Below are positions 1-64,000 of a DNA stretch of 64,000 nucleotides, in pieces. The position numbers and the translations under genes are program-made. Every line of letters begins with the position of its first letter. Position 1 is the first letter of the stretch. The notes beneath the pieces were generated by a model. That model worked only from the letters and a program-made list of their open reading frames with translations. It ran no database searches and was not told the DNA's origin. Source of the stretch: Salinivirgaceae bacterium (GTDB lineage: Bacteria; Bacteroidota; Bacteroidia; Bacteroidales; SZUA-534); the NCBI GenBank assembly GCA_017557785.1, contig JAFYYA010000084.1:1-64000 (forward strand). Reading direction: 5' to 3'.

Positions 1-2
1 AT

Positions 3-2642
3 GGGGTAAAAGTAGTAAGTGGCCATGCAGGAAACTTATCACATAAAGGAATGACCATAGGTGCCGACGGAAGTGGAAATTATGGAACTATCGGCAACAT
101 TTCCGAACTGATTTTTTTCAATGCTGCAATATCATCAGCCGACTCGGCTGCTGTTATGGAATACTTGCAAGGAAAATATTCTGGCAAACGACTGCTTATT
201 GACCACCGAATACCGGTTGATTATGGTTTTGCACCAGTAACCTACACTGCCGAATGCGATTGGGCTCAGTCGTTCTTGTGGGATGATGGTACTGTTGGTC
301 CTACCGTGGTTATCAGTGATGAAAAAACACATTTCCTGACGGTTACTGACAAATTTGGTTTTGCAAGTTCCGATTTTATTGTGGTTGACTATCCTAAAAT
401 ATTGCAACCTGACCAAAACACCACCATCTGCGCCGGTGACACTCTTGTTTGGGATGCTGCGCTCAGTGGCCCGTACACCTATCTTTGGAACAATGGCTCA
501 ACTGAGAGCTCTTTGGAAATAACCACGGCGGGCGAGTACTTTGTCACCATAACTGACACCGCCGGTTACTCATGGAAGAGCGAAACCATAACCGTCAGCA
601 TCGACAGTTTTCCGGTGATGGCACGGCTCGAGAGCGAGAACATTGAAGCTTGCATTGGCAACAATATTTATCTGCAAAACGGTTACGATGAAGCCGTAAA
701 CTATTTGTGGTCAGACGGAACGAGTGCCGACCATCTGACGGTGGCAACAACCGGCACCTATTGGGTGAAGGTGGCCGACAGGTTGGGCTGCGTGGCTACT
801 GATACAGCGCATATTGAAGTGTTGGGCATTGCACCAACGCCCGATTTCACTCACACCGCACTTTGCGCCACACGCAGTATTGAGTTCAGCAACCAGTCGC
901 ACTCAAACGATGCATCGCAGATTAACGGCTACCTGTGGCAGTTTGGCGATGGGCAAACATCGGCTGAAGCCAGTCCCGCTCACGCTTATAGCTACAGCGG
1001 CACCTATAATCTGCAGCTGACGGTCTCAACCACAAACGGCTGCCGCAACTTGCTGAAAAAGACATTGATTATCGATTCGCTGCCTACAGCGGCATTCATG
1101 CCAGAGCAGGCCTGCAGTTTCACCACCGTGCAGTTTGCCGACCAGAGCACAACGCCTGTTAGTTATATTACTGATTGGCAATGGACTATGAATGACTCGA
1201 CATTTGCCGTGCGCAATCCGAGCACCACATTCAATACGTGGGGCGACAAGCCGGTGCAATTGGTTGTGGCCACCGCCCACGGCTGCACCGACACACTGCG
1301 CGGCAGCATCAGCATTCTGCAAGGCCCGGCGGTCGATTTCACCATGAGCGAGCCATGCCTGAACACACCGCTCTACTGCACAAACCGCACCATTGGGGCG
1401 CTGAACCTTGCGGTTGGCTACGTTTGGCAGATTGATGGCGAAGAACGTAGCACCGTGAAGAGTCCCGATTTCAATTTCAGCGATACGGGCAGCTATCGGA
1501 TAACGCTCACAGCCAAACAGTTGTCGAACGGCTGTTCGGCATCGAAAAGTAAGACTATCAGCATCAAGCCATTGCCGAAACCGGTGATTGCGGCAGGGCT
1601 GATTTGCCATAACCAGCCAACGGCGGTATCGGCCGGGAATATTGAGCCGCAAAGTGTTGTGCGCTCGTGGCAGTGGTCTGTCGATGGCGTGCAGAGCGCC
1701 AAAAAACAGTCTGCTTGGCTGACGTTTGAATCAGTGGGCCGGCATCATTTGACAGTTGCGGCCACTGATACCGTTGGCTGCGTGAGCAAGACCGACACCA
1801 CAGTGGTTGTCCGTCCGACGCCTGCCGCGGCTTTCGGCGTAGCACCCGAGCGCGGACCGGTACCGTTTGAGCCGCGCATCATCAACAACACAACCGATGC
1901 CGACAGTTATCTGTGGCTTTTGAGCGATGGCGAGACTTCTGATGCCGAAGAGCCGCAGCACACCTTCGCCGACAGCGGCAGCCACGTTATACGGCTTGTA
2001 GCCACCAACCAGTTTGGTTGCGCCGATACTGCATTGCGCACCATTGTGGCCTTTGTGCCCAACACCGATTTGCTGATTATGCAAGCCACTGCCGAGCCAG
2101 TTGGCAATTACCTGCGTATTTCGGCTGTGGTGGCCAACAACAGCCCCTACGACCTTGTCAACACCACCATCAGTTGTACCGATAATCTTGGACACTCGAT
2201 GCGCGAAACCATAACTGACACCCTGAAGTCGGGCAAAATCGTTCAGTACACGTTTGCGGCTGAAATTGAATCGGCAGCCAACTTGCTGAAATACATCTGC
2301 GTGAACGTTGAGCCAGCCATAGGCAACGATGCCAATCCTGCCGACAACCAGTTCTGCATTGCCATGGTTTCCGATGAGTTCAGTATTGAGCCGGCTAAGC
2401 CGAATCCCGCTAATAACCTATTGAAAATTAGTTATATCGTGCCGCAGGAAGGCCATGTTAAAATCGAGTTATTCAATCAGGTGGGGATGTCGGCAGCCAC
2501 ACTTTTCGACGGTACAGCCGCATCGGGTTACAACGAGTTGCTTGTCGATGCAAGTGTTTTGAAATCAGGAATGTACCACTACAGGATAACCTACGGCGGT
2601 CGCAGCCGTGTTGGTGTGGTGATGATAATGCATCATCGGTAA
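3..2642 (+). CDS. PKD/Ig-like repeat protein with T9SS sorting domain (5' truncated)
   Basis: The frame is open to the left window edge, so the true start lies outside; the first internal ATG is at 51. The N-terminal part (GNISELIFFNAAIS and on) looks like the end of a LamG/concanavalin-like domain. It is followed by about eight Ig/PKD-like units of roughly 75 residues, each marked by a YLW-x-DG or W-x-FGDG core (near 275, 480, 700, 937, 1168, 1420, 1665 and 1909). The last ~85 residues (PNPANNLLKISY, then KIELFNQVG, then SGMYHYRI) form a type A T9SS C-terminal sorting domain. The protein is therefore inferred to be secreted or cell-surface attached; binding partner unknown. It converges on the CDF transporter gene with a 23-nt gap. 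Confidence 0.85.
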   Translation, partial: GVKVVSGHAGNLSHKGMTIGADGSGNYGTIGNISELIFFNAAISSADSAAVMEYLQGKYSGKRLLIDHRIPVDYGFAPVTYTAECDWAQSFLWDDGTVGPTVVISDEKTHFLTVTDKFGFASSDFIVVDYPKILQPDQNTTICAGDTLVWDAALSGPYTYLWNNGSTESSLEITTAGEYFVTITDTAGYSWKSETITVSIDSFPVMARLESENIEACIGNNIYLQNGYDEAVNYLWSDGTSADHLTVATTGTYWVKVADRLGCVATDTAHIEVLGIAPTPDFTHTALCATRSIEFSNQSHSNDASQINGYLWQFGDGQTSAEASPAHAYSYSGTYNLQLTVSTTNGCRNLLKKTLIIDSLPTAAFMPEQACSFTTVQFADQSTTPVSYITDWQWTMNDSTFAVRNPSTTFNTWGDKPVQLVVATAHGCTDTLRGSISILQGPAVDFTMSEPCLNTPLYCTNRTIGALNLAVGYVWQIDGEERSTVKSPDFNFSDTGSYRITLTAKQLSNGCSASKSKTISIKPLPKPVIAAGLICHNQPTAVSAGNIEPQSVVRSWQWSVDGVQSAKKQSAWLTFESVGRHHLTVAATDTVGCVSKTDTTVVVRPTPAAAFGVAPERGPVPFEPRIINNTTDADSYLWLLSDGETSDAEEPQHTFADSGSHVIRLVATNQFGCADTALRTIVAFVPNTDLLIMQATAEPVGNYLRISAVVANNSPYDLVNTTISCTDNLGHSMRETITDTLKSGKIVQYTFAAEIESAANLLKYICVNVEPAIGNDANPADNQFCIAMVSDEFSIEPAKPNPANNLLKISYIVPQEGHVKIELFNQVGMSAATLFDGTAASGYNELLVDASVLKSGMYHYRITYGGRSRVGVVMIMHHR

Positions 2643-2665
2643 TCCAATTTTAATCTTCTTGGAAA

Positions 2666-3559
2666 TCAGCGTGATTCCCGGCGTGGTTCAACGTGAAGAA
2701 TCACTTGGGTGTGCTGTCCGTAGTGTTCGCGAAGGCGGTGCTCAACATCGTCGGTGGCTTCGTGCGCTTCGCTCACGGTCATGCTGCCCGGCACTCGCAC
2801 GTGCAGTTCAATGGCAATGCCCGACCCGATGCGACGGGTTTTAAGGTTGTGCACATCGCTGAAATTTTGGTTGCTGAGCACAATCGACACAATCTCATCT
2901 TCCTGCTCTTTCGGCAGCGAGCGCTCGAGCATTTCGCCAATTCCAGGCTTGATAAGGTCGTAGGCCACTTTCGCAATCAGCAGGCTGACAATGATGGCGG
3001 CAATGGGGTCGAGCACAGCCCATTTCTCGCCAAGGAAATAGGCACCGCCGATGCCCAGCAGAGTGCCGATGGACGACAGTGCGTCGGAACGGTGATGCCA
3101 GGCGTTGGCCACCACCACCTGCGACTCAACGCGCTCGCCGACACGGCGGGTGTAGCGGTAGAGCGCTTCCTTCACTGCGATTGACACCGCTGCCGCCACA
3201 AACGCAATGGCTTCGGGCTGCTCAAGAGTCTGCCCGCCAATGGCGCAGGCAATCAGTTTGACGCTCTTCCAGAAGATGCCGGCAGCAACAACAAACAGCG
3301 CCATTCCGATGATGATGGTTGCCAGCGTCTCGAACTTGCCATGGCCGTAGTCGTGATCGTCGTCCTTCGGCATTGCCGACACGCGCACAAAAATCATCAC
3401 CACAAGGTCGGTCGCGAAATCGGAAATGGAATGGATGCCGTCGGCAATCATGGCGCCGCTTCGGCCCACAATGCCGGCCGCAATCTTGCCCACCGACAGA
3501 AACAGGTTGGCGAAAAATCCAACCCACGTCACCCGATAAATCTGTTGCTCGCGATTCAT
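2666..3559 (-). CDS. Cation diffusion facilitator (CDF) family transporter
   Basis: This 297-residue inner-membrane protein is a CDF/FieF-type exporter of divalent metals (Zn, Fe, Mn or Cd) driven by proton exchange. It has about six membrane helices. The TM2 metal-site motif reads ADGIHSISDFATD (D40, H43, D47, D51) and TM5 carries HHRSD. A cytoplasmic C-terminal domain of about 90 residues (RRIGSGIAIELHVRVPG and on, ending near QVILHVEP) matches the usual dimerisation domain. The His/Asp-rich loop DDDHDYGHG is common in the family. The length is normal. It is transcribed divergently from the DUF4199 operon. The exact metal cannot be read from sequence. Confidence 0.9.
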   Translation of the reverse strand: MNREQQIYRVTWVGFFANLFLSVGKIAAGIVGRSGAMIADGIHSISDFATDLVVMIFVRVSAMPKDDDHDYGHGKFETLATIIIGMALFVVAAGIFWKSVKLIACAIGGQTLEQPEAIAFVAAAVSIAVKEALYRYTRRVGERVESQVVVANAWHHRSDALSSIGTLLGIGGAYFLGEKWAVLDPIAAIIVSLLIAKVAYDLIKPGIGEMLERSLPKEQEDEIVSIVLSNQNFSDVHNLKTRRIGSGIAIELHVRVPGSMTVSEAHEATDDVEHRLREHYGQHTQVILHVEPRRESR

Positions 3560-3578
3560 AAAGCGTTGTAAAGTAAGG

Positions 3579-3586
3579 CAAAGATA
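3579..3586 (-). promoter_or_regulatory. -7 promoter box of the CDF transporter gene
   Basis: Read on the minus strand this is TATCTTTG, an exact match to the Bacteroidetes -7 consensus TAnnTTTG, ending 20 nt before the start codon. No clear -33 TTTG was found at the usual spacing. Confidence 0.55.
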
Positions 3587-3691
3587 GTCGAGAAGTTGAA
3601 TTGGCGAACCGGTAAATCGATTTTTGAGACAATGTCTGCCCGTTTGTTGCGTTTTTAGTTTGTGTTTGTGTTTTTCCGTTTGCGTTTAAGT

Positions 3692-3699
3692 TATATTTG
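3692..3699 (+). promoter_or_regulatory. -7 promoter box of the DUF4199-GT2 operon
   Basis: TATATTTG matches TAnnTTTG exactly and ends 20 nt before the ATG at 3719. TTTG at 3665-3668 could be the -33 element, with 23 nt between the boxes. The box is preceded by T-rich GTTTGT-like words (about 3656-3690) that recur at other promoters in this window. Confidence 0.6.
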
Positions 3700-3718
3700 C
3701 AGTTCAAACACGATTGTG

Positions 3719-4261
3719 ATGTCTGAAAAAAACGAAGTCAACTCATTCATTCTGAAGGTCGGGGCGGTAATCGGGCTGTCGTTTGCGGCCACCATCTTCA
3801 TTGCGCACCTGCGGGGAATGACGCACACGCCTGGCGACAACATCTCGTGGCTCAACATCATCATCTTCTCGTTTGTGGTGATGATTTCGGGCCGTCAGTA
3901 CCGCGAGAGCGTCGAAGGCGAAAAGTTCAACTACGGCCGCGCGCTGCTCTACGTCAGCAAACTCAATATGATTAGTGCCACGGTGCTTGCCGTGTTCGGA
4001 TATTTCTACTACACCAGCATCGCACCCGACGACCTTCAAAGCCTTATCGGCCAGATAGAACCCGTTTTGCAGCAGCAGTGGAGAATGAACGACGAGCAGA
4101 CGGCGGCAATGATGCAGTTGTACAACGAATCGCTCTCGGGCGGCTCAATGGCCTTTGTGATGTTCATTATGCAACTCATCGGCGCAGGATTCTTCAGCCT
4201 GATTTTGGCCAACATCATCAAAACAAAACCATTACTACAGATTAATAATTTAAATCAATGA
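3719..4261 (+). CDS. DUF4199 domain-containing membrane protein
   Basis: The protein has 180 residues and about four hydrophobic segments, with conserved small-membrane-protein features of DUF4199 (an N-terminal helix VGAVIGLSFAATIFIAHL, then NIIIFSFVVMISGRQYRE, and a C-terminal membrane pair). Its function is unknown. I chose the ATG at 3719 because it follows a -7 box and begins MSEKNEVNSFILKVG; an upstream in-frame ATG at 3662 would place the promoter inside the gene. Its stop overlaps the start of the glycosyltransferase (ATGA at 4258-4261), which indicates translational coupling. DUF4199 next to a family 2 glycosyltransferase is a recurrent Bacteroidetes arrangement. Confidence 0.8.
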   Translation: MSEKNEVNSFILKVGAVIGLSFAATIFIAHLRGMTHTPGDNISWLNIIIFSFVVMISGRQYRESVEGEKFNYGRALLYVSKLNMISATVLAVFGYFYYTSIAPDDLQSLIGQIEPVLQQQWRMNDEQTAAMMQLYNESLSGGSMAFVMFIMQLIGAGFFSLILANIIKTKPLLQINNLNQ

Positions 4262-5205
4262 ATATCAGTGTTGTAATACCGCTCTACAACGAGCAGGAAT
4301 CAATCAGCGAACTTGTGGCCTGGATAGCCAAAGTGATGTATGACAACAATTTCACCTACGAGATTGTGATTGTCGACGATGGCAGTACCGACGGCTCGTG
4401 GGACGAAATCCGCAAACTCACCGAGGAGTACGGCTCAATCCGCGCCCTGCGTTTCCGCCGCAACTACGGCAAGTCGGCAGCGCTATTCTGCGGCTTCCGC
4501 GAGGCCGAGGGCGATGTGGTCTTCACTATGGACGCCGACCTGCAGGACAGCCCCGACGAGATTCCCGCAATGTACAAGATGATTGTCAGCGACGGGTTCG
4601 ACCTTGTGTCGGGTTGGAAGAAAGAGCGCCACGACCCCATCACCAAAACCATCCCGAGCAAGTTCTACAACTGGGTTGGCCGCGTCACCACGGGCATCGG
4701 CCTGCACGATATGAACTGCGGCCTGAAGGCTTACCGCCGCGACGTGGTGAAGTCAATCGAGGTTTACGGCGAGATGCACCGCTACATTCCCGTGCTGGCC
4801 AAGCAGGCAGGCTTCGGCCGCATTGGCGAGAAGGTGGTCATTCACCGCGCGCGCAAGTACGGCAAGACCAAATTCGGCATCGAGCGCTTCATCAACGGTT
4901 TTCTCGACCTGATGTCGATACTCTTTATGACCAAATTCGGCAAAAAACCGATGCACCTTTTCGGCACTCTTGGTGTGGTAGTTTTCCTTTTGGGATTCTT
5001 TGCCGCCGCCACCGTGGGCGCAATCAAACTCATATCGCTTTCGCGAGGCATTGCCGCGCCGCTCGTCACAAGCAGCCCCTATTTCTACTTGGCACTCACC
5101 TGTATGATTCTGGGCACGCAACTCTTCCTGACGGGATTTTTGGGCGAACTCGTCTCGCGCAGTTCAACCGACCGCAACGATTATCAAATAAAAGAAACAC
5201 TATGA
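4258..5205 (+). CDS. Family 2 glycosyltransferase, polyprenyl-phosphate type (GtrB/DPM1-like)
   Basis: The protein has 315 residues with a GT-A fold N-terminus: VVIPLYNEQESISELV, VDDGSTDGSW, and the metal/nucleotide motif MDADLQDSPDEI, followed by the acceptor region HDMNCGLKAYRRDVV. Two C-terminal membrane helices (about residues 235-260 and 280-300) are typical of enzymes that move a sugar from a nucleotide donor to undecaprenyl phosphate at the inner membrane. The sugar is not predictable. It overlaps the upstream DUF4199 gene and the downstream small membrane protein gene by 4 nt each (ATGA), so the three are probably co-translated. Confidence 0.9.
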   Translation: MNISVVIPLYNEQESISELVAWIAKVMYDNNFTYEIVIVDDGSTDGSWDEIRKLTEEYGSIRALRFRRNYGKSAALFCGFREAEGDVVFTMDADLQDSPDEIPAMYKMIVSDGFDLVSGWKKERHDPITKTIPSKFYNWVGRVTTGIGLHDMNCGLKAYRRDVVKSIEVYGEMHRYIPVLAKQAGFGRIGEKVVIHRARKYGKTKFGIERFINGFLDLMSILFMTKFGKKPMHLFGTLGVVVFLLGFFAAATVGAIKLISLSRGIAAPLVTSSPYFYLALTCMILGTQLFLTGFLGELVSRSSTDRNDYQIKETL

Positions 5206-5693
5206 AACGTCTGCTCATTATCAGCCTGTTAGCGATTGCCGCAGGCACGCTTTCGGCTCAAGACTCAATTCCTGCCAGCGCCGTCAAAATGCAGAAGCAC
5301 TGCGGCCTGAACCGTTTTTATGTCGATAGTGCGCGCGTCAGTCTCGACCGCCTGATTGTGGGCTGTGGCGCCAACGAGCCCGCCGCCGATATGTTCGGCA
5401 AGGCGCAGGAGTCGATGTTCTTCGGAAAACTATTCTGCGTGGTGGGCGGCGTCCTGGTGGCCTATCCGCTCGTGAGTATGATTTGGGACGACTCGCCGAA
5501 CATTCCGATGTCGGTTGCGGGGTGCTGTATGGCCGCCATTTCGATTCCGATTTTTATGAACTACAACAAGCAGTCGCGTGAGGCCTTGCGCCTGATGGGC
5601 ACCGAGTACGTTCCACCAAAAGACGATGCCGACGGCGTGAGCCTGAACATTGGCCTGATGCAGTCGGGAGTGGGGATTTGCGTGAGGTTTTAG
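5202..5693 (+). CDS. Small exported/membrane protein, unknown function
   Basis: The protein has 163 residues. I chose the ATG at 5202 because it overlaps the glycosyltransferase stop as ATGA and gives a signal-peptide-like start (MKRLLIISLLAIAAGTLSAQ). The mature part has a short domain with a CGLNRFYVD motif and two hydrophobic stretches (FCVVGGVLVAYPLVSMI and CCMAAISIPIFM). A much longer open frame runs upstream but is antisense-like noise inside the glycosyltransferase gene. I do not recognise the family. The coupling suggests a role with the glycosyltransferase, but this is inference. Confidence 0.7.
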   Translation: MKRLLIISLLAIAAGTLSAQDSIPASAVKMQKHCGLNRFYVDSARVSLDRLIVGCGANEPAADMFGKAQESMFFGKLFCVVGGVLVAYPLVSMIWDDSPNIPMSVAGCCMAAISIPIFMNYNKQSREALRLMGTEYVPPKDDADGVSLNIGLMQSGVGICVRF

Positions 5694-5710
5694 CGGAAAT
5701 TTTCGCACAG

Positions 5711-5785
5711 TCCCGATGACTATCGGGAACACCGACCCGCACGCGGGTGCACAGATTTACACGGATTAAAAAAGAAAGGCAAAGG
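5711..5785. repeat. Intergenic hairpins and dispersed-repeat-like fragment
   Basis: Two short inverted repeats lie here: TCCCGAT (5711-5717) with ATCGGGA (5722-5728), and ACCCGC (5735-5740) with GCGGGT (5743-5748). They are followed by the phrase ACAGATTTACACGGATTAA, which I recall as a common intergenic repeat core in Bacteroidetes genomes. Only one half of the usual inverted arrangement is present. The role is unknown, and it could help end transcription of the upstream operon. Confidence 0.35.
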
Positions 5786-5858
5786 GTCTGACTTAACTGT
5801 GCAATCAGTGTGAGTATCCATTCAATCCTTCAGTTAATCAATCATTCAATCCTTAACA

Positions 5859-6797
5859 ATGAAAGGTCGTTTTGCCCCGTCGCCGAGCGGAAGAATGCAT
5901 TTAGGCAACATTTACAGTGCCGTGCTGTCGTGGCTTTCGGCGCGCAGCCAGGGTGGCAAATGGCTGCTGCGCGTTGAGGACCTTGACCGCCAGCGTTGCC
6001 GCCCCGAGTATGCCGCGCAGATTGAGGACGACCTGCTTTGGTTGGGGCTCGAATGGGACGAAGGCGTAAGCCGCGGCGGCCCCTGCGGCCCGTACTATCA
6101 GAGCCAGCGCGATGCCGTTTACGAGCGCGAACTGCAGAAACTCGGGGCTCGCGGGTTGCTCTATCCGTGCTTCTGCACCCGCGCCGACATTATGGCATCG
6201 AGCGCACCCCACCATACGGATGGCGTGGTGGTCTACGGCGGTCGCTGCCGAACACTCACGGCCGCCGAGCGCACTGCAATGAGCGCCACACGCAAGCCCG
6301 CCACACGGCTCTGCGTGCCCGACGCCGACTGCACCTTCACCGACGGCCATTACGGCTTGCAGCACTACAATCTGGCCCGCGACTGCGGCGATTTCATTGT
6401 CCGCCGAGCCGACGGCAACTTCGCCTACCAGTTGGCCGTGGTGGCCGACGACGCTCTGATGGGCGTCACCGAAGTGGTCCGCGGCTGCGATCTGCTACCG
6501 TCGACACCGCAGCAAATCTACCTTTACGGGCTGCTCGGCTACCCCGCGCCGCAGTTCGCACACATTCCGCTGCTGATGTCAACTAGCGGCCACCGCCTTG
6601 CCAAACGCGACCGCGGCACCGATATGGGCAGCCTTCGGCAGAACCACACGCCCGAGCAACTTCTGGGCCTTGTCGCCCACCTTGCGGGAATCACTGACCG
6701 CCCCGAACCGCTGACAATCAACGAGATTCTGCACGAGTTCAGTTGGGCAAAAGTACCGACGGAGAACATATTGGTTGGTGAATCGGATAATCGGTGA
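5859..6797 (+). CDS. gluQ: Glutamyl-Q tRNA(Asp) synthetase
   Basis: The protein (312 residues) is a truncated GluRS paralog lacking the anticodon-binding domain. It charges glutamate onto queuosine 34 of tRNA-Asp. It starts FAPSPSGRMHLGNIYS (HIGH-like motif HLGN), then RVEDLDRQRC. Zinc-ligand positions are C104 and C106 (PCFCTRAD) and C130 (YGGRC). The KMSKS equivalent is RLAKRDRG. The length agrees with the GluQRS family. The start codon follows a short T/A-rich leader. The stop codon lies inside one arm of a nested inverted repeat (6789-6847). Confidence 0.93.
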   Translation: MKGRFAPSPSGRMHLGNIYSAVLSWLSARSQGGKWLLRVEDLDRQRCRPEYAAQIEDDLLWLGLEWDEGVSRGGPCGPYYQSQRDAVYERELQKLGARGLLYPCFCTRADIMASSAPHHTDGVVVYGGRCRTLTAAERTAMSATRKPATRLCVPDADCTFTDGHYGLQHYNLARDCGDFIVRRADGNFAYQLAVVADDALMGVTEVVRGCDLLPSTPQQIYLYGLLGYPAPQFAHIPLLMSTSGHRLAKRDRGTDMGSLRQNHTPEQLLGLVAHLAGITDRPEPLTINEILHEFSWAKVPTENILVGESDNR

Positions 6798-6847
6798 ATT
6801 GGCTAATCGAAAGGATTTCGATTTACCGATTAAACAATTCACCGATT
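6789..6847. repeat. Nested inverted repeat overlapping the gluQ stop codon
   Basis: A 13-nt arm (6789-6801, AATCGGTGAATTG) pairs perfectly with 6835-6847. Inside it sits a second perfect 8-bp hairpin (6805-6812 with 6816-6823, loop GGA). There is no U tract, so it is not a standard intrinsic terminator. It may limit read-through or protect the gluQ mRNA 3' end. Confidence 0.6.
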
Positions 6848-6919
6848 AAACAAACATATCCGCCGAAAGAATCAGAAAACCCATTATCTTTATGGTTACT
6901 TTTTTCAAAACTAAAGATT

Positions 6920-8368
6920 ATGGCAACACTATCTATCATTTTGCAACTCTGCATTGTGCTGGGCGCATTGTGGGTTGGCTCGCGCTACGGTTCGCTGGCG
7001 CTGGGCGCGATTTCGGGCATTGGCCTGGCAATTCTTGTTTTCGGCTTCGGCCTGAAACCTGGCACACCGCCAACCGACGTTATCTACATAATCATTGCCG
7101 CCGTCACTTGCGCAGGCATTATGCAGGCGTCGGGCGGAATGGACTGGCTCATTCAGTTGGCCGAGCGGCTTCTGCGCAAGCACCCCGACCGCATAACCTT
7201 TCTGGCGCCGCTCTGCACCTTCTTCCTGACAGTGCTGGTGGGCACAGGCCACGTGGTTTACACGCTGATGCCCATTATCTGCGACATTGCCCTGAAAAAA
7301 GGAATCCGCCCCGAGCGCCCGTGCGGCGTGGCCAGCATAGCGTCGCAGGTGGGCATAACCTGCTCGCCCATTGCGGCCGCAGTGGTGGCTTTTGTGTCGA
7401 TTTCGAACGCCAACGGTTTCGATGTCTCGATTCCTGGCGTGCTGATGGTGAGCATTCCGTCGTGCTTGTGCGGACTGATGGCTGCCGCCGCCGCTTCGTA
7501 CCACCGCGGACTCGACCTTGACAAGGACCCGCAATTCCAGGCAAAACTGAAAGACCCTGAACAGTATAAGTATATCTATGGCAACTCGGCCACAACGCTC
7601 GACAAGGAAATCCCGCAATCGGCCAAAAACGCCGTGTTCATTTTCCTTGGCGCTCTGTGCGTGATAGTTTTCTTCGCCATTTTCCAGAACGCATTGCCAT
7701 CGTTCAGCACGCTGCGTGCCGTTAAAGGTGCGGCACCCACAACGCTTGCCGACGGAACCCTTATCACCCCCGAGCAACTGATTAAATCAGGCATTCAATC
7801 GTTCGGAATGACCGAACTTTATCAAAAACCGCTGGCAATGAATCTTGTTATTCAGATAGTTATGATTGCAGCTGCCGCGCTGATGATAATCTTCTGCAAG
7901 GCTTCTCCAAAGAAGGCTGTGGCAGGTCCTGTGTGGCAGTCGGGAATGGTGGCTGTGGTAGCCATTTACGGCATTGCTTGGCTGGCCGACACTTTCTTCT
8001 CGAACTATCTGACCGAAATGAAGACGATGCTCTCGGGCATTGTGGCGCAATATCCGTGGTCCATTGCGCTGGTGTTCTTCTGCGTGAGCGTGCTGATAAA
8101 CTCGCAAGGTGCGGTGGTGGTTGCAATGCTGCCGCTGGCCTACTCTTTGGGCATTCCGGGCTGGGTGCTGCTGGGCGTGCTGCCATCGGTTTACGGTTAT
8201 TTCTTCATACCGAACTACCCGTCAGACATTGCCACCGTCAACTTCGACCGCTCCGGCACAACCGTCATCGGCAAATATCTGCTAAACCACTCGTTTATGA
8301 TGCCGGGACTTATCTGCGTATCGGTCTCAACCATAGTGGCTTATCTGCTTTCAATGTTGTTTTATTAG
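6920..8368 (+). CDS. Anaerobic C4-dicarboxylate transporter, DcuA/DcuB family
   Basis: The protein has 482 residues with about ten to twelve hydrophobic segments and exchanges or exports C4-dicarboxylates (succinate, fumarate, malate, aspartate) at the inner membrane. Family signatures are GTGHVVYTLMPIICDIA, SQVGITCSPIAAAVVAF and, near the C terminus, FFIPNYPSDIATVNFDRSGT with KYLLNHSFMMPGL. It is about 45 residues longer than E. coli DcuA/DcuB, with an extra central loop near residues 220-300. I used the ATG at 6920 (MATLSIILQLCIVLG) because the longer frame starts inside the upstream inverted repeat. The role fits fermentative succinate release or fumarate respiration. Confidence 0.9.
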   Translation: MATLSIILQLCIVLGALWVGSRYGSLALGAISGIGLAILVFGFGLKPGTPPTDVIYIIIAAVTCAGIMQASGGMDWLIQLAERLLRKHPDRITFLAPLCTFFLTVLVGTGHVVYTLMPIICDIALKKGIRPERPCGVASIASQVGITCSPIAAAVVAFVSISNANGFDVSIPGVLMVSIPSCLCGLMAAAAASYHRGLDLDKDPQFQAKLKDPEQYKYIYGNSATTLDKEIPQSAKNAVFIFLGALCVIVFFAIFQNALPSFSTLRAVKGAAPTTLADGTLITPEQLIKSGIQSFGMTELYQKPLAMNLVIQIVMIAAAALMIIFCKASPKKAVAGPVWQSGMVAVVAIYGIAWLADTFFSNYLTEMKTMLSGIVAQYPWSIALVFFCVSVLINSQGAVVVAMLPLAYSLGIPGWVLLGVLPSVYGYFFIPNYPSDIATVNFDRSGTTVIGKYLLNHSFMMPGLICVSVSTIVAYLLSMLFY

Positions 8369-8411
8369 GCTAAAAACACAATCGGACATTTTAAGTTTGC
8401 CACTTCCGCTC

Positions 8412-8446
8412 AAGGCTTTGGTGTAAGACGCACCAAGGCCTTTTAT
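8412..8446 (+). terminator. Rho-independent terminator after the Dcu transporter gene
   Basis: AAGGCTTTGGTG (8412-8423) pairs with CACCAAGGCCTT (8431-8442) through 12 pairs including one G-U, and is followed by TTTT. Confidence 0.75.
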
Positions 8447-8517
8447 GTTTTCTGTTGTCACTGCTTATTAAAACCAAAATACAGGTAGGGTAAATGCTTG
8501 CAAAATTGTCTTATAGA

Positions 8518-8536
8518 TGTACGAGTCAATCGTACA
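8518..8536. promoter_or_regulatory. Inverted repeat upstream of the tandem barrel genes
   Basis: TGTACGA (8518-8524) and TCGTACA (8530-8536) form a perfect 7-bp inverted repeat with a 5-nt centre, about 33 nt before the first start codon. It could be an operator or a leader hairpin. Function is inferred from position only. Confidence 0.4.
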
Positions 8537-8568
8537 AAAAACTAACTATACTATAAACTTAAACTATT

Positions 8569-9192
8569 ATGAAAAGACTAATTCTACTGGTGCTAGCCAC
8601 CTTTGTCATCGTTCCGTATGGGCGATCGCAAGAACGGGTTGATTATCCTAAAAATCAGATCTCAGCGTCCTACAGTGCGGTAAGTTTTTTCTTTATTCTC
8701 GATATGCCAAACGATGTGCCGGAAAAAACAGACAACTCGGGTAAGGCAATCTCCAAAAAAGACTACCACGAAAAAATCCGCCAATACTATGGCATTTACA
8801 ATGTGCAGTATATGCGCACAATTAAGTCAAAACTTGAAATCGGTCTGGCGGCAAATTACGAACGAATTGACCGACTGACTAATTACGTGAATCCGGAAAT
8901 ATCGTGCACACCAAAAGATAGATTCTACAGGGTTTTATGCGTCGCGCAATATAATTTCCTCAACAAAGAGTATGCGCGCGCATACGCCAAAGGAGGTGCG
9001 GGTGTAGGTTTTTTTTACCGATACGATTTTCGGCATAATTCAGACGGCACGTTCGACGATGATACTTTTATTATACCGTGTATAGAAGGTTTGGCCGGTA
9101 TTGAATATGGTCCGGAATTATTGCGCCCGTTTATCGAAGTTGGATTCGGAGCGCAAGGCATAATATCATTTGGTCTCAGAACACGATTTTGA
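8569..9192 (+). CDS. Predicted small outer-membrane beta-barrel, tandem paralog 1
   Basis: The protein has 207 residues with a signal peptide (MKRLILLVLATFVIVPYGRS). The mature part starts DYPKNQISASY and contains alternating aromatic/hydrophobic strands (GIYNVQYMRTI, RVLCVAQYNFL, YAKGGAGVGFFY, GIEYGPELLRPFIEVGFG). It ends in GLRTRF; a terminal Phe is the usual signal for Bam-dependent outer-membrane insertion. Length fits an eight-strand barrel. It is the first of three adjacent paralogs on one strand. I do not recognise a named family. Confidence 0.7.
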   Translation: MKRLILLVLATFVIVPYGRSQERVDYPKNQISASYSAVSFFFILDMPNDVPEKTDNSGKAISKKDYHEKIRQYYGIYNVQYMRTIKSKLEIGLAANYERIDRLTNYVNPEISCTPKDRFYRVLCVAQYNFLNKEYARAYAKGGAGVGFFYRYDFRHNSDGTFDDDTFIIPCIEGLAGIEYGPELLRPFIEVGFGAQGIISFGLRTRF

Positions 9193-9239
9193 GACACTGT
9201 TCTCGTTATTGACAATCAAGTAATTATAAAATACTTATT

Positions 9240-9836
9240 ATGGAAAAATTTACTGCAATATTTATATTTATTTTCGGTTGGGCGTTGTGCGGGCACTCTC
9301 AAACTGAGAGCCCCAAAAATCAAATAGCCGTGTTCTACGGTATTCCTTCGGCTTATCATTATGATTGGTCAACCGTGGAATCCGCAGACGAAGCGGGAAT
9401 CAGATATATGATTAAAAAAGGCGGCTACACAGGCATTTTCAACATTCAGTATATGCACAGCATACCACAAATGCCAAAATTAGAAGCAGGTGTGCTGGCA
9501 AACTACGAGAAGATGGATGGTTTGATTTATGATGAGATTCTGGATAAATCGTGGACTGAAAAGTGCCAAATCTGGCGTATTATGTGCGTTGCGCAGTACA
9601 ATATTCTCACAAAAGATAATTGGCGTATGTATGCAAAAGGCGGGCTTGGCATGAACGTATCTCGCCGCAATGATTGCGCCGACTACTCGGGTGACATCTA
9701 CAATGATATACTTGTTCTTCCTTGTGTGGTAGCAGCGGGTGGAATCGAATATGGTTTTGGCCCTTTCCGTGTATTTTCTGAAATTGGTCCTGCCGCGCAG
9801 GGTTGGGCCGTTGCGGGTGTTAGAGCTCGATTTTAA
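9240..9836 (+). CDS. Predicted small outer-membrane beta-barrel, tandem paralog 2
   Basis: The protein has 198 residues, with signal peptide MEKFTAIFIFIFGWALCGHS. It shares colinear motifs with its neighbours: ESPKNQIAVFYG, GIFNIQYMHSI, RIMCVAQYNIL, MYAKGGLGMNV, GIEYGFGPFRVFSEIG, and the C-terminal GVRARF. The 47-nt gap to paralog 1 has no visible terminator, so the genes are probably one transcript. Sequence divergence outside the motifs is high, which means the duplication is not recent. Function is unknown. Confidence 0.7.
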   Translation: MEKFTAIFIFIFGWALCGHSQTESPKNQIAVFYGIPSAYHYDWSTVESADEAGIRYMIKKGGYTGIFNIQYMHSIPQMPKLEAGVLANYEKMDGLIYDEILDKSWTEKCQIWRIMCVAQYNILTKDNWRMYAKGGLGMNVSRRNDCADYSGDIYNDILVLPCVVAAGGIEYGFGPFRVFSEIGPAAQGWAVAGVRARF

Positions 9837-9893
9837 TGCTAATAAAGACAATATCATCAAACTACTGTTAAATTTGTTAAAACTCAAACTACT

Positions 9894-10523
9894 ATGAAAA
9901 AACTAACACTTATCGCATTTGCCATTCTCGGCTCGCTCTGCGGCCACTCGCAGAACATCGAATATCCTAAAAATCAGGTATCTGCGTTTTATTGTAATGG
10001 AAAATCGCTATACTCGGGTTACGACAAGTTTCTCGGCAACAGAGAACCCGCTGATGGATACAAAGGCGATGGAACTGAACAATGGGATTATACCAATTTT
10101 TCGGGAACCTATAATATTGAGTATCTGCACAATTTTATTCAACCTTGGATGTCGTTGGGTGTGCAAATAGGTTATGAAGAAAATTGCTCTAAACATTGGA
10201 TTTACAGGTATCGTTCAATAGATGAAAAATCGAGTGACCATTGGACCGAAAAAGATAGGATGCCGTACATCCTTTGCGTTATGCAGTTCGATTTGCTGCG
10301 AAGCAATTGGATGGGGATATATACAAAGGCAGGAGAGGGCGTGCGGTTTGTTTTTACAGATAAAAAATATGAATCAGGGAAGACGGATAACAATTTTAAA
10401 TATGGTTTCTGTTTTGTTGGAGCAACTGGAATAGAAGTCGGACCCAAATTTGTGAGGTTTTTTGGTGAGTTGGGAATAGGTGCACAAGGTTTTGCGTCGA
10501 TAGGCATTCGCGGCCGTTTTTGA
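9894..10523 (+). CDS. Predicted small outer-membrane beta-barrel, tandem paralog 3
   Basis: The protein has 209 residues, with signal peptide MKKLTLIAFAILGSLCGHSQ. Shared motifs are EYPKNQVSAFY, GTYNIEYLHNF, YILCVMQFDLL, GIEVGPKFVRFFGELG and the C-terminal GIRGRF. The loop between the first strands differs from both paralogs, as expected if surface loops diverge faster than strands. It is probably the last gene of the three-gene unit; the next gene downstream has its own promoter box. Confidence 0.7.
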   Translation: MKKLTLIAFAILGSLCGHSQNIEYPKNQVSAFYCNGKSLYSGYDKFLGNREPADGYKGDGTEQWDYTNFSGTYNIEYLHNFIQPWMSLGVQIGYEENCSKHWIYRYRSIDEKSSDHWTEKDRMPYILCVMQFDLLRSNWMGIYTKAGEGVRFVFTDKKYESGKTDNNFKYGFCFVGATGIEVGPKFVRFFGELGIGAQGFASIGIRGRF

Positions 10524-10554
10524 TTTTTCTGAACCATAATTCCATACCGTAAAA

Positions 10555-10562
10555 TATATTTG
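10555..10562 (+). promoter_or_regulatory. -7 promoter box of the UPF0340 gene
   Basis: TATATTTG is an exact TAnnTTTG match, ending 41 nt before the chosen ATG at 10604. No clear -33 element. Confidence 0.5.
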
Positions 10563-10603
10563 CATTGGTGAATTTTACGCATTCACCACTATCAATTTTG
10601 ATT

Positions 10604-11161
10604 ATGGAAACAATTGATTTAGAAAACATTTCAAAGCAGACAGAGCAGATTCTGACCAATTTGCTCGATGCCCACCCGATGGCCAAAGGGTCTGTTTTTG
10701 TGGTTGGATGCTCGTCGAGCGAGGTTGCCGGCGGTCTGATTGGCAAAAACTCAAGTGCCGAGATTGGCGCAACCATCTTTGCTACAGCCTTCAAAATTTT
10801 GTCGGAACGCGGAGTTTACCTGGCATGCCAGTGCTGCGAACACCTGAACCGTGCGCTTGTGGTTGAGGCCGAATGCGCTGAACGTTACGGCTACGAGCCT
10901 GTAAGCGTGGTGCCGTGGCTGCATGGTGGCGGCTCGTTTGCCACTGCGGCATACGGCGGCTTCAGCCAGGCGGTTGTGGTTGAGCACGTTAAGGCTTCGG
11001 CAGGTCTCGACATTGGCGACACGCTCATTGGTATGCACCTGAAAGATGTGGCCGTACCCGTTCACCCCACACCGAACCAGATTGGCGCAGCCCACGTGGT
11101 AGCCGCCTTCTGCCGCCCGAAACTCATTGGCGGCGAACGAGCGAGGTATGTTAAGGGGTGA
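10604..11161 (+). CDS. UPF0340/TIGR01440 family protein (YwlG-like)
   Basis: The protein has 185 residues. Recognisable blocks are VVGCSSSEVAGGLIGKNSS, YLACQCCEHLNRALVVE, VPWLHGGGSFATAAY and GDTLIGMHLKDVAVPVHP. The family has no established biochemical role; conserved Cys, His and Glu suggest a catalytic or metal site, which is inference. I chose the ATG at 10604 (METIDLENISKQTEQIL) over the upstream ATG-like start at 10565, because the promoter box ends at 10562 and would leave no leader. No operon partner. Confidence 0.82.
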   Translation: METIDLENISKQTEQILTNLLDAHPMAKGSVFVVGCSSSEVAGGLIGKNSSAEIGATIFATAFKILSERGVYLACQCCEHLNRALVVEAECAERYGYEPVSVVPWLHGGGSFATAAYGGFSQAVVVEHVKASAGLDIGDTLIGMHLKDVAVPVHPTPNQIGAAHVVAAFCRPKLIGGERARYVKG

Positions 11162-11176
11162 ATCGGTCAATCGTTT

Positions 11177-11204
11177 GTAGAGACGCGGCGCGCCACGTCT
11201 CTAC
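11177..11204. repeat. REP-like palindromic element
   Basis: GTAGAGACG (11177-11185) and CGTCTCTAC (11196-11204) form a perfect 9-bp stem around the GC-rich loop CGGCGCGCCA. Its composition is quite unlike the AT-rich surroundings. From memory, very similar GTAGAGACG...CGTCTCTAC palindromes recur in many bacterial genomes, so it is probably a mobile or REP-like palindrome. Only one copy was noticed here. Confidence 0.5.
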
Positions 11205-11268
11205 TATGCGGTAGGAAAAAACCTTCAGCACTCAAATCCTAACTACTAATTCCTAAATCCTAAATATC

Positions 11269-11276
11269 TATATTTG
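11269..11276 (+). promoter_or_regulatory. -7 promoter box of the cyclophilin-sufS unit
   Basis: TATATTTG ends only 8 nt before the ATG at 11285. With initiation expected several nt downstream of the box, the transcript would have almost no 5' leader. Confidence 0.55.
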
Positions 11277-11284
11277 CCCCCATT

Positions 11285-12118
11285 ATGAGAAAGGCATTGT
11301 TTTACATTTCGATAGTGCTGCTTTCAGTCGGACTGATGTCGGCCAAGGGCAGCCGCAGGAAGCCGAAACCTGCGTTTGCGGTTATCGAGACGCCATACGG
11401 CAATATGAAGGTCAAACTCTACGGCGAGACACCGCTGCACAAAGAAAATTTTGTGGCGTTGGTCAAGGAGCATTTCTACGACAGTCTGCTCTTTCACCGT
11501 GTGATTGAGGATTTTATGATTCAGGGCGGCGACCCCGATTCGAAGAACGCGCCGAAGGGCAAGATGCTGGGCGCGGGAAGTCACGGCGAGCGAATCCCTG
11601 CCGAGTTTGTCGATGGTCTTTACCACAAGCGCGGCGCCCTGGCTGCCGCACGCGACAACAATCCCGAGAAAAAATCGTCGGGGTGCCAGTTCTACATTGT
11701 GCAAGGTAAAGTGTACTCTAACAAAGATTTAGACCATATTGAAGAGCAGCATAACGCGTCAGTCAAGCAGAAAATGCTCAACGACTGGCTCAAATCGGAC
11801 GAGAGCAAAGCCGACCAAGAGGCGCTGACCAAACTGCAGCGCGCACGCAATTTTGCCGCCTTCAACCATTATTGCGACAGCCTTGTGGAGCATTTGGTTG
11901 CGACGAATCCCGACGCCAAACTGTTCAAATTCAGCCCCGAACAGCGCAAAACCTACACCACCGTCGGCGGTGCGCCTTTCCTTGACGGAGATTATACCGT
12001 TTTTGGCGAAGTGATTGAAGGACTGAACATTATCGACAGCATTGCCGCTGTTGAGACTGACCGCAACGACCGTCCGCTCAACGATGTGATGATGAAAATG
12101 CGAATCGTGAAAAAATAG
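11285..12118 (+). CDS. Exported cyclophilin-type peptidyl-prolyl isomerase
   Basis: The protein has 277 residues, with a signal peptide over about residues 1-20 (ALFYISIVLLSVGLMSA). The cyclophilin core runs from about residue 31: TPYGNMKVKLYGETPLHKEN, LLFHRVIEDFMIQGGDP (catalytic Arg in FHRV), and SSGCQFYIVQG. After strand Q140 there is an insertion of about 80 mostly charged, helical residues (144-227) before the core resumes at GGAPFLDGDYTVFGEVIEG. It should catalyse cis-trans isomerisation of prolyl bonds in envelope proteins. sufS follows after 4 nt, so the two are probably co-transcribed although functionally unrelated. Confidence 0.9.
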   Translation: MRKALFYISIVLLSVGLMSAKGSRRKPKPAFAVIETPYGNMKVKLYGETPLHKENFVALVKEHFYDSLLFHRVIEDFMIQGGDPDSKNAPKGKMLGAGSHGERIPAEFVDGLYHKRGALAAARDNNPEKKSSGCQFYIVQGKVYSNKDLDHIEEQHNASVKQKMLNDWLKSDESKADQEALTKLQRARNFAAFNHYCDSLVEHLVATNPDAKLFKFSPEQRKTYTTVGGAPFLDGDYTVFGEVIEGLNIIDSIAAVETDRNDRPLNDVMMKMRIVKK

Positions 12119-12122
12119 TGCT

Positions 12123-13343
12123 ATGAACTTCGACGTCAAAGAGATTCGCAAAGATTTCCCCATTCTGGAGCAGACCGTCAACAACCGTCGGCTCGTCTAT
12201 CTCGACAACGCGGCCACAACGCAGAAGCCGCGCCGCGTCATTGACAAGATTGTTGAGGTTTACACGCAATACAACGCCAACGTGCACCGCGGCGTCCACC
12301 ACTTGAGCAACCTTGCCACCACGGCAATGGAGGAGTCGAGGCAGACGGTCAGGATGTTTCTGAACGCAGCGTCGGAGCGCGAGATAATCTTCACCCGCGG
12401 AGCCACCGAGAGTATCAACCTTGTGGCTAATTCGTTCAGCCAGAAGTTTTTGAGTGAAGGCGACGAGATAATCGTCACGGAGATGGAGCACCATAGCAAC
12501 CTTGTGCCGTGGCAATTGCTTGAAAACCAACACAAGGCAAAGGTTGTGAAATGGGCTTTCGACGACCGTGGAGAACTGAATCTTGCCGAACTTGAAGAGT
12601 TGATAACCGACCACACCAAATTGCTGTCAATTGTCTATGTTTCAAACACTTTGGGCACAATCAACCCTGTTGAGCAGATAATTGAAATTGCTCACAGCCA
12701 CAACATTCCTATTTTGGTGGACGCTTCGCAGGCCATTCAGCATTTCGCGATTGACGTTCAGCAACTCGACTGCGATTTTCTAGTGTTCAGCGGACACAAA
12801 ATTTACGGCCCGACAGGCGTTGGCGTGCTGTACGGCAAAGAACAATGGCTCAACCAGATGCCGCCGTATCAAGGTGGTGGCGAGATGATTGAGACCGTGT
12901 CGTTCAGCGGCACCACCTTCAACCAACTGCCGTATAAGTTCGAGGCTGGAACGCCCGACTACGTGGGCATTATCGCCCTTGCCGAGGCTCTGCGCTACGT
13001 TGAGTCAATCGGGCTCGACAACATTGCCGCCTACGAGAGCGAACTGTTCACTTATCTTAACGACAAGATTCAATCAATCAGCGATTTGCGGCTGATTGGC
13101 ACCGCCGAAAAGCGGGCTTCGCTGGTTTCGTTTGTAACCGATTTCGCCCACCCGTTCGACATTGGCACCCTTCTCGACAAAATGGGCATTGCCGTGCGAA
13201 CAGGCACCCACTGCACCGAGCCCATAATGCAGCACTTCGACATTCCAGGCACCGTCCGTGCTTCGATAGCCTTCTACAATACCGCTGAAGAGATTGACAT
13301 TCTGCACGATAGTTTGCTGCGGGCGGTGAGTATGCTGAAGTAG
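12123..13343 (+). CDS. sufS: Cysteine desulfurase SufS
   Basis: The protein (406 residues) is a class II PLP-dependent enzyme that takes sulfur from cysteine as a persulfide for Fe-S cluster assembly. Start DFPILEQTVNNRRLVYLDNA; PLP lysine K226 in FSGHKIYGPTGVG; active-site Cys C364 in RTGTHCTEP. Both positions equal those of E. coli SufS. HH at 123-124 (EHHSN) lies at the cofactor. The sufBCD and sufE/U genes are not in the window. The frame starts 4 nt after the cyclophilin stop. Confidence 0.95.
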   Translation: MNFDVKEIRKDFPILEQTVNNRRLVYLDNAATTQKPRRVIDKIVEVYTQYNANVHRGVHHLSNLATTAMEESRQTVRMFLNAASEREIIFTRGATESINLVANSFSQKFLSEGDEIIVTEMEHHSNLVPWQLLENQHKAKVVKWAFDDRGELNLAELEELITDHTKLLSIVYVSNTLGTINPVEQIIEIAHSHNIPILVDASQAIQHFAIDVQQLDCDFLVFSGHKIYGPTGVGVLYGKEQWLNQMPPYQGGGEMIETVSFSGTTFNQLPYKFEAGTPDYVGIIALAEALRYVESIGLDNIAAYESELFTYLNDKIQSISDLRLIGTAEKRASLVSFVTDFAHPFDIGTLLDKMGIAVRTGTHCTEPIMQHFDIPGTVRASIAFYNTAEEIDILHDSLLRAVSMLK

Positions 13344-13492
13344 AGTAATGGTGTTTTGCATAAATTAGAACATGGTTTCTATGTTAGAATTTGAAGAAAT
13401 CAACTAACAACAAGGTTGTGTATCGAACTTTATGTCCTTTTTACGCAAATCACTTAAATAGACCCTTTGCCGTTGAATTACAGTAAGAAAGG

Positions 13493-13509
13493 CACCTGTC
13501 TAGCAGGTG
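13493..13509. repeat. Short hairpin in the sufS-nfnA gap
   Basis: CACCTG (13493-13498) and CAGGTG (13504-13509) form a perfect 6-bp stem with a 5-nt loop, in the 294-nt gap after sufS. It has no U tract. It could mark the 3' end of the sufS transcript; weak evidence. Confidence 0.3.
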
Positions 13510-13559
13510 ATGGTGGTGTCAGTGTCGCCTTTTGCGCCGCGCGAATCGAATTTGTTTAA

Positions 13560-13567
13560 TACATTTG
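13560..13567 (+). promoter_or_regulatory. -7 promoter box of the nfnAB operon
   Basis: TACATTTG matches TAnnTTTG; it lies about 70 nt before the GTG start at 13638. TTTG at 13531-13534 is a possible but widely spaced -33 element. Confidence 0.45.
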
Positions 13568-13637
13568 CCCACTTTTTGTGTAATAAGCAACGCCGTTTAT
13601 CGGCAAATTGATGATAATCAATAAAAAGCATTTTTAA

Positions 13638-14456
13638 GTGAACAAGATTGTTGCAAAAGAGTACTTCTCTGAAAATGTAGTAAGGCTCGAGATTGAGGCC
13701 CCCCTGATTGCCAAATCGCGCAAGGCGGGCAATTTTGTGATAGTTAAGATTGGCGACAAAGGCGAGCGTATTCCGCTCACTATCAGCGACGCCAATATCG
13801 AAAAAGGCACTATCGATTTGGTTGTGCAGCGCATAGGCGTATCGTCGCGCAAACTCACCGACCTGAACGTCGGCGACTACGTGACCGACCTTGTTGGCCC
13901 GCTCGGCCGCGCCACCGAAATCGAGAACTTCGGCACCGTGCTCGCTTGTGGCGGTGGCGTTGGTGTGGCACCGCTTCTGCCTATTGTTGAGGCAATGAAG
14001 AAGGCAGGAAACCGCGTGATTTCCATTCTTGCCGCCCGTTCGAAAGACCTTATCATTCTCGAGGACCAGATGCGCAAATGGTCTGACGAAGTGATAATTA
14101 TGACCGACGACGGCTCGTACGGCGAGAAAGGCAACGTGACCGTTGGTATGGAAAAAGCAATCGCTAAAGAAAAGATTGACAAGGCGATAGTCATTGGTCC
14201 GACCATTATGATGAAATTCGCTTCGCTGACAACCAAGAAATACGAGATTCCGACCGTTGCCAGCCTGAACACCATTATGGTTGACGGCACAGGAATGTGC
14301 GGCGCCTGCCGCGTGACGGTCGATGGCAAGACACGGTTCGTCTGCGTCGATGGTCCAGAGTTCGATGCCCACAAGATTGATTTCGACGAGGTTATGACAC
14401 GTATGCGCGCCTACAAGGCCGAAGAGACCGCAGCGCTTGCAGAATTCACTAAATAA
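13638..14456 (+). CDS. nfnA: NfnA-type FAD/[2Fe-2S] subunit (NADH:ferredoxin/NADP transhydrogenase; SudB-like)
   Basis: The protein has 272 residues and resembles dihydroorotate dehydrogenase electron-transfer subunits. It has an N-terminal FAD-binding barrel (RIPLTISD), an NAD-binding half starting CGGGVGVAPLLPIVEA, and a C-terminal [2Fe-2S] motif MVDGTGMCGACRV with a later Cys (FVCVDG), the three-Cys-plus-Asp pattern known for NfnA. With the next gene it should form an electron-bifurcating complex linking NADH, NADPH and ferredoxin. The start is GTG: an in-frame TAA directly precedes it (13635-13637) and no ATG occurs near the N terminus. Confidence 0.88.
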   Translation: MNKIVAKEYFSENVVRLEIEAPLIAKSRKAGNFVIVKIGDKGERIPLTISDANIEKGTIDLVVQRIGVSSRKLTDLNVGDYVTDLVGPLGRATEIENFGTVLACGGGVGVAPLLPIVEAMKKAGNRVISILAARSKDLIILEDQMRKWSDEVIIMTDDGSYGEKGNVTVGMEKAIAKEKIDKAIVIGPTIMMKFASLTTKKYEIPTVASLNTIMVDGTGMCGACRVTVDGKTRFVCVDGPEFDAHKIDFDEVMTRMRAYKAEETAALAEFTK

Positions 14457-14464
14457 TTACGACT

Positions 14465-15934
14465 ATGACAAAAGAAGAAATATTGGCTCTGCGCAACGAG
14501 CCGTGGCGTGATGAGTTGCGCAAGAAGATGAGCCCCAAAGACCGCGGCGCTCTCGAACGCGTGAAAATGCCCGAACTGACATCCGACTACCGCGTGAAAA
14601 CCTTCACCGAAGAGGTTCAGCAGGGTCTGACAAAAGAGATGGCTGTGGCCGAAGCGCAACGCTGCCTTGACTGCGCCGACCCGTCGTGTATGAAGGGCTG
14701 CCCAGTTGGAATCAATATCCCGACTTTCGTTAAACAGATTGAAAACGATGATTTTGAAGGTGCCATTGCCACAATCAAACTGACGTCGAGTCTGCCTGCC
14801 GTCTGCGGACGTGTCTGCCCGCAGGAAAAACAGTGCGAGGGCAACTGTATAAAACTGAAAATGAAGCAGAAACCAGTGGCCATTGGCTATTTGGAGCGCT
14901 TCGCAGCCGACTACGAGCGCGAGTCGGGCAAGATGAAAGCCCCAAAGTGCGCCCCGAAAAACGGCAAGAAGGTCTGCACCGTTGGTTCAGGTCCGTCGGC
15001 TTTGGCTTTTGCCGCCGATATGATTAAGTTGGGCTACGATGTGACTGTGTTTGAGGCACTTCACGAGATTGGCGGTGTGCTCAAATATGGTATTCCCGAG
15101 TTCCGTCTGCCAAACAGCGTTGTTGATGCCGAAATCAACACTCTGCGCGAGATGGGCGTCGATTTCCAACCAAACACAATCGTTGGAAAGACAATTAGTT
15201 ACGAGCAACTGCACGAGATGGGCTTCGACGGCATTTTCGTCGGCTCGGGTGCAGGTCTGCCGCGCTTTATGAATATTCCAGGCGAGAACCTTATCGGCGT
15301 GATGTCGTCGAACGAGTATCTGACCCGTATCAACCTTATGGGCGCAGGCCGCGGACAAGGCTTCGACACCCCCGTGCTGAAAGGCAAGAACGTGGTTGTG
15401 TGCGGCGGCGGCAACACCGCAATGGACTCTGCCCGCACCGCAAAACGTATGGGCGCCGAGACCGTCACTTTGGTTTACCGTCGTGGTTTGGACGAACTGC
15501 CAGCTCGTGCCGAGGAAGTTCACCACGCAATGGAGGAGGGTATCGACTTCCACGTGCTGCACAATCCGCTTGAGTATCACGGCGACGAGAACGGCCGCGT
15601 GAAAGAAGCCGTTCTGCAGGTGATGGAGTTGGGTGAGCCCGATGCTTCGGGACGCCGTTCGCCAGTGCCAGTTGATGGCAAAACCGAAACCATTCCCGCC
15701 GACCTTGTGATTGTGGCCATTGGCGTATCGCCCAACCCGATTATCCCGACCAACTTCAAGGGTTTGGAAATCTCGAAGAAAGGCACAATCGTTGTTGGCG
15801 AAGAGACAATGCAATCGGCTGTGAAAGACGTGTTTGCAGGCGGCGACATTGTCCGCGGCGGCGCAACCGTTATCCTTGCAATGGGCGACGGCCGCAAGGC
15901 TGCAGCCAATATGGATGAGTATTTGAAAAAGTAA
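14465..15934 (+). CDS. nfnB: NfnB / GltA-like NADPH oxidoreductase subunit (homotetrameric glutamate synthase small-subunit family)
   Basis: The protein has 489 residues. An N-terminal domain carries two [4Fe-4S] Cys clusters (CLDCADPSCMKGCPVG and CGRVCPQEKQCEGNC), followed by two Rossmann domains: FAD site TVGSGPSALAFAADM with IGGVLKYGIPEFRLP, and NADPH site VVCGGGNTAMDSARTAKRMG. The C terminus has VFAGGDIVRGGATVILAMGDG. Annotators often call this the glutamate synthase small subunit. The 8-nt gap to an NfnA-type partner and the absence of a glutamate synthase large subunit here favour the NfnAB transhydrogenase. Confidence 0.88.
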   Translation: MTKEEILALRNEPWRDELRKKMSPKDRGALERVKMPELTSDYRVKTFTEEVQQGLTKEMAVAEAQRCLDCADPSCMKGCPVGINIPTFVKQIENDDFEGAIATIKLTSSLPAVCGRVCPQEKQCEGNCIKLKMKQKPVAIGYLERFAADYERESGKMKAPKCAPKNGKKVCTVGSGPSALAFAADMIKLGYDVTVFEALHEIGGVLKYGIPEFRLPNSVVDAEINTLREMGVDFQPNTIVGKTISYEQLHEMGFDGIFVGSGAGLPRFMNIPGENLIGVMSSNEYLTRINLMGAGRGQGFDTPVLKGKNVVVCGGGNTAMDSARTAKRMGAETVTLVYRRGLDELPARAEEVHHAMEEGIDFHVLHNPLEYHGDENGRVKEAVLQVMELGEPDASGRRSPVPVDGKTETIPADLVIVAIGVSPNPIIPTNFKGLEISKKGTIVVGEETMQSAVKDVFAGGDIVRGGATVILAMGDGRKAAANMDEYLKK

Positions 15935-15967
15935 TTTTCGACGGGCTTCGGCTCGTTAAACGAATAG

Positions 15968-16000
15968 AAAAAAGGGAATCCTGCGGGGTTCCCTTTTTTT
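15968..16000 (+). terminator. Rho-independent terminator of the nfnAB operon
   Basis: AAAAAAGGGAA (15968-15978) pairs with TTCCCTTTTTT (15989-15999) around a 10-nt loop, ending in a seven-T run. Confidence 0.85.
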
Positions 16001-16056
16001 GTTGAACCAACCAAAACATCTTCTTTTAGTTGTATTTCATCGGGGCTTGGAATTTG

Positions 16057-16081
16057 AACTCGTGAGTGATACTCACGAGTT
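16057..16081. repeat. Perfect 11-bp hairpin of unknown role
   Basis: AACTCGTGAGT (16057-16067) and ACTCACGAGTT (16071-16081) pair perfectly around GAT. On the minus strand the right-hand part continues GAGTTCAAATTCC, like a tRNA T-arm, but no cloverleaf can be completed. It lies between a terminator and a promoter. Confidence 0.55.
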
Positions 16082-16200
16082 GAATGCCAATCGACGGAAT
16101 CTTCGCCGTTCCACATCGTGATAAACAGAAATCTTAAAGAGATAAAAGAAAGATTGGTCTATTTATTTTAATAAGCATACCAATTTAATGGGGAAAAGAA

Positions 16201-16208
16201 TATTTTTG
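16201..16208 (+). promoter_or_regulatory. -7 promoter box of the nitroreductase gene
   Basis: TATTTTTG matches TAnnTTTG and ends 30 nt before the ATG at 16239. Confidence 0.5.
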
Positions 16209-16238
16209 AAACTCGTTAATAATTAAATCACTACAACT

Positions 16239-16880
16239 ATGAAGAAGATTCTTCTTTCAATCGCATCGGTGGCAGCAGTGGCAGTGACCAACGCACAAGA
16301 CATCAATCTGCCAGCCCCCGATTTCTCGCAACCATCAACTTCGACTATCGAAGCCTTGAAAACACGTCACTCGGTTCGCAGTTTCACCAATAAGGAACTG
16401 ACCAACCAGCAGTTGAGCAGTCTGTGCTGGGCTGCTTGCGGACAGTCGCGCGACGCTCAGCACATCACCGCCCCGACGGCGATGAACAAGCAGGAAATTC
16501 GCCTTTTCGTCTTCACCAAAAACGGCGCCTTTGAGTACATTGCAAAGGATAACAAACTTGTGAAGAAAGCCGATGGCGACCACCGCACACTGATTGCAGG
16601 CGGCAAACAGTTCAAGCAGGATTTTGTGATGGACTGCCCCGTCTCGCTGCTGATGGTTATCGACTTTGAGAAGTTCGGCAGCCAGGACAGCCACGCCCAG
16701 ATGATGGGCTGCGTTGATGCTGGCATTGTCAGCGAGAACATCAATCTCTACTGTCAGTCGGTGGGGCTTGCCACCGTGCCGCGCGCAACACACGACACCG
16801 AAGGTCTCAAGGCCTTGCTGGGACTCGGCGACAAGCAACTTCCGATAATGAACAATCCTGTGGGATTCGAGAAGAAGTAA
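16239..16880 (+). CDS. Exported nitroreductase-family protein
   Basis: The protein has 213 residues. It starts with a signal peptide (MKKILLSIASVAAVAVTNAQ), then a nitroreductase/SagB-ThcOx-type FMN fold: TRHSVRSFTNKELTNQQL (phosphate-binding RxSxR-like motif), LCWAACGQSR, MNKQEIRLFVF, and a C-terminal GLKALLGLGDKQLPIM. Nitroreductase-family enzymes are usually cytoplasmic FMN flavoproteins, so the signal peptide places this one in the periplasm and raises the question of its electron donor. It is a single-gene unit with its own promoter box and terminator. Confidence 0.85.
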   Translation: MKKILLSIASVAAVAVTNAQDINLPAPDFSQPSTSTIEALKTRHSVRSFTNKELTNQQLSSLCWAACGQSRDAQHITAPTAMNKQEIRLFVFTKNGAFEYIAKDNKLVKKADGDHRTLIAGGKQFKQDFVMDCPVSLLMVIDFEKFGSQDSHAQMMGCVDAGIVSENINLYCQSVGLATVPRATHDTEGLKALLGLGDKQLPIMNNPVGFEKK

Positions 16881-16909
16881 GACTCTGGCAGTTTTGCCGG
16901 GAAACAATT

Positions 16910-16938
16910 AAAAGGGAATCTGAAGGGTTCCCTTTTTT
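16910..16938 (+). terminator. Rho-independent terminator of the nitroreductase gene
   Basis: AAAAGGGAA (16910-16918) pairs with TTCCCTTTT (16928-16936), followed by further T residues. The A-rich 5' arm could also serve the converging ccsBA transcript. Confidence 0.8.
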
Positions 16939-16995
16939 GTTAGATGGGTAGGATGTCCCTTCTATTATGTCTGTTCAATCCTTCACGCCTTCAGT

Positions 16996-19200
16996 TTATG
17001 CGTAACTGTGCATTCCGCCCAGAAGGAAATTCACGCCGAAATAGGTTATCAGCACCGATAGAAAGGCCACAATCAGGAAGATATGTGCTACTATCGGTTT
17101 TTGAAGGCGAGGGAAAAGCGATGCGTGAAGCGGCATTGCGTAGATGAGCATTGTTATCAGCGCCCACACTTCTTTCGGGTCCCAGCCCCAGTAGCGGCCC
17201 CACGATTGGTTTGCCCAAATGGCGCCGATGAAGATGCCTGCCGTCAGAAGGAAAAGTGCGGGATAGAGCATCAGTCGGCTTACAACATACAGTGTTTCAA
17301 TCTGTTCGGCGTTGTTTCGACCGATAATCAGTGCGGCAATGCCGTTGAGCATCAGGAATGCCAGCAGTGTGTATGCAAGCATCAGCACACACACGTGGAT
17401 GCTCAGCAGCGGCGATGCCAGAACAGGCATCAGATGGGTGATTTGCGGATTCGACTCGCCCATCATCGACACCATCAGCGTCAGGCCCGAAATGATGTAG
17501 CCGAATGGCAAAATGAGCGAGAAACGTCTTTGCAGACAGAGAGTTAGCACCATCGCGCAAGCCGACATGAATTGCATTGTTTCGGTGCCGTTTGAGAGCG
17601 GAAGATGGCCGCCAATGTAACCGCGCAGGCTGATGGCAGTCAGGTTGTAGATGAGAGCCGCAACCAAAACTGCGTTTAGCGCAATTGCGAGCGGCCTGTT
17701 GTTTGGTTTGCGGCGTGCCAGGCCAATGGTGAAGACAAAAAAACAGATAATGCCGATGGTTGTGAGCGCCATCGCGAGTATCTTTGTCAGGTTCAGCGTG
17801 TTAAAGATGATTTCAGCCTTCATGCGGCGGGCCGATGGCAACACGGTGGCAGCCGTTTTTACCTGATACTGACCAATTTTGCCGATAATGTGCGTCAGAC
17901 TGTCATAGTTGTGGGTGAAAGCCAACTCGCCAACGTAATTCATTGATTTCTTGATAAAAAGCCATTCGTCGTTGGGCATGTCGAGTGGCAGATTGTCGGC
18001 GGAACTGTACCAAACAATCTGGTTATCAGCTAGATGTGGAAAAATTTTCAGCATCTGCCCGTTGAGCAGCATCTGAATAATGTTCAGTTTCTCGTCGGCT
18101 TCGCGCCACGATTTTGCGCCAGGCACATCCTTGCCGCTGAAAATGTCGGAAACAGCATTGTCGAGTTTGCTGCCGTTTGTGATTAAATCGTTGTACGATA
18201 CATATTTGCGTCCGCTGCCGATTGAGTTTCTTGCTTCGCCTTTCAGTTTAATCATCGGCTCATCGGCCCATTGTGACGGGTTTAGAATCCAGCCGACAAA
18301 AACCTGTTCAGCGCTCATTCCCTTATAGTTAGACTTGCCATAAAGTTTGATGCAGAAATTACGCGCCACGGTCTGAACAGGACAGATGCGACTGCCATTG
18401 TAGGTGTGAAGCCGCCCGAAATCAGCCGCAACGGGGCGTGGAACGGTTGCGGTGCCTGCCATTGCCGAAAGGGGCAAAAGTGTAGAAAATACCATCGTGA
18501 CAAGCGTCAATTTGCTGTTTGCCAGTCGTTTGAGTGTCTGGCGGAAGCCTTCGCCAGGCAACAAAAGCATCAGAATCATCGATAGGAAAAGCAGCGCATA
18601 GCCGACGTAGGTGATGCCGATGCCCGCAGGGTCGTGTGACACAGACAGATAGGTGCCGTAGCCGTCGGGGTCGTAGCCTGATTGGTAGAAGCGCCAGTTG
18701 TGGTATTCGGCAATCTTGTTCATTGACACTGAAGCAGTTGTACTGTCGCTATCGGTTTTGAATGTGATGCGGCTCACATAGTCCATCGGCGATTGAGTGC
18801 CAGGGTAAGTCTCTATCTCAAAACTATTTAACTCAATGCTGAACGGCAATTTGATGAATTGTCCGCCATCGGTAGAAATGGCAACGTTGGCAGGTTCGTT
18901 CAACCGCACGTGAGTGGTGCCCTGAAGACCGAAAATGTGAGTGGTGAGCGCGCCAGTAAGGATTGTCACGAACGCCAGATGAAGCACAAAACGCACTGGT
19001 CGTGCAAACATCCGCTGACGGAAAATGTAGATTGTTCCTGCAATGGCTAATGCCGTCCAAATGGCTGAAAACCAAACTGAACCATAAATATTTTCTGAAA
19101 CAAACGGCGTTCCGAACAGTTTTTCAACCACTGTTGCTGCCGCCATCACAGCCAACACCGCGACATACGCGCTAATGAGTGTTATTTTCAATGCTTTCAT
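16996..19200 (-). CDS. ccsBA: Fused cytochrome c biogenesis protein CcsBA (ResB-ResC/CcsA)
   Basis: The protein (734 residues) is the system II cytochrome c synthase, which carries heme across the membrane and ligates it to CxxCH apocytochromes. The N-terminal ResB-like part has membrane helices near residues 8-25, 40-60 and 70-95, a periplasmic domain, and a helix near 200-220. The C-terminal CcsA part (about 470-734) has eight or so helices and the WWD signature WANQSWGRYWGWDPKEVWA near residue 667. The His of MLIYAMPLHASLF is a plausible heme ligand. No cytochrome c gene (such as nrfHA) is adjacent. It converges with the nitroreductase gene. Confidence 0.92.
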   Translation of the reverse strand: MKALKITLISAYVAVLAVMAAATVVEKLFGTPFVSENIYGSVWFSAIWTALAIAGTIYIFRQRMFARPVRFVLHLAFVTILTGALTTHIFGLQGTTHVRLNEPANVAISTDGGQFIKLPFSIELNSFEIETYPGTQSPMDYVSRITFKTDSDSTTASVSMNKIAEYHNWRFYQSGYDPDGYGTYLSVSHDPAGIGITYVGYALLFLSMILMLLLPGEGFRQTLKRLANSKLTLVTMVFSTLLPLSAMAGTATVPRPVAADFGRLHTYNGSRICPVQTVARNFCIKLYGKSNYKGMSAEQVFVGWILNPSQWADEPMIKLKGEARNSIGSGRKYVSYNDLITNGSKLDNAVSDIFSGKDVPGAKSWREADEKLNIIQMLLNGQMLKIFPHLADNQIVWYSSADNLPLDMPNDEWLFIKKSMNYVGELAFTHNYDSLTHIIGKIGQYQVKTAATVLPSARRMKAEIIFNTLNLTKILAMALTTIGIICFFVFTIGLARRKPNNRPLAIALNAVLVAALIYNLTAISLRGYIGGHLPLSNGTETMQFMSACAMVLTLCLQRRFSLILPFGYIISGLTLMVSMMGESNPQITHLMPVLASPLLSIHVCVLMLAYTLLAFLMLNGIAALIIGRNNAEQIETLYVVSRLMLYPALFLLTAGIFIGAIWANQSWGRYWGWDPKEVWALITMLIYAMPLHASLFPRLQKPIVAHIFLIVAFLSVLITYFGVNFLLGGMHSYA

Positions 19201-19285
19201 TGGGGCAAAGGTAGTTTGAAAAAGTTGAGAATGGTAGGATTAAAGATATATCGCCTTATTTTTAGGTGAGAAATGCATTCATCAT

Positions 19286-19293
19286 TATCTTTG
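19286..19293 (+). promoter_or_regulatory. -7 promoter box of the metal locus
   Basis: TATCTTTG matches TAnnTTTG and ends 9 nt before the ATG at 19303, implying a very short leader. Confidence 0.5.
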
Positions 19294-19302
19294 TGCCATC
19301 AA

Positions 19303-19644
19303 ATGAAGGCAAAGCAAAAAATATTAGCGTTGGTGCTGCTGTCAGTTTTTCTGACACGCATTGCCGTGCTTGCGGTTCACACCCACGAGCCTGCCTATCA
19401 CGCTGATTATGAATGCGAACAATGCACGCACCATGCTTGTCATTCGGGCCATTTGACTGAATGGCAACTGGCTGACAGCGAGTGTCTTCTTTGCCAGTTG
19501 TGCCAGTTGCCGTATGCAATGGCAGTACTGATTTCCATCGCATCTTTATTATTACCAGCAAGATACATCGGCAATGCCGATTGCCGGCTCATTCTTTGCA
19601 ACCGGCACGACCACATTCGCGGAAGAGCTCCACCTTTGATGTAA
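19303..19644 (+). CDS. Small Cys/His-rich membrane protein, probable metal-related
   Basis: The protein has 113 residues. It starts MKAKQKILALVLLSVFLTRI (signal or anchor helix), followed by a Cys/His cluster with HTHEP, CEQCTHHACHSGH and CLLCQLC, then a second hydrophobic helix (YAMAVLISIASLLL) and a basic His-containing tail. I recognise no family. The clustered thiol/imidazole residues suggest metal binding in the periplasm. It lies directly upstream of a TonB-dependent receptor and His-rich lipoproteins on the same strand. I chose the ATG at 19303 because an upstream ATG at 19273 would sit before the promoter box. Confidence 0.6.
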   Translation: MKAKQKILALVLLSVFLTRIAVLAVHTHEPAYHADYECEQCTHHACHSGHLTEWQLADSECLLCQLCQLPYAMAVLISIASLLLPARYIGNADCRLILCNRHDHIRGRAPPLM

Positions 19645-19780
19645 GCACATCAACAGCGTTTTCTATTTTTTGTCAGTGAGCAACAAATATGCCTTGCCGG
19701 TTTTAATGTGTGACCGTGCAAATATCTGACAATCAAAATAGTTGTCGTTTCCCGTTTTTGTTAGCGTTTAGTTGGCGTTA

Positions 19781-19852
19781 TCGTTTTAGTTATCGTCATC
19801 GTTTTAGTTATCGTCATCGTTTTAGTTATCGTCATCGTTTTAGTTATCGTTA
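19781..19852 (+). repeat. 18-bp tandem repeat, four copies, abutting the TonB receptor start
   Basis: The unit TCGTTTTAGTTATCGTCA repeats perfectly at 19781-19798, 19799-19816 and 19817-19834; the fourth copy (19835-19852) differs only by C to T at its second-last base. The array ends 3 nt before the ATG at 19856. Each copy carries an in-frame TAG, so the array is not coding. Degenerate related words extend upstream to about 19741. Confidence 0.95.
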
Positions 19853-19855
19853 TTT

Positions 19856-21937
19856 ATGACACATTTTTTGGCTGTTGCGGCCGTGCTATGCGCAATGACC
19901 GACACAGTAATCGATATTGACGAGGTAACCGTGTCGGATCACGCCGTGCGGGCTGCACAAACCCACACATCGCTGACCGCGATACAGGTGAGCCGCGACT
20001 ATCTGCAGCAGAACTTCTCGGGCAGCCTGATGCAGTCGCTGCAAGGCATTCCTGGCGTAAAGGCGATGAGCATCGGGTCGGGGCAGTCGAAGCCGACAAT
20101 CCGCGGGCTCGGTTTCAACAGGATGGTGGTGGCCGAAGACGGCATTAAACACGAAGGGCAGCAGTGGGGCGACGACCATGGCCTTGAAATTGACCAGTTT
20201 GCCGTTGACCGCGTTGAAGTGATTAAAGGTCCTGCGGCCTTGCTTTACGGCAGCGATGCCATTGGTGGTGTTATATGCCTTTATACCAACCATATACCCA
20301 CCGATAGCGTGAGCGGTGCGGTGCAGGTTTTTGGTCGCTCGAACAATGGACAGTTGGGGGCATCAGCAAAAATCGGGCTGCGCCGAAACAGTTTCTTTTT
20401 CCGCGCCAACATCACGGCCATCAACTACGGCGACTACAAGATTCCTGCCGACAGCATTCAGTACTACTCATACTACATTAAACTGAAAGACAGTAGATTG
20501 CGTAACACAGCGGGGCTTGAGCGCGATGGCAGTCTGATGGTGGGCTATGCGGGATATAATTTCCACACCGACCTGCGCGTGTCGGATTCGTACTCGAAGA
20601 GTGGATTTTTCGCCAATGCACATGGGCTCGAGGTGCGGTTGTCTGACATCGATTACGACCACTCGACGCGCGATATCGACCTGCCGCACCAGTGGGTGAA
20701 CCATCTTAAAGTGTTGAGCCACAGTAGTTGGCGAAACGATATTGTGTCGATTGACGCATCGTTTGCCTATCAGCAGAACAGGCGCGAGGAATGCTCGGAA
20801 CCTGTGTCGCACGGCTATATGCCGACACCCAGCGACGAGATGGAACGCCACTTCGACAAGAGCACCTACACGGCCAACATCGGACTGAAAATGTCGCTCG
20901 GGCGGCATAGTCTGAGCGGCGGTGTAAATGCTGAATATCAGCATAATAGACGCTCGGGATGGGGCTTTATAATTCCCGATTTCGAAACAGGAAGTTTGGG
21001 TGCGTATCTGCTTGACAAGTACGAACCGTCTGACAACCTGAAACTTAATGCAGGCCTGCGTTTCGACCATGCGCAAACGCACATCCACAGTTACAACGAT
21101 TGGTACAAGACGCCCGTTGGCACCGATTCGGTCTATAAGCAGCGCTCAACCGACATCGACTTGACATTCAGCAATTTGACATGGTCGGTTGGTGCGGTTT
21201 ACAGTGCGGGTGCGTGGCTGATGAAGGCCAACGTGGGCAAGAGTTTCCGCATTCCGATTCCGAAAGAGTTGGGCGCTGACGGCATCAACTATCACATTTT
21301 CCGTTACGAGCGCGGCAATGCCGAACTCAACCCCGAAGTGTCATACCAGTTGGATTTAAGTGTTTATAGGTCAGGCAAATTGCTAACGGTTCAAGTTGAG
21401 CCGTATGTGAATTATTTCCCGAACTATATCTATTTGAATCCGACGGCGCAGTACGAGGAAGGGTTGCAACTCTACCACTACACGCAGGCCGAAGTGTTAC
21501 GCTATGGCATTGAGTGTCAGGTTGATTACAAGATTACGCGACACTTTGAAGCCGAACTGAAGGGCGAGTATCTCTACGCCGAACAGTTGTCGGGCGCGAA
21601 AAAGGGGTACACTCTGCCGTTCTCAACACCGTGGTCGGCTGATGCGGGGCTGAAATACAGCCACAAGCGACATGGTGAGGGAAGCATTGGGTTGAACGTG
21701 CATTTGGTTGGAAAACAAGAAAATATCGTGCCACCCGAAAAGCCCACCGACGGCTATTGGACGCTCAACCTGACGGCAAACCACCGTTTCCGCTTGACGG
21801 GCAGCAGCATAAATGTGTCGGTTCACGCTGATAATCTGCTAAATAAGCGCTACTACGACCACACCAGTTACTACCGTCTGATTGACGTGCCTGAGGCAGG
21901 ACGGAATTTTGCGGTTATGGTTGGTTGGGAATTTTGA
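19856..21937 (+). CDS. TonB-dependent outer-membrane receptor, probably for a metal
   Basis: The protein has 693 residues. Mature start DTVIDIDEVTVSDHAV, then the plug domain: GSLMQSLQGIPGVKAMSIG, KPTIRGLGFNRMVV, HEGQQWGDDHGLEID, VEVIKGPAALLYGSDAIGGV. A barrel of about 22 strands follows, ending FAVMVGWEF with the terminal Phe expected for outer-membrane barrels. The start is forced: the last upstream repeat has an in-frame TAG, and the ATG at 19856 is the only candidate. The signal peptide (MTHFLAVAAVLCAMT) is unusually short and lacks a Lys/Arg N-region. No carboxypeptidase-like N-terminal domain (as in SusC) is present. Substrate inferred from the His-rich neighbours, possibly zinc. Confidence 0.9.
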   Translation: MTHFLAVAAVLCAMTDTVIDIDEVTVSDHAVRAAQTHTSLTAIQVSRDYLQQNFSGSLMQSLQGIPGVKAMSIGSGQSKPTIRGLGFNRMVVAEDGIKHEGQQWGDDHGLEIDQFAVDRVEVIKGPAALLYGSDAIGGVICLYTNHIPTDSVSGAVQVFGRSNNGQLGASAKIGLRRNSFFFRANITAINYGDYKIPADSIQYYSYYIKLKDSRLRNTAGLERDGSLMVGYAGYNFHTDLRVSDSYSKSGFFANAHGLEVRLSDIDYDHSTRDIDLPHQWVNHLKVLSHSSWRNDIVSIDASFAYQQNRREECSEPVSHGYMPTPSDEMERHFDKSTYTANIGLKMSLGRHSLSGGVNAEYQHNRRSGWGFIIPDFETGSLGAYLLDKYEPSDNLKLNAGLRFDHAQTHIHSYNDWYKTPVGTDSVYKQRSTDIDLTFSNLTWSVGAVYSAGAWLMKANVGKSFRIPIPKELGADGINYHIFRYERGNAELNPEVSYQLDLSVYRSGKLLTVQVEPYVNYFPNYIYLNPTAQYEEGLQLYHYTQAEVLRYGIECQVDYKITRHFEAELKGEYLYAEQLSGAKKGYTLPFSTPWSADAGLKYSHKRHGEGSIGLNVHLVGKQENIVPPEKPTDGYWTLNLTANHRFRLTGSSINVSVHADNLLNKRYYDHTSYYRLIDVPEAGRNFAVMVGWEF

Positions 21938-22030
21938 ATGTATGCACTAACACAAACTAAAAACACAAACACTAACTGAAAATGGAAAACAAAGCAACCT
22001 TAAATGTTTAATAAATAAAAATTTACAATA

Positions 22031-22495
22031 ATGAAAAAGATATTTAATATGAGCTTTATCGCGGCTCTCGTAACTGTGGCGTTTTTATTTGCATCGTGCA
22101 ACAAAGATGACGAAACACCAGAAAAACCGACAATTACGCTAACCGAAGTGGGGCACGACAACAGCCGTCACGCCCATCCAGGACACGACCTGCACCTTGA
22201 AGCCGACGTTTTGGCCGAAGGCTTAATCAGCCGAATCGACATCGAGATACATCAGGAAGAAGGAAGCGGTTTTGAAATCGAAAAATCGTTTACTGATGGT
22301 AAATACATAGGTGTCAAGAACATAGAGTTCCATGAGCATATCGATATTCCTGCCGACGCGCCTATGGGCGAATATCACCTTCACTTCACGGTTACCGACA
22401 AAGAAGGCCAGCAAACGACGGCCGAATGCCACATCGAAATTGTTGAGGATGACGATGATGACGACGATGAACACGAACATTCACATAACGATTAA
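22031..22495 (+). CDS. DUF4625 lipoprotein 1, His/Asp-rich
   Basis: The protein has 154 residues. The lipobox LFASC puts Cys at about residue 23 (FIAALVTVAFLFASC). The body matches DUF4625: PTITLTEVGHDNSRHAHPGH, LHLEADVLAEGLISRIDIEI, PMGEYHLHFTVTDKEG. The tail has a seven-Asp run followed by EHEHSHND. His residues cluster at both ends, suggesting divalent metal capture. It follows the TonB receptor by 93 nt and precedes its paralog by 3 nt. Confidence 0.85.
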   Translation: MKKIFNMSFIAALVTVAFLFASCNKDDETPEKPTITLTEVGHDNSRHAHPGHDLHLEADVLAEGLISRIDIEIHQEEGSGFEIEKSFTDGKYIGVKNIEFHEHIDIPADAPMGEYHLHFTVTDKEGQQTTAECHIEIVEDDDDDDDEHEHSHND

Positions 22496-22498
22496 AGT

Positions 22499-22966
22499 AT
22501 GAAAAAAAGCATTTTTTCATCGCTTCTGCTGTGCGCACTCTGTGCGTGCAGCAGTTCCGATAAAACGGAGGATATGACGCTGCCCGAAATCACTGCCGAT
22601 GGCGAGCAGACTTGTCCCGTTGATTGTCAGCAGTTTAAACGTGGTGGTGTGATTGCTTTCCACTATCAGTTTTCCGACAATGTTGAGTTGGGTGGCTATA
22701 ACATTGAGGTTCACAACAATTTCGACCACCATACCCACAGCACATCGGCGGCCGAATGCGAAATTGAAACCGAAAAAAAGCCAGTGAATCCGTGGGTGTT
22801 CAACAGCGATTTTGACATTCCAGAAGGGCAGCAGACATACACGGCGATTATCAACATCGACATCCCAGCCGACATCGACCCAGGTGATTACCACTTTATG
22901 GTCCGACTGACAGACCAGGCTGGCTGGCAGCAACTGAAATCGGTGGCTATCAGGATTGAAGAGTAA
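22499..22966 (+). CDS. DUF4625 lipoprotein 2
   Basis: The protein has 155 residues. Lipobox LLCALCACSSS; the body has VDCQQFKRGGVIAFHYQFSD, GYNIEVHNNFDHHTHSTS and a C-terminal GDYHFMVRLTDQAGWQQLK, the same fold pattern as the preceding lipoprotein but without the Asp/His tail. The His cluster HHTHS sits at the same place as the metal-like cluster of its paralog. The gene starts 3 nt after the paralog stop, so the two are co-translated or at least co-transcribed. Confidence 0.83.
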   Translation: MKKSIFSSLLLCALCACSSSDKTEDMTLPEITADGEQTCPVDCQQFKRGGVIAFHYQFSDNVELGGYNIEVHNNFDHHTHSTSAAECEIETEKKPVNPWVFNSDFDIPEGQQTYTAIINIDIPADIDPGDYHFMVRLTDQAGWQQLKSVAIRIEE

Positions 22967-22972
22967 ATCCGT

Positions 22973-23020
22973 GCGTAGGGTACGTTGGCCGCTTGACCGA
23001 CAGTGCCTTACGCTTTTTTT
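22973..23020 (+). terminator. Terminator of the metal locus
   Basis: A long stem: GCGTAGGGTAC (22973-22983) pairs with GTGCCTTACGC (23003-23013) with two G-U pairs, extended inward by GTTGG with CCGAC, and followed by seven T residues. Confidence 0.85.
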
Positions 23021-23073
23021 ATGTCTGCGCAAAAACGTTACATCTAAACTTCCCGGCTTTCCATTTATTTATG

Positions 23074-23081
23074 TACTTTAG
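23074..23081 (+). promoter_or_regulatory. Possible -7 box of the GT39 gene
   Basis: TACTTTAG differs from TAnnTTTG at one position and ends 19 nt before the ATG at 23101. Weak call. Confidence 0.3.
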
Positions 23082-23100
23082 CGCCGCAAAAAGTCGAAGT

Positions 23101-24531
23101 ATGAAAAAAGCGTTGATAATAGTTATCGTGTTGAACATCTTGCGGTTAGCGTTCATGCCGTTCATCGGACTTACGCCGCAGGAATCGTACTTCGCCTATT
23201 ATGCCGACCACCTTTCGCTCTCGTACTACGACCATCCGCCGTTGGTAGGCTACACCATTTGGTTGTTTATGAGCGTGTTCGGTCACAATATGTTCGCTGT
23301 CAAATTTGCGTCGTTTCTGATAACGCTGCTGGCGCAACTGGCATTTTTTGCGCTGGCGTCGCAGGTGTTGCGCAGCGACCGCAAATATTTGGCCTGGATC
23401 ATTTTCTGCACATCGATGCTTGTAACATCGCTGTCGCTGCAGAATTGTCCCGACGTGGTGCTGACGCTCTTCTGGACGCTCTCAATCTGGGCACTCTATC
23501 GCGCAATCTTCAACGGCGAGAACCGCTTTTGGATTTACGCCGGTCTCTTTATGGGACTGGCATTCGACAGCAAATTCACCGCTATCGGCCTTCCTGCCGG
23601 ACTGCTGCTTTTCCTGCTCTTTTCGGGGCGCTACCGCCATTTGCTTGCAAAGCCGTGGCCCTACATTGCGATCGGCATAACGCTGCTGCTGGCCTTGCCG
23701 GTTCTCATCTGGAACGCTCAAAACGATTTTGTTTCGTTCCGTCTCGATTCGGTGCTGCGCGCTGAGCCGTTCGACAGCGACACCCCGCAGAATATCTTCC
23801 AATTTGTTCTGTCACAGATAATTATCCTGATGCCAGTGCTGTTCGTGGGGTTGTGGTGGCTGTTTGGCAAATATCTGTGGCGAATAGTCACGAAACCCAA
23901 CCAGACAAACCCCGAAATATGGTTCCTTTTCTGCTTCTTTATGCCGATTTTCATGGGTGTCTACCTTGTATCGATTTTTGGCGAAGTCAAATACAACTGG
24001 CTGATACCTACATATATAAGTGGAATTGTGCTGATGGCGCGTTTTCTTAAGATGCGCTGGCAGAAATGGCATTGGATTTCGACATCAGTGCTCTACGCCG
24101 TGTGCATATATTATATTGTGCTGGCGCCGCAGTCGGCTTTCGTAAAGTACGATTTGGGGCTCGATTCCAAACAGTTGGCTGACGAAGTGGCCGAAATCCA
24201 CGCCGCCAATCCAGGCACGTTCGTTTTTGCCACCGACGGCTACAAAACGGCTTCGAAAATCAGTTTCTACAGCACCGATACCATCTACGGCCCGCAGATT
24301 ATCGACCAAACACCATACCATTTTGGCTATGTTGGGCTTGATACAAAGCAACTTACTGGCAAAGATGGCATTCTGGTGAAACCGCGCCTGAACAGCAGCA
24401 CGCCGTTCCACCTGATTGTGCCTTATTTCAGCGAAGTGAAGAAGGTGAGAAGCATCAAAGTTGCAGGCCTGCCTGCCTACGATGTGTTCTACTGCGTTGG
24501 TTATAAGGGCGTTGCGCCGAATAACGATTGA
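23101..24531 (+). CDS. Family 39-type membrane glycosyltransferase (ArnT/PMT-like)
   Basis: The protein has 476 residues with about ten to eleven membrane helices. The first periplasmic loop carries LTPQESYFAYYADHLSLSYYDHPP, the acidic loop with paired Asp/Glu typical of GT-C enzymes that use a polyprenyl-phosphate sugar donor. Later blocks are NCPDVVLTLFWTLSIWALYR and MGLAFDSKFTAIGLPAGLLL. The C-terminal ~120 residues are soluble and periplasmic. It likely glycosylates lipid A, a lipid or a protein; the acceptor is unknown. I used the ATG at 23101 since the longer frame starts inside the upstream terminator region. It would pair logically with a GtrB-like enzyme such as that at 4258, but they are distant. 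Confidence 0.85.
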   Translation: MKKALIIVIVLNILRLAFMPFIGLTPQESYFAYYADHLSLSYYDHPPLVGYTIWLFMSVFGHNMFAVKFASFLITLLAQLAFFALASQVLRSDRKYLAWIIFCTSMLVTSLSLQNCPDVVLTLFWTLSIWALYRAIFNGENRFWIYAGLFMGLAFDSKFTAIGLPAGLLLFLLFSGRYRHLLAKPWPYIAIGITLLLALPVLIWNAQNDFVSFRLDSVLRAEPFDSDTPQNIFQFVLSQIIILMPVLFVGLWWLFGKYLWRIVTKPNQTNPEIWFLFCFFMPIFMGVYLVSIFGEVKYNWLIPTYISGIVLMARFLKMRWQKWHWISTSVLYAVCIYYIVLAPQSAFVKYDLGLDSKQLADEVAEIHAANPGTFVFATDGYKTASKISFYSTDTIYGPQIIDQTPYHFGYVGLDTKQLTGKDGILVKPRLNSSTPFHLIVPYFSEVKKVRSIKVAGLPAYDVFYCVGYKGVAPNND

Positions 24532-24564
24532 TACAATAAATATCGAACTAAACATAAATTGATA

Positions 24565-25851
24565 ATGAATAAGAAACATAATCTGGGTACCATCTGCGTG
24601 CAAGAGGGATGGAAACCGAAAAAGGGCGAGCCGCGTGTGCTGCCCATTTATCAGAGTACTACTTTCAAATACGACAACACCGAGCAGATGGCCGACCTGT
24701 TCGACCTGAAGGCATCGGGTTATTTCTACACCCGTTTGCAAAACCCTACAAACGACGCTGTTGCAGCAAAAATCTGCGCACTCGAAGGTGGTGTGGCAGC
24801 AATGCTTACATCGTCTGGCCAGGCAGCTAGCTTCTACTCAGTTTTCAACGTGTGCGAGGCCGGCGACCACTTTGTTTCGTCATCGACCATCTACGGCGGA
24901 ACATACAACCTGTTTGCTGTGACAATGAAGAAGTTAGGCATCGAGTGCACGTTTGTTGACCCCGACGCTTCGGAAGAGGAAATCAGCAAGGCTTTCCGCC
25001 CGAACACCAAATGTTTGTTCGGAGAGACCATCGCCAACCCGGTGCTGAGCGTGCTCGACATCGAGAAATTTGCCCGCATAGCCCATTCGCACGGTGTGCC
25101 ATTGATTGTTGACAACACTTTCCCGACACCTATCAACTGCCGCCCGTTTGAGTTCGGCTGCGACATTGTGACACACGCCACCACTAAATATATGGACGGC
25201 CATGCCACTAACGTTGGCGGTTGCATTGTCGATAGCGGTAACTTCGACTGGGAAGCTCACAAGGACAAGTTCCCCGGCTTGACTGAACCCGATCCGTCGT
25301 ACCACGGACTGGCTTACAGCAAGGCTTTCGGCAAGGGTGCATACATCACCAAAGCCACAGCGCAGCTGATGCGCGACCTTGGCTCGATTCAAGCTCCGCA
25401 GAACGCGTTCCTGCTCAACCTTGGTCTTGAAACCTTGCATGTGCGTATGCCGCGCCACTGCGCTAACGCTCAGGCAGTTGCCGAATATCTCGAGAAACAC
25501 CCGAAAGTAGCTTGGGTCAATTATTCGGGTCTGAAGTCGAGTCCGTACTACGAGCTGGCTCAGAAACAATTCACCAACGGCCAGTCGTGCGGTGTGGTAA
25601 CATTTGGCGTTAAAGGCGGTCGCGAAAAGGCTATCACCTTTATGGACAGCCTGCAGCTTGCCTGCATTGTAACTCACGTTGCCGATGCCCGCACATGCGT
25701 TCTGCACCCGGCAAGCCACACTCACCGTCAGCTCACCGACGAGCAATTGCTCGAGGCTGGCGTTAAACCCGACCTTATCCGCTTCTCGGTTGGTATTGAG
25801 GACATTGAGGACATCATTGCCGATTTGGACCAGGCTTTGGCAAAAATTTAA
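24565..25851 (+). CDS. metY: O-acetylhomoserine sulfhydrylase
   Basis: The protein (428 residues) is a Cys/Met metabolism PLP enzyme that makes homocysteine from O-acetylhomoserine and sulfide. Motifs: YFYTRLQNPTNDAVAAKICA, LTSSGQAASFYSV, ENPVL equivalent ETIANPVLSV, PLP lysine K208 in THATTKYMDGH, and the C-terminal THRQLTDEQLLEAGV with RFSVGIEDIEDI. The length matches MetY and exceeds MetB/MetC. I chose the ATG at 24565; a TTG at 24559 is also in frame. A strong terminator follows. It could supply methionine by direct sulfhydrylation. Confidence 0.93.
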   Translation: MNKKHNLGTICVQEGWKPKKGEPRVLPIYQSTTFKYDNTEQMADLFDLKASGYFYTRLQNPTNDAVAAKICALEGGVAAMLTSSGQAASFYSVFNVCEAGDHFVSSSTIYGGTYNLFAVTMKKLGIECTFVDPDASEEEISKAFRPNTKCLFGETIANPVLSVLDIEKFARIAHSHGVPLIVDNTFPTPINCRPFEFGCDIVTHATTKYMDGHATNVGGCIVDSGNFDWEAHKDKFPGLTEPDPSYHGLAYSKAFGKGAYITKATAQLMRDLGSIQAPQNAFLLNLGLETLHVRMPRHCANAQAVAEYLEKHPKVAWVNYSGLKSSPYYELAQKQFTNGQSCGVVTFGVKGGREKAITFMDSLQLACIVTHVADARTCVLHPASHTHRQLTDEQLLEAGVKPDLIRFSVGIEDIEDIIADLDQALAKI

Positions 25852-25904
25852 TTATCGCTAGCAAACGAACCCGAAAGTTTTTTGGGTAGATATGATAGTA
25901 ATAG

Positions 25905-25936
25905 AAAGTGCAGACCGATAGGGTCTGCACTTTTTT
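25905..25936 (+). terminator. Rho-independent terminator of metY
   Basis: AAAGTGCAGACC (25905-25916) pairs with GGTCTGCACTTT (25922-25933), loop GATAG, followed by T residues. Confidence 0.9.
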
Positions 25937-26190
25937 ATTTGGTAAGTAGTCAATGCTGATGACGGTCATTATTTTTTATGCCTAATCGCATATATTCGGA
26001 TGCTGTTTTTGTGTAAAAATACGTCAGTGAAATCGGTTGTATTTAAGCTAAAAATTAGGCGGTTACGAGTTCGACACGATTTGCGTTTCGGATGCAATTT
26101 TTTATCCCTTTTTTTTGTCGGATTGTCAAAAAAACGAGAACCAATGCCACTATAATGCGTATTTGGAAATCCACAAACATCTATTATAGG

Positions 26191-26198
26191 TATCTTTG
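26191..26198 (+). promoter_or_regulatory. -7 promoter box of the giant T9SS gene, with downstream SD-like site
   Basis: TATCTTTG matches TAnnTTTG. AGGAGA at 26214-26219 looks like a Shine-Dalgarno site, uncommon in this phylum, and is well spaced for the ATG at 26227 but too close to the ATG at 26221. Confidence 0.6.
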
Positions 26199-26226
26199 TG
26201 GGTTGAAACTAATAGGAGAAATGACT

Positions 26227-29200
26227 ATGAAAAATTTAGTTTTAGATATGAGATCAGTAGCAAAAATCAGAGTTTTATGCCTTTTGAGTTTGGCGCTTTT
26301 GACGGGGGCGAATAATGAGGCGTGGGGACAAACTTTCACGTCAGACAAAGATGGTGATTGGGAAACAGATCTTACATGGGTAGGAGGCGCTCAACCTTCT
26401 GGCGGTAGTGCAATTGTCATAAAAAATAAAGTCACATTGAATTCCGACTATACAGCAGTCGGCTTAACATTCAATAGTGGCGCAAAACTAAATATTAAAG
26501 AAGGTTGTACACTTACCGCAGAGAATGGCGGTAATATTGTATTTAGCGCTACAGAAACAATTATCGATGGAGTTGAGGGGCATGGTTATGGTACTTTGGT
26601 ATTAAAACATAAAATCAAAGGCAATAGCAAAACTTTGACAACGTATGCAAATGTCGTTTTTGAAAAAGGGGTAAGTGATGGTGGAGACCCGGATTTCAGT
26701 TGGGCAGTAGATAATGCACCTAACATTATTGTTTATAAAGGTACGTTTACAAACAATCGAAATTATGATAAATCTGTTGCAAACGCAGTAACCATAAATT
26801 CTGAAGGCACATTTGTTGCTAGCGATAATACTATATGTAACTATGTAACAATGAATGGAGGCACTTTGACAATAAATGAAAATAAATTTTTCAAAGTAAA
26901 CAGCCAAACAGATAAACTTAGAACTCTTTTTGTAAACGGGGATGCCACTATAAATGGAAACGGAACTCTTGATGTTGATAGAATTAAGATAACAGGAGGC
27001 ACGCTTACCTTTAATGGTGACATAACATTAAATCAAAATGTGAACATAGATGGTAATATTGAAATAGCAGAAGGACATGTATTATCGTTTACTGGTTTAT
27101 CAGCGACATTTAATAACCTTACATCTTGTACTGGTAGTGGGTCTTGCTCATTTCCGGCAACTGTTACTTATGCTGCCACCAGCAATCATATAATTGCTGG
27201 TTCTTACACAACTCTTAACATAAATGCAAGTACCGACTACGCGGAAAGAATATTATGTGGAATAGTAGAAGTTAGTGGAACATTTGCCCCAAATAAACAT
27301 TTCACTTTGAAAGGAGATGGTGATGCTACAAAAGAATTTTCAGTTAAAGGTAGTGTTACGGGACGAAAATCGCTAACATTTGAATATGTAAATGTTTCAT
27401 TAGGCAATAGTGATGGAGAAGGAACAATGGATGTCGATATTACCGAACTTAACATTGCCGAAGGTAACACTCTCACCATTGCGGGAAATGTCAATCTCAA
27501 GTCTGATAAAAACCAAAAATTCAATGGCGTTGATGGTAAAAATGGTGAGATAATAATCAATGATGAAAAAACGCTGACATCGGCTGGCACAATCAATTTT
27601 GCCAACGAACAAACAATCAGTGGCAACGGTACTTTTACAATTAACAAGCAAATTACTGGCCCTAAACTGATAACTTCCGCAAATATCAATATGAATGCTG
27701 GTAAGGCGACTACTGATATGGCCTACGAAGTTGCAGGTGGCACATTCACAAACAATAACGTCACGGACAACTTTAGATTTTACAATTTAGTTGTGTCGGG
27801 TGGAACATTTGTGGCGGCAGTTGATACTAGAGCCGAGGTTATGACAGTTACTGGCGGCACGGTTCGGATTGATAAAGACAAAACACTGACAGTTACGACT
27901 GGTAATCCTTTGTTGGTTGATGGTGATGCAACATTCGATGGTGGCACGAGAAGTAAATTGTCGACCGACAATGTTGATTTGCAGGAAGGAGCGATGCTCA
28001 CCATCAAAGACACAGTAACTCTCACGCGCCCGCTGGTGGTGAACAACAATGCAACCATTAAAGGAATTGCTCTTAGCGACACTTTGCAATGGGACGCCGA
28101 GACAACCCCCAAAATAAGTGTGGCTACGGGCAAAACGCTCACCATAGGCGACACTTTGACATTGGTTGGTAATGTGACGCTCGAAGGTCAGATGGCTGTT
28201 GTTGATACTGCAATCTTTAATCTTAAGGGTAGCAATATCATCTTTACACCAACATCGAAATTCACAGGAACAGAGGGCTTGATTAGTTTTGTTCCGGGAG
28301 TGACAATCTTTGGATTGAAAAACAACCCAGAGATATCGGCAAAGAATTTGAATTTTGCCGGAGCTGTTACTTACGATGCCACTTGTGTCGCCATGTTCCC
28401 CGGTAATTACAGCAATACATTGACTCTGCTCACCGCAGACGGGAACGATATTGCGATGTTTGACACTGTTAAAATATCAGGCTCGCTTAGTTGGAGCGCT
28501 GGCCGCATTGTGCTGAATGGCAATCCGTTGTTTGTTAAAGATGCAATTGGAAGCGGAACGTTTGGAGAAAAACACATGTTGGTTGCTGGCAAAAAGAGCA
28601 AATATGTTTTTGTGGCCGCAGAGAACAAGGCGGCTGGAGATTTAAACCTGACAATTCCTATCGGTACCAGCAGTCTGACAAGCTCTGGTGCATGGCAGTA
28701 TAGTTATTCACCGGCAACAATCAGCATCAACGAGGAGGTTGCGATGGGCGACACCATCGAAGTGCAAGTTGAGGATGATGCCTTGAACGGAAAGGCAACT
28801 GATTTGCGCCGCTATTGGACAATCAACAGCAATAGGGATCTTACTGGCACAGTGACATTCACTTACGCTGAGGCCGATGATGTGATGGGTTATGGCAAGA
28901 GTGCTGCCCATTATTGGCGTGTATTCCATGGCAATGATGTTTTCGATGGGGCTGATGATCCCCAAAGTCCGTTTGAATTAGGAGGACATGAAAGGACCTT
29001 CAGCGTAGCATTAGACGGTGACAAATATATCAACGGAACTTGGACGGCTTGCGAATGGCCGGCTGCAGTTACGCTATATTCATTCGGATCGGGTGATTGG
29101 AACAGCCCTGATAGCTGGACGACCAATTCCGCAGGTTCGACACATGAAGGCGGTAGGGTCCCCGATGCAAACTGCGATGTTGTGATTCTTCCGAAAGACG

Positions 29201-32200
29201 TGATTACCGGTACCGGCGCAGGTATAACCGCTCGGTCGGTGATGCTTAAAAACGAGACATCAACCTTGATTATTCCCGTTGGTTGTGGTGTCTCAATAAA
29301 CAATCTTTCTGGCGAAGGAAAGTTGATTATTGACGGCAGCGGTGAGTTCCCCGAAGGTATTGCCAACACCGAATTGTTTATGGCTCCTGGTGGAGGAACA
29401 ACGGAGTTCAGAGGTAGTCCCGATGGTCCTGCTGCAACTTTCATCTTGAAACAGCCAAAATTCAACAATCTGGTTATCAATTTTGGTAAAGATGGCGAAA
29501 AACTGCAGCTGCCTAACAATGAAAGTCACAAACTGATAATCAACGGTTCGCTGGAGCTTACCAATGGTACTGTTGAGTACACGCAAAAAGGCCAATACAT
29601 TAGCGTGGCAGGCGACATCAATATTGGTAAAAAAGGTTCAATCATCAATTCTGCTACAGAAGGTGGTGTTGTGGTAGGTGGCGATACCTTGGTGGTTGGC
29701 GGTAATCTTATCAACAATGGTATAATCAGACTGACAAGACGTGTTTGGAATGGTTATAATCCGACTGTTGCAAGTCAAGATGAGGAAGATAAAGGCCGCG
29801 GCATTCTTAGATTTGTGGGCGAGAGCAATGTTAAGTTTGAATGCTACGATACCACCAATATCAGCCAACTTATTATTGACAAGGGTTCCGATTGGACTTA
29901 TAAGGTTACTCTCGATGGAAAAAAAGAGAAGGTTTTTGGTCTTTTGGGCCGTGCAACAAACATTGCTAATCCGGAAGGATTTGCAAATAAACAAGCATAT
30001 CCTGCCAATCCGAAACAATTGTTTAAACCATTGTGGATAAAGGCCGGAACACTTGAACTTATAGGCGAGGTTCATATCCGTTCGCTGGCAGAACAAAGCG
30101 ATGGTAATAATGGTTTGGACTGCTTCTATATCCCGGCTCAAGGATGTTTGCATTTGAATGGTGATCATGTTAAAGTGGAAGTGACGATATCTGATGCAAA
30201 ATCAGTTGCTTATGCGTCTGTTATTCCGGCAGGAAAACTTATTGTTGAAAAAGGATTATTTGATGGAAAGGGAAGTTCGGGTATTACATTCGTTGGCACA
30301 TCTTTTATCGAGGTAAGAGGCGGAACACTGAAAGGTGCGCAATTCCGCCCCAGTGAATATGCATTAAAAGGAATCACCACATACATTCAGACTGGCGGAT
30401 ATGCAAAATTTGACGGGTGTGGTGATGATAAGGAAAACTCACCAATATTTTATATGCCCGAAGCGTCATACACATTTAAAATGACGGATGGCACATTGGA
30501 AGTTTGTTCGGCAATGAAAAAAGCTGAAAGTATAGGTTCGTTTGTTGTTAAATCTAATCCAGAAAATGGTAAGATACTGGGTGGCACAATTATAATAAAC
30601 ACAGGTAAGGCCATTAAGCTAAATAAAAATAAAATTGAGGATGTAAGCAATGGTAATTATTTGATTGCCACCGAGTTGCCTTTATTCAATCTTGTGCTTA
30701 GGAACAACAATCCAGATAATCCTTCAACAAATTATGTAAGGCACTATATCGAGGACTTGCACAAAAAGGTTTTGAATTATCAATGTGACATAACCGCATC
30801 AACAATCATTCAGAACGATTTGACAATTGAAGACGGAGTTGTGTTTGATACCCAAGGCAGACCGGTAACTGTCGGCAGGAATTTGAATATTGAATCTGGT
30901 GCTATAGTATATACCAAAGGCGGAGGCTCAACTGAGAACGAGTTTATTATGAATGGCACAGGCGAATTGACAGTCAATGGTGAAATAAAGGATATTTCCG
31001 GAAGTGCTAAAGAAGGATTCTATAATCTGACTTTTGCCGAAGGTGCCAGTGTGTCGATGAAAAGCGACATTACAGTTCGTGGCTTGTTCAAATTAGCTGA
31101 GCGTGCTACTATGAACGATGGTTCTAAAAACAAGACATACACAATAAGTGGTGATATCGAGATTGATGGAACCTATGATAAGTGCACATCGTGTGCAAGC
31201 AAGATGGTGATTGGCGGTGAAAACATTTATACCAAAGGCACAGGTGTGCTGAGTAATGTTGATATTAACGCCGGAAGCGAGTTGCTACTTTCCGACCGCA
31301 CTAACCCCGGTCGTCAAACTAAACTGGCTATTACCGGCAAACTCAACTTTGTCAGCGAAACACAGTTCAACATTGGCGGCAGCAATTTGGAATTCGGACC
31401 TGAGGCTGAGGTGGTTGGCTCTTTTGGCCCAACCCGTATGATTCGCACTGTGGGTACAAGTAGCCGTGGTGTTACGAAAGTGTTTGCGGCAAATGGCGAG
31501 TTCTTGTTCCCGTTTGGTTTTGTTGCCGATAAAGCATACTACACACCTGCCAAAATAAAATATACCACAGCCGACACTTACGGCAGTGTAACATCGCGCC
31601 CGGTTTACGGACAGTCGTTCCGCGACGATAATTCACTCAAAAGCTATTGGATTACCGAGGAACGCGGATTCAGCGGAGCAAGTCTCACACAATATTATTA
31701 TTGGTATGATGCAACACTTTCGGAAGGCGCAACTGATGCGTGGGTACCCGCCCGTCGCAACGGTTCGATATGGGAGATGTTCGGGTCTAACATGCTTGAA
31801 TTGGACGATCCAAATAACCGCCATATTTATTTCGACCCGAGCGTGAAGAGCGCTACTGGTTATTACACTTGTGGTCTGCCGGAATCGTTTGAAAGCACTG
31901 GCACACCGTTGTATACATCGAATGTTGTTGCCGACACGTTGGATTGGTTTGGTAGCGGAGTTACATGGTCAGAATCACCGAATGGCGATCCTTGTAACTG
32001 TATTCCTTCGGGAAACACCCCGGTTTATATTGGTGATGGCGGCGAGTATAATCGTAATGTAAAAATAGCCGTTTCCGATGATTATACCGGACCAAAAGCC
32101 GAGTGTGCAAGTTTGAACATCGCACCGGGTTCAACACTTGACATTACCAATTATAGCGAATTTAAATCACCGATTGTTGATGTTGATGAGTCGGTTGGTG

Positions 32201-35200
32201 CCGGAAAGTTGCGTCTGTCGTCAGATAAATTCCCCGAAGGCGATTTCGGCAAATTCAACGGTGAGTTTGGCGGTACGATTGAATATTACGGAAAGGGATA
32301 TGCAATACCAACCGCATCAATCGATGGCTCAGCATTGACCAATTACCGCAATTTAATAATTAGCGGAGGCGCATCGGGTAGCGATTCAATCAGCATGCCA
32401 GCTTGCGGCATCACTGTTTTCGACAGCGTTACAATCAGTGGTCGGGTTTGCACCAACCCAACAGGTGATTACACCATCAACATCAATAAGAATTTGATTA
32501 TTGCCGAAGGCGGACAATTCGAGGTGTTTGATGACGGAACAAACCACATGCAGACCATCAAAGTGGGTGACAGCCTTATTGTGGCCAATGGCGCGACAAT
32601 GATTGCCAATGGTACTACGCCAAACACCACTCTGAGTCTTTTGCAGATAGGTGGTAGTCTGATAGTAGATGGCACAATCAATGGCAATCGCAAAATAGAC
32701 AACGCTACCTTCTACAAGTTTAATACGGAGTTTGTAGGTAATAACGATGCGGAAATTAAGAGTAACGTGGACATGACATTTAACATGCTGACTTGCAACA
32801 AGAATTCTCTCGATGTCAAACTGATACTTAGAAAATGTAAGAAGATAAATACAGCCGTCAACAATGCTATATTGACATTGACAAAAGGAACATTGGTGGT
32901 AGCGGTTGAAGATGGACAAGGTGTTGATTTGTCGAATAACGCAGATTTTCCAATTCCTGCCGATGCATGTCTGCATGTGATTTCGGGTAATGCTAATGTC
33001 GCTAACCATACGTATAAAAAACAATTACTGCTATCGGGACATATTGTGGTTGATGGTGGTGTGCTTAGAATTGGTAAGGAAGACGGTTCTGTACATAACG
33101 ATATTTTATACGCCCCCGACGGCAAACCGTCAATCACAATCAATGGTGGAAAACTGTATGTCAACGGACAAATCAGCCGACAGTTAATTCCAGAGACAGG
33201 TTCGTTAATTTGGAAACAGACGAATGGCGACGTTGTGATTTATGGAAACGAGAGACCAACTACTGAAAACTTAAGAGGCAGGGGGGCATTCGAAGTCTTG
33301 AATGACGGCGAATTCGATATGAGTGGTGGAACAATAACTGTCATGACCGGTGGTGGTGAAGACCAATATGGTGATATTCTTATCGATCCGGCCACAATGA
33401 AATGCACCGGCGGAACAATTATCGCAAGCAATGGCTCGCTGAAAATTCGTGTTCCGCACAATATGTACAATTTGGAGGTTGCCAATGGTGCAACACTTAA
33501 CGCTTATACCGCACTCAATGTCAATGAACTGAAAATCGATAACTCCGGTGTATTCAATGCCCTTGACCATAACCTGACTATCCGCAAGGCGTTTAAGAAC
33601 TATAACAATCAGAATGGTTCGGGAATCAGTGAGGGTTTCAATTATGGAACATCGGCACAGTTGACAACGTTTGTCGGTAGCGATATGACTTATGAGGGTA
33701 TCAACGCTTCGGCGACACAGTTCAACACATTGGAGATAGACGGTGACTTGAATATGGTGAAAGGCCATTCTGACATGAGGGTGGGTGGCAATCTTACTCA
33801 AAATTCAGGAACAGTAACCGATAACGGCAACGTTATATCGCTCTATGGCAACCTTGTCTACTACGGAAACTTTGTCGGTAGTGGTGGTATCGATTTCTGC
33901 CGAGGCGATGGCGATGTGCAATATATTGATGGTAACGGTATGGGCTCTATCGGTACGGTTATTGTCAGCAACACAAGCGAGGTATATCTCAACAACAGTC
34001 CGTTCCGTATTACCAACAAGATTATCTTGGGTTCGTCGCTGTATATCAACCGAAACAATGTAATTCTTATTGATACTGCCACGGTTGAGGTTAAAGATGG
34101 CGTTTTCGACGGCAACCACATGATTCGTCTTAATGGTGAGCATGAGGATGCGGGTGTGACTAAATATGTGAAGAAGAACAAGTCGGAATTTACGATTCCG
34201 GTAGGTATCCTGCATAATGGCAACCGTTACTACACACCGGCTATTTACGAGTTTAAGAGCAACAGCGGTACAAACGTTCGTTCAATAACGGTCAAGACCA
34301 TCAACTCGAGACATAAGAATCTGACATACGAACCGTCGTATGGGCTTGATTACTATTGGAATGTTGCAACTGACGGCTTTGGTGAAGACGGCTCAGATAA
34401 TTTCTCGTCGGAGATAGGCGATTACGAAGTAACACAAAAGTACGTTTATCCTGAATCGAAGATGAGTGGCACAAAAGACACTCTGTTCCCCGAATATTTG
34501 TATTACGGAGGTACCGACGAGTATAAATGGATCGACCTTCGGGCTAAAAAAGGCGCGGGTTCCGAATTGGCCTATGTTGCTAAAGACAGCGTAATCTTCA
34601 AACCGTTCGGACACATTGCCGGTGATTATACGGTTGGCGTTGTAGGCACCACAGCGGCAGAGGATACAAACATATACACCGCCCGTCCGGTGCTTTATAC
34701 AGGTGGCAACAAGAAAGGCGGAGAGTGGGACAACCCCAAGACATGGTATAATAAAGATGGAGTTTCGCTTTTTGATGAAATGGGTGGAGTCGTTCCAGAA
34801 AATTATAAGATAGATGGCAACCCGGTACATATTCTTCCCGGCGATACTGTTTATGTGAAACGTAGCGGTACCAAAGCATACAGCCTTACTTTTGAAGATG
34901 GTGAGGAGTTGGGTGTTTTGAATATTGGTAACACAGTAGGCAGCGATTTCGGTCGTGTCAATGGTGTCGGGCATTTGGTTATGACACCTGTAAGTGCAGC
35001 TACCGGAAATTATTATAAGATGCCGGCCGGAAACTTCAGATCGTTCCTTACCGATGAGCGGAGTATTATTGAATTTGCAGGCGGCAGCGGTAAACTGCCG
35101 AACGAAATTGTCGGTCACGTCTCGATGCCGTTGCAGAATGTGATTTTGTCGGGTGGAGGCACCAAAACCTTGACAAAGGAATCGGGTGAGTACATCAACA

Positions 35201-38200
35201 AGAGCATGACCATCAGAAATAATACGACATTGGCATTCGGTAACACACCTATTTATATTAAAGGCGATTGGATTGATGAAAATACCGGCGCGTCGGGCGG
35301 ATTCCTGCCAGGCACGAACAACAGCAGGTCTATTGTAGAGTTCAATGGCACTAGCAGACAGAAGATTGTGCTGTCGGGCGACAACGAGTCGTTCTACATA
35401 CTGAAAATCAACAACCCGAGCGATGTTGAAATTGTTAAGGCAGAATCGGCTGCCGAAGCGGGTATAACAATCAATAAATCGTTGGAGTTTGTCAGCGGCT
35501 GTTTGGTTGATACCGCACCGAATACCAGTGTTACTCTCGCGCGGACTATCACATCGGTAAGCACCGCCAACTCGGCAAGGTTTGTGGCCGGACCGCTTAA
35601 GTGGAATTTGAAATCGGGCGATAGCCGCAAATTCCCGGTTGGCACCATTGACAAAACTGCCGGCAAAGTGTACGCACCGACAAATGTCAACGGCGTGACG
35701 AAAGACGGTAATTACACTGTGACGTTCTATTCGGGAGTTTACAGTTACGATGTCGTATGGCCGTTCACATCGATGAGCAACACCGAAAAGTGGACCGTGA
35801 CAGCGCCAGATAACGCCAATGCAAAATTGGGTCTTCGTGTCGGCTCTCGCACATTCGCTTCAATGAGTTCGAGTATGCTCAAACGCGTGAAGATTGCAGG
35901 TAACAATGACGTTGAATGGGAGCCGATAGCCAGTTCGCACAGCGGTGGCTCGCTGCCAGAGGCAATGATAACAACCACTGCGGCTATCAATCTGTCCGAT
36001 TATAGCGAATATACTCTCGGCAGCAGCAACAGTACGGCACGATTGTGGAATACAACCGACGAGAACACAACGTTCGACGTTTATATATGCGATGGCGATT
36101 ACGACGCCACCGAAATCCCGGTATACTTCACCGGCATGGGTGGCCCGTACAAGGTGAATTATAAGATAACCGACAAGGAAAAAGGGAAATCGGTTACCAT
36201 TGCCAGTCCTAAATTCACCGATAACGTGGGCTCTATAGCCATAACGGGTAGTGAGTTGGCCGCCAAGTTCGGTCGAAGCGATGGTTATTCGGACCAAGCG
36301 TACGAAATAGAAATAACCGGAATGACCGACAATAATGAAGACGGTATGCCTGCCGGTGGCAACAAAGTCGATGTGTATGTTCTCTACAACGCCAAACCTG
36401 ATATTGATGGAGCAGGAACAGTTGGTATGGGCGATGTCCGTGTTTACACAACCACAGCCAGCGACAAGGTTGATATTTATGAGTGGAGTTCAAACACCAA
36501 TAAGGCAACTATCGCGCCGACAGACAATACGGCAAATGTTACATTCGGCACCAATGCCAGCACATATAATGTGACACTGACAGTGAAAAACACTTACATA
36601 GAGTCACATGGCAAGTCGTGCTATCGCGAAAATTCGAAAGTCGTTAAAGTTGATGAAAACCCGCAACCCGAAATCAAAGGCAATTTTGGAATTTGCAGGT
36701 CTAACAGAAGTGCGACATTCTCTACCGATAAAGTGGGTACGCATACTTACGAATGGAATATCACAAATGTTGTCGGAGGTTCAGTGGGAGACATAACACT
36801 CAGCACGTCAGGCAGAACTGCGGAAAACAACGAAGTTACACTCACATGGGGCGCCGGATTTGCCGGAACAAAAGCCACTTTGGAAGTAACCGAGGAAAAC
36901 AGTGGTTTGACAACAACTGTAGAACGTGTCATAACATTCTACGACGATGTTGAATTGGGTGAAACCACAATTAGCAGCCCGGATGTTTGTGACAACACTA
37001 TTGGTACAGTTACTATTTCTAACACCAATGTCGATTATTTATATAGTATTTTCCAAGATGAGACCGCACTTTGCGATGAGTTTGGCGGGTCATCATCAGA
37101 GCCAACTGTGGTAACTACCAGCGAGCCTTTGCGCTATTCGACAGGTAATCTGAACTTTACTGTCATTATTAAAAACAAAGGTTGCCAAAAAGAATTGACG
37201 AATAACGAAATTACTGTTCACGAGAAGCCGGCAATTGATGATTTCACAATCGATGACAACGATTTGTTCAAGGGCAATTTGGTTCAGATTGATTATACCA
37301 AAACAAGTGTGATTGGCCTGAACAATTATGAGTTCGCTTATAGCGTCGCAGGTGTAAAATATCGTAATGATGAAGTACCTGCCAATTTGAGCAAGACTGT
37401 TGCAACTCCGATGGTGATTAGAATCCCCGATGCCGACAGAATGAAGGGTACGCTCACCATCAGTAGCAACGATAATGTGTTGTCTTGCACAAACACTTAC
37501 GAGATCGACAAACCAATCAGCGAGGCCTATCTGTGGAGTGGTGGCGGCAATAATACCAATTGGGATAATGCCGACAACTGGTGGGTAGGTACAGCACCTA
37601 ATAGCGACGAAGTTGATGTGGTTATCCGTAAAGATAAGAAAATCACTCTTGATGGAGGAAGAGAAGAAGACAACGATATCAGCATGCCAACGGTTAATGC
37701 CGCAGTCAGTGTCAGAAACATCAAAGTTGAATCAGGTGCGGATGTAAATGTTGATAACACGCTGACCATAAATAAAGATGTGGTTTGCAATGGCTCGTTT
37801 GCCGGCACAGGCACGGTGGCGTTTACTAGCGGCTCGCATACCGTTTCGGGTGCGGGCACATTCGCCAATCTGTCGAACGAAGGAACGGTTACAGCAAGCG
37901 ATGCAATGACCGTAACAGGCAATATCGCCAACAACGGCAGCTTTGCAGGAACTATTGCTTTGAATGGTTCATCGACGCAAACCGTCGGTGGTGGCAACTT
38001 CGAGGATGTTACCGTCAACAGCTCCGGTGTCACTATCGATAACAGCATTAACATCGGCGGTAAGCTGACACTCACAAAAGGCATTATCAGCGTAGGTGAC
38101 GGACAAGCTCTTGTGTTCACCAATGGCGCTAAAGATGTTGTGGGCGGAGGAGCCAAAGCGTATGTCGATGGCACAATGTGGAAATATGGAAAAACACCAT

Positions 38201-39153
38201 TCGTATTCCCGACAGGAAACAACGGCCGCCTTGCGAAGATTGGAATAACACCCGGCACCGATGCAACCGACGCCACATATTATTCTGCATCTTACGCTCT
38301 TGATGCGGGCAAAGCACCGTTAACCAGTGGCCTTTCCGCAGGTATGAGTCGTGTTAGCCAGGCTGAGACATGGTTAGTTGATTGCCCAGGTGGGAAATCA
38401 AGCAAGCTTACGCTCTATTGGTCTGATGCCGAAGCAAGTGGCATTACACCTGGTAAAGAGTCAGATTTGGTGGTCGCTCATTTCACAGAAGGGAAATGGA
38501 AGGCCGAGCCTGCCAAGTTCGACGGAGTGAATTCCATCTCAACCACATCGTATGTCACCTCATACAGTCCGTTCACGTTCGGTGCTAAAAATCCAGAACC
38601 GGATATCAACCCGCTTCCTGTCACCTTTGCAGCCTTTACTGGCCGTCAGGCGGGCAACAGCATTGTACTCGAGTGGACAACCCTTTCGGAGAAAGACAAC
38701 GACTACTTCGAGATTGAGCGCTCTATCGATGGTGTCAACTTTGTAACCATTGGCTATGTTGATGGTGCTGGTAATTCGAACAGCTTGCTCAACTATCAGT
38801 TTGCCGATAACGCACCTGAGCAGGGACAACTCTACTATCGCTTGTCGCAAGTCGATTTCGATGGCACACGCGAGTATGCCGACAAGATAGTGACTGTGCT
38901 TTACGCAGGCGATGACTTTGACCAACTGACCATTGTGCCCAACCCGACACATGGATTGTTCCGCGTCAGTGCTTCGGGTTCAATGGCAGGTGGCAGAATC
39001 GAGTTGCTGTCACAGTCAGGCATGGTAATCCGCATTATCGACATCAGCAGTTTCGATGCCACTGTCGACATCAGCGATTTACCAAGCGGAATTTACGTTC
39101 TGCGCTTAGTGACCGACACAAAGATTCTGCAGCAGAAAGTTGTTAAATACTAA
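26227..39153 (+). CDS. Giant modular T9SS-secreted protein (about 4,308 residues)
   Basis: A single uninterrupted 12.9-kb frame. The start at 26227 is chosen by the SD-like AGGAGA; it gives MKNLVLDMRSVAKIRVLC and a signal peptide ending near AWGQ. Five modules start with a Gly/Trp motif and continue into beta-helix-like Asn/Gly/Thr/Val repeats: near residue 45 (LTWVGG), 948 (FGSGDWNSPDSW), 1904 (FGSGVTWSESP), 2821 (GGEWDNPKTWYN) and 3767 (NTNWDNADNWWVG). Each later has a [FK]xxPxG block followed by Y/A-x-P (residues about 810, 1758, 2654, 3134 and 3991). Module 4 carries extra Ig/PKD-like domains (about 3290-3760). A common T9SS-associated domain (LPVTFAAFTGRQ, about 4128) and a type A sorting domain (VPNPTHGLFRV to QQKVVKY) end the protein. 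It is inferred to be a surface adhesin or matrix fibre; substrate unknown. Confidence 0.88.
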   Translation: MKNLVLDMRSVAKIRVLCLLSLALLTGANNEAWGQTFTSDKDGDWETDLTWVGGAQPSGGSAIVIKNKVTLNSDYTAVGLTFNSGAKLNIKEGCTLTAENGGNIVFSATETIIDGVEGHGYGTLVLKHKIKGNSKTLTTYANVVFEKGVSDGGDPDFSWAVDNAPNIIVYKGTFTNNRNYDKSVANAVTINSEGTFVASDNTICNYVTMNGGTLTINENKFFKVNSQTDKLRTLFVNGDATINGNGTLDVDRIKITGGTLTFNGDITLNQNVNIDGNIEIAEGHVLSFTGLSATFNNLTSCTGSGSCSFPATVTYAATSNHIIAGSYTTLNINASTDYAERILCGIVEVSGTFAPNKHFTLKGDGDATKEFSVKGSVTGRKSLTFEYVNVSLGNSDGEGTMDVDITELNIAEGNTLTIAGNVNLKSDKNQKFNGVDGKNGEIIINDEKTLTSAGTINFANEQTISGNGTFTINKQITGPKLITSANINMNAGKATTDMAYEVAGGTFTNNNVTDNFRFYNLVVSGGTFVAAVDTRAEVMTVTGGTVRIDKDKTLTVTTGNPLLVDGDATFDGGTRSKLSTDNVDLQEGAMLTIKDTVTLTRPLVVNNNATIKGIALSDTLQWDAETTPKISVATGKTLTIGDTLTLVGNVTLEGQMAVVDTAIFNLKGSNIIFTPTSKFTGTEGLISFVPGVTIFGLKNNPEISAKNLNFAGAVTYDATCVAMFPGNYSNTLTLLTADGNDIAMFDTVKISGSLSWSAGRIVLNGNPLFVKDAIGSGTFGEKHMLVAGKKSKYVFVAAENKAAGDLNLTIPIGTSSLTSSGAWQYSYSPATISINEEVAMGDTIEVQVEDDALNGKATDLRRYWTINSNRDLTGTVTFTYAEADDVMGYGKSAAHYWRVFHGNDVFDGADDPQSPFELGGHERTFSVALDGDKYINGTWTACEWPAAVTLYSFGSGDWNSPDSWTTNSAGSTHEGGRVPDANCDVVILPKDVITGTGAGITARSVMLKNETSTLIIPVGCGVSINNLSGEGKLIIDGSGEFPEGIANTELFMAPGGGTTEFRGSPDGPAATFILKQPKFNNLVINFGKDGEKLQLPNNESHKLIINGSLELTNGTVEYTQKGQYISVAGDINIGKKGSIINSATEGGVVVGGDTLVVGGNLINNGIIRLTRRVWNGYNPTVASQDEEDKGRGILRFVGESNVKFECYDTTNISQLIIDKGSDWTYKVTLDGKKEKVFGLLGRATNIANPEGFANKQAYPANPKQLFKPLWIKAGTLELIGEVHIRSLAEQSDGNNGLDCFYIPAQGCLHLNGDHVKVEVTISDAKSVAYASVIPAGKLIVEKGLFDGKGSSGITFVGTSFIEVRGGTLKGAQFRPSEYALKGITTYIQTGGYAKFDGCGDDKENSPIFYMPEASYTFKMTDGTLEVCSAMKKAESIGSFVVKSNPENGKILGGTIIINTGKAIKLNKNKIEDVSNGNYLIATELPLFNLVLRNNNPDNPSTNYVRHYIEDLHKKVLNYQCDITASTIIQNDLTIEDGVVFDTQGRPVTVGRNLNIESGAIVYTKGGGSTENEFIMNGTGELTVNGEIKDISGSAKEGFYNLTFAEGASVSMKSDITVRGLFKLAERATMNDGSKNKTYTISGDIEIDGTYDKCTSCASKMVIGGENIYTKGTGVLSNVDINAGSELLLSDRTNPGRQTKLAITGKLNFVSETQFNIGGSNLEFGPEAEVVGSFGPTRMIRTVGTSSRGVTKVFAANGEFLFPFGFVADKAYYTPAKIKYTTADTYGSVTSRPVYGQSFRDDNSLKSYWITEERGFSGASLTQYYYWYDATLSEGATDAWVPARRNGSIWEMFGSNMLELDDPNNRHIYFDPSVKSATGYYTCGLPESFESTGTPLYTSNVVADTLDWFGSGVTWSESPNGDPCNCIPSGNTPVYIGDGGEYNRNVKIAVSDDYTGPKAECASLNIAPGSTLDITNYSEFKSPIVDVDESVGAGKLRLSSDKFPEGDFGKFNGEFGGTIEYYGKGYAIPTASIDGSALTNYRNLIISGGASGSDSISMPACGITVFDSVTISGRVCTNPTGDYTININKNLIIAEGGQFEVFDDGTNHMQTIKVGDSLIVANGATMIANGTTPNTTLSLLQIGGSLIVDGTINGNRKIDNATFYKFNTEFVGNNDAEIKSNVDMTFNMLTCNKNSLDVKLILRKCKKINTAVNNAILTLTKGTLVVAVEDGQGVDLSNNADFPIPADACLHVISGNANVANHTYKKQLLLSGHIVVDGGVLRIGKEDGSVHNDILYAPDGKPSITINGGKLYVNGQISRQLIPETGSLIWKQTNGDVVIYGNERPTTENLRGRGAFEVLNDGEFDMSGGTITVMTGGGEDQYGDILIDPATMKCTGGTIIASNGSLKIRVPHNMYNLEVANGATLNAYTALNVNELKIDNSGVFNALDHNLTIRKAFKNYNNQNGSGISEGFNYGTSAQLTTFVGSDMTYEGINASATQFNTLEIDGDLNMVKGHSDMRVGGNLTQNSGTVTDNGNVISLYGNLVYYGNFVGSGGIDFCRGDGDVQYIDGNGMGSIGTVIVSNTSEVYLNNSPFRITNKIILGSSLYINRNNVILIDTATVEVKDGVFDGNHMIRLNGEHEDAGVTKYVKKNKSEFTIPVGILHNGNRYYTPAIYEFKSNSGTNVRSITVKTINSRHKNLTYEPSYGLDYYWNVATDGFGEDGSDNFSSEIGDYEVTQKYVYPESKMSGTKDTLFPEYLYYGGTDEYKWIDLRAKKGAGSELAYVAKDSVIFKPFGHIAGDYTVGVVGTTAAEDTNIYTARPVLYTGGNKKGGEWDNPKTWYNKDGVSLFDEMGGVVPENYKIDGNPVHILPGDTVYVKRSGTKAYSLTFEDGEELGVLNIGNTVGSDFGRVNGVGHLVMTPVSAATGNYYKMPAGNFRSFLTDERSIIEFAGGSGKLPNEIVGHVSMPLQNVILSGGGTKTLTKESGEYINKSMTIRNNTTLAFGNTPIYIKGDWIDENTGASGGFLPGTNNSRSIVEFNGTSRQKIVLSGDNESFYILKINNPSDVEIVKAESAAEAGITINKSLEFVSGCLVDTAPNTSVTLARTITSVSTANSARFVAGPLKWNLKSGDSRKFPVGTIDKTAGKVYAPTNVNGVTKDGNYTVTFYSGVYSYDVVWPFTSMSNTEKWTVTAPDNANAKLGLRVGSRTFASMSSSMLKRVKIAGNNDVEWEPIASSHSGGSLPEAMITTTAAINLSDYSEYTLGSSNSTARLWNTTDENTTFDVYICDGDYDATEIPVYFTGMGGPYKVNYKITDKEKGKSVTIASPKFTDNVGSIAITGSELAAKFGRSDGYSDQAYEIEITGMTDNNEDGMPAGGNKVDVYVLYNAKPDIDGAGTVGMGDVRVYTTTASDKVDIYEWSSNTNKATIAPTDNTANVTFGTNASTYNVTLTVKNTYIESHGKSCYRENSKVVKVDENPQPEIKGNFGICRSNRSATFSTDKVGTHTYEWNITNVVGGSVGDITLSTSGRTAENNEVTLTWGAGFAGTKATLEVTEENSGLTTTVERVITFYDDVELGETTISSPDVCDNTIGTVTISNTNVDYLYSIFQDETALCDEFGGSSSEPTVVTTSEPLRYSTGNLNFTVIIKNKGCQKELTNNEITVHEKPAIDDFTIDDNDLFKGNLVQIDYTKTSVIGLNNYEFAYSVAGVKYRNDEVPANLSKTVATPMVIRIPDADRMKGTLTISSNDNVLSCTNTYEIDKPISEAYLWSGGGNNTNWDNADNWWVGTAPNSDEVDVVIRKDKKITLDGGREEDNDISMPTVNAAVSVRNIKVESGADVNVDNTLTINKDVVCNGSFAGTGTVAFTSGSHTVSGAGTFANLSNEGTVTASDAMTVTGNIANNGSFAGTIALNGSSTQTVGGGNFEDVTVNSSGVTIDNSINIGGKLTLTKGIISVGDGQALVFTNGAKDVVGGGAKAYVDGTMWKYGKTPFVFPTGNNGRLAKIGITPGTDATDATYYSASYALDAGKAPLTSGLSAGMSRVSQAETWLVDCPGGKSSKLTLYWSDAEASGITPGKESDLVVAHFTEGKWKAEPAKFDGVNSISTTSYVTSYSPFTFGAKNPEPDINPLPVTFAAFTGRQAGNSIVLEWTTLSEKDNDYFEIERSIDGVNFVTIGYVDGAGNSNSLLNYQFADNAPEQGQLYYRLSQVDFDGTREYADKIVTVLYAGDDFDQLTIVPNPTHGLFRVSASGSMAGGRIELLSQSGMVIRIIDISSFDATVDISDLPSGIYVLRLVTDTKILQQKVVKY

Positions 39154-39190
39154 ACAAGAAAGCCGGCTCAAAGCCGGCTTTCTTGTTTTT
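39153..39190 (+). terminator. Bidirectional terminator after the giant gene
   Basis: A perfect 16-bp stem (39153-39168 with 39172-39187) with a 3-nt loop, flanked by A and T runs. It overlaps the last base of the TAA stop codon and lies 17 nt from the end of the converging hydrolase gene, so it can serve both strands. Confidence 0.92.
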
Positions 39191-39206
39191 GCTGTCAACC
39201 AAACTA

Positions 39207-40274
39207 TTAATCACATTTTAGTTCAAATCTGAACGGTTTGTCGAATTTTCGCTGCGAGTAGTAAGTAACTGATGGTTTGGTGAGATTCATAATCATTGTC
39301 CATTGTGTGCCACCAATGAAATTCTCGCCCCACGGCTGCTGTGCAACCGAAAAAACAGCGTCATTCAGTTGCTGCGCGTTCATAATACCTTGTGAACCAT
39401 CGTAAAGGTCGCAGAGTATGTCGTAGCGGGTATCACCAAAAATCAGACCTGCATTGAGTTTCTGTTGACACAGGTAATGGTTGGTAACTGTATGAGTCTC
39501 GGTTACCACCATCTCGTTTTCAACGTATTCAACCACAACACTTTTGCCCGATGCGTCTGACATTGCGTAGTGGTGTGCGGCGCCTATATCGGAATGCATG
39601 TCGATTTTGCCGAGTAGTTTGATGGCTTCATCAACAGATGCGGCTTTTTTCAGCAGATAGGCAATTGCGCTGGTGGTGGTAAGTGCAGGTTTGCCCGTAT
39701 TTTGATGAGTTTCAGCATCATCGCCTGCCATTAGGTCGGCAATTGCGAATCCCTTCTCATTGATGCCATCGAGAGCCAGAAAAAGTCCGCTCAGTGCCAC
39801 ATATTGATTTACAAAACCCTCAGGCAGCCATCCGTCGCCTAATCCGTAAAATTCTGTATTAAAGGTGGATATGTATTCATATCCGTTTTTTGGAACAACG
39901 TGCATTATCATTGCATTTGCAGTCATATAGTCGAAATTGCGGCCCATCAGCACGTCGCCATCGGGAGTGCGCACGGTCAGTGTCGAGCAACCATAATTCA
40001 TTGTGTCGGTTGATGTTGGCGGGGTGTAGTATCCTTTCGACAGGAACTGGTTGATGTAAAGAATCACTTCTTGCGAATTTTTAGCACCGCCCTTTTCCAA
40101 AAAATCGTCAAAACCGTCGTCGCCACGGTATTCCATATAATACATGCCGTCGTCAAGTTTCTGGACCGACATGGCACCCTTTATCAGTGAACCGAATGTC
40201 GCCCAAACGCAAGCAATGGCGACAATAATCAATGAAAGAATGCCTAACAGTGTGATTTTTAATAGTTTTTTCAT
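39207..40274 (-). CDS. Membrane-anchored linear amide C-N hydrolase (Ntn fold, choloylglycine hydrolase/acyltransferase-like)
   Basis: The protein has 355 residues with an N-terminal helix (LLKITLLGILSLIIVAIACVWA) acting as signal or anchor. The Ntn-hydrolase core begins at MNYGCSTLTVRTPDGDVLMG: Cys96 is the candidate nucleophile, followed by GRNFDY, which matches the conserved Arg/Asp after the Cys in choloylglycine hydrolase and penicillin acylase relatives. Other blocks are LDGINEKGFAIADLMAG and FIGGTQWTMIMNLT. If the family chemistry holds, a pro-region of about 95 residues must be removed to free the Cys. The substrate (bile salt, N-acyl lactone, N-acyl amide) cannot be told from sequence. 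It is divergent to the sensor pair. Confidence 0.75.
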   Translation of the reverse strand: MKKLLKITLLGILSLIIVAIACVWATFGSLIKGAMSVQKLDDGMYYMEYRGDDGFDDFLEKGGAKNSQEVILYINQFLSKGYYTPPTSTDTMNYGCSTLTVRTPDGDVLMGRNFDYMTANAMIMHVVPKNGYEYISTFNTEFYGLGDGWLPEGFVNQYVALSGLFLALDGINEKGFAIADLMAGDDAETHQNTGKPALTTTSAIAYLLKKAASVDEAIKLLGKIDMHSDIGAAHHYAMSDASGKSVVVEYVENEMVVTETHTVTNHYLCQQKLNAGLIFGDTRYDILCDLYDGSQGIMNAQQLNDAVFSVAQQPWGENFIGGTQWTMIMNLTKPSVTYYSQRKFDKPFRFELKCD

Positions 40275-40331
40275 ATAAAATGATTTTAAAAGTTGTTGTT
40301 ATCATTGGCCGCTAAAATATTCAATATCCCG

Positions 40332-40376
40332 GCTATTGCAATAGCACTAATGGTAGAACGGCCGATTGATGGCCGT
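40332..40376. promoter_or_regulatory. 14-nt palindrome and hairpin between the hydrolase and sensor genes
   Basis: GCTATTGCAATAGC (40332-40345) is a perfect palindrome. It is followed by ACGGCC (40358-40363) and GGCCGT (40371-40376), a perfect 6-bp stem with a 7-nt loop. Both are upstream of the divergent hydrolase and sensor genes and are candidate operator or attenuator elements. Confidence 0.45.
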
Positions 40377-40428
40377 AATATTATAACGGTATGTTTTTCA
40401 TGTAGTTGCAATATGTGCGGATACAAAT

Positions 40429-40450
40429 CTCAACTATTTCTCAACTATTT
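40429..40450. repeat. Tandem 11-bp direct repeat upstream of the sensor genes
   Basis: CTCAACTATTT occurs twice, head to tail, at 40429-40439 and 40440-40450. The 11-bp period is close to one helical turn, so two protein subunits could bind the same face. It lies about 120 nt before the sensor start codon. Confidence 0.6.
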
Positions 40451-40570
40451 CGCCAAATGATGTTTCACATTTGAAAAAAATGTAGATATTTATTTTTTGG
40501 TTTGGTAGGGACTTGCGTCAGCAATTTGCAGGTTCCGCCACTTGTGAGTTAATAGACAAAACAGAGATAT

Positions 40571-43291
40571 ATGAAAGTCAGAATCCGTCTAAGTTACAGG
40601 GTGCTTGCACTGGTGCTGGGCACTGTGTCAGTGGTCATATTTTTTGCCGCGCGAATAATCAATAACCAGTTCCGGTCATCGATAATTGAGACAATGGAAA
40701 AGCGCGATGCCGCATTGCTTGAAGACATTTCGACAACGTTCTCGAACATTGCCGACTGCGAGTACAAGAAACTCGTCACTATGAAATCGGTCATCGAGTC
40801 GACCATCAACGGCAGTTATGACAGCAATGAAAGTTTCTATAGAAGCATTATCAAAAGCACCTGCAGCAGCAACCCGATGCTGGCCGCCGTTTGGATCTGC
40901 TTCGACAACGGCTACGTGAGTGGCGTGAGCAACGGACGGCAACTTCTGCGGACAGATCGCACATCATATGGCTTTGAGTCGAAAAGCACATTCTTCGACT
41001 ACGACACTGACAATAACACTGAGTCGCCATATTACGTTGTTCGCAGGCTCAAAAAGCCGATGTTTTCTGAGCCGTCAACGTTCTTCCAGGACGAGTCTGT
41101 AACAAAGAAATATCTGAAATCATCAATTGCGCTACCAATTAACAGAAAAGGCGAAACCATCGGTGTCATCAGTTCCGACATCAACCTTCACACTCTGCGC
41201 CTGATGGTCGATTCCATTTGCCAGGCTAGCAACAAGAAGATTACCATCATTTCGTCGAGCGGAATGATTGTCGATTACCATAACCCGGACCTTATTGGCC
41301 TTCAGTTTGCCGAAATCGACACAGTGATTGCCCGTGCTGACACCAGCAACTCAAAAACCATCTTCATCAAAGATCATATGGGTAACGACAGCATTCTGTG
41401 CACGACACTGACCATCAATCCAGCGGGGCTCGGCAACCAGTGGAAACTGATTGCAACCACATCGGTGGCTGAGGTGAACGCACAGATTAGCAGTTCGCTG
41501 ATGTTTGTTAGAAAGGTGATTGCTGTAGGACTTATCTTGCTGGCATTTATCATCTTCATTCTTTCGATGAAGATTGTCACCCCAATCAACAAGGTGAACG
41601 CCATAATCAGGAAACTGTCGTTAGGGCAAGTCGACAATGCTCTGAAGATGGATGTCGACAGCGATGATGAACTTGGACAGATGGCCGACTCATCGAATAA
41701 AGTGGTTGACGGACTGCTGCAAGTCACCAAATTCGCCGAGAACATCGGTAACGGCAATTCAAACTACAATTTCACGCCGCTGAGCGACAAGGACGTGCTT
41801 GGCAACGCCATCATCGAAATGAAAAACAGTCTTGAGCGCGCTAAAATTGAGGAAAACGAGCGACGCGAGGAAGAGGGGCAACTTAACTGGGCATCGAATG
41901 GTATCAACCTGTTCAACAAGGTGCTGCGCGTCGACAATAGTGATATGAAAACGCTTGCGGGCGAGATTATCAAAAACTTGACACTTTATCTTGACTCACA
42001 GATGGGCGCCTTCTACATTATTCCGCCCGATCGCAAGGGCGCCGAGTTGGTGGCACACATCGGCTTTAGCAAAGAGAAGGCATCGGTAAATGGTTTTGTT
42101 GAGCCGGGCAAGGGGCTGATAGGCCGGGCTTATCTTGAGAAAGAGACAATATTCATTAGCGACATAACACCCGATATCGACCAGATTGGCTCGGGATTGG
42201 GCCGGGCACTGCCAAAATCGGCGCTCATTGTCCCGCTGCTCTACAATAAGGACTTGGTGGGTATTGTCGAAATATACTCATTCAAAGTGCTGCAACCATA
42301 CCAAATTTCGTTTGTCGAGAAATTGTCGGAGAACATTGCATCGACAATATCGACAGTGAAAATCAACGGCCAGACAGCGCAGTTGCTCGAAAAATCGAAG
42401 CGGCAGGCTGAGATTCTGGAGCAACAGGAAGAGGAGATCCGTCAGAACATGGAGGAGATGCAGGCCACTCAGGAAGAGTCGACACAAAAAGAAGAAGAAC
42501 TCACCACAATTATATCGGGATTCAACTCTGTGATGCCGACTGTCCACTACGACACAAGCAGGCACATCACCGATGTGAACGACGAATTCGCCGCATTGGT
42601 GAACAGCAAGCGCGAGAAACTTATTGGCAAGCGCCACAAATCAGAAGTGATAATGGACGAAAAGGAGCAGACACTGCACGAACACTTCTGGGAAGAGTTG
42701 TTGAAAGGCAACATTATGGAGAGCGAGGAGTTGTACACAAACGGCAAGAAACAAGTCTGGCTGCTTGAGCGGTTCATTCCTGTGACTGATGCCGATGGTG
42801 TCATAACCGAAATAGTTGAGATTGGCATCGACATCACGGCTCAAAAGAAAATTGAGGAGAAGATTCAGATGATTCAGGAGGGCGTGATACCCGATGACCT
42901 GAAAAAGGAAATTGTGCCCGAATTGGCCGAGACCAAGCAGCAGCTCATCGACCTGACCAACCTGAATGTGGTTTACAAAAACGACGAGAAGAAGATTGCC
43001 GACATTCTGAAACGCTACGCGGAACAGATTCCGGCACAGATTTCAGAAATGGAGAGTCTGGTTAAGGACCGCAACTATAAGAGCCTTAAAACAGTGGCAA
43101 AATCATTGAAAACAAAGATTAACTATCTGGGAATAAGGCATATTTACAACTCTATTGACAAAATCATCAAACTTATAGATGACGATAAGAACCTGACCGC
43201 CATCCCCGGGTTGTTCAAAACAATGAAAACATTGTGGGATGCGGCTGGAGCCGAACTGAACGACATCGTGAACTACAAGACCAAACTTTAA
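40571..43291 (+). CDS. Cache-HAMP-GAF-PAS sensor ending in an Hpt-like domain without histidine
   Basis: The protein has 906 residues: TM1 about 12-30, a periplasmic dCache-like domain (to about 305), TM2 about 313-337, HAMP to about 390, GAF about 440-597, a coiled coil with EEEIRQNMEEMQATQEE (about 597-645), PAS about 650-760, then a helical tail (800-904). The tail resembles an Hpt domain, but the expected phospho-acceptor motif AHxLKG reads AKSLKT, with Lys844 where His should be. I see no histidine-kinase, GGDEF, EAL, phosphatase or methyl-accepting signalling domain. The next gene starts 12 nt downstream and encodes a paralog. It is a probable membrane receptor; the output is unknown. 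Confidence 0.82.
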   Translation: MKVRIRLSYRVLALVLGTVSVVIFFAARIINNQFRSSIIETMEKRDAALLEDISTTFSNIADCEYKKLVTMKSVIESTINGSYDSNESFYRSIIKSTCSSNPMLAAVWICFDNGYVSGVSNGRQLLRTDRTSYGFESKSTFFDYDTDNNTESPYYVVRRLKKPMFSEPSTFFQDESVTKKYLKSSIALPINRKGETIGVISSDINLHTLRLMVDSICQASNKKITIISSSGMIVDYHNPDLIGLQFAEIDTVIARADTSNSKTIFIKDHMGNDSILCTTLTINPAGLGNQWKLIATTSVAEVNAQISSSLMFVRKVIAVGLILLAFIIFILSMKIVTPINKVNAIIRKLSLGQVDNALKMDVDSDDELGQMADSSNKVVDGLLQVTKFAENIGNGNSNYNFTPLSDKDVLGNAIIEMKNSLERAKIEENERREEEGQLNWASNGINLFNKVLRVDNSDMKTLAGEIIKNLTLYLDSQMGAFYIIPPDRKGAELVAHIGFSKEKASVNGFVEPGKGLIGRAYLEKETIFISDITPDIDQIGSGLGRALPKSALIVPLLYNKDLVGIVEIYSFKVLQPYQISFVEKLSENIASTISTVKINGQTAQLLEKSKRQAEILEQQEEEIRQNMEEMQATQEESTQKEEELTTIISGFNSVMPTVHYDTSRHITDVNDEFAALVNSKREKLIGKRHKSEVIMDEKEQTLHEHFWEELLKGNIMESEELYTNGKKQVWLLERFIPVTDADGVITEIVEIGIDITAQKKIEEKIQMIQEGVIPDDLKKEIVPELAETKQQLIDLTNLNVVYKNDEKKIADILKRYAEQIPAQISEMESLVKDRNYKSLKTVAKSLKTKINYLGIRHIYNSIDKIIKLIDDDKNLTAIPGLFKTMKTLWDAAGAELNDIVNYKTKL

Positions 43292-43303
43292 AAACTTACG
43301 GCA

Positions 43304-45670
43304 ATGATTTTCAAAAAACGCATACATAGAAAAATGATGTTCTATTTCCTTGGAGCATCACTGTTGGTATATGTGGCATCGCTCGGATATGTCGGGATTG
43401 AAGTGAAAAACATATCAGAAGATATGGCCAGCACCGACATTATCAAAAAATCGAACGACCTGTCGAACAAGGTTCTCGGACTGATTGACGGCAAGGCGGG
43501 GATAGTCGAGTCGCTTGCACAGACAATGCAGGAGTATGAAGGCATGGAAGAAAGTATTCGTCGCCAAACCTTTACAGAAATGCTACGCAAGGTAATTGAA
43601 GACAACAGCGATATTCTGTCGATATGGTCGGTTTGGGAACCTAATTCCATCGACGAGCGCGACGAAGAGTGCATCCTGGCCCCCGATGCCACCGCCATCG
43701 GCAACTATTCGCCATCGTTCTACCGCCAGGGCGATGAAATAAAAGTTGAGGTAAATTCGAATATGCCGCCTTATGAAAAACCATACTACACCATCCCGCG
43801 CGAAACTATGAGTGTATCGCTGCTCGACCCTTATATGTACAGTTACAACAAAGGCGTTGAAGACTCGATGCTGATAACATCGATAATTGCGCCAATACAG
43901 TTGTGGGGCGAGTTCCAGGGCGTTGTCGGCATCGATTTCGCACTTGGCTATGTGGAGAAAGCTATAGAAGACTACCAGACTGACACTGGTGAGCGTATTT
44001 ATCTGATGGCCGACAACGGAAAGTTCGTCTATAACACCAACATCGATAAAGTGGGCGAGGAGCAGACATTCTTTGCCGATTCGGTTTTTGAATCGCTGAC
44101 TGATACCATATATGTTGGTTCTGACGAAAATAAGAAATCCGCCATTACGGTTCTGAAGCGCATCGATATGGCAAACACCCATTGGGAACTGCTAACCACC
44201 GTGCCAGTGACTGAAGCCTATGCGGAAGCCAACAGGTCGTTCATCAATGTGGTTATCCTTATTCTGGCCGGATTCATACTTCTATCGTTTGTGATTTCAC
44301 TTGTGGCGCGCAACATTTCGGCATCGATTGTGAACATCAACAACAAGTTGGCAGGCTTGTCGCTGGGTATCATCAGCAAAAACAGCAACGATAGGAAAGT
44401 GATCGAAAGTGAGATAACCGACCTTAATGGTGCACTCGACAATCTGTTTGACAGTCTTCAGGCTTCGGTTGATTTTGCGGGCGAGATTGGCAAGGGCAAC
44501 CTTAACGCAGAGTATCACTTGCTGAGCGACGACGACACATTGGGCGCATCGCTGATAACAATGCAGAATAGTCTTATCGAAGCCAAAAAGGAGGAGGACA
44601 AGAAGAAACTGCTCGACGACCAGCGCAACTGGGTAACGCACGGTCTGGCCAACTTTGGCGAGATCATCCGTCAGGATAACGACAATGTTGAAGATTTTGC
44701 CATGAATCTGCTGTCGCAACTGCTCAAGTATGTTGATGTGGTGCAGGGTGCCATCTACTTCAAGAAGGAAGACCCGTACAGCGATGAGATGAAATTCGAA
44801 AACAAAGCCGCCATTGCTTACGGCAAGCAGATAATGCTAGAGAATGCCGAAGTTACGGCCAAGGACGGCATTTTCGGACGCTCAATCGACGAGATGAAAT
44901 GTATCTATCTTGAGGATATCCCCGACAGTTACGTAACCTTTACGCAAGGCAAAAAAGAAGCGCAAAAGCCGCGCAATTTGCTGGTTGTGCCGATGATTGT
45001 CAACGATGAGATTTTCGGTATAATGGAACTTGTATCGTACAACCACATTGAGCAGTACAAAATAGAGTTCATTGAAAAACTATGCGAGAACATTGCATCA
45101 GTAGTGTCGAGCGTCAACACCAATATTCATAACGCGCACCTGCTTGAGCAGTCGAACGAACAAGCTGAGGAGTTGTCGCAGCATGAGGAGGAAATGCGTC
45201 AGAATCTTGAAGAGATGCAGGCCACTCAGGAAGAAGCATCCAAGCGTCATGACACACTAAACGCCCAACTGATGGCGTTCTACAGCGGTTTGATGGTTGC
45301 CGAACTCGACCTTGAAGGAAATATTCTGAACATGTCGAAAAAAATGGCGCGGTTCTATGGCATAAACCCCGATAACGTTGAAGGTACGCCGTTCGCCACT
45401 TTGATCGCCCAGGACGATGCCGAACGCGAAGCTTATATGAATGAGTTCTGGACTGCGCTGGTTGCCAACGGAAAAGCCTTGCGCGAACAGAATGCTGACA
45501 TCCGCGGAAAAGATATCTATGCCACAGAGCACTATAAAGTCATCTACAAAGATGACATGCCGTACCGTGTGATTGTGGTGGCAATCAGTAGGATGCGAGA
45601 GAAGGAATTAAACGAGCGCCTGCAAGTCGAAATACAATCATATATCGACGAGCATGGCGGAAAAGCTTAA
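43304..45670 (+). CDS. Cache-HAMP-GAF-PAS sensor, paralog without Hpt-like tail
   Basis: The protein has 788 residues: TM1 about 10-32, a dCache-like periplasmic domain (SIWSVWEPNSID, VVGIDFALGYVEKAIEDY), TM2 about 313-336, HAMP, GAF about 446-609, the same coiled-coil signature (HEEEMRQNLEEMQATQEE) and a PAS domain about 650-766, ending shortly after. It aligns domain by domain with the upstream gene product but ends without the Hpt-like tail. No catalytic output is visible. A 12-nt gap shows co-transcription. The two may hetero-oligomerise through the coiled coil, which is inference. Confidence 0.82.
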   Translation: MIFKKRIHRKMMFYFLGASLLVYVASLGYVGIEVKNISEDMASTDIIKKSNDLSNKVLGLIDGKAGIVESLAQTMQEYEGMEESIRRQTFTEMLRKVIEDNSDILSIWSVWEPNSIDERDEECILAPDATAIGNYSPSFYRQGDEIKVEVNSNMPPYEKPYYTIPRETMSVSLLDPYMYSYNKGVEDSMLITSIIAPIQLWGEFQGVVGIDFALGYVEKAIEDYQTDTGERIYLMADNGKFVYNTNIDKVGEEQTFFADSVFESLTDTIYVGSDENKKSAITVLKRIDMANTHWELLTTVPVTEAYAEANRSFINVVILILAGFILLSFVISLVARNISASIVNINNKLAGLSLGIISKNSNDRKVIESEITDLNGALDNLFDSLQASVDFAGEIGKGNLNAEYHLLSDDDTLGASLITMQNSLIEAKKEEDKKKLLDDQRNWVTHGLANFGEIIRQDNDNVEDFAMNLLSQLLKYVDVVQGAIYFKKEDPYSDEMKFENKAAIAYGKQIMLENAEVTAKDGIFGRSIDEMKCIYLEDIPDSYVTFTQGKKEAQKPRNLLVVPMIVNDEIFGIMELVSYNHIEQYKIEFIEKLCENIASVVSSVNTNIHNAHLLEQSNEQAEELSQHEEEMRQNLEEMQATQEEASKRHDTLNAQLMAFYSGLMVAELDLEGNILNMSKKMARFYGINPDNVEGTPFATLIAQDDAEREAYMNEFWTALVANGKALREQNADIRGKDIYATEHYKVIYKDDMPYRVIVVAISRMREKELNERLQVEIQSYIDEHGGKA

Positions 45671-45742
45671 ACTTTGGAATAGATAAGGGTAAATTTGCAA
45701 GGCAGTTTAATTGCCTTTGCCAAATTTTGGATATAAAAATGT

Positions 45743-45768
45743 TAGGGGCTGAAGGCCCCTACTTTTTT
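45743..45768 (+). terminator. Terminator of the sensor operon
   Basis: TAGGGGC (45743-45749) pairs with GCCCCTA (45755-45761), loop TGAAG, then CTTTTTT. Confidence 0.85.
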
Positions 45769-45800
45769 GCAGGCTATTGGATCCGTAATTCGGTAATCAT

Positions 45801-45837
45801 ACAAAAAACAAAAGGCATCCCAAATTGGAATGCCTTT
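45801..45837 (-). terminator. Terminator of the rplM-rpsI-rpsB-tsf operon
   Basis: AAAGGCAT and ATGCCTTT pair with a small internal mismatch and two more G-C pairs; on the minus strand the stem is followed by a T-rich run. Confidence 0.75.
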
Positions 45838-45861
45838 CATTTTTATAGATTTTGAAAAATC

Positions 45862-46860
45862 TTAGTCTTTCAAAGCATAGCGTTTGAAGCCGGTGCAAGT
45901 CAGACCTTTCGATGCTGCGTCCATCATCTGGGCAACATTGATTTTGGCGTCCTTGATGAACTCTTGGTTCAACAAAGTGCTGTCTTTGAAGAACTTGTTC
46001 AAACGGCCTTGTGCAATGTTCTGAACCATTTGCTCCTTCAGGTTGGCAGCGGCTTCAACCGATACTTTCGCACGGATGTCGCGGGCCTGCTGTGCCTGCT
46101 CAGGAGTCAGCCAGCCTTTGGCTGTGTTCGACTCAATGTGGTCTTCAGAGTCAACGTGAGCAGGATTGATGCCGGCTTTTTTCAAAGCAGCGTCAACAGC
46201 TTTGGCAACCAATTCCTCTTTAGTCTTCTCAATAGCCACAGTCAACTCGTTCTCGACAACTGCTGCCGGAACATCGTCTTTGCTGAGCGATACAGGGTTC
46301 ATAGCTGCAACTTGCATTGCAACGTCTTTGTAAACCTGTGCGTCAACACCGGCCTTGTTGAAGGCTGCCAGAGTTGCCAGTTTGTTGCCCATATGGATGT
46401 AGGCGCAAACAACCTCGCCCGAAAGCGATTCATAGCAAGCCAGTTCAAGTTTCTCGCCGATGATACCGATTTGCTCGGTGATGATGCCCTCAACGTCTTT
46501 GCCGTTCTTGAACGGAAGAGCCTTCAAGGCTGCAAGGTCGGCAGGCTGTTTCTCGAGAGCCAGGTCGCAAATCTCGTGAGCGAGTTTTACGAAATCCTCG
46601 TTTTTAGCCACAAAGTCAGTCTCGCAGTTAAGAGCGATGAGTGCGCCGTGTTTGCCGTCGGCTGATACTTTGGCAATCACATTGCCTTCCGAAGCCTCGC
46701 GGTCGGCACGTTTGCTGGCAACAGCCTGTCCCTTCTCGCGGATGATTTGGATGGCACGGTCAAAATCGCCGTTGGCTTCGGTAAGGGCCTTTTTGCAGTC
46801 CATCATACCGGCGCCAGTGGTTTTGCGCAGTTTTGCTACGTCAGATGCTGATATTGACAT
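45862..46860 (-). CDS. tsf: Elongation factor Ts
   Basis: The protein has 332 residues. It exchanges GDP for GTP on EF-Tu. An N-terminal UBA-like domain (ASDVAKLRKTTGAGMMDCKK) precedes the core with ALNCETDFVAKNEDF, the TDFVAKN contact motif for EF-Tu. The length exceeds the E. coli protein (283), as is common in Bacteroidetes. The gap to rpsB is 18 nt, and it is the last gene of the operon. Confidence 0.97.
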   Translation of the reverse strand: MSISASDVAKLRKTTGAGMMDCKKALTEANGDFDRAIQIIREKGQAVASKRADREASEGNVIAKVSADGKHGALIALNCETDFVAKNEDFVKLAHEICDLALEKQPADLAALKALPFKNGKDVEGIITEQIGIIGEKLELACYESLSGEVVCAYIHMGNKLATLAAFNKAGVDAQVYKDVAMQVAAMNPVSLSKDDVPAAVVENELTVAIEKTKEELVAKAVDAALKKAGINPAHVDSEDHIESNTAKGWLTPEQAQQARDIRAKVSVEAAANLKEQMVQNIAQGRLNKFFKDSTLLNQEFIKDAKINVAQMMDAASKGLTCTGFKRYALKD

Positions 46861-46878
46861 AATCTTAATCGTTTTTAA

Positions 46879-47721
46879 TTATTCTGCCGATTCCTCGGTT
46901 TCGTTTTCGTTGGCTTCCTCGGCCTCTGCTTCAGCCTCGTCTTCAGTCGACGCTACTTTCTTGGCAGCTGATTTTTTGCCGCCTTTAGCAGGTTTCTGCT
47001 CTTCGCCTTCAGCAGGCTCTTTGTCTTTTTCGGCTTTGCGTTCGGCCAGGCCTTCCTGAATGGCGTCGCAAACAGCGCCCAGAACGAGCGAAATTGCTTT
47101 TGCTGCGTCGTCGTTGCACGGGATGGCGTAGTCAACAATGTTAGGATCTGAGTTGGTGTCGACCATAGCGAATACCGGAATCTGAAGGCGGTGTGCCTCA
47201 GCCACGGCAATCTTCTCTTTCTGAACGTCGATAACGAACAAGGCGGCGGGCAGACGGGTAAGGTCGGCGATGCTGCCAAGGTTTTTGGTCAGTTTGCTGC
47301 GTTGGCGGTCGACTTGCAGTCTCTCGCGTTTCGACAGGTGGTCAAGTGTTCCGTCCTGCTCCATCTTGTCGAACGAGCTCATTTTTTTGACTGCCTTGCG
47401 AACAGTGGGGAAGTTAGTCAGCATACCACCCGACCAGCGCTCTGATACGTACGGCATGTTGATTTTTTTAACTTGTTCTGCAAGAATATCTTTTGCTTGT
47501 TTTTTGGTGGCTACAAAAAGGATTTTGCGGCCTGATTTTGCTATCTGCTTAAGTGCATTAGCGGCTTCATCAACCTTTGCAACTGTCTTGTGCAGGTCGA
47601 TGATGTGGATTCCGTTCTTCTCCATGAAGATGTATGGAGCCATTGCCGGATTCCATTTTCTTTTCAGGTGGCCGAAGTGCGCACCTGCGTCTAATAATTC
47701 TTGAAAATTAACTCTTGACAT
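46879..47721 (-). CDS. rpsB: 30S ribosomal protein S2
   Basis: The protein has 280 residues: start FQELLDAGAHFGHLKRKWNP, then YVSERWSGGMLTNFPTVRK and PVFAMVDTNSDPNIVDY, all S2 signatures. From about residue 228 a tail of some 50 residues rich in Glu, Lys and Ala (ending ETEESAE) extends past the normal S2 end. A long hairpin lies in its 5' leader (47760-47797). Confidence 0.97.
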   Translation of the reverse strand: MSRVNFQELLDAGAHFGHLKRKWNPAMAPYIFMEKNGIHIIDLHKTVAKVDEAANALKQIAKSGRKILFVATKKQAKDILAEQVKKINMPYVSERWSGGMLTNFPTVRKAVKKMSSFDKMEQDGTLDHLSKRERLQVDRQRSKLTKNLGSIADLTRLPAALFVIDVQKEKIAVAEAHRLQIPVFAMVDTNSDPNIVDYAIPCNDDAAKAISLVLGAVCDAIQEGLAERKAEKDKEPAEGEEQKPAKGGKKSAAKKVASTEDEAEAEAEEANENETEESAE

Positions 47722-47759
47722 TTTTGTTTGTTTTTCGTTTACATTCTTGTTGTAAAAGC

Positions 47760-47797
47760 AATTGTTAAGTAGTTCTGCTTCAGAAGTCTTAACAATT
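47760..47797 (-). promoter_or_regulatory. Long hairpin in the rpsB leader
   Basis: AATTGTTAAG (47760-47769) pairs perfectly with CTTAACAATT (47788-47797); inside, TTCTG pairs with CAGAA around CTT. On the minus strand it sits 39 nt before the rpsB start and 33 nt after the rpsI stop, with no U tract. A structure in this position is a candidate for S2 autoregulation or mRNA processing. Confidence 0.5.
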
Positions 47798-47829
47798 TAG
47801 ATACTAAACGATATTCTCGTGCAGCATCA

Positions 47830-48216
47830 TTAACGCTTACTGAACTGGAATCTCTTGCGAGCCTTCTTCTGACCAGGTTTCTTACGTTCAACCTCACGTG
47901 GGTCGCGGGTAACAAATCCGGCAGCCTTCAGAGGCTTGCGGTTTTCCTCGTCAAATTTCATCAGCGCGCGGGTGATTCCCAGACGAACGGCCTCAGCCTG
48001 TCCTTTCACACCACCACCGTCGATGGTTGCTTTGACATCGAATTTGCCATTAAGCGACAATACACCAAAAGGTTGCATAACAATGTACTGCAGGGTGTCA
48101 ATCGGGAAATACTCCTTGTAATCCTTGCCGTTAACTGTTACGTTGCCTGTTCCTTGGCTCAAGTAAACGCGAGCGATAGCGGACTTTCTGCGTCCAACTG
48201 CATTAATTACTTCCAT
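47830..48216 (-). CDS. rpsI: 30S ribosomal protein S9
   Basis: The protein has 128 residues: start NAVGRRKSAIARVYLSQG, KYFP equivalent KEYFPIDTLQ, GGGVKGQAEAVRLGITRALM, and the basic tail KKPGQKKARKRFQFSKR that reaches the P-site tRNA. The length is normal. It is one nt from rplM. Confidence 0.97.
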   Translation of the reverse strand: MEVINAVGRRKSAIARVYLSQGTGNVTVNGKDYKEYFPIDTLQYIVMQPFGVLSLNGKFDVKATIDGGGVKGQAEAVRLGITRALMKFDEENRKPLKAAGFVTRDPREVERKKPGQKKARKRFQFSKR

Positions 48217-48217
48217 T

Positions 48218-48673
48218 TTACTTGATTGAATTTAAGTTAATCAATTCAGGCTGCTGAGCTGTGTGTGGATGGCTCTCGCCTGCATAAACATAAAGGTTGC
48301 GGTAGAGGGCTGCGCCGAGACGATTCTTCGGAAGCATACCTTTTACTGCTGTTTCTACCATTGCAATCGGGTTTTTAGCCATAAGTTTTTCTGCAACGAT
48401 AGTGCGTTGACCACCGGGATAGCCGGTGTAGTGTGTGTACTCTTTACCTGCCCATTTGTTGCCTGTAAGTTGAACTTTTTCGGCGTTGATAATGATGACA
48501 TTATCGCCGCAGTCAACGTGGGGGGTAAAGTTGGTTTTGTGCTTGCCTCTCAACAGATAGGCGGCACTGCTGGCAAGACGGCCCAAGACTTGGTCTTTGG
48601 CGTCGATGACAACCCATTTCTTCTCAACGGTTGTCTTGTTTGCCGAGATGGTTTTCAAACTAAGTGTGTCCAC
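48218..48673 (-). CDS. rplM: 50S ribosomal protein L13
   Basis: The protein has 151 residues: VVIDAKDQVLGRLASSAAYL, NVIIINAEKVQLTGNKW, YTHYTGYPGGQR and GMLPKNRLGAALYRNLYVY. The length is normal. It is the first gene of the rplM-rpsI-rpsB-tsf operon. Confidence 0.97.
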   Translation of the reverse strand: MDTLSLKTISANKTTVEKKWVVIDAKDQVLGRLASSAAYLLRGKHKTNFTPHVDCGDNVIIINAEKVQLTGNKWAGKEYTHYTGYPGGQRTIVAEKLMAKNPIAMVETAVKGMLPKNRLGAALYRNLYVYAGESHPHTAQQPELINLNSIK

Positions 48674-49000
48674 TCTAATCCTAACTTTTTAATTAATAAA
48701 TAAATACTATCCACATTTCCCCAAATGTGGACTGCAAAAATACAATTTTATATCAAACGAACAATTATTATCAATATCATTTTGTTGATATGGAATTTGG
48801 TTTGATAATCAAATGGTTGCTTGTGCTAATGTTATTAATGACGCCCTGCGAGAGTCGGTTGGGGCGCCGAAAAACGGAATTATTCCGCGTTTTTAATGAT
48901 TATTATTCGCTTTTTTCCGGTGCTGAAAGGTTTGAACGGAAAACATATATAATATGTGTGGCTCGCTTATATATAATACCAGGCGCACTTTTTTTTAGTC
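48674..49000. other. 327-nt intergenic region between rplM and the repeat-protein gene
   Basis: It contains the rplM promoter, a plus-strand hairpin near 48872-48890 (CGGAA with TTCCG) and a perfect palindrome ACATAT-ATA-ATATGT at 48943-48957, either of which may help end the minus-strand transcript arriving from 49001. The long plus-strand reading frame here is not supported as a gene. Confidence 0.6.
48735..48765 (-). promoter_or_regulatory. Promoter of the rplM operon
   Basis: On the minus strand TATTTTTG (48735-48742) matches TAnnTTTG, and ATTG (48762-48765) lies 19 nt upstream, the usual spacing of the -33 element. Confidence 0.65.
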
Positions 49001-50089
49001 CTACTTCTTGTATGTCTTTTCGTTGTAGTATATTTTTGTGGTGTTCAGGCCTTCGTTGAAAACAACCACATCGCCCACAGCCGTGTAGCCATTGATTGGG
49101 CCATACGATATGATGTGTTTCTCGCCATCTTCAAACACTGCCAGATATCCGTTCTGATCGATATAGGTCAGCAGGTTGCCGTTGATGCTGTAACTTTGCG
49201 GCACGTAGTTCTCGACCAGATACTGTTCGCCGTCGATGAAAGTGAAAAATTGTCCTTGAAGGCTGTATATAAGCATTTTGCGATTCAAATCATACATATC
49301 GGGGGCGAATCCGGAAATGTCGTAAATCTCGCCGTTGCTGAAAAGTCTGAAGTTTTCCATGCTGTTGATAAAAGCCACCTGCTCATATCCGCATTTGAAC
49401 GATTTTGGCGCAAACTGTTCAATGTCGTTCATCTCGCCGTTGTGGAAAATCCGGAACGCGCCATCAGAATGGTCGACAAACGCGCCCACGTTGCGCCCCA
49501 GCCCAACACTGATGCCGTCAATGACATTGAAAAGTTCGTAAACGTGGTCGTCGCAAACCAGCCGCAGCACGTCGTGCATATCGACAAATGCAACGGTGTT
49601 GGCGCCCACCCAGAAGTCGGCATCGTTGCCCACGATGATGTCGGCCAACTCGATTATGCGGCCGTCAGAGTAGATCGAAAAATAGTGTTTGTTGGTGTCG
49701 ATGAAAGCCACCACGCTGTCGCCAACCATAAATCGGCCGGCGAATCCCGACAGCAATCGCCGATTGCCTTGTTCAAAAACGTAGAGCTGCGAACCAACGC
49801 TGAAAGTGAACAGGTTGTCGGTTATGGTGTAGCTGTCGACTGACGGTGACACATTGTAGCTGATATGATTGGCATATGCCTTCAGATGCCCACCGTTGCT
49901 CACGTAAGCCACACAACCGCTACCCACGGCAAACGATTTGACTTCCTGAAACTCTAATTGCCGGAAGTTGCCGTCATCGAAGACAATAAAGTTTTTGTCG
50001 TAGTCGGTGTACGCGCCAAGCGACTGGCCAACAGCCGGATGCACAGACAGTGCCATCAGGACGATTGTAAGAAATCGGGTGGTTCGCAT
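49001..50089 (-). CDS. Exported protein of about ten 35-residue repeats (propeller-like), unknown
   Basis: The protein has 362 residues with signal peptide MRTTRFLTIVLMALSVHPAVG. The rest divides into about ten repeats of 33-39 residues with the pattern VAFxD-x(4-6)-FRIFxNGExxxI-x(2)-FxP-x(3)-Y-x(3)-N: for example GAFVDHSDGAFRIFHNGEM, VAFINSMENFRLFSNGEIY, LTYIDQNGYLAVFEDGEKH. Two short strands and a turn per repeat suggest a beta-propeller or solenoid. I do not recognise the family; it is distantly like WG repeats. It is the only gene on its transcript as far as can be seen. Confidence 0.75.
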   Translation of the reverse strand: MRTTRFLTIVLMALSVHPAVGQSLGAYTDYDKNFIVFDDGNFRQLEFQEVKSFAVGSGCVAYVSNGGHLKAYANHISYNVSPSVDSYTITDNLFTFSVGSQLYVFEQGNRRLLSGFAGRFMVGDSVVAFIDTNKHYFSIYSDGRIIELADIIVGNDADFWVGANTVAFVDMHDVLRLVCDDHVYELFNVIDGISVGLGRNVGAFVDHSDGAFRIFHNGEMNDIEQFAPKSFKCGYEQVAFINSMENFRLFSNGEIYDISGFAPDMYDLNRKMLIYSLQGQFFTFIDGEQYLVENYVPQSYSINGNLLTYIDQNGYLAVFEDGEKHIISYGPINGYTAVGDVVVFNEGLNTTKIYYNEKTYKK

Positions 50090-50124
50090 GGTTGGTTTAG
50101 TTTAAAGGTTTAGAAAGCATAATT

Positions 50125-50195
50125 AATGTATCCGTTCTTTTGTTTTTGTTTGCGTTTGTGTTTGTGTTATGGTTATAGTTATCGTTATCGTTTAT
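50125..50195. repeat. Degenerate GTTTGT/GTTATC word array
   Basis: The interval between two minus-strand genes is made of T-rich words of about six bases (GTTTTT, GTTTGC, GTTTGT, GTTATC), without an exact period. It resembles the degenerate tracts near 3656-3690 and 19741-19780. Confidence 0.5.
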
Positions 50196-50758
50196 TCTCT
50201 TATCACCTTCACTTCACCATTGCGGCCAATTTTCACAATGCCCGAAGCCTTATGTTTTGTTGTGTCGTCCTGGCGGTGTTTGACAACATAATCCACACTT
50301 TCGATAATGTGCGGGGCAATCTCGTCGAAGCAAGCCGGGGCAGGCTGCCCGCTGATGTTGGCCGATGTTGAGACAATGGGTTTGCGGAACCGGCTGATGA
50401 GTGTGGGGCAGAAATCGTCGGTAGCCACACGGATGCCAACGCTCTGGTCATCGGCGTTTACAACGTTGGTGGCCAGATTTTTTGCGCCTTCAAAAATTAC
50501 CGTGAGCGGTGATGTAGCAAGTTCAATCATGTCGAAGGCGATGTCAGGTGCGTCCTGCACATATGACGGTATGCGCCCCGCTGTATCGACCAGCACAATC
50601 AGCGACTTGTTGTCGGCCCGCTGCTTGATTTCGTAGATGCGCTTGACAGCATCGGCATTGGTGGCGTCGCAGCCCAACCCCCAAATGGTATCGGTGGGGT
50701 AGAGAATCACACCGCCAGCACGCAGCACTTCAAGCGCGTTTTTAATGTCTTCGTTCAT
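50192..50758 (-). CDS. tsaC: L-threonylcarbamoyladenylate synthase (short YrdC/TsaC type)
   Basis: The protein has 188 residues. It makes threonylcarbamoyl-AMP for the t6A37 modification of ANN-decoding tRNAs. Motifs: ILYPTDTIWGLGCDATN, YEIKQRADNKSLIVLV, PLTVIFEGAKNLATNV, GIRVATDDFC, and IVSTSANISGQPAP. The Sua5 C-terminal domain is absent, so it is the short form. I chose the ATG at 50758, directly after a promoter box, rather than the upstream ATG at 50863, which precedes the box. Confidence 0.92.
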   Translation of the reverse strand: MNEDIKNALEVLRAGGVILYPTDTIWGLGCDATNADAVKRIYEIKQRADNKSLIVLVDTAGRIPSYVQDAPDIAFDMIELATSPLTVIFEGAKNLATNVVNADDQSVGIRVATDDFCPTLISRFRKPIVSTSANISGQPAPACFDEIAPHIIESVDYVVKHRQDDTTKHKASGIVKIGRNGEVKVIRE

Positions 50759-50778
50759 CGCTCGATTCTTTTTTTTGC

Positions 50779-50786
50779 CAAAGATA
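50779..50786 (-). promoter_or_regulatory. -7 promoter box of tsaC
   Basis: On the minus strand TATCTTTG, an exact TAnnTTTG match, 20 nt before the start codon. Confidence 0.55.
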
Positions 50787-50949
50787 TGCATTTTGTCGGG
50801 TTGGACGGTCGCTTTCCGACAAACAAAAACGACCTGGCGGATGCCACTATGCCGATAAATCAAAAAAAACGAATAAAAACTTGCCCGTTACCGAAAATTT
50901 GTCTATTATTGGCAATGTATTTAATGGGTAAAAAATAAGATTTCTTGCT

Positions 50950-50983
50950 AAAGCCTTTCAGCGCGTTTCTGAAAGGCTTTTTT
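50950..50983 (+). terminator. Orphan terminator-like hairpin before the nif3-like gene
   Basis: AAAGCCTTTCAG (50950-50961) pairs perfectly with CTGAAAGGCTTT (50969-50980), followed by further T residues. No plus-strand gene lies upstream for it to terminate, because the neighbour at 50192-50758 points the other way. It is thus a leader attenuator or the end of a small RNA. Confidence 0.75.
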
Positions 50984-51007
50984 AAGTTCACGACAAAAAC
51001 TTTGAGA

Positions 51008-52105
51008 ATGAAAATTGCTGAAATAACCGATTTTATCGAGAGTGTGGCGCCGCTGGCCATGCAGGAATCGTACGACAATGCCGGGCTGATTGTGGGCGAC
51101 CGCAACGCCGAAGCCACAGGCGCACTCATCTGTCTCGACGTGACCGAAGAAGTTGTCGACGAAGCCATCAGTCTGGGTTTCAATTTGATAATCGCGCACC
51201 ATCCGTTTGTTTTCGGTGGACTGAAAAAGTTCAGCGGCAACAGTGAAGTCGAGCGCACGCTTGTCAAGGCAATTAAAAACGATGTGGCCGTCTATGCCGC
51301 GCACACCAATCTCGACAATATGCTTGTGAACGGTGTCAATAGTCGGATTGCCAGCAAGTTAGGACTGACAGACACACGCATTCTCAGCCCAATGGGCGGC
51401 AATCTGCGCAAGATTGTGGTTTTTGTGCCGACAGCCGATGCCGAAGTAGTTCGCAATGCCATGTTCGAAGCCGGCGCAGGCAGCATCGGAAACTACAGCC
51501 ACTGCAGTTATAATCTTGAAGGTCAGGGCACATTCAAGGCCGAAGAAGGCTGCAATCCTTACGTAGGCGAAATAGGAAAGACTCATTTTGAGCCCGAGAC
51601 ACGGATTGAAACCATTGCACCCAAACATCTGGTTTCCAAAGTGGTGAACGCTATGCTGAGCGTCCATCCATACGAAGAGCCGGCATTCGATGTCTATCCG
51701 CTCGACAACAGTTTTGCGATGGCCGGAAGCGGCATAATCGGCTCGCTGCCACAACCCGAAAACGCTGCGGATTTTCTGCAAAGGGTGAAAAAGATTTTCG
51801 GCTGCGGCTGTATCCGTCACACCCGTCTGCCCGAATCGCCGATAAGTAAGGTAGCAGTGTGCGGCGGCGCGGGCAGTTTCCTGATTGGCGACGCCATGAG
51901 CGCCGGTGCCGACATTCTGCTCACCGCCGATATCAAATACCATCAGTTTTTTGATGCCCGCTATCCGTTTGTTTTAGCCGACATCGGGCATTATGAAAGC
52001 GAGCAGTTCACAAAAGAACTTTTTTATGAATTAGTTACTGGAAAATTTTCTACTTTTGCAGTCCGATTGACGAAGGTAAATACAAATCCGATAAAATACG
52101 TATAA
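51008..52105 (+). CDS. Nif3-like dinuclear metal-centre protein with inserted PII-like domain
   Basis: The protein has 365 residues. Conserved metal ligands are H64 and H65 (IIAHHPFVFGG), H99 and D103 (HTNLD), and H328/E332 (GHYESEQ). A middle insertion of about 100 residues (VVFVPTADAEVVRNAM to VHPYEEPAFDVYP) matches the YqfO/CutA1-like domain of long family members. The fold is hexameric in known structures; the reaction is not established. I used the ATG at 51008; the earlier ATG at 50945 lies before the hairpin. The zinc-ribbon gene starts 3 nt downstream. Confidence 0.88.
   Translation: MKIAEITDFIESVAPLAMQESYDNAGLIVGDRNAEATGALICLDVTEEVVDEAISLGFNLIIAHHPFVFGGLKKFSGNSEVERTLVKAIKNDVAVYAAHTNLDNMLVNGVNSRIASKLGLTDTRILSPMGGNLRKIVVFVPTADAEVVRNAMFEAGAGSIGNYSHCSYNLEGQGTFKAEEGCNPYVGEIGKTHFEPETRIETIAPKHLVSKVVNAMLSVHPYEEPAFDVYPLDNSFAMAGSGIIGSLPQPENAADFLQRVKKIFGCGCIRHTRLPESPISKVAVCGGAGSFLIGDAMSAGADILLTADIKYHQFFDARYPFVLADIGHYESEQFTKELFYELVTGKFSTFAVRLTKVNTNPIKYV
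52051..52058 (+). promoter_or_regulatory. Possible internal promoter box before the zinc-ribbon gene
   Basis: TACTTTTG matches TAnnTTTG inside the 3' end of the nif3-like gene, 50 nt before the next start codon. It could give separate expression of the downstream gene. Confidence 0.35.
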
Positions 52106-52108
52106 CGC

Positions 52109-52861
52109 ATGGATGACAAAAATCAAAAGGTGGATGTTCCAATGGAACAAAAACTGAAGAATCTGTACGATTTGCAGCAGATTCAGACAGAAATCAACAA
52201 AATCAAGAGTTTGCGCGGTGAACTTCCGCTCGAAGTTCAGGACCTTGAAGATGAGTTGGCAGGTTTACAGACCCGTATCGCCAACCTGAAGACTGAAGTT
52301 AAGGAAAACGAGCAGAAAATCGTGAGCGAAAAACACAAAATCGCTCAGTGCCAAGAAGATATAAAGAAATACCAATCGCAGCAGGACAATGTCCGCAACA
52401 ACCGCGAATACGATTCGCTGTCGAAGGAAATTGAGTTCCAAAATCTTGAAATCGAACTGAGCGAGAAGCATATTCGCGAGTACACCGCCGAAGTTGAGCA
52501 CAAGAAAGAGATTATCGAGAAATCGGAAACGACATACGAAGAGCGCAATGGCGACCTGCAGCAGAAACGCAGCGAGTTGGACAGCATTGTGTCGGAAACT
52601 CAGAAGAAGGAAGATGAGTTGAATGCGAAAAAAGCAGAAATTGAGAAACTTATCGATGAGCGCTATCTGACCGCCTTCAACCGCATCAGTTCGAACGTGC
52701 GCAATGGTCTGGCAGTGGTTACCGTACAGCGTGATGCTTGCGGTGGCTGCTTCAACAAGATTCCGCCACAGCGCCAGGTTGATATCCGCTCACGCAAACG
52801 CATCATTGTTTGCGAGTACTGCGGCCGTATTCTGGTTGACTCAGGTCTTGCCGAACTTTGA
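52109..52861 (+). CDS. Coiled-coil protein with C4-type zinc ribbon (COG1579)
   Basis: The protein has 250 residues. Residues about 15-200 form a long coiled coil (KNLYDLQQIQTEINKIKSL, ENEQKIVSEKHKIAQCQEDI). The C-terminal zinc ribbon has four Cys: C211, C214, C235 and C238 (CGGC and CEYC). Family members fold as a helical hairpin with the zinc ribbon at the end; a nucleic-acid role is suspected. It follows the nif3-like gene by 3 nt, a frequent pairing. Confidence 0.88.
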   Translation: MDDKNQKVDVPMEQKLKNLYDLQQIQTEINKIKSLRGELPLEVQDLEDELAGLQTRIANLKTEVKENEQKIVSEKHKIAQCQEDIKKYQSQQDNVRNNREYDSLSKEIEFQNLEIELSEKHIREYTAEVEHKKEIIEKSETTYEERNGDLQQKRSELDSIVSETQKKEDELNAKKAEIEKLIDERYLTAFNRISSNVRNGLAVVTVQRDACGGCFNKIPPQRQVDIRSRKRIIVCEYCGRILVDSGLAEL

Positions 52862-52883
52862 TTGTAAATTATTCAGTATAAGC

Positions 52884-52916
52884 AAAAAGGATTGTCGGGA
52901 ACGGCAATCCTTTTTT
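52884..52916 (+). terminator. Terminator after the zinc-ribbon gene (bidirectional)
   Basis: AAAAAGGATTG (52884-52894) pairs with CAATCCTTTTT (52905-52915) around a 10-nt loop. A/T runs on both sides let it serve the converging TPR gene too. Confidence 0.85.
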
Positions 52917-52939
52917 GTTGGGTGGACTGCCATGGCAAT

Positions 52940-54361
52940 TCATTCCATCTCTCTCTTAGCCTTTTGGTGAATGCTTTCGCTGTAGATGGGCGAATCGGTT
53001 TTCCGGCAAATTTTGAAATATTCGTTGGCTTTCGTCTTGTCGCCTTCCGATTTGTAAATCAAGCCGATGTAATATGCAGCGTAGCAAGGGTAGTAAAGTG
53101 TTTTCTCAAGATTGCGGTCGATGGCGGCTTCGTAGAACCGTTTGGCATTTGCCCAATCGCCGGTTTTGTGGCAGACGCGCCCCATGCGGTAGGCATACTC
53201 GTTGGCTTGAATGGGGGTGAACCGCGATTTATGCTGCCCGGCGGCTTCGAGAATCGATTTGCAACGTTGATAGTCTGCCGCATCGAAGGATAGTCGAGCA
53301 CGCAAGAGCAGCGTGTCCCAGTAGCGATACATGGCACACTCATATTTTGCCTGTGCATCGGACGGCGTTATGGCAGATGACTGCATAACCTTCTGACACA
53401 ATGATTCGTACGCGGTAGTATCGCCTTTCGGAAACTTGTGCCAAGCCAGTTTGAATTTGGCGTAGAGCACATCCGATAGGTTGTTTTGGTTGCTGATGAA
53501 CTGACTGAGAAATAATTCGCACGAGTCGTTGCCTACATTGAGCATGGTGTTGCCAATCAGTAAGTTGATTGAGTTGAACTGTTTGTTGTAGCCACGTTGG
53601 CAGGCCGAAGAGAGAATCTTTAGAGCCCGGGGTGTGCTATCGTTGGCGATAAGATGTTTGGCAGCCGTGTAGGCCGCAATCGGACTGCTGACGGGCCATT
53701 CCCGGCCAAAACTCTGCATAAGTTTCAAACCGGATGAGTTGTTGTTGCTAATCAGCGGATATAGCAGCAGCGACGCTACTTTCAACTCGTTTTTGAACGG
53801 ATCGGGCACTTCGGGGTTATGTGTAAGACTCTCAACTATTTTGCAATAGCGTTCAGTGCGCTTGTTTTCGGTCAGGTTATCGGCAAACAGCGGTGCCACA
53901 TTTTGCACTTGGCCATCGTAGATCAACTCAATCAGTTCGAACCGTTGCCGCCGCCAGTCGTCGGGCGGCAGACTTGCAACCGCTTGCCGGGCTTGAGTAT
54001 AGGCTGTGTAAGACGACAGATATGAGCCGTTCACAAAGCAAGCGTAGCATTTCATTAGGTAGATGTCGCTCAGACATTGCTGATAGTCGGCTGAGTTGGC
54101 TTGATGGTGACGGGCGGTTTTCAAAAGTTCGGCAAGTGCGTCGGGTTGCGGTTTCCCGAGTTCCGACAGTTGCTCAACAAACAACGTGTAGGCCGACAGC
54201 CAGGCGGTTTGGTAACCTTCGGGCATTCGGAAAATCTGTTGGCGTGCGTCGTCGAATCTGAAATTGAGAATCAGATTCTGACAACTGTCGGTTTGTGGCA
54301 TGGCCATTATCGGCATTACCAACAAAACCGTCAATATCGAAATCTTTGTAAATCTTCGCAT
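52940..54361 (-). CDS. Exported TPR-repeat protein, unknown
   Basis: The protein has 473 residues with signal peptide ISILTVLLVMPIMAMPQ. It is rich in short paired helices. Clear TPR-like units are near the C terminus (EYAYRMGRVCHKTGDWANAK, AAYYIGLIYKSEGDKTKANE); weaker ones lie in the middle. It is likely periplasmic or outer-membrane lipid-facing and mediates protein contacts. No partner is evident: the GGGtGRT gene is upstream on the same strand but separated by a terminator. Confidence 0.75.
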   Translation of the reverse strand: MRRFTKISILTVLLVMPIMAMPQTDSCQNLILNFRFDDARQQIFRMPEGYQTAWLSAYTLFVEQLSELGKPQPDALAELLKTARHHQANSADYQQCLSDIYLMKCYACFVNGSYLSSYTAYTQARQAVASLPPDDWRRQRFELIELIYDGQVQNVAPLFADNLTENKRTERYCKIVESLTHNPEVPDPFKNELKVASLLLYPLISNNNSSGLKLMQSFGREWPVSSPIAAYTAAKHLIANDSTPRALKILSSACQRGYNKQFNSINLLIGNTMLNVGNDSCELFLSQFISNQNNLSDVLYAKFKLAWHKFPKGDTTAYESLCQKVMQSSAITPSDAQAKYECAMYRYWDTLLLRARLSFDAADYQRCKSILEAAGQHKSRFTPIQANEYAYRMGRVCHKTGDWANAKRFYEAAIDRNLEKTLYYPCYAAYYIGLIYKSEGDKTKANEYFKICRKTDSPIYSESIHQKAKREME

Positions 54362-54429
54362 TGCACGCGCGCTTTTTCGGCGGTGAATTTACGCTATCTT
54401 TTTTACATTTTCATCTTCACTCATGTTCC

Positions 54430-54466
54430 ACAAAAAAAGCCCCGACGGAAAAACCATCGGGGCTTT
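54430..54466 (-). terminator. Terminator of the GGGtGRT gene
   Basis: AAAGCCCCGA (54436-54445) pairs with TCGGGGCTTT (54457-54466). On the minus strand the stem is followed by a T run. Confidence 0.88.
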
Positions 54467-54487
54467 CTCTATGAAAAACTTACTGAA

Positions 54488-55501
54488 TTACTTGTTCAGT
54501 GCGGTAGCAACGTCAACTGCCACAGCAACGGTAGCACCAACCATCGGGTTGTTGCCGATGCCAAGGAAGCCCATCATCTCAACGTGAGCCGGAACTGAAG
54601 ATGAACCAGCGAATTGAGCGTCAGAGTGCATACGGCCCATGGTGTCGGTCATACCGTAAGATGCCGGACCTGCAGCCATGTTGTCGGGGTGCAGAGTACG
54701 GCCGGTACCACCACCCGATGCTACTGAGAAATACTTCTTGCCACGCTCGGTGCACTCTTTCTTGTAAGTGCCTGCAACCGGGTGTTGGAAGCGGGTCGGG
54801 TTGGTAGAGTTGCCGGTGATTGACACGTCAACGCCCTCTTTCCACATAATGGCCACGCCTTCGCGAACGTCGTTGGCGCCGTAGCAGCGTACTTTTGCGC
54901 GCTCGCCGTCAGAGTATTTGATTTCCTCAACCACTTTCAGTTCGCCTGTAAAGTAGTCGAAATCAGTGTGAACGTATGTAAAGCCATTGATACGCGAAAT
55001 GATTTTGGCAGCGTCCTTGCCCAGACCGTTCAGAATGCAGCGAAGCGGTTCTTTGCGCACCTTGTCGGCCTTAGCGGCGATTTTGATAGCGCCCTCAGCG
55101 GCTGCGAATGACTCGTGGCCTGCCAGGAAGGCGAAGCATTTGGTCTCCTCGCGAAGCAGACGGGCAGCCAGGTTGCCGTGTCCCAGACCAACCTTGCGGT
55201 CGTCGGCTACAGAGCCGGGGATGCAGAACGACTGCAGACCGATGCCGATAGCCTCAGCGGCGTCAGCGGCGTTTTTGCAGCCCTTCTTCAGAGCGATGGC
55301 GGCGCCTACAACGTAAGCCCATTTAGCGTTCTCGAAGCAGATAGGCTGTGTGTCCTCGCAGGTTTTGTACGGGTCCAAACCATAAGATTCGCAGATTTGG
55401 TTAGCCTCTTCAATACTTTTGATGCCGTTAGCGTTCAAAGCAGCAAGAATCTGCTTGATGCGACGGTCCTGACTTTCGAATTTTACTTCTCTAATTGCCA
55501 T
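54488..55501 (-). CDS. GGGtGRT protein
   Basis: The protein has 337 residues. It carries the name-giving motif in VASGGGTGRTLHPDNMAAG and conserved blocks NGIKSIEEANQICESYGLDP, QSFCIPGSVADDRKVGLGHG and CILNGLGKDAAKIISRINGF. The family has no proven biochemical role. It is 12 nt downstream of a NifU-like scaffold, a recurrent pairing, so a function in Fe-S biogenesis or sulfur handling is inferred. Conserved Cys residues (IC, TC, FC) might bind a cluster. Confidence 0.92.
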   Translation of the reverse strand: MAIREVKFESQDRRIKQILAALNANGIKSIEEANQICESYGLDPYKTCEDTQPICFENAKWAYVVGAAIALKKGCKNAADAAEAIGIGLQSFCIPGSVADDRKVGLGHGNLAARLLREETKCFAFLAGHESFAAAEGAIKIAAKADKVRKEPLRCILNGLGKDAAKIISRINGFTYVHTDFDYFTGELKVVEEIKYSDGERAKVRCYGANDVREGVAIMWKEGVDVSITGNSTNPTRFQHPVAGTYKKECTERGKKYFSVASGGGTGRTLHPDNMAAGPASYGMTDTMGRMHSDAQFAGSSSVPAHVEMMGFLGIGNNPMVGATVAVAVDVATALNK

Positions 55502-55513
55502 ATCTGTGTCCTC

Positions 55514-56206
55514 CTATTCTTTACGTGGGTCAATTTCTTTAACAGCCTCTTCGATGCGGCCATATTTGCCAGATGCTTTCTGAAGAGCCTCGTTGGCGTC
55601 CATTCCGCCCTTAATCATATCCATCATACGGCCAAGATTTACGAATCGGTAGCCGATAATCTCGTTGTTCTTGTCCAAGCCGATTTTGGTGATGTAGCCC
55701 TCGGCCATCTCAAGGTAACGTGGACCTTTGACTGATGTGCCATAGAGTGTGCCGGTGATGCCGCGCAGACCTTTGCCAAGGTCCTCAAGGCCGGCGCCGA
55801 TGGTCAAGCCACCCTCTGAGAAGGCGCTCTGTGTACGGCCGTAAACAATCTGCAGGAACAACTCGCGCATTGCGGTGTTGATGGCGTCGCAAACCAGGTC
55901 GGTGTTGAGAGCCTCGAGAATGGTCTTGCCCGGAAGAATCTCAGCAGCCATGGCAGCCGAGTGAGTCATACCGGTGCAGCCGATAGTCTCGACAAGAGCC
56001 TCTTGAATGACACCTTCTTTGACGTTCAATGAAAGTTTGCAGGCACCCTGTTGCGGTGCGCACCAGCCGATACCGTGGGTGAAACCACTGATATCTTTGA
56101 TTTCTTTAGCCTTCACCCATTTGCCCTCTTCAGGAATCGGGGCGGGGCCATGGTTGGCGCCTTGTGCTACGCAAACCATACCTTGTACTTCGTGTGTAAA
56201 GTTCAT
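55514..56206 (-). CDS. NifU-like iron-sulfur cluster scaffold protein, GGGtGRT-associated
   Basis: The protein has 230 residues. It resembles the N-terminal NifU/IscU domain: GWCAPQQGACKLSL (two Cys), ETIGCTGMTHSAAMAAEILPG (the GC-x-xxxxSA motif), then ARELF equivalent MRELFLQIVYGRTQS. The spacing differs from standard IscU, and it is longer, with a C-terminal helical part ending EIDPRKE. It shares a transcript with the GGGtGRT gene and has a good promoter box upstream. It probably assembles or carries clusters for a dedicated target. Confidence 0.85.
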   Translation of the reverse strand: MNFTHEVQGMVCVAQGANHGPAPIPEEGKWVKAKEIKDISGFTHGIGWCAPQQGACKLSLNVKEGVIQEALVETIGCTGMTHSAAMAAEILPGKTILEALNTDLVCDAINTAMRELFLQIVYGRTQSAFSEGGLTIGAGLEDLGKGLRGITGTLYGTSVKGPRYLEMAEGYITKIGLDKNNEIIGYRFVNLGRMMDMIKGGMDANEALQKASGKYGRIEEAVKEIDPRKE

Positions 56207-56259
56207 ATTACTAATATGTTAAAATTTATAACCGTAGTGTTTTGCCACTAACCAAGCCG

Positions 56260-56267
56260 CAAATATA
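56260..56267 (-). promoter_or_regulatory. -7 promoter box of the NifU-like/GGGtGRT operon
   Basis: On the minus strand TATATTTG matches TAnnTTTG. Upstream of it (56270-56310) lie GTTTGT/GTTTGC words like those before the DUF4199 promoter. Confidence 0.6.
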
Positions 56268-56341
56268 ACAAAAACGCAAACACAAACTGAAAACCTGAAA
56301 AACAAACTGATTTCAGAAAACCGATAAATTTCCAATGAAAA

Positions 56342-56887
56342 TCAGTAATTCGTCCATGTGTGAAACGGGCGGTTCAATGCAAGATTCAGATACCCGTCGG
56401 TCATATAGACATTTGGGCGGTCCGCAGTGCGAACATAGGTCCAGACATTGCCCAGTTGCGGGTCGAAACCAACTTTGCCGCAATAGAAATCGGCCATAAT
56501 GCGGTGTTTGCTTCTGACAACCACATGAGTGCTGCTGTCGGCGCTTACGCCGTAACGTGGCCAAGCCTGCTCGCTGTTGCTCATCTGCCTAACGATTTCT
56601 GTTCCCGACAGGCATGCCAGCAGTTCATCAACTTGTTGGCTGTTGGTCGCCAGATTTCCCATCGGCAGCACCACAACCCAAGAGTCGGGTGTGCGGTTGA
56701 GATTAAGCACTGTGTCGTTATTGGGCCATTCAATGGTTATCGATTCAACCCGTGAAGTGTCTGTTGCCACCACAAAACGGCCGAATGAGCGGTCGGCGCG
56801 GCGGTTGCTGACGGCAATGGCCACACAGGCACCCACAAGCACGGTGAGAGCAACGGCTACAATCGGCAGGCGGTGGTTAGTCAACAT
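56342..56887 (-). CDS. DUF4340 domain-containing protein
   Basis: The protein has 181 residues: an N-terminal helix (LPIVAVALTVLVGACVAIAV), then a periplasmic domain with FVVATDTSRVESITIEW, SWVVVLPMGNLATNSQQVD and HTWTNY at the end. DUF4340 proteins commonly follow GldG-type proteins, as here. The start at 56887 overlaps the gldG stop by 11 nt, so it is translationally coupled; an ATG at 56947 would give a longer, less likely overlap. Short for the family. Confidence 0.78.
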   Translation of the reverse strand: MLTNHRLPIVAVALTVLVGACVAIAVSNRRADRSFGRFVVATDTSRVESITIEWPNNDTVLNLNRTPDSWVVVLPMGNLATNSQQVDELLACLSGTEIVRQMSNSEQAWPRYGVSADSSTHVVVRSKHRIMADFYCGKVGFDPQLGNVWTYVRTADRPNVYMTDGYLNLALNRPFHTWTNY

Positions 56888-58394
56888 AGCCTTCTTCCAT
56901 TCGTTTGATTCGCAAATTGCGCTGCTGCTGCTGACGGATGATACCAATCAGAATAACTAAAACAATGGGCAACAGCACGTTGAGCCATTTTACAAAACTC
57001 CGCATTCCGTCGTCGAGTTGGTCGATTGGGCGCGATGTGATGCCCTTGGTTCGCAAGTCGACAAGGCCGGTGTCGTCCGATAGATAATCAACCGTGTTGA
57101 CAAACAGGCTGATGTTGTCGGCCGACTGTTGGTGCGGTTGGCGCGGGTCGCCGTTGAGTATGAAATCGGCATCGCCAAGCACTGCCAGTTTTGAACCGGG
57201 TACGCCGCCAATCTCGCCTTCAAGCACGCCGCCAAGCGGAATTTCGGCCAACGGAAAATCGCGCATTGTCCATTGCCGCTGAACATCGATATTGGTTGGC
57301 ACATTGAGTGTTGCCGACCTGTCGGAACTGAAAAGCAGAGTTGTGAATGTGGCCGTCGAGTCGCCGGTATAGACCACAGGGCTTGCAAACTGCAGCTGCA
57401 CCTGCTCGAGCCCGTTGGTGATGGCGTGGCTAGCAAAATTGACCACAAACGGAATGTATGGAAATTTCTGCTGAACGTTGACACGATACATCCCTTGTTG
57501 CTGTTGCACGTTGACGTTTGCGCAACTGTTGTCGATGACCATCTTGCTGTCTGCTCGCACATTTTTGGTGGCCAGCCACTGCTCAAGACCAGTGTTCAAC
57601 TCATCGGCAAACAGACGGTCGAGACTAGCGCTGATACGCTCGATGCAGACGAGAACCCGCCCGCCGCGCGCCATAAAGCGGTCGATGGCGGCAAAGGTTG
57701 GCGCAGTAATTGAGTCAGTAGGCGCGATGATGGCCAGTGTGGTTATGCTGTCGAGCACGTTGGCCGAACGTTCAATGCTGACGGGTTTCATGTCGTAGAT
57801 GACAGACATCTCGGCCAGCACCTGCTGCATTTCCTGCGGTGATGGCTCACCGTGCCCCTGCAGAAATCCTACTACCGGCCGCTGTCCGGCCTGCATCTTG
57901 CGAATGGCTGACGACAGCGCATATTCAACCGGCATCGACGGCTGCACAAACGGAATCACTTCCTTCTGCCCGCCTTTCTCGATGACCGCACCCAGAAACG
58001 CGCGCTGCTGCGTCATTTGGTCCTTATCGCGGACGTTTATCATCACCGGGTAGAGCCCTTCGCTGACGGCCCGGTTTTCAAGTTCGTCGGATGCCGACGG
58101 GTTGACAAACTCAAACTCGAACTGCCCGTGCGACGCGTTCCGGTACTCGGTGAGCAAATCTCTGAAATCGTGTTTGGCGCGGGCCACATCGGCAGGCAAG
58201 TCGTCTGAGAAATAGGCAGTTACCGTAACCGTCTCATCGAGATTCGCAAGAATATCCTTTGTGGCGCGGCTCAAAGTGTAGCGGTTGTCGCCTGTCAGGT
58301 CGATGCGGAAAAAGAACTTATCGGAAATGATATTGACAGCCACCAACGCCGCCAACACCATAGCAACATATATTTTTATGTCTTTATTCTTCAT
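56877..58394 (-). CDS. gldG: GldG-like ABC transporter auxiliary/substrate-domain protein
   Basis: The protein has 505 residues: N-terminal helix (VAMVLAALVAVNIISDKFF), a periplasmic part starting RIDLTGDNRYTLSRATKDIL (family signature), PVVGFLQGHGEPSPQEMQQV, FIARGGRVLV-like FMARGGRVLVCI, and a C-terminal helix (WLNVLLPIVLVILIGII). Gld proteins A, F and G form an ABC system required for gliding in flavobacteria; related systems occur in non-gliding Bacteroidales with unknown cargo. Two nt downstream of gldF. Confidence 0.85.
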   Translation of the reverse strand: MKNKDIKIYVAMVLAALVAVNIISDKFFFRIDLTGDNRYTLSRATKDILANLDETVTVTAYFSDDLPADVARAKHDFRDLLTEYRNASHGQFEFEFVNPSASDELENRAVSEGLYPVMINVRDKDQMTQQRAFLGAVIEKGGQKEVIPFVQPSMPVEYALSSAIRKMQAGQRPVVGFLQGHGEPSPQEMQQVLAEMSVIYDMKPVSIERSANVLDSITTLAIIAPTDSITAPTFAAIDRFMARGGRVLVCIERISASLDRLFADELNTGLEQWLATKNVRADSKMVIDNSCANVNVQQQQGMYRVNVQQKFPYIPFVVNFASHAITNGLEQVQLQFASPVVYTGDSTATFTTLLFSSDRSATLNVPTNIDVQRQWTMRDFPLAEIPLGGVLEGEIGGVPGSKLAVLGDADFILNGDPRQPHQQSADNISLFVNTVDYLSDDTGLVDLRTKGITSRPIDQLDDGMRSFVKWLNVLLPIVLVILIGIIRQQQQRNLRIKRMEEGYVD

Positions 58395-58396
58395 AA

Positions 58397-59140
58397 TCAG
58401 GCGGTTTTTGATTCCAAAGTTTTTTCGGCGGCAAACAGTCCGGCAAAGGTCACCGATGCGAAGTAGACAATGTCTTTCGAGTCGATTACGCCGCGAGCGA
58501 TGCTGTCGAAATGTGAGTTCATGTCAAAGCAGATAGCCACTTGCCCCCCAATGCCGCCAAACTGATGCCCAACAATTCCAAACCCAATGTGGAAAAGCAG
58601 CCCGATGGCCAGCGAAATCAGAAAACTGACAATTGGATTGCCACTTATCGAACTAGCAAACAGGCCGATACCTGCATATGCGCTGCTCATCAGCAGAAGT
58701 CCGAAATATCCGCACAAGACAGCCCCGTGGTCGATGTTGCCAAGGCAGGCCACTGTGGCGTAGTAGGGCAGCGTGAGTGCCAAAGCGATTGTTATCAGCA
58801 GCATGACTGACAGATACTTGCCTGCCACAATCTGCCAGTGCGTGACAGGCTTGGTGAGCAGCATCTCGATTGTGCCGCCGCGCATCTCGTCAGCGATGGT
58901 CCGCATGGTGAGTGCCGGAATCAGCAGAAACAGTGTTACATAGGCGGTTGAGAAAAACGCTTGAAGCGATGCCTGACCGTAGAAAAAGACATCGCTGCCA
59001 TAAATCCATGTGAAAATGCCGCTGAAACCCAGAAAAAGCACCAATAATATATAGGCCGAGAGCGAGTCGAAATGCGACCTTAGTTCGCGGCAGGCGATGG
59101 TCAGCGTTGGCGATGTTGTTTTGATTATCTTTTTAATCAT
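58397..59140 (-). CDS. gldF: GldF-like ABC-2 type permease
   Basis: The protein has 247 residues with six membrane helices. After a first helix (LSAYILLVLFLGFSGIFTWI) comes FFSTAYVTLFLLIPALTMRT, then the conserved EMRGGTIEMLLTKPVTHWQI block that contacts the ATPase in ABC-2 permeases. The length is normal. It lies between gldA (24 nt upstream) and gldG. Confidence 0.88.
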   Translation of the reverse strand: MIKKIIKTTSPTLTIACRELRSHFDSLSAYILLVLFLGFSGIFTWIYGSDVFFYGQASLQAFFSTAYVTLFLLIPALTMRTIADEMRGGTIEMLLTKPVTHWQIVAGKYLSVMLLITIALALTLPYYATVACLGNIDHGAVLCGYFGLLLMSSAYAGIGLFASSISGNPIVSFLISLAIGLLFHIGFGIVGHQFGGIGGQVAICFDMNSHFDSIARGVIDSKDIVYFASVTFAGLFAAEKTLESKTA

Positions 59141-59163
59141 TGGTAGTCAGATGATTATCGGTT

Positions 59164-60093
59164 CTATTGTTTTGTCAGTTCCCTGAAAATATCTTCAAGT
59201 TTTGTTTCAACCGGCGATAGTTCGGTGAGCACCCAGCCGTTCTCGACGCACGCACGGAAAACGGCGCGGCGGCTCGATTCGCCCGGACGGCTCTGCACTT
59301 CAAACGAGTCGGATTTATCGGCCACAGTGTCAACCAGTTCCACTGTGTCAATGCTTTGCAGCGTGCGCACCACATCGTTGCGGTCGGCGTCTTCAACCGT
59401 TATTCGCAGGCATTCGCAACCCGACGACGCTTTTCGCAGTTGGTCGGCAGTTCCGTCGGCCACAATGCGGCCCTTGTTGATAATTAGAATACGGTCGCAG
59501 GTGGCTTCCACTTCGGCCAGAATGTGCGAACTGAGAATAATCGTCTTCTCACGCCCGATTTTTCTAATGAGTTCGCGGATTTCGACAATCTGATTGGGGT
59601 CGAGTCCTGTAGTGGGCTCATCGAGAATGAACACCTGCGGATCGTGAATTAGAGCCTGTGCAAGCCCCACACGTTGCCGGTAGCCTTTCGACAGTTCGCT
59701 GATGCGCTTATGTTTTTCACCTTCGAGCCCGCACACATTCACCATCTCGAGAATGCGGTCGTTGATTTTGCTCGCGCGGATTCGTTGCAGTTGCGCCATA
59801 TACCGCAGATAGTCGATGACGTTCATATCGGTGTAAAGCGGGTTGTGCTCAGGCAGATAGCCGATCATCTGTTTGACCATTTCGGGGTTGTCTCTGACAC
59901 TGTAGCGGCCAATAGTGATGTCGCCGCCGGTGGGTGTCAGGAAGCCCGCGATGGCTTTCATGGTAGTGGTTTTGCCGGCACCGTTGGGACCCAGAAAACC
60001 GAGTATCTCGCCTGCCTTCACTTCGAACGACAAATTATCTACAGCCTTCTGCTGCCCGTAAAATTTTGTCAGGTTTTTTACAATTATGTCCAC
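59164..60093 (-). CDS. gldA: GldA-like ABC transporter ATP-binding protein
   Basis: The protein has 309 residues: Walker A GPNGAGKTT at 35-43, Q-loop region YLPEHNPLYTDM, signature LSKGYRQRVGLAQA, Walker B VFILDEPTTGLDPNQ and switch His in ILSSHILAEVE. A C-terminal regulatory domain of about 90 residues follows. It powers the GldF/GldG assembly. First gene of a four-gene operon with its own promoter box. Confidence 0.9.
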   Translation of the reverse strand: MDIIVKNLTKFYGQQKAVDNLSFEVKAGEILGFLGPNGAGKTTTMKAIAGFLTPTGGDITIGRYSVRDNPEMVKQMIGYLPEHNPLYTDMNVIDYLRYMAQLQRIRASKINDRILEMVNVCGLEGEKHKRISELSKGYRQRVGLAQALIHDPQVFILDEPTTGLDPNQIVEIRELIRKIGREKTIILSSHILAEVEATCDRILIINKGRIVADGTADQLRKASSGCECLRITVEDADRNDVVRTLQSIDTVELVDTVADKSDSFEVQSRPGESSRRAVFRACVENGWVLTELSPVETKLEDIFRELTKQ

Positions 60094-60117
60094 TCTTCAG
60101 CCGATTTTAAAACGCGT

Positions 60118-60125
60118 CAAATGTA
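60118..60125 (-). promoter_or_regulatory. -7 promoter box of the gldA operon
   Basis: On the minus strand TACATTTG, an exact TAnnTTTG match, 24 nt before the gldA start. Confidence 0.5.
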
Positions 60126-60171
60126 GGCATTGCCCATGTCCGATTGTGTTAACGTTGTGTTAAACACAAAT

Positions 60172-60204
60172 AAAAAAGCCGCTATGCGGTTGCATAGCGG
60201 CTTT
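60172..60204 (-). terminator. Terminator of pgk
   Basis: AAAGCCGCTATGC (60175-60187) pairs perfectly with 60192-60204, loop GGTT; the minus-strand 3' side is a run of T. Confidence 0.92.
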
Positions 60205-60225
60205 CGATTATTCGGATTTTAAATC

Positions 60226-61497
60226 TTATCCAAGGATGGCTTTTACACCCGGAAGAACTTTTCCTTCAATGGCTTCGAGCAGTGCGCCGCCGCCAGTTGA
60301 GATGTAAGAAACCTTGTCAGCCAAGCCGAATTTGTTGATGCAGGCAACCGAGTCACCACCGCCGATGAGCGAGAAGGCGCCTTCTTTGGTTGCGTCAGCA
60401 ATGGCGTTGGCAATGGCTTTTGAGCCGGCAGTGAAATCGTCGCACTCAAACACGCCTGCAGGACCGTTCCACAGAATGGTCTTAGCGCCCTTGATGGCAG
60501 CAGCGAATTTCTTTTGGCTTTCCGGACCAGCGTCCAAACCTTCGAAACCATTCTCGATGGCGTTCGACGGGCAAACTTTAACTTGTGCGCCCGGTTTCAG
60601 CGACATTGTGTCGAAATCGAAAGCGTTGGTAACAACCGAGTCAGTGCCAAGTACCAAGTTCACGCCTTTCTCTTTGGCTTTCTTCATTACGTCGAGAGCA
60701 AGGTCGAGTTTGTCTTCCTCGCAGATTGAGTTGCCTACGTTGCCGCCTTGTGCTTTGGCGAAGGTGTAGGTCATACCGCCGCAAAGAATCAGGTTGTCAA
60801 CCTTATCCATCAGGTTCTCGATGATACCGATTTTAGTTGATACCTTGCTACCACCCATGATTGCGGTGAACGGACGTTTGATGTTGCTCAGAATGTTATC
60901 GACAGCCTGAACCTCTTTCTCCATCAGCAGACCAAGCATCTTGCTGTTGGCGTCGAAGTAGTCGGCAATCACAGCGGTAGAAGCGTGTGAGCGGTGAGCT
61001 GTTCCGAAAGCGTCCATAACGTAAACGTCGGCGTATGAAGCCAGAGTTTTTGCAAACTCTTTCTGTTTGGCCTTCATCTCTTTCTTGGCGGCGTCGTAGT
61101 TCGGATCATCTTTCTCGATGCCTACAGGTTTGCCTTCTTCCTCAGGATAGAAGCGCAGGTTCTCGAGCAACAGAACGTCGCCCGGTTTCAGAGCTGCGGC
61201 TGCGTCGGCTGCCTTTGCGCAGTCAGGTGCGAACTTAACTGCAGTGCCAAGAGCGGCTGCAACTGCGTCGGTGATTTGGCCAAGCGAGAGTTTGGCAGAT
61301 ACTTTGCCTTTCGGCTTGCCCATATGCGACATAATGATGAGTGAACCGCCGTCGGCCAGAATTTTCTTAAGTGTCGGCAGAGCACCGCGGATGCGGGTGT
61401 CGTCGGTGATTTTTCCGTTCTCGTCCAATGGAACATTAAAATCCACGCGGACGATTGCTTTCTTCCCTTTGAAGTTGAAATCGTTGATTTTAACCAT
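60226..61497 (-). CDS. pgk: Phosphoglycerate kinase
   Basis: The protein has 423 residues. It catalyses 1,3-bisphosphoglycerate plus ADP to 3-phosphoglycerate plus ATP in glycolysis. Motifs: [42 protein letters not shown], the nucleotide lobe [17 protein letters not shown] and [13 protein letters not shown]. Single-gene unit with a clear terminator. A small leader hairpin (GAACC with GGTTC, 61544-61558) is present. Confidence 0.97.
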
Positions 61498-61687
61498 TTT
61501 ATTAAAATTTAAATGTTAGTGTTTCGCACAAATAACAAAAACTGAACCTTTTTGGTTCGGCGTGCGAATATAACATTTTTGATTGTCGGTTGCTGATTTT
61601 TGATTTGCAAATCAGTGTAACGCCTATAAGAAGGTTTTGTGTGATTGAAACCAATAGTTTTCCGCGCATCAGTTATTGCAATTTTTT

Positions 61688-61695
61688 TATATTTG
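61688..61695 (+). promoter_or_regulatory. -7 promoter box of the small exported protein gene
   Basis: TATATTTG matches TAnnTTTG and ends 26 nt before the ATG at 61722. Confidence 0.55.
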
Positions 61696-61721
61696 CATCG
61701 TTCTCGAACAAAAAACATGCT

Positions 61722-62246
61722 ATGAATTTTATAAAAATATGCCTTTTGACGGCTTTTTTCACGGTGTCGATCAGCCTTAGTGCTGTTGCGCAAAGCGGTG
61801 ATTATCAGTATTTGGTGACACTCAAACCCGATATGCAGCGCAAGGTGTTGGCCAACGAACTCTTTCTCTCGCCCGACGGCAAGCACATTATTGTGAACTA
61901 CGGCAACAAGCCCACTTTCATTGCGGCTTATTCAACCGATGATTGGAAGCAGGTGGCACTTTTCCGTTTAAAAGATTGGGTCGATTTTTCAAGTGCTTAT
62001 CTTGACACATCAAACCAGCAATTTTACGTAAAGATTTCGCGCGTGTCGACTCAGTATCACAGGCTCGACATCAAGCAAGGCTCGCAGGACATTATTCCTT
62101 GTGACATCACGCCGCGTGGTTGTCCGCATATTGAGATGAAAATGGATGTGAAGTCGCTTTATACCAAAGACAAGCAATACTACATTTCTATCAACAAGCA
62201 GAACAAACGCGAAGTGAAAGTTTACAAGAAGCGTGATGACGAGTAG
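61722..62246 (+). CDS. Small exported protein, unknown
   Basis: The protein has 174 residues with signal peptide MNFIKICLLTAFFTVSISLS (cleavage near AVAQ). The mature part has beta-strand-like blocks (ELFLSPDGKHIIVNYGNK, TFIAAYSTDDWKQVALF, NQQFYVKISRVSTQYHRLD) resembling one or two propeller blades, and a basic C terminus. I recognise no family. I used the ATG at 61722 because of the promoter box; the frame is open further upstream but lies before the box. It ends 2 nt from the converging sugar transferase gene. Confidence 0.7.
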   Translation: MNFIKICLLTAFFTVSISLSAVAQSGDYQYLVTLKPDMQRKVLANELFLSPDGKHIIVNYGNKPTFIAAYSTDDWKQVALFRLKDWVDFSSAYLDTSNQQFYVKISRVSTQYHRLDIKQGSQDIIPCDITPRGCPHIEMKMDVKSLYTKDKQYYISINKQNKREVKVYKKRDDE

Positions 62247-62248
62247 TA

Positions 62249-63673
62249 TTATTTTCCGCTGCCTTCGAGCACGGTTTTAATGGTGTAAATCAGGATTTTC
62301 ATATCAAGGTAGAGCGACATGTTCTCAAGGTAGATGATGTCGTATTTGAGTCGGTCAACCATTTCATCGACATTTTCAGCGTAACCGTATTTCACTTGTC
62401 CCCAAGATGTTATGCCCGGACGGACTTTGAAAACCGTGTAGTAGTGGGGCGCTTTCTGCACAATCTGCTCAATGTAGAAGGCGCGCTCAGGCCGCGGACC
62501 AACAAGCGACATGTCGCCTTTCAGCACGTTGACAAACTGTGGCAGCTCGTCGAACCGCACTTTGCGGATAAATCGGCCTAAAGGTGTGATGCGTGGGTCA
62601 TTGTCGCTCGACAGCGCCGGTCCGTACTTTTCGGCATCGACAATCATTGTGCGGAACTTAATGATATTGAACGGTTTACCATATCGTCCAATGCGTTCCT
62701 GAAGATAGAAAATCGGGCCTTTCGATGAGAGTTTGACACAAATGGCCAATATCAAATAAACCGGCAGAAGCAGGCAAATGGCTATGAATGATATTGTTAC
62801 GTCGATCATCCGTTTGATGTTGGCTTGCCATGCCGGCATGGTGTCGTGCGACAGTTCGATGAGCGGCACGCCGAAAATCGATGACATGCGCACGTTACCA
62901 GAGATGATGTCGAGAATGTCGGGCACGGCGCGGATTTCCACAGGTGTCGATTTTACCTTTATGATGATTTCTTGCAGTTTCGGTTTTTCTTCGGGCTCAA
63001 CAGCGATAATCACTTCTTCAATCCGGTTGGTGTTGATGGCTTCAATCAGGTTGTCGATGGTGCCCATGCATGGGATTCGGCTTGCTAGTTCGGGGCTGTG
63101 GCTGCCGTTGATGTCGATGTAGCCCACAAAGTGCTCGCCTGCCGATTTTGGTTTGCCGGTGATGTCGTTGTAGAGTTTTAATGCCTGTTCACCGCACCCG
63201 ATAATGAGAGTGGCAAAGCCAATCTCGCGGTTTTGGATCTGTTTGGCGGTGGCATTGGTGTGCAGCAGCCTGAAGGTGTAGGTAAGCCAAAAGTGAACAC
63301 CGAGCAGGTATAGAAACGATTTGTAGTAATTGCGGTATGTTACAATGTCATCGTCGAGAATCAGAACGAAAAAGATGATAACAACACCCAAAAGACTCAT
63401 AAATACTGTGCTGCCAAACTCTTTCAAACGCGATTTGTGGTAGATGTTGTCATATTCGCCGGCAATGTAGTAGAGCAGAATCCAGAAGATGGGGATGACG
63501 ATGATGCCGAAAATCAACGTGGGCTCGCCAGACAACAATATGTCGAGGTTTGTGATGTCGGCAAGCACAAGTTTCTTTCGGAATATGAAGAACAGCACCC
63601 ATGCGCACAATGCAGCCAAATAGTCTGACGACAAGTATTTGGCAACTTGTAAACGTGGTCGTTTCTCTTTCAT
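62249..63673 (-). CDS. Exopolysaccharide-initiating polyprenyl glycosylphosphotransferase
   Basis: The protein has 474 residues: four or so N-terminal helices (about 15-140), a CoA-binding-like Rossmann domain (ATLIIGCGEQALKLYNDI to IEEVIIAVEPEEK), a further helix (VTISFIAICLLLPVYLILAI) and the C-terminal bacterial sugar transferase domain: FYLQERIGRYGKPFNIIKFR, DELPQFVNVLKGDMSLVGPR, VRPGITSWGQVKYGY. It transfers a hexose-1-phosphate (often glucose or galactose) to undecaprenyl phosphate, the first step of capsule or EPS synthesis. No glycan cluster follows downstream in the window. Confidence 0.93.
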   Translation of the reverse strand: MKEKRPRLQVAKYLSSDYLAALCAWVLFFIFRKKLVLADITNLDILLSGEPTLIFGIIVIPIFWILLYYIAGEYDNIYHKSRLKEFGSTVFMSLLGVVIIFFVLILDDDIVTYRNYYKSFLYLLGVHFWLTYTFRLLHTNATAKQIQNREIGFATLIIGCGEQALKLYNDITGKPKSAGEHFVGYIDINGSHSPELASRIPCMGTIDNLIEAINTNRIEEVIIAVEPEEKPKLQEIIIKVKSTPVEIRAVPDILDIISGNVRMSSIFGVPLIELSHDTMPAWQANIKRMIDVTISFIAICLLLPVYLILAICVKLSSKGPIFYLQERIGRYGKPFNIIKFRTMIVDAEKYGPALSSDNDPRITPLGRFIRKVRFDELPQFVNVLKGDMSLVGPRPERAFYIEQIVQKAPHYYTVFKVRPGITSWGQVKYGYAENVDEMVDRLKYDIIYLENMSLYLDMKILIYTIKTVLEGSGK

Positions 63674-63735
63674 TATCAGTCCGTTGTTAGTTGCTATTAA
63701 GATGGCCGTCTACCTGCGGGCCATTCTAATTAAAA

Positions 63736-63763
63736 CGCTGCAAGATACGTTTATGTTGCAGCG
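63736..63763. promoter_or_regulatory. 8-bp inverted repeat upstream of the sugar transferase
   Basis: CGCTGCAA (63736-63743) and TTGCAGCG (63756-63763) are separated by 12 nt, so half-sites are 20 bp apart, about two helical turns, as for a dimeric regulator. The nearest start codon is about 63 nt away on the minus strand. Confidence 0.45.
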
Positions 63764-63802
63764 AAATGTCAAAAATTTTGGTAATGCAGCAGTTTTTTTT
63801 AC

Positions 63803-63817
63803 ATGCCTATTAGGCAT
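63803..63817. repeat. 15-nt palindrome
   Basis: ATGCCTA-T-TAGGCAT is a perfect palindrome with a 1-nt centre in the gap between the sugar transferase and the window-edge gene. Confidence 0.4.
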
Positions 63818-63859
63818 ACGGTATTATATGGCTAAAAGACAGTGAGTTGTCGGATTCTG

Positions 63860-64000
63860 TCAGAATACGTTGAAATTGATTCGCATTTTTTCGTTGATTC
63901 GTTGGCAGGCGAGCTGTGCGCGAATTTCGTTTTCAAGGCTGTTGTGCGGCTCGCTGCCGTTCATCAGACAGCAGCGGAAGGTGTCGAGCTGCATGGCCAG
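63860..64000 (-). CDS. C-terminal end of an unidentified protein (partial)
   Basis: On the minus strand 46 codons are open from the right window edge to a TGA at 63860-63862. The end reads LAMQLDTFRCCLMNG...QLACQRINEKMR...NVF. Codon use resembles neighbouring genes and the frame has no stops, so it is likely the 3' end of a real gene. Too short to identify. Confidence 0.55.
   Translation of the reverse strand: MAMQLDTFRCCLMNGSEPHNSLENEIRAQLACQRINEKMRINFNVF

Follow-up and report, generated by a model that had tools for sequence, protein, structure and literature searches.

Surface proteins of giant size and mosaic build are already known. SprB is a giant gliding adhesin of the type IX secretion system (T9SS) with a type B tail, and the grappling hook GhpA of Aureispira is also exported by the T9SS; pertactin, Ag43 and EtpA, which are autotransporter or two-partner-secretion adhesins, use a route other than the T9SS. 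In archaea, the VARTIG proteins of the Thermococcales are described as large Ig-containing proteins of unknown function with one end, a C-terminal Ig domain, made hypervariable by recombination between lineages; variable genes, some with Ig domains, lie downstream of them (PMC8416519). Periscope proteins are surface stalks that vary in length because high-identity repeats expand and contract within populations (PMC9704523). The protein described here is built from a module family found in neither Pfam nor NCBIfam, and what is new in it is a fixed core of four modules (m2-m5) with an N-terminal tip that is likely exchanged separately. A literature search over titles and the first parts of abstracts, with subscription papers outside its scope, found no paper on this module family, nor any experiment on one of its members.

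The DNA analysed (the window) comprises 64,000 nucleotides from a Salinivirgaceae bacterium and contains no N; in its 3.0 Mb assembly, which has 153 contigs and is 94% complete with 7% contamination, it is contig C59. Its plus strand is open throughout from 26092 to 39153 (4,353 codons), and translation from the ATG at 26227 gives a protein of 4,308 aa (frame 26227-39153; Table 1). GGAGAA lies just upstream of this ATG and a signal-peptide-like stretch begins there; an alternative in-frame ATG occurs at 26221. The 48 near homologs from other assemblies (P0003-P0050) are likewise single proteins, of 3,774-6,631 aa, with the N-terminus of P0034 seemingly cut. Thus, neither a frameshift nor a split frame is indicated, and the frame is uninterrupted over its roughly 4,308 residues, as the original prediction held.

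Table 1. Features of the giant gene and its product, in window coordinates
Feature	Residues (aa)	Position	Strand	Basis
Signal-peptide-like region, ends ...AWG	1-34	26227..26328	+	read by eye from sequence
Module m1, m2 relative by profile	35-945	26329..29061	+	sequence + profile comparison
Distal tip, differs between alleles with near-identical cores	~35-600	26329..28026	+	allele comparison
Module m2, core	946-1900	29062..31926	+	profile comparison
Module m3, core	1901-2820	31927..34686	+	profiles + AlphaFold2 model
Short module m4	2821-3250	34687..35976	+	profile comparison
About five Ig/PKD-like domains	3251-3765	35977..37521	+	model; PKD_6 below cut-off
Short module m5: head, short beta-helix, beta-sandwich	3766-4110	37522..38556	+	profiles + model
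FN3-like domain	~4111-4231	38557..38919	+	
T9SS type A C-terminal sorting domain	4232-4308	38920..39150	+	

The C-terminal sorting domain expected from the sequence is of type A: the tail scores 31.4 bits with TIGR04183 (cut-off 23) and 34.6 and 32.9 bits with PF18962 (cut-off 27), the latter reaching 25.9 bits, under the cut-off, in a scan of the whole protein. The same genome encodes the SprA translocon (TIGR04189) and the PorU sortase (NF033707; 1052.9 bits, cut-off 420), and has 31 sorting-domain matches, of which 24 are above cut-off. Type B tails (TIGR04131) match five times in the genome but never on C59; SprB, a giant T9SS surface adhesin as this protein is predicted to be, differs from it in its type of tail. 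The sorting domain and the T9SS genes suggest that the giant protein would leave the cell by the T9SS and stay anchored to the surface by its C-terminus, which makes the N-terminus the likely far end. Elsewhere in the window, 51-2642 encodes a protein of 863 aa that also has a T9SS tail, together with PKD domains.

The five predicted module starts are all found, at aa ~35-48, 946, 1901, 2821 and 3766. The modules are of two sizes, however, with about 910-955 aa in m1-m3 and about 345-430 aa in m4 and m5; the even spacing of 2.7-2.9 kb that had been proposed holds for the starts, but beyond m4 it arises partly from the Ig/PKD insert. A PxG block is present in all five modules, but the exact pattern given for it fits m2, m3 and m4 best, m1 having TIPIG and m5 lacking Y-x-P. 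The Ig/PKD-like domains noticed with module 4 are placed after it. Pfam and NCBIfam recognize only the T9SS type A sorting domain of the giant protein and, below threshold, PKD_6 and G8: PKD_6 matches the Ig/PKD stretch at E 8e-5 (23.3 bits, cut-off 25), and G8 (PF10162) stays at 17.1 and 22.0 bits against a curated cut-off of 22.9, with precomputed G8 annotations on three homologs. Neither database has the unit of head and PxG block, which had been thought to belong to no named family. A profile of the first Ig-like domain (window 36000-36350) matches the nucleoporin POM152 (E 7.7e-9).

By profile comparison, the five modules are homologous, which supports the proposed origin by duplication. 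Their likeness is faint in single sequences: no off-diagonal match was among those listed when the whole protein was compared with itself by blastp, the best matches between separate modules are m2-m3 by blastp (E 0.001) and m1-m5 by phmmer (6.8e-5), and repeats at the DNA level within the gene are short families of 25-30 nt. It is clear in profiles built from ortholog rows (39 for m1 and 48 for the others, besides the window's own) and run against reversed-profile controls. The forward comparison beats the reversed one in 10 of 10 module pairs, and m2 and m3 match in register over their full length (columns 9-952 on 3-918; E 6e-53, reversed 0.021). The corresponding values are E 3e-20 (reversed 0.12) for m4-m5, 4.5e-17 (reversed 4.4e-6) for m1-m2 and 5e-5 (reversed 0.059) for the weakest pair, m1-m4; reversed scores of m1 go down to 1e-6, a sign of compositional inflation. 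The FN3-like domain and tail segment give nothing better than E 0.022 against the module profiles. Elsewhere, modules of full length follow each other with hardly any gap (G212 and G203, for instance, have two matches each, separated by 3 and 0 bases), which indicates that the unit of ~900 residues is real. The modules align at ~22% identity over long stretches, their core number is fixed and there are no high-identity tandem repeats, unlike in Periscope proteins; the likeness to the latter lies in a surface stalk, predicted here, and in length variation between relatives.

Structure models cover one long module (m3) and the C-terminal quarter of the protein. As had been suggested, a single module was modelled with AlphaFold2: m3 is predicted to form a beta-helix (~residues 60-720 of the module) followed by a beta-sandwich (~720-905), and in both models the PxG block opens the sandwich, which in turn closes the helix. 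The best fold matches of m3 are adhesins and tailspikes of other kinds; Foldseek alone gave no match to the PDB at E 0.001 or better, and the sequence of m3 has no relatives there at E 1. The predicted beta-helix shaft is a fold in common with pertactin, Ag43 and EtpA, which are not matched by the m3 sequence in the PDB. For the C-terminal quarter, the best Foldseek match is GhpA (E 1.6e-20; PDB 9flp, besides 9fls, 9fly and other entries), and the two proteins are alike in giant size and in tandem Ig-like domains. The likeness is that of a local Ig chain, however, with an overall rmsd of 81 A and with titin and other Ig chains matching too; homology to GhpA finds no support in sequence, GhpA being absent from the sequence matches.

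The module sandwich also has a likeness, as a fold hint, to the autoproteolytic ZU5/GAIN superfamily, in which H-[LF]-[ST] is one C-terminal catalytic motif. Another is CxH (PMC3482391). CxH is absent from all five module sandwich pieces, and the last sandwich strands, read by eye, are without a motif of the H-[LF]-[ST] type. H-F-T occurs once among the sandwiches, in m5 (aa 4085-4087; 38479-38487), but it precedes the last strand by ~28 residues instead of lying within it; across 15 aligned rows the His never changes, unlike the next two residues. As a reading, autoproteolysis of this kind goes no further than the fold hint and was not adopted.

The homolog search returned at least 65 proteins, scored among the 1,506 candidates listed; 49 of these (P0002-P0050) cover 86-100% of the giant protein. 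P0002, which is the window's own protein with its start called internally, was left out of comparisons, and the distant P0051-P0066 were left out of the profile comparison, the pair alignment, the tip/core clustering and the count of module order. In the resulting set of 51 near homologs (P0003-P0050 and the proteins of the window and of genomes G011 and G018), the best matches to m2, m3, m4 and m5 come in one order in 51 of 51, each covering at least 90% of the profile except for m5 of P0032 (58%). Varying numbers of m1-like pieces precede m2, which starts anywhere from residue 445 (P0050) to residue 3,169 (P0039). The proposed search for homologs with different module numbers thus finds such differences at the N-terminal end but not in the m2-m5 core. 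With the window's genome counted, m3 is present in 11 of 11 genus genomes, 14 of 20 family genomes, 99 of 295 sampled order genomes and 39 of 395 sampled phylum genomes, many of the last matches being short. Distant relatives in Flammeovirga, Reichenbachiella and Cyclobacteriaceae have m2- and m3-like parts at 22-28% identity.

Some genomes contain more than one copy. Besides the giant gene, the genome of the window carries a second, full-length relative on contig C33 (3,637 aa, 31% identity) and a third, more distant giant relative on C52 (L007:2412-17438, minus strand), a T9SS frame of 5,009 aa that has a tail of this kind and pieces resembling m4 and m5. Tandem giant-gene copies occur in G009 and G017 (a pair on contig C3 of the latter). 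Tandem giant genes at L003:9989-38480, of 5,607 and at least 3,794 aa, have in common only two DNA matches, of 51-58 bases.

Among the near homologs, the N-terminal tip and the core vary separately. Of 1,275 possible pairs, the 76 picked by shared 5-mers were aligned; cores are ~95-99% identical in 30, and tips are only 37-65% identical in 17 of these 30 (15 of 28 with an exact core cut at 95) and also alike (>65%) in the other 13. Examples are P0007-G011 (tip 38, core 99) and P0009-P0010 (tip 37, core 99). These pairs are not independent, since half of the 30 high-core pairs (15) are drawn from just six proteins, as are 13 of the 17 tip-divergent ones; these 13 belong to one core type, and the others are P0009-P0010, P0012-P0014 and two pairs with P0034, which, at 65% tip identity, are doubtful because the N-terminal end of P0034 is missing. 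Three pairs show the converse, like tips on unlike cores: P0009-G011 (86/60), P0005-P0009 (85/60) and P0023-P0029 (85/67). The cores themselves fall into several types; the clustering places four tip types on a single core type of six proteins and finds T1 and T2, also tip types, on two core types apiece. A further case, tip type T0 on core C6, was dropped, being a single 229-residue tip matching part of a ~2,700-residue one.

The tip tree and the core tree conflict: the window's tip groups with P0011 and its core with P0003, and AU tests reject the crossed groupings (p 3e-5, 2e-8 and 1e-6), in quick trees of 13 rows under LG+G4 with groups picked after seeing the identities and with a long-branch warning in the core tree for P0009/P0010 beside P0011/P0012. 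Variation is not confined to the tip. The m5 module beside the anchor is 40-60% identical in four of the 76 pairs, all four with cores at 92-94% (P0037-P0039: core 93, m5 40), and G011 and G018 are only 71% identical over their last 150 residues. In an m1 search for silent tip cassettes in 11 genus genomes, 24 of 25 matches lie inside frames of at least 3,931 aa and the remaining one, at a contig edge (G012:C8), in a frame of 239 aa; no pilS-like reservoir is seen, though very divergent tips could escape this search.

Synonymous divergence (dS) of the giant genes is above that of the other compared genes in one pair at this locus; at a second locus, three pairs have it above the value of their flanks. 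On the G011 contig, 26 of the 38 window genes examined were matched; the giant gene has the highest dS (1.36), against 0.01-0.98 for the 25 others, and its last 78 codons, which encode the sorting domain, fall to 0.23. A raised dS that drops at the gene end is expected from allele replacement by recombination, and raised synonymous change is not expected from selection on the protein alone. The next highest values belong to genes just upstream, a TonB receptor (0.98) and a DUF4625 gene (0.79), and may belong to the exchanged stretch. Genes of these two kinds lie within 19856-22966; among them, the DUF4625 gene at 22031-22495 is unmatched on the G011 contig. Against G018, the dS of the giant gene (1.44) is no outlier, as a GAF/PAS sensor pair reaches 1.43-1.60 and some other genes ~1.0. 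Between G011 and G018 the giant proteins are 45-74% identical over residues 1-600 and 91-100% over residues 600-4200 (at least 97% after the first bin; dS 0-0.11), beside a dS of 0.05-1.69 for 13 other genes on the two contigs. The C33-type paralog, on another contig, has a dS of 1.25-1.67 in three pairs and flanks at 0.11-0.44; the pair G000-G017 (dS 2.83) was not counted because it has no flank for comparison.

VARTIG is the nearest published parallel found, and no homology to it is claimed. VARTIG is archaeal and varies in its C-terminal Ig domain, whereas the giant protein is a bacterial T9SS protein with a recombination-like mosaic and its main variable end at the N-terminus; m5 varies in some pairs, yet is not an Ig domain. 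Downstream, where VARTIG has unique sets of genes, two sensors are common to the window and G011, and a gene similar to choloylglycine hydrolases (CBAH-like) is absent from the G011 contig. The latter (39207-40274, minus strand) lies directly behind the giant gene and was not found on the G018 contig either. The sensors, two adjacent GAF/PAS/Cache proteins ~29% alike (40571-45670), have G018 orthologs elsewhere on its contig. Three adjacent genes of 198-209 aa at 8569-10523 have best matches of 32-68% identity on the G018 contig, two of them to one G018 gene, with conserved neighbours; these are possibly another variable cluster.

The reading that we favour, and hold to be somewhat better than even, is that of a surface fibre, exported by the T9SS and anchored at its C-terminus, in which the predicted beta-helix/beta-sandwich modules and the predicted Ig-like stalk would hold the tip away from the cell. 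Distal tips would be exchanged between lineages by homologous recombination with the core retained, and the exchanged tip would be a variable binding or antigenic end with a role in adhesion or antigenic escape. The pattern of a constant core and an exchanged far end is one that a stalk bearing a binding or antigenic tip would show; the fibre shape is suggested by the two models, of m3 and the C-terminal quarter, so that the earlier proposal of a fibre or adhesin is reasonable at the level of predicted beta-helices. The original prediction is supported on duplication, sorting tail, Ig/PKD domains and unnamed family, but missed the fixed core and the mosaic.

An unlikely alternative is a conserved adhesin for plant fibres, whose beta-helices would bind cell-wall polysaccharide and whose alleles would differ by substrate rather than for escape. 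The fold is silent on the ligand and its best matches are adhesins and tailspikes of other kinds, and distant relatives occur in Flammeovirga and Reichenbachiella, which are marine. It is less probable still that the mosaic is an assembly artefact, with the giant gene joined up from several strains of the same sample. Metagenomes are the source of nearly all homologs, and in such assemblies giant modular genes could be chimeric, but similar breaks occur in several core types and on separate contigs, and the modules have almost no DNA identity, so that misjoining would not be easy; moreover, the contrast between the window and G011 needs no internal join and recurs at the second locus in three genomes. 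Fast evolution under relaxed or positive selection, with no exchange, would account for a giant protein at 66% identity beside conserved neighbours, but it is already disfavoured and very improbable given that dS is raised as well and falls in the sorting domain, that tips and cores are shared reciprocally and that the AU tests reject the crossed groupings. A polymorphic toxin or a system for contact killing, whose effector would be the variable end, is scarcely credible: CDI-like systems also have a giant beta-helix protein with a swapped end, but Pfam scans found no toxin family and PADLOC no defence family for the giant protein, its variable end gives weak G8, Fil_haemagg and AIDA matches only, its C-terminus is the sorting domain, and the downstream genes named by Pfam are the CBAH-like hydrolase and the two sensors.

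A bolder extension of the variable-tipped fibre, possible but rather doubtful, is a bacterial counterpart of VARTIG: giant T9SS fibre loci, in up to three copies per genome, would encode antigens of strain identity or escape, and a pool of interchangeable tips would pass from species to species within the genus, the core and sorting domain serving as conserved anchors for recombination, with diversity kept by phages, grazers or kin recognition. The unnamed module family builds very long proteins across the order and the phylum, and with a core that stays fixed while the far end is swapped, the old question of what drives surface-protein diversity in uncultured gut bacteria becomes open to testing.
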